From Patiria pectinifera (lineage: Eukaryota > Echinodermata > Asteroidea > Valvatida > Asterinidae), in NCBI GenBank assembly GCA_029964075.1, contig CM057141.1, positions 4,898,001 through 4,962,000 on the forward strand: a stretch of 64,000 bases of DNA. The letters are read 5' to 3'. This document shows, piece by piece, positions 1 through 64,000 of this stretch (position 1 is its first letter; each line of letters begins with the position of its first letter). Made by a program: the position numbers and the translations under genes. The notes beneath the pieces were generated by a model. That model saw only the letters and a list, made by a program, of their open reading frames with translations, searched no databases and was not told the origin of the DNA.

Positions 1-3000
1 TCCAACTCGATTTAGGGACATATATATCATTTAAAGAATTTCATATTCAGCCAAATTTCATTAAAAATGTAAGGCTAACCCCTTGCATTTTTGTCAATTT
101 TCAAAATATGAAATTGCTCCAAACTTCTTGGAAAGACTCCTAAGGGCCCCTCGACCACATTCCAACTCGATTTAGGGACAGATATATCAATTAAAAGAAA
201 TTCATATTTTGGCCAAAATTCATTAAAAATGTAAGGCTAACCCCTTGCAATTTTTGTCAATTTTGGTCAAAAAATAAAATTGCTCCAAACTTCTTGGAAA
301 GACTCCTAAAGGCCCCTCGAACACATTCCAACTCGGTTTAGGGACAGATATATCATTAAAAAGAAATTCATATTTTGGCCAAATTACATTAAAAATGTAA
401 GGCTAACCCCTTGCATTTTTTGTCAATTTTGGTCAAAAAATGAAATTGCTCCAAACTTCATGGAAAGACTCCTAAGGGCCCCTTGACCACATTCCAACTC
501 GATTTAGGGACAGATATATCAATTAAAAGAAATTCATATTTTGGCCAAAATTCATTAAAAATGTAAGGCTAACCCCTTGCAGTTTTTGTCAATTTTGGTC
601 AAAAATAAAATTGCTCCAAACTTCTTGGAAAGACTCCTAAGGGCCTTTCGAACACATTCCAACTCGATTTAGGGACAGATATATCAATTAAAAGAAATTC
701 ATATTTTGGCCAAATTTCATTAAAAATGTAAGGCTAACCCCTTGCAATTTTTGTCAATTTTGGTCAAAAAATGAAATTGCTCCAAACTTCATGGAAAGAC
801 TCCTAAGGGCCCGTTGAACACATTACAACTCGGTTTAAGGACAGATATATCAATACAAAGAAATTCATATTTTGGCCAAATTTCATTAAAAATGTGAGGC
901 TAACCCCTTGCATTTTTTGTCAATTTTGGTCAAAAAATGAAATTGCTCCAAACTTCATGGAAAGACTCCTAAGGGCCCCTTGACCACATTCCAACTCGAT
1001 TTAGGGACAGATATATCAATTAAAAGAAATTCATATTTTGGCCAAAATTCATTAAAAATGTAAGGCTAACCCCTTGCAATTTTTGTCAATTTTGGTCAAA
1101 AAATAAAATTGCTCCAAACTTCTTGGAAAGACTCCTAAGGGCCTTTCGAACACATTGCAACCCGGTTTAGGGACAGATATATCAATTTAAAAAAATTCAT
1201 ATTTTGGCCTAATTTCAATTAAAATGTAAGGCTAACCCCTTGCAATTTTTGTCAATTTTGGCCAAAAAATTAAATTGCACCAAACTTCCTCGAAAGACTC
1301 CTAAGCGACCCTCGAACACATTCCAAGTCGATAAAGGGACAGATATATCAATACAAAGAAATTCATATTTTGGCCAAATTTCATTAAAAATGTGAGGCTA
1401 ACCCCTTGCATTTTTTGTCAATTTTTGTCAAAAAATGAAATTGCTCCAAACTTTTTGGAAAGACTCCTAAGGGCCCCTCGAACACATTCCAACTCGATTT
1501 AGGGACATATATATCATTTAAAAGAAATTCATGTTCCGGCCAAATTTCATTAAAAATGTAAGGCTAACCCCTTGCATTTTTTGTCAATTTTGGTCAAAAT
1601 ATGAAATTGCTCCAAACTTCATGGAAAGACTCCTAAGGGCCCCTCGAACACATTCCAACTCGATTTAGGGACATATATATCATTTAAAAGAAATTCATAT
1701 TCCGGCCAAATTTCATTAAAAATGTAAGGCTAACCCCTTGCATTTTTTGTCAATTTTGGTCAAAATATGAAATTGCTCCAAACTTCTTGGAAAGACTCCT
1801 AAGGGCCCCTCGACCACATTCCAACTCGATTTAGGGACAGATATATCAATTAAAAGAAATTCATATTTTGGCCAAAATTCATTAAAAATGTAAGGCTAAC
1901 CCCTTGCAATTTTTTTATCAATTTTGGTCAAAAAATAAAATTGCTCCAAACTTCTTGGAAAGACTCCTAAAGGCCCCTCGAACACATTCCAACTCGGTTT
2001 AGGGACAGATATATCATTAAAAAGAAATTCATATTTTGGCCAAATTACATTAAAAATGTAAGGCTAACCCCTTGCATTTTTTGTCAATTTTGGTCAAAAA
2101 ATGAAATTGCTCCAAACTTCATGGAAAGACTCCTAAGGGCCCCTTGACCACATTCCAACTCGATTTAGGGACAGATATATCAATTAAAAGAAATTCATAT
2201 TTTGGCCAAAATTCATTAAAAATGTAAGGCTAACCCCTTGCAGTTTTTGTCAATTTTGGTCAAAAATAAAATTGCTCCAAACTTCTTGGAAAGACTCCTA
2301 AGGGCCCCTCGACCACATTCCAACTCGATTTAGGGACAGATATATCAATTAAAAGAAATTCATATTTTGGCCAAAATTCATTAAAAATGTAAGGCTAACC
2401 CCTTGCAGTTTTTGTCAATTTTGGTCAAAAAATAAAATTGCTCCAAACTTCTTGGAAAGACTCCTAAGGGCCTTTCGAACACATTCCAACCCGGTTTAGG
2501 GACAGATATATCAATTAAAAAAAATTCATATTTTGGCCTAATTTCAATTAAAATGTAAGGCTAACCCCTTGCAATTTTTGTCAATTTTGGCCAAAAAATT
2601 AAATGGCACCAAACTTCCTCGAAAGACTCCTAAGCGACCCTCGAACACATTCCAAGTCGATAAAGGGACAGATATATCAATACAAAGAAATTCATATTTT
2701 GGCCAAATTTCATTAAAAATGTGAGGCTAACCCCTTGCATTTTTTGTCAATTTTGGTCAAAAAATGAAATTGCTCCAAACTTCATGGAAAGACTCCTAAG
2801 GGCCCCTTGACCACATTCCAACTCGATTTAGGGACAGATATATCAATTAAAAGAAATTCATATTTTGGCCAAAATTCATTAAAAATGTAAGGCTAACCCC
2901 TTGCAATTTTTGTCAATTTTGGTCAAAAAATAAAATTGCTCCAAACTTCTTGGAAAGACTCCTAAGGGCCTTTCGAACACATTCCAACCCGGTTTAGGGA

Positions 3001-4790
3001 CAGATATATCAATTAAAAAAAATTCATATTTTGGCCTAATTTCAATTAAAATGTAAGGCTAACCCCTTGCAATTTTTGTCAATTTTGGCCAAAAAATTAA
3101 ATTGCACCAAACTTCCTCGAAAGACTCCTAAGCGACCCTCGAACACATTCCAAGTCGATAAAGGGACAGATATATCAATACAAAGAAATTCATATTTTGG
3201 CCAAATTTCATTAAAAATGTGAGGCTAACCCCTTGCATTTTTTGTCAATTTTTGTCAAAAAATGAAATTGCTCCAAACTTTTTGGAAAGACTCCTAAGGG
3301 CCCCTCGAACACATTCCAACTCGATTTAGGGACATATATATCATTTAAAAGAAATTCATGTTCCGGCCAAATTTCATTAAAAATGTAAGGCTAACCCCTT
3401 GGATTTTTTTGTCAATTTTGGTCAAAATATGAAATTGCTCCAAACTTCTTGGAAAGACTCCTAAGGGCCCCTCGACCACATTCCAACTCGATTTAGGGAC
3501 AGATATATCAATTAAAAGAAATTCATATTTTGGCCAAAATTCATTAAAAATGTAAGGCTAACCCCTTGCAATTTTTGTCAATTTTGGTCAAAAAATAAAA
3601 TTGCTCCAAACTTCTTGGAAAGACTCCTAAGGGCCTTTCGAACACATTCCAACCCGGTTTAGGGACAGATATATCAATTAAAAAAAATTCATATTTTGGC
3701 CTAATTTCAATTAAAATGTAAGGCTAACCCCTTGCAATTTTTGTCAATTTTGGCCAAAAAATTAAATTGCACCAAACTTCCTCGAAAGACTCCTAAGCGA
3801 CCCTCGAACACATTCCAAGTCGATAAAGGGACAGATATATCAATACAAAGAAATTCATATTTTGGCCAAATTTCATTAAAAATGTGAGGCTAACCCCTTG
3901 CATTTTTTGTCAATTTTTGTCAAAATATGAAATTGCTCCAAACTTTTTGGAAAGACTCCTAAGGGCCCCTCGAACACATTCCAACTCGATTTAGGGACAT
4001 ATATATCATTTAAAAGAAATTCATGTTCCGGCCAAATTTCAATTAAAATGTAAGGCTAACCCCTTGCAATTTTTGTCAATTTTGGCCAAAAAATTAAATT
4101 GCACCAAACTTTCTCGAAAGACTCCTAAGCGACCCTCGAACACATTCCAAGTCGATAAAGGGACAGATATATCAATACAAAGAAATTCATATTTTGGCCA
4201 AATTTCATTAAAAATGTAAGGCTAACCCCTTGCAATTTTTGTCAATTTTGGTCAAAAAATGAAATTGCACCAAACTTCCTGGAAAGACTCTTAAGGGCCC
4301 CTTGACCACATACCCACTCGATTTAGAGACGGATATATCAATTAAAAGAAATTCATATTTTGGCCAAATTTCATTAAAAATGTGAGGCTAACCCCTTGCA
4401 ATTTTTGTCAATTTTGGTCAAAAAATGAAATTGCACCAAACTTCCTGGAAAGACTCCTAAGGGCCCCTCGAACACATTCCAACTTGATTTAGGGACAGAT
4501 ATATCAATTAAAAGAAATTCATAATTTGGCCAAATTTCAATGAAAATGTAAGGCTAACCCCTTGCATTTTTTGTCAATTTTGGCCAAATAATGAAATTGC
4601 TCCAAACTTCCTGCAAAGACTTCAAAGGGCCCTTTGAAAACATTCCAACTCGATTTAGGGACATATATATCATTAAAAAGAAATTTATAGTTTGGCCAAA
4701 TTTTGTCAAAAATGTAAGGCTACCCCCTTGCATTTTTTGTCCAAAATTTGGCCAAAAAAATAATTTTTTACAAAGATTGCAATTTGGATA
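1..4790. repeat. Satellite array, ~166-bp monomer, about 29 copies
   Basis: The landmark TCCAACTCGATTTAGGGACA recurs at about 161, 327, 493 and 658, and onward at 165-166-bp steps. Each unit also holds TAAGGCTAACCCCTTGCA and TTGTCAATTTTGG. The array begins mid-unit at base 1, so it continues beyond the window. Variant units occur in blocks. A marker AAATTACATT at 381 recurs at 2042, and a CCTTTCGAACACATT variant followed by an AAGTCGATAAAGG unit recurs near 1142, 2472, 2969 and 3634. Units after about 4260 are progressively diverged, as is usual at an array edge. Confidence 0.97.
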
Positions 4791-6371
4791 AAGAATGTCC
4801 CACATTATGGGGTGACAACTTTTTTGTCATAATTTAAACAATAAATTTAGCATCTTGTAATATACTCTGATTTGTGCTAAACAAAGCTTCCAGTAAGCAC
4901 TACCTAGCCAATTTATACATGTCACAGTACAAAAATATTTCATGAATATTGGGTTAATGTGTTCGATTAGTTTATCCTTAAAGCAAATGTTGAATACTAT
5001 GCAAGCAGACAATTTTGAAATGTTGATTTTGTTAAAATTATTTATTTTTGCATTGTAGAGAAATAAATAATGAATACATGAAAAAGAGAAGCACATACAT
5101 GGTGTTGTTTGTTGATATATTCCTTAGGAAATCTTCATAGTCCCTACAAGAAATACAATAGATTACAAATTGCGCTCATTATATGAATGTAAGCCAACCT
5201 TATTTGTACAACTTTTTAATATTCATCAAATAGTTGAAATGTACCCTAAAATTTTGGAATAAGGCTAGTGTCTTATAAGTGTCCAATTTTGGAATTGTTT
5301 ACCCTTCATTTTCTTTCAAATTTATTGAAATTGGCAAGGTTAAACACTTGCAAGTTTTTCACACAAAAAAATATTTAAAAACCAGCATTGTAAGGTTAAT
5401 GTATTACAAGCTGAATTGTCCCCCCATTAAAAAAAATTGTTTAGATTCACAGTAAATAATTAGCCTACATTTTCAAAAGTAAAAAGGCTAACCCTAATCA
5501 TAATAACAAGTTTGACAATTTTGTAGAAAACTGTAGCTGAAACCTCGTAATTTATTAGGCTAACCCCTAGCAGTTCTATCCAAATTTTGCCCAGAGATGT
5601 TTGCAATTTTTAGAACAAATAGAAATCACCCAATCTGTGTACATTGTTCAGACTGACGTTCCAAAGTCACAATGAACAAAACTATTCCTAAAACTGGGGG
5701 AAAAGTTTCACTTGAAACAGTTAGGAGTGACTCTACTGTCAAGTTAATGGGAAATTAATACATAAAGTTCTCACGTCTGAGTCAAATTTTGTTTGGTTCG
5801 ACCTGAGTCATACCTACTGGTAATAAATGCCCAAGAAATCCAAAGTAAAAGCACTGCTCACACTGGACTGTATTTTATGAAATAGTTACTATCAGTGATT
5901 GTTGACATCCCATTGTGGTTATTCTTGGATTAATTTTGCCTCGCGGGAAGTCACTGGGGAAAGAATGTTGCAACCGGACGCCACTTTTTTTCACAATATA
6001 TTATCTCAATGAAGGTCAGTCATCACAAAAACTTGAAAAAGACATGAATCTGGGACTGAGAAACATTTACAATTTTGTTAGAAAATACTTTTAAAAATAC
6101 ATGCAACTCTCCATAGACTTTGTACGCAACCAAAGAAGTGGCGTCTGGATACTACATTCTTTCCGTCACTGGTTGTGTAAACTTACCGGTACTGAACGTG
6201 CCCTTTCAAAATGTTTTGAGGGTGCCGTGCTATAGACTTTTTAACGTAACACTGGATGTGGTTGTGGAAAAGCACGCCAAGTTTTACCAAAATAAAGTCC
6301 AACGTGAACAGGACTTTCGACACACCATGCACTGCCAAGCACTGTCATCATCCTCCATGGATCCGTGTCAA
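4791..6371. other. Flank between satellite and RBIS, with satellite relics and probable RBIS 3' UTR
   Basis: There is no coding signal. Fragments such as GGCTAACCCCTAGCAGTT near 5560 and AAAGGCTAACCCTAAT near 5485 resemble the satellite core and look like decayed monomers. On the minus strand, an AATAAA (plus TTTATT at 5551-5556) could end an RBIS 3' UTR of about 0.8 kb. Confidence 0.4.
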
Positions 6372-6437
6372 TCATAACATTGCCATCTGCCTTGTTGCTT
6401 CGTCCATGTTGGGTTGTTGAGTCTCTGTCTTGCTAGC
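6372..6437 (-). CDS. RBIS: RBIS coding exon 3 (C-terminus and stop)
   Basis: The exon encodes ASKTETQQPNMDEATRQMAML followed by TGA at 6374-6372. It follows a T-rich acceptor tract ending GTTTTAG. The terminal block MDEATRQMAML is the most recognisable RBIS signature, with VDEATRLMALL as my recollection of the vertebrate end. It lies 13.3 kb from exon 2, which is long but in phase. The open frame on the opposite strand at 6120-6377 is a shadow. Confidence 0.85.
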   Translation of the reverse strand, partial: ASKTETQQPNMDEATRQMAML

Positions 6438-9400
6438 CTAAAACGAAATAAAAAAAAATAACAGATAGTCATATCATGCCATATTATTTACATTAAACTT
6501 TACATCAACGAAATTTTCAAATAATTGACGCCGACTGTTTCCGGAGACACACAATTCCATCGTTCATTATCAAGAAAGTGCGACACACTCAGTTTTTTGT
6601 TTTGCCGAAGTGACAAAAACTCTATTCATCACTTAGTCTCATTGATTTTACACGTGTGCTATATTTAGATTGATGTAGCTCCATGATTTGCATTTTTGAC
6701 ACGGTGACAAATCTGCGTTCTAAAATGTATAAATGTTATATACGCTTGTGCACGGTGTACAAACATATACATTTCTGTGACGAAGCAGAATTTCCATTTT
6801 GACAAAGTGACAAAAACCTTGTCGAGTACATAAAACATGATTTTATGAAAACAACTTTTTGTTTTGCTATTTAACTACTGGGCTATCGCAGCTGTGTGCA
6901 AAGATTCGTCACGTATACGGTGTTGATTTTGTTAATGTAAGTGGAGACATTTTTAAATGCCTTTTTGCCAGCTGAGTTTAAATATAATTTTGTATCTGAA
7001 AAATAAAAACAAACCCCACACCTCCCCAATAAGGGGGGAAAATCGCTAAGATTATCTTAGCAAATACCGGTTTCTTTCCTTGTGCATTCCTCACATAGGT
7101 TATGTGTTTATTCTTTGCTCTGTGGTTCAACCAAATATTTAGAACAATATCCTTTGTGTCAAAGTTTAAGCCCGACTGACCATTACACTATTTGTCCAAG
7201 GCAAAGGTCAATTTGCAAATCAATTTTAGTATTTGTCTGGCCATACATATCTGACCCCACTGCTCTTCTTTATTATTTTATTACTCGGAGCAGAAAGGTG
7301 TCGCTGTGGATAAAACCACTTCTAAGTACAAGTAAATCAAAGTTTCTTACTATCAAAACATTTTAATCTATTCCTTATCTATCCATCAGCCTTAGGGGAG
7401 TAGACAAAAGCATGTTTTCTCCAATTTTCGCTGATGAAATCCAAACAGAGAGTGACAGAGGATCACCATGGGTCATTAGACTGGCAATATTATGGTCTGG
7501 GCGCCAATCACAATAAACAGCTCTGAGGAGGTTAAGTGTATAGGCTAAGGGATGTCTGCGTGCCAGGCAACCTGACAGCACCAGACTACTAATGGAGTTG
7601 AACCTCTTGATGAAATGACAGGAAATTGTTTTATTCCTCTCAAGAAGAAGGGAAAAAAGTCAAGTATTCTTAAAAGTTTTGTGTAGGGTGCCAATTCAAT
7701 AGAAACACATAACATAACCCATGTAAAGAAAAAAATATTACAGAAAAAAAAAACACGATTGTATAGTAGAACGCCATGGTCCAGTGGTTGCGGTGTTTTG
7801 ACTCATGTACGATGGTACGTGGGTTCGAACCCTGCCAGGAACATGGTGTTTGTGCCCTTGGGCAAGACACTTCACTACAATTGCCTCTCTCCACCCAGGA
7901 GTATAGATAGGTACCTGTGAGGGTAGAGGACTGAATGTTGATATTGGCTGTGGTGTGGTCTCATGGCCTGATGAACAGGGAATAATTGTAAAGCACTTTG
8001 CGATTGTTGATACGATGGAAAGCGCTATATAAGCACAACAATTATTATTATTATTATTATTATTATTAGATTAAAATCCTGCTCTATCTTCAATGAATAT
8101 CAAGGTTTTTGTTTAATGATTTCCAAGAGAAATCAAAATTTTTGAGTTTTTTAATAAATAATTCTTGCTGGATTTCCAACTTTTTAAGATTTTCAGCGTG
8201 TAAATAAAACTTGGACAAAAAAAGTAATGTTGAAATAAAATTTTGTTCACAAAAGGAAAAAGACAATTTGGTGTTAAGGAAATTTTCTAAACCTTGGGAA
8301 AAATAACACAAATTGACCTTGTTAAAGACAGAAATGCTTTTAGGAGTGGCTAATAACATTCCTTTTCTTCAATATTGAGAGATAGTGCAATGTTATGGCT
8401 AATTCATCAAGATTGTTTAATGGTAGTTCTCGACTATGTTGGTCTTTTTGATATAGTGTAGGGCCTATATCTTTTCCATGCCGCCCTGTGCATTTCAAAT
8501 CTGAAGTTAAACAGACAAAAATTATCTTGTTTCCTTTACTCAAACTTTCCAATGTTGACCTACCAAGCTAGTAGCGGCTCCTCCAACTCAAAAACATTTG
8601 AGGCAAGAATTTAGACCACCCGGCATTGTATACATTATGCACCCAATGACCAGCCCTCTGCCAGGGAGAGAGAGAGAGAGGGGGGGGGGGGTAGGGAAGG
8701 GAATCTGGATAATCTCCACTAAGCTGAGTGCTTTTGAGTGACCACTGGTCAGATCAGTAGATGTCACCTCTCCCACTCATGCCTGAATGGCTCTAATTTG
8801 TCCAGTCATGGATGCTAATCGCCAGGAAATCTCAGGCCTCCACACACAGCACCTCTTAACCCTAAAGGGGCCGGGTTATTTTGACCATCTCTCAGCCGGG
8901 GGGGGGGCGGATTCCGCCCCCCCCTAAGATCTCGGCCATCGAGTGACCTAATTATTATTATTATATATAAAATGGCAGCAATTCTGCTCCGTACACACGT
9001 ATATATGAAAAAATTTTTTTTACGTGTGGCAGCGAAAAAAATTTTCACACGCTGCAACCCGTGGTCCAATTTTTTTTTTTTTCAAAAGAAAGCGCAAGCT
9101 CGAGGCTAAAAAGTTCATAACAGCTCGGTCGCAAAAAAATTTTTTAGGGTTAACCCTCTTAACCTTTTGTCAAGACAGAACTCTTACTCCTGGAAGCCAC
9201 AAACACTATTGAAATACAGCATACAGAGGTGAATGTACTAGAAGTAGGGAGGACCCGAATGGCAAATGTCAGTAAAAGATGGACACGGATATAGAGTTTA
9301 TGTGTTGGGTAATAGTAGAGCTGAAGATGGAAAGTTTGGAGGAAATTCACTTTAATTAAAGTTGGTATAGGCCCTATAAGTGCTTTTAGGGTGTGACACT

Positions 9401-12400
9401 ATGAAAAATAGGACCTAGTGTGCACATGCGCTTTTGTGACAGTGCAGCTTAATTATGAATAATAAATTCAACAGCTGTTCAGATTGCCTGTACAAAAATG
9501 TGCATGTGCGTGCACCAGATACGTGCATACACGGTATACAGCTAGTGTCGTACCGTTGCGACAACGCAATCATGAATGACGCGTGAAACAAGACTGGAAA
9601 ACCACGGGTTTTGCGATCCAGTGAGAGGAAAAAGATGCAAAAAAGCAGAGATAACGTACAATGTAGGAACTGTAGTGTAGCCGGCCCAGGCCAGTCTTTA
9701 ACTTTAAACTCCGAGAAATATAAGTTACTATAAAGCATATATCATATGGCAATACTTGAAATACTGAATTCATCTGTTGCATTAAGTTCAATTATTTTTT
9801 GACGAGGATGGTACAATTACATGTCAATATGATTCAAATTTTAACTTAACTGATACTTTTAACACTTTTAATTTTTGTGGGGGTACAATAGCATAAGACT
9901 TGACAATACGTACAAATGTAGCTGTAAGCTGTAGTTTCTAGAATATTGCACATTTTTTTGTTCCCACCCAAAACCAACTGCTGTAGATCCACCAATGTAT
10001 CATGCATCAAATTTTATACAGCAACTTGCCTTCCAGATTACGTAGGACTTTGCTACAAGCCAAAATTAAATGATCGATGAGAACTACATGATTTATATAA
10101 TATTTTCATTTCCGGACTGTTTCTTATCTCAATGAAAGGAAAGCTCATTTAAATTTCAGAGATTATCAACAAATTCCAACACAGCTCTTATCTTAATTGA
10201 AAAACTTTGAGTGCATCTGTGAATATTGGAATGACAGAGGATCATGAAACGAAGCAAATCCTGACTAATTTGAAATCAAATTGTTTTTCTTTTCATGGTT
10301 TTTTTCCTTGTCATATCCTAGATTATGCCCCCATCTTGAATATCCTTGATAAACAATTATGTATTTTATTGTTGTCAAAAATTTTCCACAATGATGATAA
10401 CTAGGATATCCAAAATTCAAACCCAACACAAAACTCGACTCCATTTTCTACAGGTAGCAGGGGCGGATCCAGGTGTGGCTCAAGAGTGGGGGGTGGGGGG
10501 TTAGCGGTCAAAGGGGGGGGCGGGGTTAGCAGGCATGTGTTACTTTTTTCTCCATGATTTCCATTGTGTTTTTTTTTGGGGGGGGGGCAGCCCAATTAAG
10601 GGGCGGGGGTAGACACCCCTCCCTCATCATAGATCCGCCACTGGGTAGTTTGCAAGTGTCATCAAGTGTCTAAAATCTCTTTGTTGGACCCATGTCAAAA
10701 CCCTTCCACATTTTGGAAACCCCTTTCACACCACCAAGAACATAACCCAACTTTCTACATGGGTCCGGAGCTAGTATTTATACAGTTAAAATTCAACTCT
10801 GGTCCGGACAAGGGTTGATGAGCTCGCTTATAGGGGTCTGTAAGTTTGAACGATACTCCTTGCCAACCTGTATCCAATCATGCAGGATCCAGTTCTACTC
10901 AAGGCGGACTTGTGTTGATTCAACCACGGGTACATGTAGGCAAGACGATAGTGGAAAGGTCTAAAAAGAGTTGAAAATACAGAGCCCAGCCCATACAATC
11001 CTTCAGGTTACCCATGGAGCTGTTCCTTGTATATGGTTTACCTTAGCTGAAACTCAGGAGGTCTCACTGCTTGTTTTTCAAAGCTCTTATTGCTAATGGC
11101 CAGATATCATATTATAGGCTGGACAAACATTTACATTCAGCTGGCAGCTGCAATGCAATTCATTGCAGTATCTTAATACTCTCAACTAAAATCTTTTTTT
11201 TCCCCTGCAGCTGAAGGATTGTAAAATATTTGGTGTTGCCTTACAAATCTTGACTTGGGAGGTAAATTCTAATTTTTGTTCTTGAATGGAGATAGAAGGC
11301 TTTTATTGTACAAGGGTATTGCTCAACAACCATCTTTCTAAACTTGTAAGTGTAGGTCACTCTAGAAAGTGAAAGGAGGAGATGAAACAATGGAGTTATT
11401 CAGAAATAAGACAATCAACAATACAACAAATATGATGACACACCAACTTGAATTCTTGAAGTCTTATAGTGAGGCACAGGTATTAAGTGAACAGGGGTAT
11501 TTAAGTTTCAACAACCTCCTATCAAAACATGTTTTGGGGGTTTTAAAGGGAAAATACAACATTTGCAAACATCAAAAAAATTAAACTACCAAATCATTTT
11601 GAAATACCTTGCTGGACTGTTAGTGAATGACAGTGTAAAGCATCCTGTAAAATCATGGCACCTGGTATGCTGTTATTTTCAAGAAAAGTGGTATTTTTGT
11701 ATCAATTTCCAACGCTGGTCGGCTGACCAGCGTTGGAAAAAACTGGCTTTTTTTCAAATACTGGCCCCAATTGACCATCGCACTTGTTTGCAATCGATTA
11801 CACACCTATGAACGGGTACAAGCTAGCTATACTGGTTCCCTGACCTTACAATTCCCCAATGTATGCAAACTGCTCTGTTTCTTCTTATATGGAGTCAGGG
11901 AACCAGACTACAGGAAAATGATTGTTTTTCTTGGTTTTTATAGCATTTTCGAACCCAAAACCTAAAAAAGTCAGTGTAACTATATTTGCTATATATTTCC
12001 AACCCCCCAATTCCATCCATTTCTGAAAATTACAGCAAAAGCAAATGATATATATTCCCTTTAATGCAATACAAAAATTACATAACATTAAGAAATAAAA
12101 TAGGCCTACTGCACAATTTCCACAGTAAATATTGACAGAAATGACTTTGCTTCATTCCTCCTGTCATTCGGCCCATCAGCTACAGACAATCATACCTTCA
12201 TAAATATAACCCCAAAAAACGATTCTATATAACAAATTCTACTGGCTAGCATGACAAAGTTTTTTTTACTATTGTCCACTTAACCATGAAGGGGGTTGGT
12301 CACTCGCACTCCATACAGTGAAAAGGTAATAGAAAACTGCTAAAAATCATCAGAAATAAGAGAACAAAATTGGCTTACACGTTCTTCACCTGAAACCTCT

Positions 12401-15400
12401 ATTAATTAAACAACAACAATGTTACCAATCTCTCAATCAAAGGGTTTAATCTAATTCACGTGGGAGGCCAAACAATGGTTTGGATTTCACCTCAAGCTGT
12501 GTGGACAGACTGGGTTCATTTACTATCACAACAGAGAAAGCAATGCTTAGCCTGCGCATTTCTGTTTTTCTTTTTTAAACTCTGCACACGCTTATATGAA
12601 CAGTAAGGGTGGGGAGGGGGCAAGGAGACCCCTCCTCCTGTACTGAATCATCCCCTTTCTTTCCAGGAATCCTTGAAATATTAATATAGAAAGAAGGAAA
12701 AGAAGACAGGAGAAAGTGGCCCCATCCCCCACTCTTTCAATTTGCAATGGCAGACCAGCCATTGTACATGTATGAGGACTTTAAAGTGCAGGCCAGTAAA
12801 TACAAGCCGAAATTGACTATGCCAGCAAAATCACGATTTGCATGCCCTCAAATAATCCGGTAGGCCGATTAGAGCATTTTGAAGGCCATGAACTTCAGGG
12901 TTTGTAAAAAAAGAAGGGTGAAAACCGTGCAGAGGACTGCCAGCTCGTATTTCTGTGAAATTGGGATATTTAATATTTAATATTATAAATATTTACTATT
13001 ATAAATAATAATATTTAATATTTTAGGGCCTAATAGGCCCTAAAATGGCTCAATTGTGCCATGGAGCGTAGACAACCTTTTTCAAAAATGATGATGGGCT
13101 TCTGGACCACTTTTATGGGCGATCATCTTTGGATGGAATTTTCTCCCAAAAGTCATTGTAAACCCCCCAAAAAATATAATAAGAAGAAATTAGTTTAATT
13201 TGATGTGTGTCTCAAACCCCTTGGCAAGTTGTGAATTGGCATATCTGTAAATTTTTTGGAAGTGCGCAGATTTTTATCATTGAGGTCCATGGAAGTCTAT
13301 TTAAAGGTCTGCAACCTTGAGTAATGATATGTATTACACTCCAATGCTCAACTCACGAAAAGCTTCACATTATTGAGGAATTTCAAATTGTTACTGAAGC
13401 CAAGGGCCCTAGTGCTGTATTTTGTTGAGGGGATTAAAAAAGAAAAGGTCCTCAATTCATACAATGGCTTGGTTTCAGTCCTAATTTTGGATTTGTCAAA
13501 AAAATAGGAAAAAAGGTACTGCCAAAGTGAACTTCAAACCAAAAACACAAACTACATGCAGGCCTACCACATGAAAAAATTGGAAAAAAAATTGTCAATT
13601 TCAATTTCCTGGGATTTAAGTTTTCAAATTCATAATTGTTCTTGGTGAAAGATTGACCATTTTGGACTTAAATTTATGGTTTGTAGCGTGCCTTGGGCTT
13701 CAAGTAATCCAATTTAGATATCAGACCCCTAGACCACAGTGATTCCCTTGTAAACCAGGCCAGAAACCTCAACTTAAGTGAATACGCCAAATTCAATCAT
13801 AGGTAGCATGTGGCAGCTGAGGACTTTTAGGGGCTAGGGGCAGCCTCCACATAGTAACTGTATCATTCGTTTATGTCATGACTAGTTTCCAGCAAATTTG
13901 TAAGTTTTGGAATAGGGTGTGTTGTGGGTTGTGGGTTGTGTATATCATTAGCCCAGGTTAGTGACCTCATAATGAGGTCATCCCATGTCCAACAAATTAT
14001 CTCTGATTGAGGTTGGCACAAATAGAACTCAGGTGGACCACAGGGTCCCCTGGGTCTGCTTGGAGTTCTCAGGGTCAACTGAAGTCACCAACATTACAAG
14101 AGAACCCCAGAGGGAAAGACTTGATTCCCTGAAGCCAAAAAAAAATCCCCTTGAGCTACCTTTTCCTCTCATTTTAAAATATGTAGCAACAGGAAACATC
14201 AAACAATAGCCAAGTTGGTAGAGCACTGGAACGGCAAAACAGAGGTCACAGGTTCAAACCCTGCTCCAGTCAATTTCCTCGCTCAACTTTTAAAAATTAT
14301 TATAATGCAGCCGGTTAGTTTCTCTTTGTGGTTTATTTCAAAATCATTCAGGCAACACGGTTGTACGCATGTGCACACATTTTAACCTCCCTGAATTTTC
14401 TGAAACCAGCTTCATCTTTTGAAACCAATATTGTTTGACAAGAGCTTTGGACAGTAATTATCATTGTTAAACTGTTTACAGTTGCAACATTCAGTTTTGT
14501 GTTATGGAACAAAACAAAACAAAACAACCTAATCAGGGCAACAGTCACTACTTCATATGGTTGCCCTAACATTTGATTTTCTCCACAACAACAAAAATGC
14601 ACATAAACTTCAGCTTCATTGCTCAAGAATGTTGAGATTAATACTAACAAAAACATTGTTTTGATGCCTGGGACAAATGAGAGATATCACTCATCACTTG
14701 CTCTGCCCTACTGGATCACCAAGGAATGATTTGTATCAACTGCTGGAGCAATAGGCCTACTACCCCTGTGGCCAGGGTTGCATGATACAGCCCAGCTGCC
14801 TATTATAAAAACTGATTATTACATGTACATGTAGGTCTGATATGATACCTCTGTTCGTGACAGAAGTTTCAAAAAGACAAACATAATATGATTAAAACGC
14901 GTCCCTCAGTGGTGGATCAATGGGGGAGATTCAGGGGGTCTATTACCGCCTCTTGGGCCCCAACAAAAACACAGGAAATTTCTGCAACACTCCCTCCCCC
15001 TTCCCTCTTGGCAGCTACCCACCCCCCCCCCCTTGATCCATACCTGGATCCACCCCCTTCTACTCTGAAGTCTTCCACTCCAGCAAGACAACACTGTACT
15101 ATACTGACCTAGAGAAAGTTTGAGCAAGTCCAAGGGGTGTATCAAAAGCCACAAATCAAGCACAAATTCTTGCATAGCTGCATTAAGCTGAAAGCTTCAC
15201 TCAGTGCAATTCATTTAACTGCCTCCATTGAAACCACTTAGTCAACCTGAGACTGAAGTTTAATGAATATTGCTTTTTAAGTTTTAAGTGGTTGGAGGAA
15301 AGGACAGGATCCATATGGTACGGGAAGGGACTCACATCTTGAAAATTTTAGAGAGGGAAGTGACAAATCTCCTTGAATTTCTTCTGACCAAAGGATTTAT

Positions 15401-18400
15401 TGACTGATTCGAAAACTCTGAGATTAAATAAAGAAAATCATCATCCATCATTCATTAGTACAAGTCGCTGTCCCTATGTTCATGTTTCGACAACCTGGAT
15501 GTACCGGTCCCGGTTAGGGTTAGGGTTAGGGTTAGGGTTAGGAATAGGAATATGTGCAGTCGGAACATAGGGATGTCGGAACATAGAGGTGTAACCAGTA
15601 CTAATGTATACGATTAAAATTTGCCAGACAACCTCTGCAAGCTCAGCAGTTGCGTGTGGCAAATATTTCTCAACATCCTCGACACAAATGATTTGCTGAC
15701 TGATTTGATAATTTTAATGATTAGACTGCAAAAGGTCTTTATCTTTTATCACTTATAGTAATTCTGTACACGATTAAAATTTGCCTGCCAAACTCGGCAA
15801 GCTCAGCAGCTGAGGGCTTTTAGGGTTCTTTCTCATTGGTTTTGCATTTTGATGACTTGGTGGTACGGTAATTTACATGGCATTACTTCATGCACAACTG
15901 AACTGAAGTTGCAATATGCTAGACTTGAAATCAAGTCGGTAATTGGCTGGGTTTAGTCACCCTGCGCCTCCGCGTACCGCCACCGTATCACCATCATTGA
16001 CTACTGTTTATCGTCCTGGGGTTACGTTAAGCGCGCCGGGAACGATTCCTGCATCCTCGGCCCCATATGCGTGTACATTGCTTCCAATGAGTTAGACCTG
16101 TCAGATGCATGCTGGATGTGTAAACACGATACACGGCGCGAGCACCGTGCTAGTAAATATTGAGGGCCTATAGTCAGACAAAACACGACAGTGTCTAATG
16201 ACTTGATTTCAAGTCTACCAATAATGCTAAACCAATAACAAACAATCTAAACAGTTTTTTTTTTTGGGGGGGGGGTGTTTTTGTTTTGTTACAAGTGCCA
16301 AAAAGCACCCCTGGTTGTCGCAGGTTTGATTCCTAACGATGAAACCATGTACAAGATCGTCATAAAGCACTGCACTGTCAGAAAGAAATAATTATGCATT
16401 ATACAAATTTGACCAAAGATTCACATCAGATATACAGCAATATCAAGGTCTTAAAGAAATCCACCCACGACTAATAAATTGCCACAATTATATCCATCTG
16501 TTTAGAAGTTCACTGAAAAAAATAAAACCATTCCATTCATTCCTCCTCAAAGTTGGTAATCCGCTCATGAAGGACATCTCTCCAATGACATTATATCCCA
16601 GGTGTCACATGACCTTCTGGAGATAATCGCTCATTCTCCAAAATTAAGTATTACCATTCCGGACATGGGGAAACACATGTTCCCTGACATGTATAGCACA
16701 ATTTATGGCCATGATTCACTATGTCTGCTTTTTTTTATGTTGGACTGTCTGATAAAAGAATCTAGGTTGTATGTATCCTGGTAGCCTCATATAGCATCTT
16801 GACCTTGATGGATTTTAGAATGATAACTCGATGTAAACTCCCTAAGCAATGAACTTGAAGCCAGATGGCCACATTCCTTTGGAATAATGCATATCCGGGA
16901 TGATACTTTTGTCATGGGAAATGAACCTTTCACCCTATATCGTGCTTGCCATTGCTGTCTTCTGATGAATTTCCAACTTGTATGTTTTATTATAATGAAA
17001 TAACAATTGTTTATATGTTTTGGGCATCTGCAAACCCTCTGAAACTAATGGCTTTTATTTTCAGTTGCTTTTGCACATGAACATATCTGTCTTCGCTTTG
17101 AAACCAATTCATCTACATGTACTTTGGGTTTGATCCATCCCACTACCAGCCTATTTTTACCCCTCATCAAATCAATGAAGCAAGACAATACAGGGAAGAA
17201 ACTCTTTCACTTTAACACACACAACCTACCCATCCCAGCAGTCAACTGTTCTTTTTAAAAGGAGTGCCGATTTTTTTTTTAATGTAACAACTGTCACAGA
17301 GTTTTTAAGGAAATTTTATTAAATTTATATCTTTTTTTTTACAGAAAAAAGAGAAAAATAAATAAAACCTTTACGAAATGTTCCTTAAAAATGATTCTAT
17401 TGACTCCATTATAAAAAAACAAGCATTCAATTTTCTTTTCACTAATCCACACAATGCCATCAAATATTGGTTACCTCAAAAAATGACCTGTTTCAGCAAT
17501 AGCAGCTACAGCATTTCTGAACGGGGCACAAGCTTTGGGGCTGGGCAAAATTATAATTTCCAAAAGAAAATTTCACCCTTACCCCCAGCCTCTACAGACT
17601 ATATGGACTGAGCCCTCTTTTTTTTCTATTTTGACTCCACTCACTGTCTGTTAAAACAATGGCTGTATTTATCTGCGTTTATGTGGCTATGATCAACAAC
17701 TCAAGGTCTACGGAAATTTCTGTCATCTTAGGCTTGAGGGAAAGGCGACATTTATTACAGGGGTAATTCCGTCACTAAGTGCCCTAAGTGGATGAGAGGA
17801 ACTGTTTATGTAACACCAATAACTGGACACAATGGCTGTCTGGGTCGCATAAAACTGTGAGCCAAAATACTTTCTAACCAAATTGACATTTTCAGTTAAA
17901 GAGAAAATACAACATTTGCAAACATTAAAAGTAAAACTACCAAATTATTTTGAAATACCTTGCTGGACTGTTAGTGAATGACAGTCTAAAGCATCCTGTA
18001 AAATCATGGCACCTGGTATACTGTCATTTTCAAGAAAAGTGGTATTTTCGTATCAATATCCAATGCTGGTCAGTGGTCAGGCGACCAGCGTTGAAAAATA
18101 AATGGCTTTTTTCCAAATACTGGCCCCAATTGACCGTATTTTGTTAGTCCGCATCTGTTTGCAATCGATTACAAACCAATGAACGGGTACAAGCCAGCTA
18201 GACTGTTTCCCTGGCCTATTTCCCATCATCCATAAATTGCTCCGTTTCATCTTAAATTGAGTCAGGGAACCAGACTACAGGAAAATGATTTTCTTGGTTT
18301 TTATAGCATCTAGTCTACAAACCCAAAACGTCAAAAAAGTCAGTGTAACAATATTTACGATATATTACCAACCCCCCAAATCCATCCATTTCTAAAAATG

Positions 18401-21400
18401 ACAGCAAAAGCAAATCCCCCTTTAAATAAAAATAAACGCGATGAAGAAGAAAGTGCAAGATACCGGTATAACTGACGAGGCTGTTTATGATTCCCCCTTT
18501 TTAGGGAGAAAAAAAAAAAAAAGAGGCACAAAGTCATATTGCTGTTAATTTAATGGGTTGGGGGCAGCAAATGTACACCTGCCCACCCTTGAAAAATGAT
18601 AAATCGAGAATATGCTGGAAAAGGACAGTGATTTCGGGGAGAAAAAGTGCTTTGCCCCCCCCCCCTTCTGGAAAAATTCCTGGCAACGCCCATGGACAGA
18701 CACTCAATAATATGCCAGATGGGTGGCTCCACTAAATAAGATGTCTGATGATTTTGCTTAGCCCTAACAAAATTGTGCATTTTCATTGGCACTTGTCCTA
18801 TCAAATTTCAAAACTATAAAAAAAACTTCCTTAAAGTTATCAGTACACAATGTTGCCTGTGTTTACGATAAAAGAATTGAAAGGAAGTCTTCAATCACTC
18901 CTCACCACGAACAAACAACATACACAGGAAATTTTAACATAAGAGAATTGATGAGTTAATCCTCACGTTGTCTAACAGGATGCCCAAATATTACTGTGAA
19001 GACATTGATTCTAAATTGCCAATCGGATTAAAAAGCCACAGAAAGGTCAAACAAATAAAGAGTATCAGAAATTTGGGACAAAAATCCTGCTGGGACCTAG
19101 ACTGCTGGAAATGACAAAATAAGAAACCAATTGGGAGAGATTTCCAAGCTATAGGACAGGTAGAGTTAGTCACTCCAAAAAGTGCATATTATTATCTGCA
19201 AACTTCTCCAACATGTATTAGTTAACTTGTACTTGCCACCATTCAAAAGCTCAAATCACAAGTTTTGACCAAAGAAAAGACAGACGAGTGGAGGCTGACC
19301 AAGGAATTGTTTGCTTCATCCACACAAGAGGAGTTCACCATTTAATGCATACATGTACATGTAGCTCTGTGCAACAAGTGCAGTGGTCGTTGTGCTAGCC
19401 ACTTGTCAGAGCCAATTTTAAGAAGCCCCTTTAAATAGTTTTCCCTGTGCTCATCAAACAGTTTGAGTTTTGTTCTCTTAATACATTTTTTATGTTTTAT
19501 TCCAATCCCCCCCCTCAAAATTTTTTCTTTTTTGGGGGTTTCTGCATACTTCTGGAAAAAAGGTTTTATTTTGAGAACAACCAGATCTCCCTTGCAAGCC
19601 GACTGGCACCCCTTAGTGAGCCATCCCCGCCTCCTCAACAGCAAAAGCCATACATATGTATTTGTTGCTACTATGGCCCCTCCTGATGCTGGGGGGCTGG
19701 CGACAGTGCTGGGTCCTTACATTATTGCTGGGCCGCCAGTAATTCGAAATTTGAAAACTTAAAAAAAATAACTATAAATCTCACCTTTTTGGTTTGTGTC
19801 GGTGTTGTTTCCTTAGGTTTGCTACTCGTTACCATGGAGTGCTGGATGTCTGTAAATCTATCGTTGATTTTGCTGACTTGCTGTCTGTTCTGAAAATTTA
19901 ACTGAGGACAGAAAAGAAACATTTCTGAGCTGTATTTTCCTCAGTTATCTTTTGAGAAATAATTCAGGTCAGTTCTAAAAAAAAAAATTAAAAATATTTT
20001 TGTAGAAAGGTTCTTGTGCAACTAAATTGCATTCAAAACCGACTATGGTAAAAAAATGGCAAATTATCACTGCTAGAAAAAACTAAAAATAAAACAGGAA
20101 ACTGGCCTTGATTTAATGCACTTATTTCTCTTTCAGTTGTTGGCTAATGTACAGTTTAGGCAAACTGGTTTGCAGCAAAGGCGCAAGAACAATCCAGAAA
20201 TAGTCCAAAAAATAATAGTCTACCAACACAGTCAATCATGTGACCCATAAATGTCTCACCCAAGGTCGGCCATGTTTTATCACAAGTCAGCCATGTTTTA
20301 TTGCATCCTGAATGACCTTTCATTTCAACATAAAATTCATGTTGAGCACTCAAAGGATCTTACCCAACCAACCGGAGACATCAAATTTTGATTTTTTCCC
20401 CTTTTTTTTATCTGATGGAAACACATAATTATGAACTCTCTTTGACACATGAAGCAAGGCAGAACCGAGCTCTGTCACTGCAATAGGAAATCCTGTATGA
20501 GGCAGTTACTAAATCTGCAGTAATGGCCAATTGAAACTTTGTCTTATTATTAGGTAAACAGTACTGTATTTCTATAAGAGCAGAGACGTTTTGGGCAATC
20601 CAGAACGGATGGAGCTTTCAGAAGGGACACATAAAAAACCCAAGAGATTTGGCATCACTTATTACCTCCGCCAAGGAGGTTATGTTTTCATCGGATTTTG
20701 TTGGTTGGTTGGTTTGTCTCATGAGATACCTCAAAAATGTATGGACAGATTTGCATGAATTTTTTCTTTGGGGTGGTCCTTGGTACAAGTACAATAGATT
20801 AGATTTTGCAAGTGATCCGGATCTGGGTCTGGATCCAGGATTTTTTAAAGGATTTTTTTCACCATTTTATGTGAGTATTTCTTTGGGGTGTACTGACAAT
20901 ATTGGCGGGAAATTGTTAAGGCTTGGTGGACGTTTGTGCTCTCTGAGTGCTTTCTAGTTAATATATGCAGATGAGGTTTACACAATGACTGTAACAATAT
21001 TTACTGCAGTGGGGTTATGGTATCCGCTCCATTCACAAGGAAAGTATAGTCGGGCATCTTGCCTGACTGCAATATTTGCTGCGAGCGTGGCAGCGCGTAC
21101 ACATTGTACAAATCCCTACAAATGTAAGGCCACACACACACACACACAGTGCAGCGCGGCCAACCAGCGAAATGTACCCGGTATGTGTCCCGCCCATGGG
21201 TCGTCGTTGCTAGATAAGAGGGCGCCCTCTTTTGTTCGCGCATGGAGCCCATGGGGTACCCCTGGAAATATGACAAATATGCATAAAACATAAAAAGACG
21301 AATTTATGCCCACAGTTGCCTCGGAATAACTTTCATAGGCTCTATATTTTTATTTTCCTGAGAAAGCCTCAAGACCTTCTGGTTTGGCATTTTCGGCACT

Positions 21401-24400
21401 TACATTTGACGAGAAGCACTGTCTAAATCTCTGCAGCCACTTACATGTATACTGACAGGGCATAGAACTAGCCCTATGGATAGAGTGCTGTGCATGCCCC
21501 CCTCTAGAGATGTCCTGGCCTAGCCTGTAGTTGTGAGGTGCAGCGGCGAGTCAGTCAGCAGAAATGTTGGGAGCTATTGACCTTTTTTGATATTCTCATT
21601 CAAATCAAATTGTCAGAGTCACTTATTTCCACAGCCCTGAAAATTACAAGGTCAGCACCCCTCTAACCAAGGAGAGACAAAAATCCTCCATGATATACCC
21701 AGCAACCAAGAATCTTCATATTCTGTAAACCGTGGTGTGGAGCATAATTGAAAACCATGTGTGGGCAGTGACATATAATTTCATGGTCAAACTAAAACAG
21801 CATGACGTCTACAAGAAATACCTCCAATTATTGGCCAAATAAAAGACACAAATGTCATCAGCACAGAACAGAATTGACATCAGTTACATTTCAACTGTAA
21901 ATGCAATTTGCGCTTAACAAGTAATTCCAAACAGTACTTTTGTTATTAAGTTTCAATTTTGCACTAGTTGGTTTCCATTGAGCATCTAAGGAAGAATTGA
22001 AATTGGCTCTGCTGGTGTTCATCTTTAGTGTCAATAAATGCAATGCAGAGTTGCTGACCACATCAAAGAGCAAACCAAAGGTCACTAGAGCAAATCCAAG
22101 GTAAATTCACAGGGCAGGTTGATCAGCGAAGAGTCGGATTGCCACAGAAAAAAAACACTATTGATATGAGGCTTGCGAGTATTCTGAGTAATCAATATAT
22201 TTTCAATTGATTGATCCTCAGTTTAGTTTGTTATGGTTCCAATGAATTGAATGAACAATTTATATAAGATTATGCTGACATGAATGTGTCAATAACTAAT
22301 CATTCACTCACCTATTCAGAACATTGGTCATGACATTATTCTCACAATGTATGTCTGTCTTTATGTCCGTACTTTCTTGTCAAGAGATATCCGTGGATTT
22401 TGTTTGTTTGTTGGTCACAGATGGCCAGTCTAGCATCCTCTTTTTAAAAGTCTCACTGACTGACCATGGAGCTGACTGACCGACTGGTGCCTGCTCTTTT
22501 TTCCAACACCCCTATGTTCCAACACCCCTATGTTCCAACACCTCTATGCGTTACTCCCGGATGGTTTAGGGTTAGGGTTTAATAGGAATATGAGCATTAG
22601 GAACACAGGTGTGTTGGAACATAGGTGTGTCGAAACATTGGTGTGTCGGAACATAGGGGTGTCGGAACATAGGTGTGTCAGAACATAGGTGTGTCAGAAC
22701 AAAGGGGTGTCGGAACATAGAGGTGTCGGAACATTGGAGTGTCGGAACATAGGTGTGTCGGAACATAGGCGTGTCGGAACATAAGGGTGTCAGAAAATAG
22801 GTGTGTCGGAACATAGGTGTGTCGGAACATAGGGGTGTCGGAACATAGGTGTGTCGGAACATATGTGTGTCGGAACATGTGTGTCAGAACATAGGTGTGT
22901 CAGAACAAAGGTGTGTTGGAACATAGAGGTGTCGGAACATAGGTGTGTCGGAACATAGGTGTGTCGGAACATAGGGGTGTCGGAACATAGGTGTGTCGGA
23001 ACATATGTGTGTCGGAACATGTGTGTCAGAACATAGGTGTGTCAGAACAAAGGTGTGTCTGAACATAGAGGTGTCGGAACATAGGTGTGTCGGAACATAG
23101 GTGTGTCGGAACATAGGTGTGTCGGAAACGTGTGCGTAATCGACTGACTGACACTGATCAACTGACTCACTGAATGTCAGTGTCACTTGTGAGCTGGGTA
23201 GCGTTATCGTATAGGATTACCCCATGGCATTAATGAATGGGCTAATAATCCCGCCCATCTTGGAGACCACATGCATGAAAAGACTTCCAGTGAAAAGCCA
23301 TTCAGAATCAAACGAACAGAATTATGTGCACTCTGGGACCAGCTCTGCTTGTCTCATCTAGTTAGGTTGATTTGGCTTGAGAATTGTTGTTCTCTTGCAC
23401 CTTCCGGAGACAGAACTCTTCAATTTGACTTTGTTGGTGGTCTTCACTTTGCCAGTTTACAACCAACCAAACTATAAGACCGCAGGACACCACTCACTCG
23501 CCTGCCATCTGCAACCCGTCTTTCACCAGCCTTCAAGACGCTGTTATTCCTTGGATTACCCAATTAATATTTAATTTATGGCTCAATTAGGAGTAGCTTC
23601 AGAGCAATCTCAATCTCGAAAGATTCTCTTGAGTCCCCCCTCCCCTCAACATTTCCTAATCTTAGCCACTCACACCTCCCCAAGGGCATTGCTTCGGGCA
23701 TGGTCATGGTGAAGCTGGCACATTTTTATAGGGTTGGATATTTATAAGCTAATATTATCCAACCCTGTGACATATTTCTGGCCCTTTGGAGGACCAAAGA
23801 TTTTTTTTGTAAAATCCAAGGCTGATTGAGAATGCAATGAAATATTTCTCCCCCACGATGTAGAATGACACAAAGCACGAGAGCACATGTGGGCAAGTTG
23901 ACTCAGAAACTTAAACCAACTTTTATTCCTTGTTGAACATTTCTCATATTTTCTCTTCAATCAGATTTGAAGTTATACATTTGATGCATTTTGCCATGTG
24001 TGAATGTTGTTAAGGGCAAATTAAGATTATCTTTAAGCATGCTGATCAAGGGCATATAAGCAAGACTGTTCAAGCACAGTGATCAACGCAGCTAGGCAGG
24101 TATTTTTGAAATGTCTGTATCACAGCAGTGCAGGGTTTAAATGCAGAAGTTAATCATGGTGGTAGTCCTGGCAGGCATAACATTGTAAGTGCTCAGTGTG
24201 CAAAAGGTTTTTAGTATTGCACTCTAGTCCTTTTCCATGTGTGACAAATATCCTGAAATATGCAGAAGGGCAATTCCACGGTTACTCAGGTTACATTTTT
24301 GATGTACTTTTGAGATTCCTTGGGCTGTAATGACCTTACTGAAAAGGTTTTAGTAACTGTTATCCCCATGGTAGATAGAGTAGACCTAGACCTACCTTAG

Positions 24401-25068
24401 CACCAAAGATGACATCCAGAAAAATGTGTTATGTATGATAAACAAGTCACAAAATTAGTTACTCAGTTACGAAAATGTTAGTTACGTGAGTAACCAATTT
24501 CGTGCGTCTTGTTTATCATACATAACACATTTTTCTGGATGATGTTGTTGCTTTAAGTTGATGCCAAGGCTTGATTCCTGCTATCATCCTTACAAAAGCG
24601 TACAAATTGCGGATTTCGACTTCAACTATAGCTACTTTAAAAAGCCTCCAACTGACCAAATTCCAAGGAAATTTCTTTTTTAAACCAAGCTCTTTTGCAA
24701 TCTTCTTAATGAATTTCTGAAAACGTAAGGAATTTTCCAAAACCTTAATTCCAACTGGTAAATTTTTAGAATGTACCTTTTGATACAGCACCTCCCAACC
24801 AATACTAGTTCCACCCCCCCCCCCTCCAAATGCCAAAATATCTACGAAAAGCAACAACCAACAAACCTTTGAAAAAATCAACCTTATCACTAATAGTAAC
24901 CATGCCAACACTCACCCTCTTCAGGTTTGTGGAGACTACTTTGGCTTTGTGCTTTGCCTTGGTGGCTTTGTGCTGCGATACTTTGAAGGCTTTGTGGGTC
25001 GCCGGCTGCTTTTCACTGGTCCCCTTTGCCTTGACCAACTGGCTCTTCTGTTTCTTGGCTTTGCCCAT
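6372..25068 (-). CDS. RBIS: RBIS-like ribosome biogenesis factor (C8orf59 homologue), three coding exons
   Basis: I assembled this gene by splicing: exon 25068-24916, exon 19901-19785 and exon 6437-6372, all minus strand. The introns begin GTGAGT and GTGAGA and end in TAG or CAG after pyrimidine tracts, and every junction is phase 0. The product is 111 residues, close to the roughly 100 residues of vertebrate RBIS. It has a Lys-rich nuclear/nucleolar N-terminus (MGKAKKQKSQ), a core KAKHKAKVVSTNLKR, then NRQQVSKINDRFTDIQ, and ends NMDEATRQMAML. From memory, the vertebrate protein has KAKNKAKPVTTNLKK in the core and ends NVDEATRLMALL. The family acts in the nucleolus in large-subunit ribosome biogenesis. 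The gene spans 18.7 kb for a 336-nt CDS, and its introns carry most of the MITEs and SINEs in this part of the window. An extra small in-frame exon cannot be excluded without RNA data. Confidence 0.85.
7768..8068 (+). mobile_element. tRNA-derived SINE with (ATT)n tail
   Basis: A tRNA-like head has box A (TGGTCCAGTGGTTG, about 7777-7790) and box B (GGTTCGAACCC, 7822-7832). A body follows with TGTGCCCTTGGGCAAGACAC. The 3' end AAAGCGCTATATAAGCAC resembles LINE tails, and it finishes in (ATT)n at 8041-8069. It lies within RBIS intron 2. Confidence 0.85.
8860..9149. mobile_element. piggyBac-type MITE with TTAA duplication
   Basis: The element begins CCCTAAA and ends TTTAGGG, and is bounded by TTAA at 8856-8859 and 9150-9153. 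TTAA targets with CCCT termini are typical of piggyBac. The 290-bp interior is non-coding, with a G-run/C-run palindrome at about 8897-8925. Confidence 0.75.
10458..10643. mobile_element. MITE with CAGNGGCGGATC termini
   Basis: The left end is CAGGGGCGGATC and the right end GATCCGCCACTG (11 of 12 positions pair as inverted repeats). GGTAG flanks both sides. The interior is G-run rich. Confidence 0.65.
11543..12064 (+). mobile_element. TTAA-bounded palindromic MITE (Kolobok-like), copy 1
   Basis: It begins TTAAAGGGAAAATACAAC and ends TATTCCCTTTAA. It carries internal hairpins CCAACGCTGGTC/GACCAGCGTTGG (11708-11738) and TGGTTCCCTGAC/GTCAGGGAACCA. It closely matches 17896-18425 and, inverted, 53114-53570. 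TTAA targets and purine-rich termini suggest Kolobok. Confidence 0.75.
12962..13056. repeat. AT-rich palindromic tract
   Basis: ATATTTAATATTTAATATTA and its inverse surround a central AAATATTTAC block. It is followed by a small palindrome TAGGGCCTAATAGGCCCTA. Confidence 0.55.
14205..14310 (+). mobile_element. tRNA-like SINE fragment
   Basis: TAGCCAAGTTGGTAGAGCA is a good box A and GGTTCAAACCC (about 14251-14261) a good box B. The D-stem and acceptor stem do not pair, so it is not a functional tRNA gene. An AT-rich end follows. Confidence 0.55.
14907..15060. mobile_element. Degenerate GGTGGATC-type TIR element
   Basis: The left end is CAGTGGTGGATCA, and the right end contains GGATCCACCCCC. 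It resembles the element at 10458, with weaker termini and no clear target duplication. Confidence 0.4.
15473..15592 (+). repeat. Telomere-core minisatellite locus A
   Basis: It contains about five TTAGGG repeats (15513-15542). CCCTATGTTC lies on the left, and two GGAACATAG units in TCGGAACATAGGGATG context lie on the right, so the arms are again inverted around a telomere core. The ends differ from copies C-E. Possible direct repeats AGTACAAGT/AGTACTAAT match in only 7 of 9 positions. Confidence 0.65.
17896..18425 (+). mobile_element. TTAA-bounded palindromic MITE (Kolobok-like), copy 2
   Basis: This is the same family as 11543-12064. Shared blocks include CCTTGCTGGACTGTTAGTGA and AAAATCATGGCACCTGGTAT. 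It begins TTAAAGAGAAAATACAAC and ends CCCTTTAA. Confidence 0.75.
18555..18696 (-). mobile_element. hAT-type MITE, diverged copy
   Basis: On the minus strand it begins CATGGGCGTTGCCAGG and follows the order of the 54863 copy (G-run, GCACTTTTTC, TATTCTC, TTATCATTTTTC). The far end has lost the terminal motif. Confidence 0.7.
19785..19901 (-). CDS. RBIS: RBIS coding exon 2
   Basis: This exon is 117 bp and encodes 39 residues, from LNFQNRQQVSKINDRF through KETTPTQTKK. The acceptor is a strong pyrimidine tract ending CCTCAG at 19907-19902, and the donor GTGAGA is at 19784-19779. The pattern N-x-x-N-x-x-x-V-x-x-[IV]-N-x-x-F-x-x-[IV]-Q matches the middle part of vertebrate RBIS. Both splice phases agree with the neighbouring exons. 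Confidence 0.85.
20664..20959 (+). mobile_element. ACCTCCGCC-type interspersed repeat, copy 1
   Basis: It begins ACCTCCGCCAAGGAGGTTAT and continues with (GTTG)n and GGACAGATTTGCATGAA. It ends with GGTGGACGTTTGTGCTCTCT and GAGTGCTTT. A second copy is at 34595. Repeats of this form are widespread in marine animals. Confidence 0.75.
22481..23143 (+). repeat. Telomere-core minisatellite locus B with expanded right arm
   Basis: The left arm has three CAACACCCCTATGTTC-type units. The core has only two or three TTAGGG repeats near 22568. The right arm has expanded to about 30 copies of a 16-bp unit, GTCGGAACATAGGTGT, from about 22600 to 23125. Within it a larger block is duplicated, with the motif run GGAACATATGTGTGTC at about 22857 and again at about 23000. 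CTGACTGAC occurs on both sides (22472-22480, 23144-23152), but the flanks are CTGA-rich, so this may be chance. Translations of this array (repeating SDTPMFRHTYVPTHLC) are not proteins. Confidence 0.85.
24414..24540. repeat. Perfect inverted repeat, 33-bp arms
   Basis: Arm 24414-24446 (ATCCAGAAAAATG...) is the exact reverse complement of 24508-24540. Pairing continues inward with CACAAAATTAGTTACTCA against TGAGTAACCAATTTCGTG (about 15 of 18), so nearly the whole 127 bp can fold. It is probably a recent foldback MITE in RBIS intron 1. Confidence 0.85.
24916..25068 (-). CDS. RBIS: RBIS coding exon 1
   Basis: This exon encodes 51 residues, starting ATG at 25068-25066 and ending ...VSTNLKR. The donor GTGAGT lies at 24915-24910. 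The context tagaATGG is acceptable for initiation. The sequence just upstream on the minus strand (pyrimidine-rich, ending in AAAG at about 25087) could be an acceptor, so the 5' UTR may start in an earlier non-coding exon. Lys is very frequent (Lys-Ala and Lys-Gln runs), which fits a nucleolar RNA-associated protein. Open reading beyond the donor into 24805 is intron read-through and is not part of the protein. Confidence 0.85.
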
Positions 25069-25494
25069 TCTACCGCTGGCTCAAATCTTTGGGAATAAAA
25101 ATGACAGGCAATCTAAAATTCAGCTACAAATATGGATTGCATTGTTAAAATAGTAAACATTTTAAATGTAATTCTCAATTTTATTTTTTAGCATCTACAT
25201 GTAAAACCGGCAGTTCCTTAAAACTGCATAGGCAATGTAGTTAGCCTTCAGAATCAGGCATGCAACTGGGAATTTAGAAAAAACGAGGAAATTCCAAACC
25301 ACACAAGACTTTGTACAGTATTTTCAATTTGTAATGGCATTCATGAGAAGTAAAAAACGAGGAAATCAGCGGATCGGAGGAAAAGTTGCATGCCTGCAGA
25401 ATACAATAAAGAGATGATGATAAAAGTTCAGCTGTTGAAGAATAAAACTCCAAAACTACTTTCCATAGAAAATCTAGGTAGGGACTGGATACCC

Positions 25495-25610
25495 AAACCA
25501 CATTATTGGCATATGTGGGATGTGAACCCAGGCCACAGAGGTAAAGGGTAAAAAAGTATAGCACTACACCAATCAGACTCTCCTTTGCAGAAAGTTTTGA
25601 TACAAAAACT
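25495..25610 (-). mobile_element. tRNA-like SINE fragment
   Basis: On the minus strand, ATTGGTGTAGTGCTAT (box A-like) is followed by TGGGTTCACATCCC (box B, plus 25517-25530). There is no valid acceptor stem for a functional tRNA, so I call a SINE head. Confidence 0.5.
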
Positions 25611-25861
25611 GTAGGCCATTGATAAGCCAGCAGTTTGTGGAATTTAACAAAATGCCTACAAGCAATTCCAACTTTGACAGTAGATGACAAGTTCGTAATT
25701 GTCAATCTTCAGAACAGAAGACCTGCTTTTTTATTTTCAAATAAATACAGTCCCTCTCTGGCCATCAATTTCAACAAGGCCAGCCCATTTACAGGTACAA
25801 AATATGCCTTCTATTTCCAATTATCCATGATCTTGTAAGAAAAAAACACACTGTTTCGGCC

Positions 25862-26157
25862 TTTTACTCAGCATAATAGTACAGCAGATTGACTGGCTGT
25901 GATTGTTATGAAACCTGATATAAGCTATGCATTTGACATAGTCAAGAGTACGTGATGAGAAAGCTATTTGGCTGCCATAAGAATAACAAGCAATAGCAGC
26001 CACTTTGACAATTTTGAAACTTGCTTCTTCCTCTATATCAAAGGACAAATCTGCCCTGGCATAGCCAAATATCTTTCTCATGACACACTCTGACTGTGTG
26101 CCAAATGCCATGCTTGTATCATCAATTTCCCCAAATATTTCCCCTATCTGTACCACT
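25862..26157. mobile_element. Diverged copy of the 29.6-kb palindromic MITE
   Basis: It shares TGCCATGCTTGTATCATCAA, TCAAAGGACAAATCTGCC and ATAGCCAAATATCTTTCTCA with 29633-30072. The left half is more diverged. Confidence 0.65.
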
Positions 26158-26499
26158 ATAAGTACCGGTATTTGATTTCTCTTTTCTTTTCATCGTGAAT
26201 AATTGCAAAAACAGTTTGACAGATGCAGCTGCAGTCTTTTAAATTGGAGAAAGTACCTTTCTTGTACAAAAAAGGAAGATAATCAGTATATGAAAATTTG
26301 ACATTCGTGAGAATAACATCGCCTTTTACTGATCACATTTTTCCAAGTCAATTCCCTACGGAAATCAAAAGTAGTCTGAGCCCACTTAAAAAGGATCACT
26401 CCCTCCAAGACTGCGAATCAAGTTCTGTTATTGTTATTTTAGTTCAAGCTTCCCCACCCTGGGTGGGAAATCTGCACAGGAATTATGAAAACGTTCCTA

Positions 26500-27345
26500 A
26501 TCCGCCATTTTGCACTTCATCGATGAAAACATCAAAGCGCACGAACGGACGAAGGGAATTGGCCCTTAGGGGAATCACGCTCTGAGGGAACAAACAGTGA
26601 CAGGGGTGCGCACAGGGGGGCAGACCAGGGTACCCGCAGTGGGCCAATTATTTCATTTTAGCCCAGATTGGACGAACGATATTATTTCAGATTCACAGGG
26701 TTTTTATCCCAAGGCAAGAAAGAGAACAGCAAATCACGGACCTTATGGTCCAGGCCTGAATCAGGCTGAAATGGTATGTGTGCTTTATGGTTTGGCCCAA
26801 AAAATCTAGCACTGACAAACATACCAGTAGCTAGGATTTTTTGTTCACAATTTTCTTTCAAAGAAATTTTGGATGAAAAAACACCACACTGAATTTACAC
26901 TACAAGTACATGAAAAATATGGAGTCCAATCAAACTAGCTGCAGAACTGCAAGCAAGTGCAACAACTTCTCAGTTTTACAGAGGCAGCTGCTAAACACTA
27001 GTCTGAGTATCATCCGTTATCCACGGAGCCAAGTCTCCTGTATAACGTCTGATATGTCAGAGCATGCAGATTTATGGAATTCGCGCCTCTGCCAATCGGA
27101 GTCGACTTTACTAAATCATGACGTCATTTCATTCCAAAATCAGGACTAAACGTGTGATTGGTCAATTCGAATGCAGTTTTTGTAATACAACAACAGCCGG
27201 GCGCGTATCGCATAACATAATACAGAGTGCGTGACTACAGCCTGTGTTGCTGTGTCTAGGGTGTTTTTTTTTACCCATGTCTATGACGGGACAACGATGA
27301 ATGACGGAAGACCCGATATAGAAAGCGCCCGCTGATTGGTCAAAA
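26500..27345 (-). promoter_or_regulatory. Candidate RBIS promoter region (CRE, CCAAT-type and YY1-like motifs)
   Basis: A perfect CRE palindrome TGACGTCA lies at 27119-27126. Inverted CCAAT motifs (ATTGG on plus) occur at 27157-27161 and 27335-27339, both within GATTGGTCAA, and a plus-strand CCAAT is near 27092. CCGCCATTTTG at 26502-26512 reads on the minus strand as CAAAATGGCGG, a YY1-like site common at TATA-less housekeeping promoters. The stretch is GC-richer than its surroundings. It lies 1.4-2.3 kb upstream of the RBIS start codon, so a non-coding first exon would be needed. Confidence 0.35.
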
Positions 27346-28318
27346 TCCAGAGGTCAAGATGCGGTTATGTTGCATAATTTTGCCATGGTCTATTACATAC
27401 ACTAGCTAAACACAGGATTGTGCTTATAATTGCAGAAAGTATTTGCTTTGCAAAAACAGATTTACCAGGGGCATTTCTATACTGACCAGTGCTCTAGTAT
27501 TGTCACTGAAGTGATTTTCTAGGTGAAATTTTAGAAGTAACAAGAATGCAGGGAAGGTGTGTCACCAGCCTTACTACCTTTGCAAGCCTGACAAGTTTTC
27601 TATTAAACATCTGAGGTATAATTTTATTTAGATTCCTGAAATGGCAGGCAGAATGCCAACAAACTTCCTGAATTGGCCATTGTGTCCAGTCTCATCAATC
27701 ATAAATTATTGTCATTGTTGATAATTTTTTTTCTCTTGTGGGACTTCCAGAAACCAGGTCAGCCAATCTGGCCTCTGGTATGGCAACGTTTATCATCCTT
27801 TTTGATATTGTCAGGATGATTGTGAGGGGGACAAAAGACAAGGAAAAAGGCCCGGACGAACCGGCATAACTTCAAACGTTGGGGAGGCTATGCGCCTCGG
27901 GCCAATGGCAGCTCCTCTTCAGTAAAAGTTCAGTTCCAGTTTAACCTATGAGGGGAACCATTTTTATTAATCAGGCAACCCACAAGGATTCAACAACACC
28001 ACTTTTATGATTCCACATGGGAAAAAAACACAAAAATTTTAAAAGCATGGGACTGGACAAAATGAAAACACGTACAGGAAATGGATTGGAAAGGAATGTG
28101 GGTTTGGCGTTCACCGTGGAATCCAATGTCATGGCAACAGTTGGGTGGAAATTTCCCTCTAAGGGGGCATATTCTAACTTCAAACTATATGAAATATAAA
28201 ACCTGACATTGAAATGTGGAGGGATCAATCCCCTTGCATGATATGATTTGGCTTCGAGGTGAGCCAAGCCTAGTTCAAGAGTCCAAAATTTGAAATATTT
28301 TGTGGTAACATTTGTGAT

Positions 28319-28557
28319 GCGATCAAGCTAAATGAGTCGCTTGTCGACCCTGGTCAATTTTTTTTTCTGATTTGAAAAGAGCACAATTTCAGCATTATTG
28401 CTGTGAAAACCGCATGCTGGTACCACCGTTATATAGTTAAAAATATGGAAGTCAGAACACCAAGAGATGCGATAAAGTGATGTGATGAAGTGGCCCTATT
28501 TTGGCCTGAATCTCTAAATGAAATTTCCCAACAAACGACTCATTTAGCTTGATTGCA
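28319..28557. mobile_element. MITE with ~20-bp terminal inverted repeats
   Basis: The left end GCGATCAAGCTAAATGAGTC (28319-28338) is mirrored by GACTCATTTAGCTTGATTGC at the right (about 28537-28556). The interior is non-coding. Confidence 0.7.
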
Positions 28558-28652
28558 TTACATTAAAGAAAATTGCAGAAACTTAAGTGACAATGGAGAG
28601 GGTTGTGTGATTAGGACTTACAATCCATCTCTATAACTTCCCTATTATAAAC

Positions 28653-28805
28653 GGGTGCATACCTATGTTCCACAATACCTATGTTCCGCAATACCTATGT
28701 TCCCCAATACCTATGTTCCCCAACCCTAACCCTAACATTCTAACCCTAACCTTAACCCTAAGGATTTTTGGGAACATAGGTATTGGGGAACATCGGGTAG
28801 ACCCC
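28653..28805 (-). mobile_element. Telomere-core minisatellite element, copy C
   Basis: On the plus strand it runs from GGGTGCATACC to GGTAGACCCC (153 bp). In between lie four CCTATGTTCC units, a CCCTAA-type core (about seven imperfect repeats) and one or two inverted GGAACATAGG units. It is flanked by ATTATAAAC (28644-28652) and ATTATAGAC (28806-28814), a 9-bp target duplication with one mismatch. It carries no coding capacity. It is oriented opposite to copy D. Confidence 0.85.
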
Positions 28806-29632
28806 ATTATAGACTGCTGATCATGTGTCCATTACACAACACCATAATGGAATCTGCTCGGTCATGAGAGGTGGGAGGGGCTAACAATGCAAAAGGGGGT
28901 GGGGGTTAACCTTTGACTGTTGATGTGTCTGTTACACAATACCATAATGGATCTAGCCTGATGATGAGAGGTGGGAGATAAGCAATGAAAAAGGGGGGGA
29001 CCCAGTCAATTATAGAAGAAAAGCCTTCTCCATATCATGCACTCATTCCAAAAACAAGGCAAGACGTGTGTCCCCCCCCCCCCACCAACCCTCAACATGA
29101 CTGCCAGTATGTTTACAATTAAGGATTCCACCCCTCCTCCCCAGACACATGGATGCTACACCACATGGATACCCCCCCCCAACCAATCCCCCCATCTTTG
29201 AAATTATTTGATGTCCAAAATCTATGACCAGCAAATGCAAAGTACTCTCCGTCATTATTTTGCCCAGCACAACGGCTTGACCAAAGGATAACCTTGCACA
29301 AGTGACTTGTCAATACAATAAACTACAACTCACATTCCTCAGTTATAAATACAGTCAACAAACACCTATAACCGACACTCGCGATATGTGGACAGCTGGC
29401 TATAAATTCATACCGTCATTTTTATGCGAATTTTTATATTCAATTGAACATCGGCGATAATGAATGATCGCTTAAAACTGAAAGAGTACCCATCTTTAAG
29501 ATATTGTAGGTATCAAAAATGGCCATAAGAATGGGGCGTAAATGTAGCTGCTGGGAACACTATCCTCACAAGATCAAAACAAAAAAAATATTAATAATAT
29601 AATATTCAACAAGTCTCTTTAATCTATTAGTG

Positions 29633-30072
29633 CGGCAGATAGGTGATGGGATTGTGCCTTTGATGATACAAGCATGGCATTTGGCACACAGTCAGTGTAT
29701 GTCATGAGGAAGATATTTGGCTATGGGCCATCGCACATTTGTCCTTTGAAAAAAGAATATAGGTAGAATAAAAAGCAATGGCAGCCATTTTGAAAATTTG
29801 AAAATTTTGAAAATTGCTTGTTATTCTACCTTTATTTTTTTTCAAAGGACAACTCTGTGATGGCCATATCCAAATATGTTTTTAAGGCATACACTGACTG
29901 TATGGCAAATGCAAAGCTTGAGTAACTCCAGCTCCAATGCTCATCAGGAATCGACATATAGATCGAATTCCCGGTGAGCATTCGAGCTGGAGTTACTCAA
30001 GCTACCAAATGCCATGCTTGTATCATCAACGGCACAATTCCCCCAAACATTTCCATTACCTGCCCCACTATA
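29633..30072. mobile_element. Palindromic MITE interrupted by a second hairpin element
   Basis: The left half (GATACAAGCATGGCATTTGG, GAAGATATTTGGCTATGG) is the inverse of the right half (CCATGCTTGTATC). The middle holds AAATTTGAAAATTTTGAAAA flanked by inverted AGGTAGAATA/TTCTACCTT. A related diverged copy lies at 25862-26157. Confidence 0.7.
29915..30003. mobile_element. Inner hairpin MITE with perfect 20-bp arms
   Basis: AGCTTGAGTAACTCCAGCTC (29915-29934) is exactly complementary to 29984-30003. AAATGC occurs on both sides of the insertion (about 29907-29912 and 30007-30012), consistent with a short target duplication inside the outer palindrome. Confidence 0.7.
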
Positions 30073-30164
30073 TTTACAGTGGAAAGTAAAGGAAACAAAT
30101 CTTGGAGTTGGACCTTCAAACGTGATTGTTGGATTGGTTTGTGTAAGCTGGTGCCAATTTATGG

Positions 30165-30352
30165 ACCTGGCAAGGACAGAAATTTGTTAAGCACAAAAAG
30201 TTATCTGCTTAGCAAAAACTGGTTACCAACCAAATCCCAATGTGATGCATATTGCTAATGACTGGCTCTCCGCTCATTAATGCTTAAAAACAGAAATCTG
30301 CTAAGCAGACGCAGCATTCAGCTTAGAAGCACCATGGAATCAGGCCCTGGCC
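30165..30352. mobile_element. Related AAGCAC/TTAGCA-rich element
   Basis: It contains TGTTAAGCACAAAAAG, ATCTGCTTAGCAAAAAC and the end CATGGAATCAGGCCCTGG, a variant of the CCATGAAATTGGGCCC terminus seen at 51653. The left end is unclear. Confidence 0.45.
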
Positions 30353-31288
30353 ATGTCCGCAGGTGTTGGCAATTAGTACAAGTCCTTACACAGTTCGTCA
30401 CGTCTGGTCAATTTTGACGCTGTTTTTTTTGGTCATTTTTTACAACCTCCGACTCCTTGTATCCCTGAGGCAATGGTTTATTAACTTTACTGATCTGGTC
30501 ATTAACACTCCTTCCAGTCATGTAATATCGTGTACTAATTTCATACAGGTGTCGAACCAGGATAATCTTTTGAAGAACGTGTTTTGGCAAAAAAAATGAG
30601 AATTAACGCCGCAGGGAATTCGGAAGCAGGGTCAATTGAGGTCAACTTCTTGGAGTAGTCCCAATTATCAAGCTCCCTGCAAAAACATTTTGTGTTCAAA
30701 AACAAATTGGTCAGCCCAAAACAGCATAGATCAAGACCAAACCTTTTTATGTGGGTAAGAAAGGAACTTTTGAGGGTCCGAATACTTGAGTTTTTTTTTT
30801 AAATTGGAGGCATTTGGGACAAAATGGGGTGGGTTATACATGTTAATGCAGAATGCCAACACTGCACCACTCTGTTGACAATCTTTCTTTTTTTAATTCT
30901 ACACAAGTTAGAATGGGATGTTGAGAAATGCAATAATTTTTAGCCGTGCAGTTGAAGTTACTAACCTTTGTATAACTTGGTAAAATACTTGGACAAAAAA
31001 ATGTGGGGGGTGAAAGAGAAAGAAAACAAACTTGACCATCAGCTTAATTTCAGGCGAGCATCTTCAGCTGTTAAATGATTTGACACACAAACAAAAGGAA
31101 CTGGAAGTGAAAGTAAAACACCCAAACTAAGAGTACAAGACCATCTGTTCTGTCTGGGAAATTCTGGTGATTTTTCAAGTTTTCATTGGACAAGGATTGA
31201 TAGAAGTGTTCAGGGAACATTTCTGCCCTTGGGTCTCAAAGTCAAAGCGGAGGAGTAGGGCTCTCTATATGTCAAGATCATCAAGAGT

Positions 31289-31560
31289 GGGGTCCATCCG
31301 ATGTTATCCTTATGTTCCCCGGTCTCTATGCTCCCCAGTCCTTAGGGTTAGGGTTAGGGTTGGGGGACATACGTACACACCCGTCCCTATGTTTCCCAGT
31401 CCCTATGTAACACAGCCCTTAGGGTTGGGGTTAAGGTTAGGGTTGGGGAATATAGGGACTAGGGAATATAGGGACTAGGGATATAGGGACTAGGGAATAT
31501 AGGGACTGGGAAATATTGGGGCTGGGAAACATAGGGACTAGGGAAACTAGGTATGCACCC
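31289..31560 (+). mobile_element. Telomere-core minisatellite element, copy D
   Basis: It runs GGGGTCCATCC to GGTATGCACCC (272 bp), the reverse complement of the ends of copies C and E. It has two blocks of TTAGGG repeats, CCCTATGTT-type units on the left and five or more ATAGGGACTAGGGAAT-type units on the right. Flanks are ATCAAGAGT (31280-31288) and ATCAAGAGA (31561-31569), a 9-bp duplication with one mismatch. Confidence 0.85.
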
Positions 31561-31845
31561 ATCAAGAGAATGTACAGTCTTCTTGAAATCTTCTCAGGTC
31601 TATATTCCAGGCTTGACCTTGCCTAACTGATACACTCAATTCAAGTCAGGCCTCCTATTCTGGGCAGGTTGTTCTTTTTTCTTAATCTGAGTTCCTGAAA
31701 ATATGCAGCGATGGTAAAAAACAGTTTGTCCACACGCAAGTCTATGAGATATGGTCAACACAATAGCACTGCATGCACAAAGAACTGCAGTAATTGTAAT
31801 TAGGTCTACATGACTGCCATAGACATGGACAAACTAGTTTTTGAC

Positions 31846-31981
31846 AGGTGCATACATGTTCCCCAATACCTATGTTCCCCAATACCTATGTTCCTCAACC
31901 ATAACCCTAACCCTAAAATTCTAACCCTAACCCTAACCCTGAGGATTTTGGGGAACATAGGTACTGGGCCAGGTAGACCCC
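31846..31981 (-). mobile_element. Telomere-core minisatellite element, copy E
   Basis: It is 136 bp, beginning AGGTGCATAC and ending GGTAGACCCC. It carries three CCTATGTTCC-type units (the first degenerate), a CCCTAA core and an inverted GGAACATAGG unit. It is flanked by a perfect 9-bp duplication GTTTTTGAC at 31837-31845 and 31982-31990. It lies only 286 bp from copy D in the opposite orientation. Confidence 0.88.
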
Positions 31982-34594
31982 GTTTTTGACTGTTCTTCTG
32001 TAAAAGGCCGCTATTTCTTAACTTGCTCTTTATTTTCACTATAAAGTCATCTCCTTATGAAAATAGTGATACATCACTGGTACATATATAAACAGACAAC
32101 TTTAAATATGGATGTACATTTGCTTTGTCTGGACTAGATACTGGTACAAATGTTTAGTCTCAACTCTCTCAGTACTATTGTATCAACTGCAGCAAATAAA
32201 ACTGAGAATCAGGTACAGTCTACAGGAAGTATTTTCTCTGACTATTGGCAAATTTGAAATTATGCCATCAATCCTCAGTGTCCTACAGTGACTTAGCATT
32301 GAAAGCCTTTACTTGGATGTATCAATTTGTGTAGGCTTTAATCAAAACCCACGCTTACAATCTCAGTTATTCAAGCCTTAGCAAAAAATCTATTCTTCGA
32401 CATGGTAAAAAAAAGTACCAATATCTGCCCTAGCTTGCAACAGAAACTGGAAAAGCCCACTTTATGACATCCTGCAGGAAAGACTGGGTGTGCCATAAAA
32501 TCATTGAACAGGATAAAATAGAACGCTTTTATTTGGCTTTGAAAACAAACAACACATAAGCATCAAATTACTGGGCTCACCCATGACATTTAAGAACTGC
32601 AATCACCAAAACGCAACAATTTGCAACAATGATTGAAACCAGACTTAGCCAATCCCGAATCCTGTTCTATTAATGAAGATCTATGCAAATAAAACCATGC
32701 AGCAAAGGTTAAAGACAGCCCACTTTAAACACAAATTGGCCAAGAATTTTCCAATAATGCCAGCAAAACAAAATCACATTATTAAGTTTCCTAAATTTAA
32801 TTTAAAATAAGTTATTGGATAATTGGTTATATTCCAAGCACTTAACTCCCCAGAAGACAGTAAAAAAGCAGCGTTCAAAAGTGGTCTAGTGTAGTTTACA
32901 AATAGCTGCAAACAGTGGTTTACGTTCAGATAAATAGATTCAAGTTACAAGGCTAAACAATGTCCCAATATAAAGCTCCCCCTTGAAACAAAAGAATGCG
33001 AAGGCTACAAAAGCACAAAACCGGGCTGGGGGACAAAAATAGCTGATGAAAATCTTGTGGATTCTGATAAAACTTTTGTAGGGTCCTTCCATGGTAAAAA
33101 CCTTGCAAGATTCACAACTCACAGAGACAGAAACACAGACATGCAAAATTGACTTTGATGATAGATATATTGGTCATAAACAGACACTAATTGGTGTGAG
33201 GGTTTCACTTTATGGCGGCACAAGTAAACTGTGCCATAAATATCCCTATGGTCAAATCAGTCCACTTGATAACTCACAGTTTTATGGCCAACACAGACAT
33301 GTAATGTGTTAGGCAGCTTTCCAAGGTTGGCCCCCAACCTCCCTCATACACAATTTAAAGCTGGTAGAATTGGAAACAAATCCATGGGTCATTCTATATT
33401 TTTAGGGTCTAAAGTGTGACATTTTTCATGTCCCTGTTACTTCTAAACTTTTTGATTTGCCATTCATGTTATACATGTAACAATACCATTAAGGAGACAC
33501 ATTATCGTAATTTCTTCGCACGATGGGAGACATCGGTCATTAAGGAGACATTTTCATGTCTCCCTAATGTTACAGCCCCCCTTTAGAAGCAAAATTTTGC
33601 TATCGCAATTATATTTTATATTTTTTTTTGCTCGTGGTCTAATTAGTAAACATACCGAAATTCGTGGAAAAAGGACAAGGAAATATTGGGTTAGGGCACA
33701 TTTAAGTTTGAAAAATTTTGTGCATAAGTCTATGGGGATGTCTCCCAAATATCCAATCCAGGGTAATAATAATAATTATTATTATTTTTTGTGGGGGGAG
33801 GGGGGGGAGACTTTAGTAGTTTGCTATTCATAATCACTCTTGGAAGAGTGACTCCAGAAGTACACAATCCCTGATGTCAGATATGACAGGGACAGAAAAA
33901 CAGGGGACCCTATACCAGAATGTCTTAGATTCAAATGTTCAACTTTTTCATTACACTGAAAACCAAAAACCAGCAAATTAAAGTCGCAATCCAACACTAA
34001 GCTCTGTCAAATCAAATATTGCAAATCTGAACATTGATCGAAAGACTATTTCTTAATTCTTAAGCCTCACTGTTGGGTTGTCAGATGCATTGGGGCCCAA
34101 TAGAATAACTGAAGGGTTTTAAAGTCTTATTCCAGAACTGAGGAAAAGACGAAATCGATCAGTTCAACTTAAGATTTTTACTGCAAGTTGGTCACAAATT
34201 TCACATTTCTTGAGGCAAATCTAGAATGCATTCTTTGAATCAATGTCCATTGTTATAAGAACAAATGTTTAGCACGATTCATGGACCGCTGTTCACCTGG
34301 CTGCATTCAGTTTTAACCTGATAAATCTGACTTATTCCCCTGGAGAAATACAAGAACTGACAGCTTTCTAAAGGCTTTTTGCTTCAATAAAATAATAAAA
34401 ACTGACATATGCATGGAAGTCTGGACTACATTTAGAGAAGTGCTCTGTGGAGTCTGTGCATGGCCCAGTTCTACTCAAATGTGTTGATCAATCGTGTGAC
34501 AGAATGTTCCCGGTGTATTCAGCATGACTTCGTGTAAATGCAAGTTAGATAAATTCTGCCAGAACTGGAGACTATAGTTTAACTTCTGAATTGT

Positions 34595-34866
34595 TACCTC
34601 CACTTCATCGGATTTTGGTGGTTGGTTGGTTAATTGGTTGGTCGGTTCCTCTGATGTTAACAAGATGACTCAAAACGTTATGGACGGATTTGCATGAAAT
34701 TGTTCTTAGGTGTGTACAAATCAATTAGATTTTGGAAGTGTCTGGATTCAGGATTTTTAAGGATTCTTCACCATTTATGGGGGTATTTCTTTTGGGTGTA
34801 CTGACAATACAGCAGAAAATCATTTAGCCTTGGCGGAGGTTTGCGCCCTCTGAGTGCTTTCCAGTT
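34595..34866 (+). mobile_element. ACCTCCGCC-type interspersed repeat, copy 2
   Basis: It begins ACCTCCACTTCATCGG and ends GGCGGAGGTTTGCGCCCTCT then GAGTGCTTTCC. The order of blocks matches the copy at 20664. The ends form imperfect inverted repeats (ACCTCC/GGAGGT). Confidence 0.75.
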
Positions 34867-35029
34867 GACTTTGTTACGGATATTAATTGTTGGTCCATTG
34901 GGTAATGAAGTTGCATTCAAACTACAATACAATGATGACACAAACACATCCCCCATTATTTGATATACATATATTTTCATTGTTCTATAGAAGGGTGAAA
35001 AAAAAAAAATGTACAAATAGAAATGCACT

Positions 35030-35220
35030 CGATATGTACTCCTGAGTACTGGAGTCGAGTACCGAGTACCAAACCATCGAGTCCGTGCAGAATTCGAGTA
35101 CAAAGAATCGAGTACAGGCCAAGTCCAAATAATTTTTCGAGTACTGATAGTCGAGTTCGGGCCGAGTACTTGTGTGTACTCGAGTTGTACTGGAGTATGA
35201 GTACGAGTACAAGTACTCCA
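35030..35220 (+). repeat. GAGTAC/CGAGTA-rich degenerate tract
   Basis: Over 15 GAGTAC or GAGTCG hexamers with variable spacers occur in 190 bp, ending TGGAGTATGAGTACGAGTAC. The open frames across it are repeat-driven. Confidence 0.75.
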
Positions 35221-37649
35221 ACACTGAAATTTGAATACAAACAAAAACTTTAAATTGAAAAACAAAGGTCATCTCAAAATATTTTAGGGTTGAGGCTTGG
35301 ACTTTGAAAGACCAACTCCTTATCTCTGTGCTGATGACTGTCAGTAAAATTAGATTGAAGACTAAAGAATGGGCTTGAATGAACTTTTAAAATAAAAAAG
35401 TGCCGAGATAACATTTGAAGTTAGCATGGTTATAAATAGTATTGTACAAAGCTCTCTATTTTTTCCAGAGCTTGGAGGAAGTGTTCATGTGAATAGGTCT
35501 TTTAAAGGTAAAAAGTTCAAAATCAATAAATCCACTCAAGTTGAAATACCTTTATTTCAACATTTCAAGATTCAAGACCACCTGCCCACTAAATAAAAAA
35601 AAATGTTGAATTCATGACCAATAAAGTCTTCAGTTCAAGTTACAAGCAATAATTCTGGAACAAAACCCAATGACTTGCCACCATAAAAACGTACCCCATG
35701 GAACTCACCCTTTAAACAACCCCTGAAATAAAGAATGGGCAAATGTAATTAATAACCAACGCATGGACTGGTAATAGTGCTTCCTTTATGGGCCCAGGAC
35801 CCCTGACGCTCATTAAGAATTTTCACATGAGAGGAAGCCTGCCAACCTGAACGGATCCAGCGCATATTTCAGAGCTAATTTATGCCATCTTGGGGAGTGT
35901 GACAGCTGTACATTTGGCGAGTAATTTCTTTCTAGACTTTTTTTACCAATGTGCTGGAGGAAATATTCTGACCCCATAGGCTCAAAGGCTTGCTATAAAT
36001 ACCGTGGAACTGCAGAACAAAAAGGAACGTGAAATACAACTTCCTAATCCAACTTGATCTCGCTCTCAACGTGCTCTCAATGGTTCAACTTTGCAAACTC
36101 AGTGGCCACATTCAAGCCATAAGTCAAAAGTTGATTTTCAAACTTACAAACAGATTTATATTTTGAATCACGGTGTTTGTAAATCAACATTGACAAGATC
36201 TTGGTAATAACAATTTGAGTTTTGAGACTGTAAGTAGCAAACTCATAGACCAGAAATTGTCCACGACTAAAAATTGTAGCCAATATTTCATTCTATAGCT
36301 CAGAATAGCTGATTCAATGACTCCAAACTCGAAAATGTTTAAATGATGATCTTTTTCTAAAAGAAAGGCTGGTTTAAGTGGTCAGAAATTGCCTCAGATC
36401 ACACCACAGAGCATCTTGAAATCCAAATTTGTCCGGGCCCTTAAGCGGGCCTCGGACCCCACGCCGTAAGGGCTTCGCGCTCGCATTAGTTCTGATCAAG
36501 GTATGCCCCCTACTTTTGAGAAGCGATTGACCCCCTTGTAACAACGGATAACAAAAAGGACGTTTTCATAATGGTGTTGCATGTGTGCAATTGATTCTCA
36601 ACTCAAAGCCTTGCCCTTGAGACTAGTTAAGCAGTAGGCCTATTGAACAAAAATAGGCCCGATGTTGCATGCAAATAAACACAATCAATTTCCAAAATTG
36701 AAAACAAAATGCCCATTGGAAGTCAACTAGCCATGCTGATGGGAATAACACATGCAGCTTATCTGCTTAAAGCATTTACCATATTCATCCCACTTCCCAC
36801 TCCCAACATTAAGTCAACATGTTTATGTGTCACTGAGCGTGTTGTGGTATACTTGAGGAAGCCACTTTGATTTCCTTCATTTGCAGTCTCGGTCCCGTGA
36901 AGATTTACAGAGACAGTTCAAAACACTTATCAAGGTCACCTGATGCACTTGACAAGCTGACTGAAAGGAAATATTACATTACGGTTGAGCAGGACAGGAA
37001 TTTTAGAGGTCTGCTTATCTTAAAAAGTGTCATCAAAATAGCATCGTGATCAGTTGGATCTTGTACAAGCAGACGGAATGCGTTAGAGATAGTGTCAGAG
37101 ACTGGTTGAAAATGTGTGGGTACATAGAAGAACTCATATGTACAAGCACAATATTTTAGGGCCCCCCCCCCCCCAAAGTTCTGCTTCCGGTTACCCTACC
37201 TACCCTATATTGACAGCCCCTACCCTAAATTATTTGGGCGAGAAATATGAGTGGAAAAAAAAACCCGAAAACCATCAATTACTACCTTTTCCCCTTGACT
37301 ACACGCACACACCGCCATATGATCGTACACACACACAAAAATTGGCAAAAAAAAAAAATCCCTACCTATGAGTACCTACCCTATTTTCAAATGCCATGTA
37401 ATCGAAAGCAGATTTTTTTTTTGGCCTTACTTTTTAGACTAGGGCCTATTTATTTTATTTTCAAAGAAAAACTTGAGAAGCCACCATTTTCTAGAATGAC
37501 CACTTGCATTTTTCATTTTACCGAGATAAATTGAGAGAAGTTTTTTTGGGGGGGGGGGGTGGGGAATTCCCCCCAAAATATGAGGTATTCAAGTCAGTTT
37601 TAATTAATGCATATAAGTGAATAAAATAGACCGCGTTTGGAAATGCCAC

Positions 37650-37850
37650 TCCATGGCACATGTTCTGAGCCCAATTTTATGCAGATGTTATGCAGGAAAA
37701 ATTTTCCCAGCAAATGTACATGCTTAGCATACATTGGCTGGGAACCGGCCACAAGCAGTAATCTTCACATGATATTTTGGCTGGTTTTGGCTGTCAGCCA
37801 ATATTTCATGTTAAGCGAATTTCTCTGATTAGCATCCCCAAGAAATTGGC
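37650..37850. mobile_element. Possible diverged member of the GGGCCAATTTCAT family
   Basis: GAGCCCAATTTTATGCAGAT, ATGCTTAGCATACATTGG and GATTAGCATCCCC fit the family layout. The match is weak. Confidence 0.35.
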
Positions 37851-38429
37851 CGCCGATTTTTTTCTGCACCTGTTCCACGAGGTGCCAATGTCAGTTCCTG
37901 ACCACGCCCCCACTAACTTTAGCGAGATTTGATTGGTTGATAATCAGCGCGCCGTGTCATTGTGAGTGACACGCATGTACTGGTTGAGTGCGATTGACCG
38001 ACGCGTTGTACGATGCCGCTTGTGTATACCGTGTGTATACACAGTGTACTGTACATGTGCATGTACATGTACATAGTACATGTACTGTACATGTACATTT
38101 CGGGTTATTCATCCATTACGCACGTGTGATATTGCAGGCATATCAAAACGTACGTGCGTGTAGTGATTTCGGATCAGTCGTGGACATAACACTGATCTCG
38201 TAGTGATAACCATTTGTCATCACTCGCCTCTGCTTCAGAACATTTTGACATTTCCAGTTCAACTACCCCGTTTTCGATCTGCATTGTAACCATGTGTCCC
38301 GAGTCAAACGTCAAAATTCTGGCACCCACTTCTTGACACAAGATGCGTTTCATCCTTTCGTAAGATTTCAAGTCGAGGATAAAATCGTTTCACGTGAAGT
38401 CGTTTTTTTCCCCGTTCTATCGCTAAACC

Positions 38430-38559
38430 ATGGAGCTACGTGTTCTGCAGCCCATCGGGTCGATCTTGGTGTCTGCATCGCTAATGATGCTGGTTGGATT
38501 TAGTCAAGGTGCGATGAAAAATGCGGGGAAGGTTTCCTCCAAACCAAGGCAAGATTCGG
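38430..38559 (+). CDS. First coding exon: signal peptide of the beta-lactamase-like protein
   Basis: The exon begins with ATG in the context aaccATGG (good Kozak) and encodes 43 codons plus one base. MELRVLQPIG is followed by a hydrophobic stretch SILVSASLMMLVGF, with likely cleavage after SQG or SQGA. A perfect donor GTAAGT starts at 38560. The split codon (G|AT, Asp) joins in frame to the long exon at 49386. The pairing is inferred from phase, signal-peptide logic and the absence of a better candidate between them. Confidence 0.72.
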
Positions 38560-41500
38560 GTAAGTCTTATTTATTTTTCATAAATTCTTCATGATTTCAG
38601 ATGTATATCATAGGTATAATACCTTTGAGTGAATTTGGTATATAAACATCACCGAAGTGAAAAATCAATGCAAATCCGCCGTTACAAAAATATAATGCAA
38701 ACCGAACAGTTTAATGACGCGATAAGAATATAGTGTGCACGTGCTATACCGTTTACTGTAATCTCTAAATTTTAAGCAAATCGTAGTAGCTAATACTAGG
38801 CTGGTATACATGCTAAGCTAACAAATCCTGTTGGTAATTAGTGTTGCTACCGGTGTGTCAATTAGGAAGACAAGCCGGGCAACATCTTGCTGAGATGCTG
38901 ACAAGCGTTGCGCGGTAACAGCCACGTTGACGGATGATAAAGATGATTGAAAATGTATTTTTGGTGAGCCAGGTATATCAATAGAACAACTGTCTTTAGC
39001 TGGTTTCTTTCTCTGATTTTCCCCATTATTGCTAAGGTCGTCGAGACTCGTAATAAACTGTGTAAAGATTTTCATGAAGGGCAAGAACTTGATGCAAATT
39101 TGCGAAATATATACCTGTAAAAGTATGGGAAATTATAAAAGAGAGCCGTTTTTAATTTTGTCTGCCGAGTGCCGGTATAGAGTTGCAATGTTTGCTTTAT
39201 GAGAAAAGGCGACGCTTTCCTCTGTGGACGAACCAGAAACTTCAAAGGCAAGCTTTAAAGCTCCATGCTGAGACTACGTTTTGCAATACCGTCGAAAAAA
39301 ACACACGGACGACCGACTTGAGCGAGTGTGGAGAATCGATGATAGAAAAATATTGAAATCGATCACGGTCTTACTAGGCAAGTAGTTATATTATGAAAAC
39401 ATGAATCAAACGCTGGTTAGAGGAAATGATCGTTGCAGTTCGAAAGAATTTTTTTATGATCTGCATTAACAATATGTTGCCATTTGGAATGGAATTTCTA
39501 GAGCTAAGGCCAGCCCGTGACGGGGCGTCTTCTAGAACTAGAAGAAGACCTCGGACTGAGAGGGCTGCCGTTGTTTAATCAAAGTTTATACAAGATCTGG
39601 GATAATCTTGAGGATTTGAGAAGATTAGGGGTACCATCTTGTTCTGAAAGTAGACCTCGGGCTGAGTGGACTGTGTTGTTAAATCAAAGTTTATAAGAGG
39701 GATTAAGAGATCTGGGATAATCTTAAGGATTTGGGCAGATTAGGGGTACCATCTTGTTCTGAAAGTAGACCTCGGGCTGAGTGGACTGTGTTGTTAAATC
39801 AAAGTTTATAAGAGGGATTAAGAGATCTGGGATAATCTTAAGGATTTGGGCAGATAGGAGGGTGCCTTCTAGTTCTAGCTGAAGTAGACCTCGGACTGAG
39901 TGTAGGGCCTACTGGTGTTGTTTAATCAAAGTTTGTAAGAGATTCGGCATTATCTTAAGGATTTTGGGAAGATCAGAGGCTGTTTTTTACCTCTATAGAA
40001 GAAGTAGACCTCAGGGTGAGTGATTGCAGTTGTTTAAACAAAGTTTATAAAAGATCCGGGATTATCTTGAGGATTTGGGAAGATCAGGGGGAAGGACAGC
40101 AAAGTGCGAGCCAGACAATAACAAACTGTGATAGACAGCTCAAAGTAAGCTTCGGCAATGCCAATGTTATAAACATCATTGCGTGTACCAAGCAAGGACA
40201 CTGGCTAATTTTGAAAATCTGAAGATAAAGATAGTTCATGGTTTGGGGGTTAATTGAAATCGCTGGACTGTTTCCTCGCGTCATTTTCCTGACAAACAAC
40301 TTGACAGACGCTTGGATTGAGGTTTTATCTAAAAGGTCGATGGGATGATTGAGATCAATGGCTTCCCAGGTCGAATCTCGTTAAATTATCCGCTAGCAAT
40401 TAACGCCTGATAGCGCCGATAGATTAGGTTTTACGGCTGTTGTGTTTTGGCGTTTCACATGAAGGCATGGGTGTCCGTTCAATCAGAGAAATCTTCGGCG
40501 GCAGGTCAGGCCGTCCAATGGTCAGGCGCTTCCGATTAAACACGTTGTGTTCTTTCACGCGATGACCGTTTTGCATAATTTCCCAAGCGTGAGAAATCCT
40601 CTGAAGCATCGGGTTGTGTTAAATAGGGGCTAATCACGTTTACTTAACGGTTCCGTGGCTTCTTTGTTACAATTAACTGAGCGTTGATTATTTCTCAGTT
40701 GTAGTCCAGTGCCTCCTAAGACTTGTGGAAACTCAAAAGGGGAAGGCGAATAATACTTTTGTGTGTATCTGTGTGGCCCAAAACACCAACGAATCGCTTG
40801 TTAATTCGACAAAGACGTAGGAAGGCGTTTTTCACAACTTGGTACTCTCTCTTTGTCTGCTCACAGTGGTCCACGCCATGACTTCAGGCTTGTAATGCAT
40901 ACTAGAACGCAGAAGGTTTCAACATTCAATGTATATAGGCCTATATAGCGTGTCTTGGCTATCTTTCTTTCGGCTGTCGGATCAATTGGAACACACAGGA
41001 CGGAAGCAGTTCATACACCTTCGCTACCGTTCTTTGCTGGACGGCTTCCGGCATGGGTTTTAATGAAAAGTACACCAGGTTGTGGGTTTACAACACGCCC
41101 GGGTCTTTTCAGCTCTCACATAATCATTGTCTCTTTTCCTTCCTCCATGCTTTTCCCGATAGACTATACTCAGTCGGTCGGTATTAAACCGAGAACTCGA
41201 CCCATCAAACCCCGACGGAATGTTTTGTTAGGAATCTGTCAGGATGGGAACAGTACCCCTAAAACTGACAGTCTTACACTGGGTTGGCACACCTCCAGAA
41301 TCAAAGTCAGTATGTGCAGTTTTCCATATGTTGGAATTTGCAAGGATGGGTATAGTACTATAGTTCCTAGCATAATCATGCTAGGGAGTTAGTTAAACTT
41401 TTTTTACAAGACCACCCATGGAGATCTACGTGCTGAATTAGAAATAAATCTTTTGAGTTGGATGAAAAACTTTGACATGGTGAAATTGTAATTTGCCATT

Positions 41501-44500
41501 CGGGGTAAACTCTCAATGCACTATTTTATAATCGTGAAAGCTTTTAATTCTCGAAACTAGTGCTTTTGGCTGTGAATTCAGCACTGCTACAGTGCTAGAG
41601 GTTACCGTTTTGTTTGTCTCGTACTTTGGTCGCTCTGCCCAACAATTTTCTTTTCAAGAGTGTACTTGATAATCACTTGGAGTACCAATTATGGTTATCT
41701 GTGCATACAGCCATGTATTCACAGCGCGTCAACCAATACATTTTATCCGTATGAAAAACACCCCAGGAATGCAAAAAACGCGCCACTAAAACGAGAGCTA
41801 CCTTCAGCTTTCACAAATGAAAAAAAAAATGTTCTATTAAATTTTGCTCAGATAATTATTATGTGCAATGGGATATTTGATTCATAAACCATGCAATTAA
41901 TGAGGGTTTTAAAGACAGTCTACACGTAGTACGTCAACATAGGCCTGTATACTAGTATAGATAATCAACATACGTTTCAAATCTTGATTTTTGTTTTCCT
42001 CAGTTAAATTTTCAATGTTCCCGGTGATTTTCTATAAGGGATAGGACACAGTACATGTCACAATGCAGACCCCAAAATGCACAAACAGTTTTTCCAGTGC
42101 CCCTCTTGACCCCAAATCCGATATCATACAGACCAAACAAATGTATTTATTAATAAATAACAAAACATACACCGTCTGAATAGCGGGATCAAAGTTTGAA
42201 TTTTGGGAGTTTAAGTCGACCAGGTTCGTCACAGGCAATTCGTGTGTATACGCGGCGTGAATATTAAAAAGAAATAGTACCGGTATCAAATGCCAAAAAC
42301 ATTCAATTGGGTAAATTTTGAAGTTTCTTTTTAATTAATAGATGTATGAATGTTTTCATGTACTATCAGGAAGACTTTTTTATTGAAAGTGGATGTACAT
42401 GTACGTACGTCACATGAGTAGACTTGAAGAAGAACAATGAGAAAAGAGTTTGTGGTACTGGTAGTGCAGAACCACTGACCTCTTCGTTTCGATAAGAGTG
42501 CGAACAGTCTTCAGAGGAGCTTCACATGTTTAAACAACGGCCGTTTAGTTGCAAACGCGTCTTTTATTAACGGGGAGAAACATTGCAAACGCACATGAAA
42601 CCATACGTACAGGTTACCGTTTGAAAATGCATCGCAAAACAGGGCAACGCTGAAGGAAACTTGGGTCATTTATCATCGATTTTCGAGGATGAAGTTAATT
42701 CAATTTTTGTTCAACTAAGCAAACTTTTCTGGGTAGCTGCATCAGTTTGGTCTCAGTGACGTGGTCCGTATAGATCTACGGACATAATAACAAAACCACT
42801 GTGGCTCACACGCTTTGTACAAAAGAAAAGATCTTGCGTGTCAAACTTGACCACTGAATAGCTCTTTGGACTTCCTGTCATTATAATAGTGACGATGTTC
42901 ACAACTCATCACAATTTATTTGCTGACCGTAAAACCGTCGACCAAACCGCGAACCCTGCCCAGAAAACATGCAGGGCTAAAATGCCTTTGTTATACCAAG
43001 AGAAGGGGCCAGATAACACAACAACTCCGAGCGTCCTAAGTTGAGGGTTAAAATCCTCGCAACGGGAGTGAAAGGTGCCTGTGAATTGAGGTGGTAAGGA
43101 TTTCCACTTCGTCTTGTGCTGGATGCAGATCCCCTACTCGCCAGCAAGAGGGCATTTTAGGGCATCTCGGTAGGGTGTAAATGGGGGTTTGGAAGTATCT
43201 TAAAGGGTCTTTGAAGTGTGGGTTGTGAGGGACGAGATTTAGTAAGTGTTTAAAGACAAGTAGACGGAGCTCTGTCCCCCCCCCCCCATTATAACGAGGG
43301 GGATAAGCCGTGACAGTTTGCTGAAGTCGATGACAGAAACTGATGAGAATCAAGCTAGGTGCTTACACAACTTGGAATTTTCTAACACTGTACAGTTGTA
43401 TGGGTTTTTTTTCCATTTCTGCATAGCGAAGTCATTCATTGTGTTGGGCCGGGGCCCTACTCTTAAACTTCGTGAACCAAAAACAAGGTCAGTTTGTTAA
43501 CTAATTTCAAGGCGGACCTTTACACCAATACGTCAAATTCGGGGGTATATCAAAAGGCCGAACTAAACATTTAAAAGGTTGCGAGTATTCACTTTTGTCA
43601 CAGTGGTTTCAATGCAATTTTGGGCACCCCGGGCGAACAATTATTTTGCCCTCCTAATACAGCACAATTTAGGGCCGGCTCTTTTAAAGCAATTATTTAA
43701 CACAGCCGCAGGACAAGCTTTACTTTGGGAAATAAATCATAATAAAACTTAGGAACCTATCCCTTTTTGTGATAAACTGTACAATTCTTCTTTGTTAGTG
43801 TATTGTACTTGTTGGCCCCCTAAGAACAAACAGGAATTCAGCATGGACGGCCGATTCAGTCCTGGTTGTATTGTGTTGGTCCATGGCGATAACAATAAAG
43901 CGCCCGTAACAATTTGTTGATTTTAGGAAAACTGACCCTTCGAGAATAGACTCCCATATCAGTAGACTTGCAAGCTAGCCACCTGGGAATGACGAACCAT
44001 GAACCCATCTACTCGGGCAGAAATGACAATGGCGTATATATAATATACCCCGACAGGTAGACGGCTACTGGTCTCCTAGTCTCGATCTCAGTCGCCATGA
44101 ATTCACAATGCACAATGCTTTAGCACAGTCACTAGTCTGGTATGCTTTTTTTGTTCATCATCATCGATCGAGCGGCGCACCCAGACTCCGTCTTTTTGAA
44201 GAATGTTAAACGAAGCGAATGTCATCAGTCTCTAAATTGCTACTCACTTAGATACATTTTGTACGCTGGAACGAGTGCTGGGCAATTGAAATCTACCGGA
44301 TTGGGTCAATACATCCTTAGCTTTTCTAAATGTATGCACATCAGCAGCTCCCCATCCCTCCATCAAACTACTTTTCCCCACAAAATCATTGTCTGCAAAA
44401 TAACTGCAGTGAAATGGGCGAATTAACATTTATAGGCCTATATCATTTCTTTGTTTAATTGTAGATTTCCTTGTGATCTTCGCGTACTGAGATCCGAGAC

Positions 44501-47500
44501 CGTTTATTATTACGTTTCGGTTAGGCCCGGGGATCTATGTTCCGTTCAAATCTACATTTACGTGTAAATATTTGTATGTCACGAAAACATTTCAACAACA
44601 AAAAATTCTTAACCCAAAACTGAACTTTCATTATTGCAAGTACACAGATTTACTTATTCTGTCCAGCCTAACCCAAATAGTTTTACGGAAGAATCGTTTC
44701 ATAATTAATTGTTATGTTACGGTGACTTGATTTCGCGACAATGGCAAACTGTTCGGCTTCACTGTACCGGGTTGTTTTTTGGACAAGGCTGGGTGCAGTT
44801 TCTGCATTCCTGACACTTCCCAATATATGTTGACATGGAATATTTGACTTTTCTCTCGTTTGTTCGTGTTTTCCCAACCTCTGCATTCACATTAAGTCAA
44901 GTTATGCATGGTATGTCCATGAACATGTATACACTAACAGAGCTTGTTCCTTCGACATGCAATTAATAATACGGTCTCTTGATGCAGTTAATTACTTTCG
45001 AATTCCAGTTCTGATATATCTCAAGCTATCACCACAATTGGATTTCAGTGCAGACTTTTTGCCGTCCGGAAGGGTTAGCCTCCTTTTCACTAACTGATGA
45101 CTGAATCACTAACTGAATCACTGACTAAAACACTGAGTAAAAACAATGATGTCTTAATTTATACTTTTGGGTACAGTCCTCTTTATTGCTGTGACCAACT
45201 GGACAGTTTACAGTACATTATGCACAAAAAATTATGAACATTTTAAGGTCTGTATTTTATAAGAGTTCAATGTGTGATGCATATCATAGTTCATTTACGT
45301 GTATACAGCACGTTTCATCAGTCTGTAGACTTTAGAGATTAAAATACCAATTCAATGCTGTATAGTGAGATTTATTGCTCAATAAAAAAAAAAACACATT
45401 TGAAATGTGCAGTATCACTCTGTGGCCGCTGTAACATTCTATTAAAACTTTCCATATCCACTTCTTCTCAGTCTTCTGTTGGTAATCCGGATAGTCTTTT
45501 TAAAGACAAATATAAAAAGGTCCCTCGATATTAAATTGTAGGTGCAGGAAGCCGTCTTAATCGCTACACAATGGGAGTTTGCGTCAATTGAGGATTACCT
45601 GATAGGGAAATTAATCCAGGTCATAGCATAAGGGGAAAGTGATATGAATGGAGCACAGCAATCAAAAACACCTGCGGAAAGTGGGTTTCACCTGTTGAAA
45701 GGAAATTGCAACTTTCCTCCAATTCTTTTGAGACCTGAAAATGGGTGAAGTGGCTACTTAAAATATGCTTGTCGGGAAATAAATGCCGTATTTCTTAATA
45801 CTTCAACTTCAGAGTAACAGTAGGTAGGCTGCATCTAAGCTTCCTCAAACATGTAAAAAAATCCTTCAAAATTAAAAGGATCTAGGACAAAGCCCTGCTT
45901 AAAGATATCATGTCTCCCAAAGTATCCTGACCGCATTCCTCCAGGGCTCACTCGTGTTCCCTTGGTGTCCTAATGATGCTTCAAGTTACTTAATACACCC
46001 ATCCTAAAAATTGATACACCCGCTTAAGGATTGAAAGCTCCTGCAAACAGATCAATTTCGGCACAACAGATGCACAGGTGCAGCTGCCTGGAGCACAGGT
46101 GCTCAATTATTCATCCCCGGAGAACAATTGTCTCTGAAGCTGAGAAATTTCAAGAGGATTATAACCCATCTTTTTACAAAGATTTTGCTTTTCGTGAGTG
46201 GATGATGAGACCTAAACTAACATGCAAAATTAGCAACAGGCTACCAAGTCTGCTCGATATCACTATGAACAGCAGTCGTTTGGGTTCCATTTGTTAAAAA
46301 TCATGGGAAAAGTGGTTTGTTCCAACTTCCAAACTGCCGATTTCCTTTCCAACAAAATGAAGTTCCAGGAATGTGCCTGCCTTTTTTTCCAACAAGTACT
46401 TGAGCTTTTAAAGTAGTTCCAATGTTGGAAGGGTGTAGAAGTAAGCTAGCTGACTGTTTGGGTTTTTTCTTCATATCATGATGATTCTTATCTTTAAAAA
46501 AAAACAAGCAAGTCAGTGCCAAGCCAGACTTTATTGTGTCTTACATTACAAGGCGAGACATGCCTTTTATGTCAAATTGAGATCTGAGAGATACCTGCTG
46601 AGGTATTGATGATATTGATTGTCATCGAAAGGTATTCACTCTGGCTCAACAATGCGATGACACTTGTTATGTACCTGCTGGTATTGATCGCTTTGCAAGT
46701 GTCTCCTCATTAGATGCTATTACCATCACCTTTTTTTATTATTTACTACATTCCACATGCAATGAAATTCCTCAATTTCAGGTATTTTTTTTTGCTGGAA
46801 CCGTAGGCCAGACTGCTGTCCTCTAGCTGACTGAGTCACTTACTGACTGAGACACTGAGTATTATTAATGTCATAAACTGTCAATATCTCGGGTTCAGAG
46901 CAACCAGGCAAACCTGGTCTTGGTTTTCACAACTTTTACTGAAAAACCTCCACGAATCCCACCCAGCCAACCCCTTGCCACTGGCTGTTCAGGTTTCAGC
47001 AGAGAGGATCAAGTATAGGGTCGGGAATTTCAATTTCACAAACTGTTTCAATATGGCTTCCTCCAGGGCTTCATAAGACGCTCATTGTTGGATATAATCC
47101 TGGCTCTCTAATCATGTCCGCCAACTGAACTGATTTTGTCGTGATAAACACTGTGCCAGTTCCATAACGGTCCCTTCTCATGTGTGAACAATACTTACTA
47201 ATCTTGTACAGAAATCAATCCTTTGAGGGATGCCTGCGGAAGTTTCAAAATCCTCTTTAAAAAAACGTGAGGAAAACTGGAGACCCAGGCAATTAAAAAG
47301 CGACAGTTACAGTCCAGGATTTGGGATTACGACCCGCTGGCCCAATTTTCCACCCAACCCCCTTTGCCAGATTGAGAATTTGACCCCTGTTGGCACTCAA
47401 CTCTTAATCCAAGTTTCAAGCGACTTTAAGATTACTTTCTTTCGGATGGTGGGTCCTTTCTTAGTTTAATTCGCTTCCTAAACTGTCATGATTTCTTAAG

Positions 47501-50500
47501 TCACATTTGCACTCCCTGAAACCGGAAAAAGCCTTGTGCTTTATTTCTGCATCTTAGATGCAAAACCAAATCCATGAATCTGAAAGACGGATAATCACTC
47601 CCGTTTGATTCTTGAGCTATTTGATGCTTCATTTAGCGTGTTTCTTCTCCCCAAACATTTCTTTCTGGCAGGATTTTCACAAGCCTGGCTGATTCCCCAA
47701 CTTTTGAGCTTTTTTTCATTCTGAGATAACCAGCTTTCCTTTGAGAATGCGAGTCCTTGAAAAGCTATAGGTCCAATCGTAATCAAGAACCAACTTTATC
47801 GGAACTGGAGATAAAAGTTCCAGAAATGCACAACTCCGGAGGAACAGTGTTGCAACAAAGACAGACAGACAAACATGACCTACGGAAATATTCTTCAGAT
47901 TTGATAATCATAGCTCATCACAATGTTATTAATTCTAATTTTCACTTACTAAATGTCCTTTGAGAAGCTGTCCTATGCCTGAAGCTGGTTTCGAAGCCAA
48001 AAATAATTATGGAGATGTCGTTTTGTAAAGCGGGTGGTCGGCCTGGAATTCAGATTTGATGATTTTAATTCTTTCTGCAAACAAAAGGAGAAAGAATTAT
48101 GCAAAAGTTACTTCTTTAATCCGATTAAACCTTTTACTTGTAATATCTGTACCAAAATTATAAAGATGTGAAAGTTATTCTTTGCTTTCAACCGTACATG
48201 CTGCTGAGTTTCCTCATCAAATCCAACTACAGGCAGAGTCAAAGTTTGTGTAAACTTTACAATAAAGTATTGCAATATCTTTATTGTGCATTGTAATTCT
48301 AAAGATGTTGAGAAATTATCCACTACATTTTGATATGAAAAGTGTTGTGATACAATGATGTATTAAGTAAAATAAACAATTAGAAACATGTATTTTGTTC
48401 TGTCAATATGCCCTTTTACCATCAGTGGACCGTCGAGAGAAGTTTCTTCCAAAAACAATTTCTGCCAATTTAGCATAATATCCAGGCATCCTATGGATAT
48501 ATTTAGATTGGAAACCCACACAAAAGCTAATTCAACCGAGGCTTATTCAAGCACTCAAATTTCACAGTCCTTAATCCTCAACACAATATTTTCTGTGCAA
48601 ACTTCCCCGGGAACGCAATCCCTTCAAACCACACAATAACAAGCACCCCGGGCCAGTGCTGCTGCTCCAGTCATAACCTAAACTCACCCACAATGGGCGG
48701 GGAAAATCAAATCTTGGGGGATTTCTGTCGCTTTTCATGGGACTCAATGCAGACTACTCGTGTCAACAAGTTCATGAGAACTTCCCCTAGGCTTTTCCCC
48801 TGTTCGCTAGGCCGTTTTCAGGGCATGATTTTTTTCAAGCTTTTACTGTATTTTATGTTGTATGGGCTACATGCAACAGTCTAACAGGATCACTTTATAC
48901 AAAAAAGGAGCTTTTTTATAAAAGTTGATTGACTGGAACTTCTGGTTGTTGCAAAGTGTTGTGAACTTATTCTATTGGTACACTGCTTAATGCTTATTGT
49001 GACTAGAAGTTGAACATTGAATGAAAAAGTTATATGGGTTGTTCCAAAGTTTCAAGTTATACGGTTTGTTTCAAAGTTGTTCAGTGACACTTACATGTAG
49101 CTGATCAAAACATCCACAAGAAATCTTACAAATAAAAATGTACTGTAAATCACAGGATAAGAGGATTATACAATACTTAACATTAACAAAGAACCCAAGA
49201 AATTGAACTCGGTTTGAAGCTTCAGTGATACACATGGTCAGATTACAGACAGGATCAGTTGTAATATTCATTGAGGAACTGAGAACCAGAACATTTTGAG
49301 TAAGAAGATGCCTTTTTCTATGTAATTTGTGCCATTTCCTAGCTGAAGCACTTACAACATTTCATATTTTTTCTTCTTCTTGCAGATTTTGACCCGACTG
49401 AGAGAACCTTCCCAGAAACCCTTGCCCTTGACAGTAAGATGTCAGCATTTCTACGAGGCAACCATTACACCGGGGCGACCCTTGGTGTTGCCAGGGGCGA
49501 CCAGGTACGCTACACTCAGGGTTACGGGCGGACAGACGAGGGAGCCCAGATGCGACCTACGACCCTGCTACCCATCTCCAGCCTGTCCAAGACCATCACG
49601 GCAGTTTCCATCTTGAAACTGGTTGAGGCGGGCGACTTGGAACTGACCGATCAAGTCTTCGGTTCCGATGGCATTTTGTCATCCTTCCAACCATCAGACA
49701 AGATGGGTATGGATCCCCGTCTCCTAGATATTACAGTGGAGCACTTACTGCACCACACGGCTGGCTGGAGCCAGTCTACACCTCGGCTCTACGATCCCAT
49801 GTTGAACTCTGTCTACCTGTCCAGAGGTCATGATGTCATCGATATCGCCCAGGAGATGAGATTGGAGCATGACCTTTCACCCGATGATGTCATCACCTAC
49901 ATGATGATGCAACCCCTGGATAAGCCCCCTGGTATACAGTATGAATACTCAAACTTTGGGTACTGTGTTCTTGGACGTGTCATCGAGCACGTAAGCGGTA
50001 AAAGCTATGCCTCGTTCATCAGATCACAGATATTTGAACCGCTAGGAATGTGGCATACACGTATTGGCCCCAACAGTTCCTCGCAGAGTAGACATAACAA
50101 TCACATTCCTGTTTTGCATTTCTTTGAGGGTAGCATCCCCTTGTCTGATGCGAGGCCGGATGTCACCGCCAAGTCGTTCAAACTACTTGATTCAACCCTT
50201 GGCTGGTGGTCGACCGTGTATGACTTGATGCGATTTGTTACCGGTCTCACCTCAGGGATGCTACTCAACCCCAAGACTCTGGAGCTCTTGACAAAGCATC
50301 CCAAAGCACCCGTGTCTGAGCATCGAGACACCTGGCATGGCCTGGGTGTCCAAGCTAACGAGGATGCAGCCTGGTGGCAGATTGGGGATCCCCACGACAA
50401 CGAGATCATCCTCTTCCACCAAAAATCTCCGACACCGCCCAAATCCAGACAGTCCAGATTTAGGAAGCCCCCAGCTGAATCCTGGAGCTGGCTGGTCATC

Positions 50501-51397
50501 CTGAGCGACAACAACCGCAAGAATCTCCGACAGACATTTACTCAGACGCTGTCTTCTGTCACTCAGTGGCCCGTGGACAACCTCTTGATTGAAGACTGTA
50601 GTGAGAACCCCATCAGAGGGAGTCAGAAACACTCAACTCTCATGAACTCTCACATCGGCGAGAGACATTTCCCACTCTTCCTCAATGCAGTGTCCAGGCT
50701 CTCCTTCTACCCAGTCTGGATCAGCGCCTACAACATCAATCAGAAGACCTACCTAGCCACTATATTGAAAAGAGACACCGAAAACTCTTACCGAGTCTCA
50801 CACAGTGTGACAAAATCTGACTTAATCAATCTAAGAACAGATAATTTACTAGACAGCATGTTCCTGAATTTTGTAACAAGCTACAATAGTCACAACTCCA
50901 ATGGCAGTATCCGCTACTCCGCCTTCTTCAGTCAAACTCCATCCAGAAATACAAAGTTTGGGATTGGTGAAAGTCGGGATGAGTTCAGCACCTCACTTGA
51001 TGAATTAGCAGGAAAACACATGCCAACAACCCAGAGCGTGGCTTCTTCAGACGGCGTCAGACTCTTCACATACTCTCTGAGTGATCACAAAGTGCACAGT
51101 TGGAAGTCATTTCCAAATCTGACTCTTGATCAGTTGGAGCTGCAGATCAGGACGAATGCCAAGACGGATCAAGTTCTCTCGTATCTGGACTCCTACACTC
51201 ATCATGGGGAAGTTTTGTTCTCTGCCGTCTTTGGCCCAGGTAGAGCTGGAAAATGGCAAGTGCAGACCGAAGTTCGGCAGAATGAACTATCGGACCAGAT
51301 CGCCATGCTTCAAGGTTTGCACTTTCGACCAAGACTAGTTGTGGGATATGAGTGTAAGGGCCGCCCGTGTTTTGTAATAATGTGGAAAAAACACTGA
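38430..51397 (+). CDS. Secreted serine beta-lactamase-like protein with C-terminal BTRD1-like repeats (two exons)
   Basis: Splicing 38430-38559 to 49386-51397 gives 713 residues. Residues 1-28 form a signal peptide, so the protein is probably secreted. Residues about 60-430 are a beta-lactamase/transpeptidase-like domain (Pfam Beta-lactamase, PF00144 type). It has the nucleophile motif SLSK at 109-112, the family motif LLHHTAGW near 164-171, and the second catalytic motif YSN at 231-233. The third motif (HTG or KTG, usually after a YGLGW-like stretch) is not evident after WHGLGV; the equivalent place reads GDPHDN. Residues about 490-713 resemble half-repeats of bacterial tandem repeat domain 1, with ends such as GYECKGRPCFVIMWKK. 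The overall type recalls marine-invertebrate secreted beta-lactamase relatives such as gigasin-6. The substrate is unknown. Loss of the third motif may mean altered or absent catalysis. Confidence 0.8.
38560..49385 (+). other. Intron 1 of the beta-lactamase-like gene
   Basis: This is a 10,826-bp intron from GTAAGT (38560) to TTGCAG (49385). It holds a ~120-bp tandem repeat at 39480-40095 and small CACTGACTGA-type low-complexity stretches at 45085-45140 and 46825-46860. I see no convincing coding exon in it. The open frames at 40955-41392 and 43048-43353 lack recognisable domains and have no codon-like composition. Confidence 0.7.
39480..40095 (+). repeat. Tandem repeat, ~106-120-bp unit, five copies, in intron 1
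   Basis: The landmark GACCTCGGRCTGAG starts at 39547, 39653, 39768, 39887 and 40007. Each unit also carries AATCAAAGTTTATAAGA and GGGATAATCTTAAGGATTTG. Units 2 and 3 are almost identical, so the array has expanded recently. Confidence 0.9.
49386..51397 (+). CDS. Second coding exon: beta-lactamase-like domain plus BTRD1-like C-terminus
   Basis: One uninterrupted 2,012-bp exon follows a TTTCTTCTTCTTGCAG acceptor and ends TGA at 51395-51397. Reading starts upstream of the first internal Met (49439), because FDPTERTFPETLALDSK precedes it in the same frame. It holds the whole catalytic domain and the C-terminal repeat region without an intron. Its base composition is visibly more GC-rich and codon-like than the AT-rich flanks, which are full of stop codons. 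An intron-free 650-codon exon in a gene with a 10.8-kb intron fits retroposition or ancient acquisition of a bacterial-type gene followed by capture of a signal-peptide exon. Confidence 0.92.
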
Positions 51398-51549
51398 AAT
51401 AGACTTGTTGATCCATTATTTTCAGGTGCTGAATTGTTGCCACACAGGAAAAAAAACGTTCATGCTCCTCTACGTTTTTGTATTTTAAAACAACAGAAAT
51501 TATGTTCATGAAACTATTTTGCTTGTTTGAAAATCAAACAAAATTGAAG

Positions 51550-51640
51550 ACAAGAAAAGAAATATGACAAAAGGAGGATTTGAACCTGGGTTAACTCAGG
51601 ATCTACAGAGTGACATGCTACTCTACAGGTAATGTTGGTA
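51550..51640 (-). mobile_element. tRNA-like SINE fragment in the probable 3' UTR
   Basis: On the minus strand, GTAGAGTAGCATGTCACTC is followed by CCAGGTTCAAATCC (box B, plus 51575-51588). It is short and lacks a recognisable tail. Confidence 0.45.
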
Positions 51641-51652
51641 GCCCCTGGGGCC

Positions 51653-51862
51653 AATTTCATAGAGCTTCTTAAGCACAAAATTTGCTTTTTCAAAAGCACA
51701 AAAAAACTTTGGTTAATATAATCAGTTTACCAGCCCAAACTCCATGCGATTGTCATGCTAAGTAAACAACGGCTAAATACCAGTCACAAGCAATGTACAT
51801 CGCATGGCGTTTGGGACAGTCACCTGATTATAATAAGCAGCTGTATGAAATTGGCCCTTGAT
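51653..51862. mobile_element. MITE with GGGCCAATTTCATA termini
   Basis: The left end is GGGGCCAATTTCATAGAGCT, and the right end AGCTGTATGAAATTGGCCC. The body repeats GCTTAAGCAC-like blocks. It lies within the probable 3' UTR of the beta-lactamase-like gene. Confidence 0.75.
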
Positions 51863-53113
51863 ATATGTCTTTGTGACGGTCCAAAATTAGCATTTCCTAA
51901 ATTTGAGACTTACATGTACTTGTTCAAGAGATCATGGACAGAAAATGAAAATGTCTGACTGGACTAAGACCAAGCTTAGTTAAAAATGTTTTAAAGCGTA
52001 TTTTTTTAGACATCATTTTAAAATTGCCATAAGTTATGTAGATAGTTAACAAATATTTATTAAATTGCGGAGCTCGTGTAACAAACCATTCTTATTGTAT
52101 GTATATATTGCAAAGATTTTGGTGGAAATATATGCTTTAATTATACCCTTTTAATAATAAGAGACTTTAATAAACAATTATTTATCATGGGTGTCTTTGG
52201 AATTTTAGGAATACACAAATAAAACTTGTCCGTTGATTCTGACATCAAGTTTACACGTGTAGCCATGAAAAATATTATCAAGCATTTTTGAGAAAAGTGA
52301 AGGAAGCATTTAAAAAAAATAATAACTCATGTAAATATAAAAATTATGTATTTGAAAGATGATATTTTCACAATGAGATGTCACTGAATTTGTTTAGGTG
52401 TACTTTTATTCATGACAAATCAGTCAGTAGTAATTAGCATAAATTCCCACTGCAGGTGCTGTTTTTGTGAGCAGTTTGAATTTTTAAAAGTTGTGAATGG
52501 TGTTAAAAGGGATGAAAAATCCAAACGTTTACAAAGGCCAGTGCATATTTTGCATACAGTATACATTGTAATGTGAATGAAAAAGCAAAAGATGTTACAA
52601 ATTAGTCCCAGCAAAATTTGCCAGAGATAATATGTGATCAACTGTACACTTTGCAGCACAACGTTACATAATCGCTATGTTTCGTATTTATGTTAATTTG
52701 TTTGTCCCAAGTATGCATTGGCCTATATTGTGTAAATTAAAATGTATACATTTGTTTATAAAAACTACCTCAAAGTTCATAATTATTTTGCATATAAATA
52801 TTGAATTTTTTTAATTTTTTTTAACCATTATATTAGACAACAGCTAGACTCAAGATATTATTCTTTGCCACAGTGTAAATGTAAATTGCACATTAATTAC
52901 TTAGAGATCTTTGATGCATCATTTTGAAGCACTTTTTTATTTACCACGGCAATAACGTGGTCAATGGTTTCCATGGCAACCCCAGGGAACATATAGAGTC
53001 CTGGGTGAGATTTTGATCCGAGGCATAACAACGGATATCAGTTTGATGAAGGTTATCCTGGTTTATGTTGATGTACTTAAAACATTTTAGGATGGAGAAA
53101 AAAACAAAGTAGT

Positions 53114-53570
53114 TTAAAGGTCATATACAACATTTGTTTTTGCTGTAATTTTCAGAAATGGATGAATTTGGGGGTTAGTATTTTATAGCAAATATTGTTA
53201 CACTGACCTGTTTAAAGTTTTGTGTTCATAGATGCTGGAAAAACCAAGGAAAAAAAGCTGTTCTTGTAGTCTGGTTCCCTGACCCTACTTCAGGCGAAAC
53301 GGAACAATATACAGACATCGGGAAATTGTCTGGTCAGAGTAGCTGGCTTGCACCCGTTCATTTGGGGCAGTATTTTCCAATGATGGTTGGCCGATCATTG
53401 TTGGAAATTGATACAAAAATTCAACTTTTCTTGAAAATGACAGCACACCAGGTGCCATGATTTCACAGGATGCTTGAGACTATTATTCACTTACAGTCAA
53501 GTAAGGTATTTCCATAATAATTTGGTAGTTTTGTTTTTTGATTTTTGCAAATGTTGTACATTACCTTTAA
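53114..53570 (-). mobile_element. TTAA-bounded palindromic MITE (Kolobok-like), copy 3
   Basis: This is an inverted copy of the family at 11543 and 17896. It includes TAGTCTGGTTCCCTGACC and CACCAGGTGCCATGATTT, and TTAA bounds both ends (53114-53117, 53567-53570). Confidence 0.7.
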
Positions 53571-54862
53571 CTCCTCTCTGCAAAACCACAGTAATCTTTG
53601 TTTTGGGGTTGGTTTTTTTTTTTTGGGGGGGGGGGGGGGGTCGACGACTAACACAATTAGAAGGTGGTCTGTTTGTATCACTGACTGCATTTTTTCAAAC
53701 TTAATTACATACATCAGCTAATACACTGCCATGTTTGGAGCAATGATGTATACCTTCTTCCAAACAAGAAATATTTCGTCATTTGATCCATACTTTATAT
53801 CTGTAGATGTTTTTAAGACTTATTTTGATACATTTGTACTTTTTGATCAGTTTTACATTTTGTATTTTAGAATATCCTGCAATGTCTGCAGACAAGCCAG
53901 ACATGGTAGGCTTACTTGAAAAGTTTGCAACTGCTGCAGTTGGACTAGTTTTTCTTTCTTTCTCTCGTCCATTAAAAAAAGGATTTTTGGAATAAATTGA
54001 TTAAAATGACTTAGAATTTTAACATTTATTTTGGGTTCACCATGTTTTCTTCTTAAAATTACTTTTAAACGTAATCTTTATTAAAACGTACCAAATTCAT
54101 CATAAAATTTGAGTTCTAAATCTTTCACTCTATTATTGAGGAAAAATATAATATGGTAGGACCAGACCTAGAAAAATAATCATGGTAACAAGTTTATTCT
54201 CTAAATACTCTAATTTTTAAAAGCAAGTAGTGAGAGTGGGAAAATGGGGAAAAGTAGTTGGTGCAGAAGTTTACTAAGATCAATTCATTCCTAAGGTTAT
54301 TACAAAAACACAGCTGCCATGGCACTTTTTTGCTAACCATTAAATCTTCGGCTAATGAGTTATTTGCCTTAATAAAATGGAATTAAAACAATGTACATGT
54401 ATGTTATGTATTATTATTACGATATTCAAGCAAATACATTGGCTTGCTGTCTCTTTGAGCAAAAATATCAGCTGGCCAACAGCTTCATTCTATAAATTTG
54501 GGGTCCACTTTTATCCCTTTTCCCATTGCATCTATGATTTCATAATTGTTACGCACTTCCTAACTCAGTCATCCTCCAAGAGTAATTATGAACGACCAAC
54601 TACCCAACAAATAAAAAAAATCATTTGAAGTCATTCTTAGGGACACTTGAATGGTAAATGACAAAGTTCCAAGGTAACACAGACAGGGAAAATGTCCCAG
54701 TTTGCATCCTAAATTTACAGAAAGACCCATGTGCAACAGAGTTGAGCAACAACCATCAAATTTATCCCTGGCACTCTGGCCTCGATGTCTGCCACAACGT
54801 GTCTTCACCTAAGGATAAAAGGGCCTTGCCTAATAAAAAAATCCCAAAATTCAAGGCCTGAA

Positions 54863-55020
54863 CATGGACGTCGCCAGGATTTTTTTCCAGGGGGGGGGGG
54901 CAGGGCAAGCACATTTTCCCCCAAAATTCCTTAACTTTTTCATTCTATTCTCAAGTTATCATTTTTCCGAGCGTGAGCAGGGAAACATTGACCATACCCC
55001 CCCCCCTTGTGACGCCCATG
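54863..55020 (+). mobile_element. hAT-type MITE with perfect 8-bp duplication
   Basis: It begins CATGGACGTCGCCAGG and ends GTGACGCCCATG. It is flanked by GGCCTGAA at 54855-54862 and 55021-55028. An 8-bp target duplication is the hAT hallmark. G-run and C-run tracts lie near each end. Confidence 0.85.
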
Positions 55021-55967
55021 GGCCTGAAATACCCTCTGCATATTGCTTGCTGATGAAAGAAGTCAAAGCTTCAGTTGAAACACTTTGTCAATAATTGTAA
55101 GTCCAATGATAGAGGCTTCACCTGAAGAACCTAAACTGGGGCAACTTTGCAAATCTCTCCTTGGGTAATCCTTAAAGGAAATGCCTCATTTTCAGTCCAA
55201 TTTCCTGCCATACACTGGCCACTAGCCCAACGCAATACTCTGGTATGATTTTCAAACGGCATCCTGTTCAGAGTTGGGCGATCTATTTTTACACAAACAA
55301 GTTGACCTGATCCCCTTTCAAAATGAAAACTTGTTTTTCCCCTACAAATTGGGCTCCATGCTTCTGTCAATTACTGAATTTGTATCTGTTCATAACGAAG
55401 ATAAATTACAGGTGAATATATTCTACCAAAATACAACCTTGAGGTGTATCAATTGCTACAAATAATAAAAACAAAACCATACATACATATACACATTGAA
55501 AAACACTTGAAAATCTTCAAGCGAGCAGGAATTCTTTTTGGAAAAAACCTCAGCACGGTACAAGAATGATTCTCGACCTGTCAAAATTGAGCCTTGAGGG
55601 CAGTTTATTTCATGTTTTTATGGGGGGGGATGGTTGAAAATATAAATGAATTTCAATTAGCATGGATGATTACATGATGTGAAGGAAAATTAAGCTAATG
55701 CCCCCAAAATTGCTGCAATTCTTAGGTAGAGGTGTTCTATTTTGTTCAAAACATAGTTACCCAATACTAATGCATGCATGTACAAAATCGGTCAACAGAG
55801 GGCGCTGTTCACAATTTACAGACGGACAAAACTACTGTAGCCACGAAGGAGAGCAAAAACCTAGAGAAACTCTGGCTATCTGAATGATTTATGGTGTTTA
55901 ATGGTGTTAACAAAAGTGGGTGTTTTACAATTTTAAATTATAAAGCACCCATTTTTGGGGGGTCCTA

Positions 55968-56710
55968 TTAAAGGGACACTGCGTCCTGGAACAGCTACAA
56001 AATGTGCTTTGAATGAAATGATGTTATAATCGGAAAGAACGTGTAAAAGTTGAATATAAACATCCATTCAACTATCCTTTAAAAACTGGGCGTTTTTATG
56101 TTATTCCTGTATTATGCGTGCGAGAACAACTTTCGGGGTCCACTTTTGTGACCCCAAAATGTCCAGCTGTTTGGGTGATAGTAATTGTGATTTCATCCAT
56201 AAAGTGTTCTCCTTTTGCGGTAAGACATTAAGTTGTTTCCTTTCAACCAGATGTTTGAAATAGGAGAAGTAAACAATCCAAAACATGAAATTTTCGGGGA
56301 TTTCAGGACCTAGTGCCATTTTAAACTTCACACTAAAAACAAAATACACACATGTACATGTGGATTATAATAATATTAATAACTTATAATCATTTCCAAA
56401 ATTCCATCAACATTTACGAAATATAACTTCCCCCCCCCCCCACACACACACACACCCCTGCACGTTTGTTTATGTGGTGTAAATTCAGGATTTTCTTAAA
56501 TTGTAGGCAGTGGATATTTTGCCGGAGACGGCAAACCTTTACTTTAGTAAACGTTAGCTTGCCGGATATGCACTGAACATGCGCAGTTACTGTTTTTTTT
56601 CCAGTGACAAATTTTAGTCTGGCTCCATGCCAACATTATCATTCTAACTTTGTTGTCACAAGATGGGAATCAGACCATTTTATAATTTCGGACTTAATAT
56701 TTCCCTTTAA
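55968..56710. mobile_element. Possible larger TTAAAGGG-terminated element
   Basis: It begins TTAAAGGGACACTGCG and ends TTTCCCTTTAA, the same terminal form as the Kolobok-like MITEs, but the interior differs. It contains a small GGGGTC/GACCCC palindrome near 56137-56157. The pairing of the two ends is uncertain. Confidence 0.35.
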
Positions 56711-56824
56711 AAAAAATCCTCCAGAGAGCCACAAATCTGATAAAGAAAATGTAATACTCTGCAATAAAATGTTAGAGACATAAGAATATTCTTATTTTTT
56801 GGGGATGGGGAAAAAAAACCTTAG

Positions 56825-56915
56825 AAATGTCACCAGCGGGGATCGGGACCTAACCCAGGTTTTCCCACTTGTGAGATCCGTTGCTTATTCACTAGACCAA
56901 GAGTGCTACACAACC
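56825..56915 (-). mobile_element. Possible tRNA-like SINE fragment
   Basis: On the minus strand, CTTGGTCTAGTGAATAAGC is followed by a diverged box B (GGTTAGGTCCC). The match is weak. Confidence 0.3.
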
Positions 56916-57276
56916 GTTGGTGGTAATTTCTTATAATTCAGCCCTATCTTATAGAGTACAGCGCCCTCTGTTGATATGGATTGCCGCCGGCAAACCTTTT
57001 ACGTAAGCTTGCCGGCATAACCTCCAGCAATATATCCACTATCTAAATTGTTCCTCTTCCCTTTTCCTTTAATTGTACCTTAACTTTTTCGCAACAGCTC
57101 TCATTGGTTTTGTACACGTTTTCAAATCGAGGTCGTCCTCGATTTGGTTCCTCAGCTTCCTCAAGTTCCTGTCCTCGATTCACTGACATGACAAAAAGCC
57201 TTAGGAGCTCGCACCAGTTTTCATACCACCGACCAAACGCTAAATCCAATGATCCCCATCTGGAACGTCAACGATC

Positions 57277-57381
57277 CCCATCTGGAACGACCTGCCAAAC
57301 ACTATCATCACCATACCCGACTTAAACCAGTTTAAACAAGCCTTAGTAGACCACGTCATTGGGGAGGGAACCAAAACCTAA
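57277..57381 (+). pseudogene. LINE reverse-transcriptase C-terminal fragment
   Basis: The frame reads PIWNDLPNTIITIPDLNQFK, then QALVDHVIGEGTKT and a stop. The WNxLP...FK pattern is the usual C-terminal end of non-LTR retrotransposon ORF2 in CR1/L2/Jockey-type LINEs. Upstream, the reading frame is broken, and a 22-bp block (GATCCCCATCTGGAACG) is duplicated at 57251 and 57273. A short GATACA-rich tail follows to about 57490. It is a 5'-truncated dead copy. Confidence 0.7.
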
Positions 57382-58107
57382 GTCAACTAGCTCCAGCACA
57401 GCCGCCCCAACTCTAGCGGGATGCGGATTCTACCGTTTAGCTGGAGCAACTGATACAGATACAGACTCATTTATATTACAGATACAGATACATGACTGAT
57501 GATGTTGATTGTTGTTGTTGCACGTGTGTGTCATCGATTTACACCATAAACAAACGCACAGAATGAAGTGGCATAATATATCGATAAACTTACCATAAAC
57601 TGGTCTTCCCTTGAAGTTGAAGGCAAACGTTTCGGGGCAAAGCACCGTTCGTAAAATCTACAATCTGCAGTGAGTGCGAGTTGAAAGTTGAAACACGTGA
57701 GGACTTACGATTCTCTTCTTCCGGGTTTTCCCTACTGTCACTTGAGGGCGCTCTACATAAAAACGCTAAGTTTCATTGGGGGTGGACTAAAATCCCATAG
57801 ACACCAGTGTTAAATCCCCATACTTCAAAATTCTTTTAAAATACTCAGAACTCCCATATGTATTCATGCTGCACAGAAAAATGATGGTCAACATGACATC
57901 TTTCAATTTCTTTTCAATTTTTGGTGGGTGGACCCTTGACTTTTTGGAAACATTCTCACCCAAAAAATGAAGACCACCCCTAACACGAACGATGTTTCCA
58001 AAACTGGAAAAGAGGCCATTTTTAAAAAAGATCTCTCCATAACTAAATAGCGCTACTTTCGAACGCAATAGCATCCAAAATGCTCAGAATTGGAAGTCCC
58101 AAGTCCA

Positions 58108-58172
58108 GGCCGGAGGTAAATTGCCATATGGCCAGAGGTACAGTGCCATATGGCCAGAAGTACAATGCCATA
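58108..58172. repeat. Short tandem repeat (about 25 bp x 2.5)
   Basis: The unit TGCCATATGGCCAGAGGTAC occurs twice with small changes, followed by a third partial TGCCATAT. It is non-coding. Confidence 0.6.
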
Positions 58173-59281
58173 TCTTCCATGGCTCTCAGAACTACATAAT
58201 AATTTGAGTGTATAACTTTTATTCATGAGCTCGGCGGACACCTGCCAAATTTGTCAGTATTGAAATGCATTTGTCTTTCAAGTTGTCACTGAATTTTTGT
58301 CTCTAACGTTTGCGAAAAAAATATTGAAAGTCAGGAATCTCCATAGGTTAATGCTTAAAGTTGGTGTATACGTGCTTTTTTTGGGTGTGGCCCCTTGGAA
58401 AATAGATTTTGAAATTGAATTGATAATTTTCTAGCATTACATTAGTTATGAGCTTTCTTATGAGACATCGCAGGAAAAAAAAACGGCTTATGACAAGCAA
58501 TCAATTGGTTAATTTCAACTTTTGAATTAAGAGCGGGACGCTCCTAATCATTCTGAATAATGTGCACAATATCTGAACTGGAGCGCGCCATTTGAAACCA
58601 ATTTTTAAAACTGTGTAAAGGCCTGCAAAACCAAACAAGCAAATTTATTTGTTACAGCACATTATGTTTCTTTAAATTTCGTTCGGGTAAGAACATCGAA
58701 ATTTTGAAAAAGCACGAACTTTAAGGATTTAGCCGAGCCCTTGGCGTTATTAATGATATATCACAGGGAATACAGATGCATCCAATTCTAGAGATCTTCT
58801 CCTTCGACTGATAATTATAACCAAATTAACCGTTCCATTACCTTAAGCACTGCATCAGGAATGTTTACATTAATCACACTGATCAAACTTAATGGCTCTC
58901 CGAAGCAAGTGCACCCGGACTCTGAACCGCCGCGAGTGCAATCAGTCATGTAGATGCATCATTATCACCGGAGCTGCAAAAAAACACGCTCTTTTGTCAA
59001 TTTAGTCGGTCGGCAAACAGAACCACCACGGAAGCATGGATGATAATAATTCTGAAAGAAAAAAAATCATTTGAAAATGGGAAATGTTTGCTGTTTTGTC
59101 TAGCCTTCACACATGCAAGTTTTTCTTTTCTTTTATCGTGTTTGTTTTTGGGGAAAAGGTAAAGAGGAGACGAACTTGAATTCACAGGAACGGAGTACCC
59201 ATCTCTCTTACGAAGCGATTGGGCCAGACTCGAGTCAATGAAATGCTGCTGCTGTGGGGGGGGGGGGGGGGGATTTGTCAC

Positions 59282-59479
59282 ACCTCCTCCATAGCAAGTC
59301 TCATACCTTCCAAGCATTGAATAATGCCGGTACCCATTTAGCACCCGTGTTGATGAGAGGAGTAATTGAGCGCCTTACTCAAGGGCACAATACGCGTGGC
59401 CACAGCGGGGCTCGAACCTACAATCTCACGATCATGAACCCTGTGCTCTACCGCGTACCGCTACACCACACGCGCCCTG
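59282..59479 (-). mobile_element. tRNA-derived SINE, minus strand
   Basis: Read on the minus strand it has GTGTGGTGTAGCGGTACGCG (box A region) and GGTTCGAGCCC (box B, plus 59408-59418). TGTGCCCTTGAGTAAGGCGC follows and matches the body motif of the SINE at 7768. The 3' part decays near 59282. Confidence 0.7.
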
Positions 59480-60071
59480 TTGGGGGGGGGGGGGTCGCTA
59501 AAGGCGTAAGGTCCTTCTCTGTATTAGTTAAATTTACATTGCCTTGCGGCCTCAAATTGAATACATTATTTTAATCGTTAGATACCAATATAATGTGGTG
59601 TTTCATTAACACATTTGTTGCAATATCACGGTCCTTTGTCCTTTTTGGTCGTTTTGTTCAACCGTTTACCGCCCCAATTTTGCTAACAACCCAACAAATC
59701 CCATCCCCTTTCCATGGCATCATCACTAATTATTGTTCATCCCAGAAACGGAAATAGCCAAAACCAAAGAATTTCGAATTACCTTTTTAACGTAAGTTGC
59801 CACCCTGGCCAGATAGTCAGCAGGCCACTAATGGAATCTACACTGACGACATTGATAACTATAGATTGTGCATGACGCCACACAAGCTGAAATAAATTTC
59901 TTGTTTTTGTTCTTTAAAAAAGTCGATTTCAGCATAAATGGTTATGCATGGAAAATTTATAAACTCCACGAATTGTGCCCTTGGTAATCCAGACATACAC
60001 AATTAAAAATCAGAGACAGTGAGTACCGTGCCCGGAATCCACTGAACAATTCTGTGAAAGATTGTAGGAAA

Positions 60072-60088
60072 ATGGCGCCGATTGATCC
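60072..60088 (+). CDS. Possible first coding exon (MAPIDP) of an unseen gene
   Basis: ATGGCGCCGATTGATCC is followed directly by a consensus donor GTAAGTGA at 60089. The context AAAATGGCGCC is good for initiation and also resembles a YY1-type core. It would encode six residues and leave phase 2. I could not find a convincing next exon before base 64000, so the gene would have to extend beyond the window. Confidence 0.25.
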
Positions 60089-60609
60089 GTAAGTGAAGTA
60101 GGCCCACTCAAGCCAATTAAGCAGCGGCTACCCCGGGGCGAAAACGCTGTATTTTAACATCATCTGGATGTTTAGGAATTAGAGTCCCTTCTTTTTTTCC
60201 CCCGATCGGTTGGCGACACATTAAAGGAGTAGCCGAACGAAAAACCTTGTCTGAGCTTAATCTTTAATTCCCTTCTCCCTTGTTTTCCTTTAAAAAAATA
60301 CCTTTCATACCAATAAAAGCAAATAGGCTAATTGTAATTATTTCAAACATCTCGCCATTATTATACAATATTCAAATCTGTGGAGATTATAATGATAACT
60401 TTTTTTCTTGAATTCGAATGAAAAGTCAAAACAAAACAAAACCAAAATTTGCACATGGTTGAAGGCGAAACTCACGCATGCGCACGTGCATACTTGTAAC
60501 ATCAAAAATTCATATTAAACATCATAATTATAAAACAAGAAGTTGATATGTTCAGAAGTTAAGACTATACATATTTTTGTTTGTTCACTACGTAGTTTTG
60601 GCACGTTTT

Positions 60610-61035
60610 CGTCATCGGCACCACGATTTCTGTATTTTACAGAACCGGGATATTTTTGGTTTCACGAACTGACATCCTCCATACAGTGCGGCACTTTTAG
60701 AGCGCACACCGTACATTTTCGCTTTCACAAACTGACACTGACCTTGATTTCATCAATTAAAACGGTTTTTAATTAAATGTTTGTGTATTAAAGCATCCAA
60801 GTATACGGATGGATTAAATTCGTGTAAAACCTTTCAAACCGTTTTTCTCCCTTCTGTATTGCCGCATCATGCCGCCCAGGTGTCAGTTCGTGAAAACGAA
60901 AATCTTCCTATTTTGCGTCAGTGCGCGCACTATACCGGGTGAAATTCGTGAAACTGAAATTGTTGATTAGGCCCTACGTGGTTTTCACGAACTGACACAC
61001 ACTTGCGCGTGCGTGTCAGTTCGCGGCGCCGATGA
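60610..61035. mobile_element. Probable MITE built from repeated inverted CACGAACTGACA motifs
   Basis: TTTCACGAACTGACA-type motifs occur at 60660, 60723 (CACAAACTGACAC) and 60982, and the inverse TGTCAGTTCGTGAAAACGAA at 60881, with partial forms near 60943 and 61013. The ends TCATCGGCACCACGA and (inverse) TCATCGGCGCCGCGA form imperfect terminal repeats. Confidence 0.6.
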
Positions 61036-61869
61036 ACTTTCAACCTCCGCCCCCGAAAAAAATCTCAAAATGCCAACAATAACCAATCTAAGATCCAACA
61101 AATCTATGTTCTCTACATACCACGCATTTTCCTCTAATGTTTTTGACGTCTCTCGTCTCACCAATTGAGTAGTACTTTTGTAAATTTATGTTTAATTGGA
61201 ACGTCAAATATGAAACGAGCGACAAAATATCACTGGACGGAACGATGGCATGGTATACAGAAAGAAAACTTCACAACATTGAACAGCAAAATAGTAGTTC
61301 AGAACTGTTTAACATGCAGTGGCGAAATATTTAAACGAGCATTGCTCCTTTAACGACCGGACCCGATTCAACAAAATGATCTTAATAATGGGAGAAAACA
61401 ATTCTAGCTGGAGATTCTTAACTGATAATATTGTGTTTACAATTCACATGTAAAAGGTCGTTATCTCAGACACAACAATACGCCAAACCAGAACAGCAGG
61501 GGACGGGAACGAAATACAATCGATGCTTTAAAACATTTTAGGGGGCCTAGCGGTTATGTGAACAGGAATGAAATTGTTATCCCTCGTTAAAGTTACCAAT
61601 GAGTACAGACCATTTGAATGGCGGCCATCTTGGAGGGCTGTGCTTTTCTTCCACATGAATACGCACGAATTTACCTTCCGTTGTTAATGAACTAAAATGA
61701 TAACACCACCTCCAAAATGGAAGCTATATTCAAAGAGTCTATAAGTAAATGTATTCGAAGTGTAAGTATATAATCACTTCACACTCATAATGGGGCACCG
61801 TAGTGTATGTATGGCAACAGCAATGTGACATCTATCGATCAAGATTTGAAACCAAAAACAGACTGGTTT

Positions 61870-62155
61870 ATGACTCGTGACTCGGACTCGGACTCGAATC
61901 CGACTCGAGTCCCATTTTCCGTGACTCGGACTCGGACTCGAGTCACGATGACAAATGGCTGGGACGCGAGTCACGATGACAAAATTGACTCTGACTCGGA
62001 CTCGGCCCTTCACGCGGACTCGGACTCGAGTCCGACTGGAGTCCCATTTTCCGTGACTCGGACTCGGACTCCAGTCACGATGACAAATGATTCGAACTCA
62101 GACTCGCCTCTGCGGACTCGAACTTGAGCTCGCACTCGACCTGCGTGACTCGGGA
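61870..62155 (+). repeat. GACTCG-rich degenerate tract with internal duplication
   Basis: Runs of GGACTCGGACTCG alternate with AGTCCCATTTTCCGTGACTC and GTCACGATGACAAATG. The latter blocks occur twice (about 61909-61957 and 62040-62088), giving a ~131-bp duplicated unit. The translated Asp-Ser and Thr-Arg runs are repeat artefacts. Confidence 0.8.
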
Positions 62156-63456
62156 CCCGACCAAAATTACCACAAATCACTTATTGTTTTTTTAACAATG
62201 TAATTACAAATTTTGTTGAAGGCGATACTCTCCTGAGCAAGCGATACAGTCTGTGCGGTGCAGTAGACACGCATTTAAGTACTGTACATACACAGCGCGT
62301 CCGGCTGGTTTGTTTCAGACATATATATCTGGGAAATAGAAACATGTACCCCAGCGTCCACAATTGATACTGTTTGGTTACCAAATTATCCTTTCCTGAT
62401 ACTAGTGCCTTGCCTTATTTGACATGTTATACATGTATTTTCAGATTTGTGAATGACATAATCAACCAATTCCTTTATTTATTATGGTTATGTTGGAGTT
62501 TTTTCTTCAATGAAACATCATGCTCAGTAAATATTGTAAGGCGGAAATTTATATTCTTACATATGCCATAATACCAACTCTAATAAAAACCCTCTCTCAT
62601 TGAAACAAACCCTGAATCCCAGTAACTTGTACCAAAAAGTTTCGCAATCTGTTTAAAAATAGCCCTTTCTAGTTAATTACTCATCGTTCCGTTTCCAAGA
62701 TGATCACCAAATATTTTCAGCAATATCGGTGAGTAATTCTTTGCCAGAAGAAGCACTGCGCATGCGCGTGTGAGACTACCATGAAAGCTAGGTCGGTCCG
62801 TCCGTCCGTCGTTAGGTCTCCGTCTGTCTTTTGTCTCTAAATCATTTTGTCGCTAAATCATTTTGTCGCTTTCACGTCGTCTGCATTATTTACAAAGAAA
62901 GTAGTGATAATACAATCAGCAGCACCCTTTTAAAAAGCGATTGGAGGAAAAAAAACATCATAAATTTCGAGTCTTCTGTTACACCCCTTTCTAATTATGT
63001 AAAGACAGAGAAAGATGATAATTTTTTTAGTGTCTTCTTCGATGATGGGCTCCCTATGAGAAACTTCGGTACATATTTGTAAATAAATTTGGCAAAAACC
63101 AACTATGACGGAGTTCACTTAAATCGCCAAACAAATTAAAAGTCTCGACCTTCGTTTTTACTTCATATTAATTTAAAAACATATTTTTATACAAAACATA
63201 ATTGTCCATGACGAGTTTTATAGACTTAACAATTATTGTACCTCTGTCTTGGATTCTTTGGACTTTGAAAACACGAAAACACGAAAACAAACAGCAGTAA
63301 ACTCAACAACCATGACAATCGTGTCGTGTACCGTGCTCGAAACAGCTGATCGTCTGCTAGTTCGCTGCTCCCATTCGTGTGTAAAAACATGGTGAAAATA
63401 GCGTGGGTACCAGCGATAGAAGCGTTTCACACCGTACGTACCGATACGTACAAAAT

Positions 63457-63504
63457 CATGGCACACTCCCTGTGTACGTGATATCCCACAGGGAGTGTGC
63501 CATG
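63457..63504. repeat. Perfect 18-bp-arm hairpin
   Basis: CATGGCACACTCCCTGTG (63457-63474) pairs exactly with 63487-63504 around a 12-bp loop. Nearby, TTTTATAGACTTAACA recurs at about 63215 and 63507, and CCTCTGTCTTG at 63241 is inverted near 63559, suggesting a larger composite repeat. Confidence 0.7.
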
Positions 63505-64000
63505 ACTTTTTATAGACTTAACATGTGATCGTTCTAGGCCAATGAAAATACAGTATTCAAGACAGAGGTAAAACAATAACCCATGATTTAACATGAAATT
63601 TCAAGCGTGTTCGTATTAAGCAAGTAGACCCATAAGGTTGACAGAAGACTGAAAATGCCGCATCCACCGCAAACACCACTTTAAGTTGAAGATGCTGTCC
63701 AAGGCGAGCTGAAAAAAAGGTTGACTCTGGCTCATAAACTATCAGAGGCCGTCCAATCGGGGCTCAAAGAAGCTAGAGGTAACCAGCGCCCTCTGGGGAC
63801 GAGTGAACCCCCAAGGTTTACAGTCGTTGGTCTAATTTCGCCCGAAGACTGAAAATCAGCTTCCACCGCAATTGAACACTTCGAACAGAAGACGCTTTGT
63901 GCCAACTTCAAGACAGTACTTGTCAACAACAACGCAAGAGTGTGTTTCTTTCTCTTAAAAAAACTATTCTATGGGTGGAAGATCCGCCGTATAGATTCTG

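Follow-up and report, generated by a model that had tools for sequence, protein, structure and literature searches.

Hundreds of small, probably Mutator-related hairpin elements have scattered telomere repeats through the chromosomes of a sea star

Introduction

Telomere repeats inside chromosomes are widely taken as traces of past fusions or of repaired breaks, and karyotype history is inferred from FISH maps that show them. Among echinoderms, the TU elements of sea urchins are foldback transposons with short tandem repeats in their inverted ends, 15-bp units and 8-bp target duplications. A sea urchin foldback element is also cited in the literature on foldbacks (PMC4079207). In the same literature, FB4 of Drosophila was judged to be a likely Mutator-type element (MULE), while Tetris was left unclassified by its authors, with most foldbacks seemingly of Mutator type (PMC4079207, PMC8277862). 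Target duplications of MULEs are mostly 8-11 bp long (table in PMC6446971). Rehavkus, a Repbase group placed as an outgroup to or within the MULEs, is described with a 9-bp duplication, a PHD finger and a minisatellite before the 3' inverted end, and is reported from arthropods and annelids (PMC6446971). The inverted termini of Rehavkus-1_TC are described as containing tandem repeats of 164 bp (PMC10218199).

Results

Elements in the window

The window is a 64,000-nucleotide stretch of the Patiria pectinifera genome (assembly GCA_029964075.1, contig CM057141.1, positions 4,898,001 to 4,962,000). Three of its elements, C, D and E (subfamily 1), had been predicted to share termini and to carry a telomere core between inverted minisatellite units, and the sequence bears out both points. 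Element C (28653..28805, plus strand, 153 bp) consists of the GGGTGCATACC end, four CCTATGTTCC units, a CCCTAA core (28718..28761, with TTAGGG on the minus strand), two inverted units and the GGTAGACCCC end. It is flanked by ATTATAAAC (28644..28652) and ATTATAGAC (28806..28814), which match at 8 of 9 positions. Element D (31289..31560, minus strand, 272 bp) lies in reverse orientation and is compound. The prediction of one core per copy holds for C and E but not for D, which contains two (31342..31365 and 31419..31448, both plus strand) together with an inner copy resembling the first end, GGGTGTGTACGTATG, and looks like two fused units. The flanks of D as first given, ATCAAGAGT/ATCAAGAGA, agree at 8/9, and a one-base shift of ATCAAGAGT yields the 9/9 duplication CATCAAGAG/CATCAAGAG (31279..31287 and 31560..31568). 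Element E (31846..31981, plus strand, 136 bp) has its core at 31899..31942 (minus strand) and 9/9 identical flanks, GTTTTTGAC (31837..31845 and 31982..31990). The end sequences stand as originally given, except that the first end of E is AGGTGCATACA and not GGGTGCATACC.

All three elements thus have their ends in common, as well as 16-bp repeats in inverted arrangement, a core of CCCTAA and the 9-bp flanking repeats originally reported. When 200,000 pairs of places were drawn at random from the window, 9-bp flanks matched at 8/9 or better with a frequency of 4.2e-4 and at 9/9 with a frequency of 1.2e-4. Telomere repeats gave 33 matches in the window (shuffle mean 4.6) and the minisatellite unit gave 94 (shuffle mean 50.5); none of 100 shuffles reached either count. 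The two short end patterns, searched with up to two mismatches, are not striking within the window by themselves: the 14 matches of one were equalled or exceeded in 13 of 100 shuffles, and the 36 of the other in 3 of 100. Terminal inverted repeats are present as imperfect ends plus inverted 16-bp arrays. Two copies were folded, with z-scores of -6.4 (C) and -10.9; termini of this kind, in which short tandem repeats face each other and pair into a hairpin, agree with those of foldback elements.

Elements A and B have the same build as C, D and E with different ends, and belong to a sister group, subfamily 2. Element A (15464..15596, minus strand) has a GTCGCTGTCCC end, a TTAGGG core (15512-15543) and a GGTGTAACC end, and its flanks, TTAGTACAA and AGTACTAAT, show weak likeness only. 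Element B (22487..23141, minus strand) comprises a GTGCCTGCTCT end, a short array, a TTAGGG core, a 16-bp array of about 33 copies and a GTGTGCGTAATC end, with flanks GACCGACTG and GACTGACTG matching at 8/9.

Genome-wide copies, target duplications and empty sites

A genome-wide search for the subfamily 1 ends with up to two mismatches retrieved 885 and 1007 places, against 0 and 5 for reversed-pattern controls, and the subfamily 2 end was found at 768 places (control, 1). The copies read have both ends and the inverted arrays in common; of 20 copies fetched via the first end, L044 and L047 have no recognisable second end. The other 18, together with C, D and E, were used for the flank analysis. 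At fixed positions, 8 or 9 of the 9 flanking bases were identical in 13 of these 21 copies, compared with 1.1% of 2868 swapped flanks, as the original prediction had anticipated for copies elsewhere in the genome. With a looser score allowing shifts, 12 of the 21 exceeded the 99% point of swapped flanks. Among the eight copies below 8/9, L039, L043 and L046 have an 8-bp repeat nearby, L051 matches at 7/9, and L037, L042, L045 and L052 reach at most 4/9. Six further loci were judged by eye: L059, L062 and L063 match at 9/9 and L058 at 8/9, while the flanks of L060 and L061 are not assessable. The genome-wide counts of ends and flanks are decisive support for an element family.

Orthologous empty sites had been proposed as a check; the empty sites found here are paralogous and have a single target. 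Four paralogues of the L050 insertion are without the element and carry a single GTAACACAC-like target. Five paralogues of the L037 insertion also lack the element and carry a single ATTCTACCT; the left target copy of L037 itself is degenerate. An empty-site paralogue of this insertion lies in the window (29661..29830, minus strand), where the repeat has one target copy. The original view of a transposon-like mobile unit is thus directly supported by the shared ends, the many copies, the duplications of 9 bp and the empty sites. Duplications of 9 bp, for which both the flanks of the copies and the single targets of the empty sites speak, are also a trait of the MULE superfamily.

These observations bear on the possibility that each site is an ordinary interstitial telomeric sequence, a relic of chromosome fusion or of double-strand break filling. 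Vertebrate interstitial repeats, for example those flanked by telomerase-RNA pieces, are ascribed to break repair in one account, which judged that transposons do not spread them (PMC8537989). Relics of this kind are independent insertions that lack common ends or a fixed-length duplication, whereas here common ends occur at hundreds of places, the copies read have both ends and inverted arrays, and 9-bp duplications, empty sites and a fixed core orientation are found. This explanation is almost certainly wrong, and for the copies here it is refuted by the ends that they share, by their target duplications and by the empty sites.

The telomere core

In all 20 copies counted, CCCTAA lies on the strand of the first end, and each copy keeps at least one CCCTAA; the fixed core orientation in subfamily 1 is thus directly supported. 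Exact tandem TTAGGG occurs at six loci of a 280-kb sample, five in the window and one in the other 216 kb, and each of the six belongs to such an element, so internal telomere repeats could mislead karyotype inference in such genomes. The exact vertebrate-type hexamer recurs in three groups of elements that differ in their units and in the neighbouring DNA, namely subfamily 1, the group of A, B and L075, and the L024 element. A target duplication was looked for around the L024 element and none was clear. The core is present in L075, A and B and absent from L074, which has 9/9 flanks. Unique DNA next to the core site is common to L074 and L075 (48 bp, 92%). As coreless and core-bearing forms of one element, the two provide a direct handle on the entry of telomere repeats into a transposon.

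The core might also be of non-telomeric origin, having arisen by slippage from arm sequence (CCTTA/TAAGG) and merely resembling TTAGGG. Consistent with slippage, the inner arm end is ATCCTTA in 18 of 26 copies and continues as TTAGG in 15 of those 18, and many core hexamers are variants. Slippage is harder to reconcile with the recurrence of the exact hexamer in the three element groups and with the lack of a core at the same place in L074, and we consider it unlikely, if still a serious candidate. Another proposal is that the core is kept for function, as a G-rich loop that raises mobility by aiding hairpin extrusion, replication stalling or telomere protein binding. The retention of CCCTAA in every copy counted and the long stems agree with such a role, but common descent suffices to explain the retained CCCTAA, and L074 moved, with a 9-bp duplication, though coreless. 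A functional core is accordingly improbable.

The core probably arose through telomere-repeat healing of broken elements and then spread through transposition. Each subfamily may go back to a single founder, so that for this putative healing step the in-register junction amounts to one or two cases. The terminal 2 kb at 8 contig ends (4 contigs) contain no telomere arrays, and viral contigs scanned for the double unit gave 0 matches. No transposon family with a telomere core appeared in the titles and abstract openings searched, in a collection of mainly open papers that does not include Repbase.

MULE transposase loci

Nine MULE loci were examined. Four of them (L066, L064, L065 and L072) are those that the L066 protein finds in the genome, and all four have 16-bp terminal arrays, on both sides in L064 and L066 and seen on one side in L065 and L072. 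All four show the Rehavkus trait of a minisatellite in or near the termini. No 16-bp arrays were found at the five others (L067 and L068, 5.7 kb each; L069-L071, 2.2 kb, one side). L064, L065 and L066 encode a PHD-like N-terminus (PHD E-values 7e-5 to 2.3e-4, short of the Pfam cut-off). No exact 9-bp flanks were found round L064-L066; L064 has an 8/9 pair, seen by eye only.

In L072 (contig C7), the transposase gene adjoins an array of unit CCTATGTTCCGACAGC and end GTGACTGCTCTATGTTCC. Unit and end are those of subfamily 2 (A/B), as judged from the single array read, and L074 terminates in the same end and has non-array DNA in common with L072. A complete autonomous element of the L072 type would have an inverted array of the L072 unit, an GGTTACACACC end and a second ATATTAGCG. 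The second arm was guessed at C7:8859550-8860849, and the 1.3 kb read there contains no array. Related MULE loci lie at C7:16539219 and C7:11220563. For the transposase-encoding relative with the same ends that was originally sought, subfamily 2 offers a candidate, a MULE gene beside one array and end, and C, D and E none, as no MULE gene turned up between ends of subfamily 1. L057 (C7), with two inverted second ends 2.6 kb apart, was considered as an autonomous subfamily 1 element and turned out to be a pair of separate short copies, with other DNA in between.

Terminal arrays of 16-bp units next to MULE genes, at one locus with the subfamily 2 unit and end, support the Mutator-like one of the two transposases originally suggested. 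A foldback element moved by another superfamily that makes 8-9-bp duplications (Merlin, hAT, P-like) would fit the lack of a transposase gene with subfamily 1 ends. Foldback structure is also thought to have arisen in several superfamilies (PMC4079207). Set against this, the four MULE loci examined from one family all have 16-bp arrays at their termini, and at one of them unit and end are those of subfamily 2; we consider another superfamily improbable. Since 16-bp arrays stand at MULE loci, including a subfamily 2 end beside a MULE gene, C/D/E and A/B are most likely non-autonomous Mutator-type foldback elements.

Discussion

We consider it likely that C/D/E and A/B are non-autonomous MULE-type foldback transposons, mobilised by a MULE transposase in trans with a 9-bp duplication and carrying a core that was probably made by telomere healing. 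Each element would be a short deletion derivative made of two facing terminal arrays of 16-bp units, which are probable repeated transposase binding sites. A MULE transposase supplied in trans would excise and reinsert the element, making the 9-bp target duplication. The telomere repeats would occupy the place of the lost coding middle. Excision or breakage may have been followed by incomplete gap repair, in which TTAGGG was added to an exposed 3' end in one arm, through telomerase or by copying from a telomere, before the two arms were joined. The small element formed in this way would have multiplied with its core orientation fixed.

More tentatively, MULE foldback elements may be the main carrier of internal telomere repeats in this sea star lineage. 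Telomere repair of broken transposons would have made the arms-plus-core design three times or more, in subfamily 1, in subfamily 2 and in the L024 element, and transposition would have spread each of them; we put this somewhat short of an even chance. If true, transposon breakage and telomerase jointly write telomere sequence into chromosome interiors.

Comparison with known systems

The sea star elements differ from the TU elements in having 16-bp units and 9-bp duplications. Break-inserted interstitial telomeric sequences, as characterised in PMC8537989, are similar in their short internal TTAGGG runs, whereas the runs here are part of an element that is present in many copies and has ends and target duplications of its own. 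FB4 and Tetris are non-autonomous and likewise have long inverted termini with repeats and 8-10-bp duplications. Their inverted ends are much longer than those of the sea star elements (about 700 bp in FB4; up to 1.7 kb with 220-bp repeats in Tetris), and the accounts cited describe no telomere core (PMC4079207, PMC8277862). Phantom elements are also animal MULEs, with 8-10-bp duplications where these are given, and in aphids have a minisatellite after the transposase gene; this likeness is drawn from their description, which includes no telomere core (PMC6446971). Likened by description as well, Rehavkus shares the 9-bp duplication and the terminal tandem repeats, and has a PHD finger to which the PHD-like N-terminus seen here is a candidate counterpart. 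The sea star elements differ from it in their 16-bp unit, present on both sides in L064 and L066, in their small derivatives with a telomere core and in their host. The MULE elements that combine a PHD-like finger with 16-bp arrays at their termini may add an echinoderm to the hosts of a sparsely documented group of animal elements.

Structure and occurrence of the elements

The window lies at C13:4898001-4962000 (contig CM057141.1) in an assembly of 613.5 Mb and 1020 contigs. The original prediction described three elements (C, D and E) with a telomere core between inverted minisatellites, and the window sequence bears out this description with small corrections. Two more elements, A and B, were identified in the window, and in all five elements 16-bp units are inverted around a (TTAGGG)n or (CCCTAA)n core. 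C, D and E form subfamily 1, whose unit is related to that of subfamily 2 (A and B), while the ends differ. The window and loci L002-L036 of the same assembly were scanned mechanically for tandem repeats that have a period of 14-18 and are paired with an inverted array. Five loci were matched (B, C and D in the window, L024 and L025), all with period 16; A and E were missed. A telomere-like core is present at all five, in imperfect form in L025. The L024 element (2761-3030; contig C16) has a CCCTAA core between inverted copies of a third 16-bp unit, GGACCAATGGGACTTC; a clear target duplication was looked for in this element and not found.

The window also contains a 166-bp sequence repeated in tandem about 29 times with 90% matches (1-4759), a 115-bp tandem repeat of 2.7 copies (39593-39902) and a long ORF (49463-51394) whose product is a serine hydrolase related to beta-lactamases. 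Relatives of this protein occur in other echinoderms. The ORF product shares 93% identity over its full length with a Patiria miniata protein and 63% with an Asterias amurensis protein, which places the host among sea stars near Patiria.

Genome-wide copies and target site duplication

The termini of subfamily 1, predicted to be common to its copies, recur throughout the genome. With up to two mismatches allowed, the first end (19 bases) was found at 885 places and the second end at 1007, compared with 0 and 5 for the reversed-pattern controls. Twenty of the 100 exact first-end places listed were fetched. A recognisable second end is present in 18 of them, giving element lengths of 123-188 bp, and is lacking in L044 and L047. 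Across 20 copies, mean pairwise identity is 86% (70-97%).

The predicted 9-bp flanking repeats were also recovered. When C, D and E are added to the 18 copies with a second end, the flanks are identical at 8 or 9 positions in 13 of 21. Only 1.1% of flanks swapped among copies reach this level, a figure inflated because the swaps take in duplicated-locus pairs. By a looser, shift-tolerant score, 12 of the 21 lie above the 99% point of swaps. L040/L041 and L055/L056 have flanks common to both members of each pair, which marks them as duplicated loci; the independent copies with 8-9/9 flanks therefore number 11 of 19. Eight copies fall below 8/9: in L039, L043 and L046 an 8-bp repeat lies at the ends or close by; L051 matches at 7/9; and L037, L042, L045 and L052 match at 4/9 or less. 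By eye, four of six loci retrieved with the second end (L058, L059, L062 and L063) have 8/9 or 9/9 flanks; L060 and L061 carry a different repeat where the first end would stand. In these two loci (contig C7, 41.0-41.3 Mb) the second end is fused to a GC-rich GAGGCC repeat, and further exact second ends are spaced a few kb apart at 41.0-41.5 Mb on C7.

Empty sites, which are paralogues inside one genome and not orthologues, were compared with two insertions. L050 sits inside a repeat with element-free copies at L020 (two copies), L022 and L006; the GTAACACAC-like target is single in these copies and double in L050. L037 sits inside another repeat with empty copies at 29661-29830 of the window (reversed), L002, L003, L005 and L007, each with a single ATTCTACCT. 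L037 itself has ATTCTACCT to the right and a degenerate ATTTTACT to the left, which accounts for its poor flank match. The elements thus insert with a 9-bp duplication. The window segment at 29625-30041, which serves as an empty-site paralogue for one insertion, holds a repeat roughly 170 bp long that also has inverted copies, scored at no fewer than 39 other genomic places among the best of 2969 first-look candidates.

Origin of the telomere core

Exact TTAGGGTTAGGG was searched in a 280-kb sample made up of the window, 200 kb drawn from the 10.0-Mb position of contigs C1-C20, and contig ends totalling 16 kb. It occurs at six loci (A to E and L024), five in the window and one in the other 216 kb, and inverted 16-bp arrays enclose all six. 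A first-order Markov model predicts 0.05 occurrences in 264 kb. A telomere array is absent from the outermost 2 kb of eight contig ends of C1, C7, C13 and C14 (L029-L036).

In 20 subfamily 1 copies, the first-end strand carries CCCTAA, in 1 to 10 exact units; TTAGGG occurs on that strand once, in a single copy. Given this fixed strand, the core is passed on by descent rather than newly inserted at each site. The inner end of the arm is ATCCTTA in 18 of 26 copies and runs on as TTAGG in 15 of the 18. Such a junction is the outcome that telomerase extension of a 3' end would give, but a single founder event would be enough. In one subfamily 1 copy (L057, about 2570-2670) the CCCTAA run is almost pure and unusually long. 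In L058 the core has turned into a higher-order CCCTAAGCATCTAA repeat, which suggests tandem expansion as a further way in which the core changes.

MULE transposase loci

A Pfam MULE search of the genome returned 30 places, nine of which were examined. The ORFs in L064, L065 and L066 encode 605, 620 and 644 aa. Their products contain a MULE domain (E 5e-11 to 4e-15), and the N-terminus is PHD-like, scoring under the Pfam cut-off. Inverted arrays of 16-bp units (CTCGTACCTTGGACAA, CTCGTACGCGGACCAA) bound L064 and L066; L065 retains the right array, with the left reduced to 20 nt. L072 lies at the MULE hit C7:8857020, on its C-terminal side. It carries an array of CCTATGTTCCGACAGC, the kind of unit found in A and B. 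Homology to L066 (31%, E 2e-14) is found in the coding part of L072. Searched against the genome, the L066 protein recovered these four loci among the best 69 of 244 candidates scored. The other five examined loci gave no match among these candidates, and 16-bp arrays are absent from the DNA read there. Named relatives of L066 are from Branchiostoma, bivalves, a gastropod and arthropods.

The L072 array was used as a genome query, with 40 of 1095 first-look candidates scored. Among 93 matches outside its own locus, 29 start at query positions 17-22, one starts earlier, and the remainder start at position 28 or later, within the array. This cluster indicates a common end at about GGTGACTGCTCTATGTTCC. 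L074 has both array and non-array DNA in common with L072, ends in GTGACTGCTCTATGTTCC on one side and GGTTACACACC on the other, and has an exact 9-bp duplication, TGGCAAGAT, without a telomere core. With L074-type ends, the flanks of B are GACCGACTG/GACTGACTG (8/9) and those of A are only weakly alike. The GGTTACACACC end is found at 768 genomic places (control, 1). L075 combines this end with a CCCTAA core, and the unique DNA next to its core is shared with L074 (92% over 48 bp). The alignment of A, and of the compared part of B, to L075 continues across the core. By comparison of two copies, L074 and L075, the core in subfamily 2 probably took the place of the middle of a deletion derivative.

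Proposed mechanism and comparison with known elements

The starting elements were most likely MULE transposons with 16-bp terminal arrays as putative binding sites. Loss of the middle would yield foldback elements moved by a transposase supplied in trans. Telomere repeats would then be added at a break, the ends joined and the product amplified; we infer telomere healing of broken elements as the source of the core. A MULE transposase is strongly suggested as the mover of subfamily 2 and, by analogy, probably also moves subfamily 1.

In a literature search of titles and abstract openings, with most subscription papers and Repbase outside its scope, a regular telomere core in foldback or Rehavkus-type elements was not found. 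The element types themselves are already known, both foldback MULEs (PMC4079207, PMC8277862) and Rehavkus-type elements with minisatellite ends (PMC6446971, PMC10218199).
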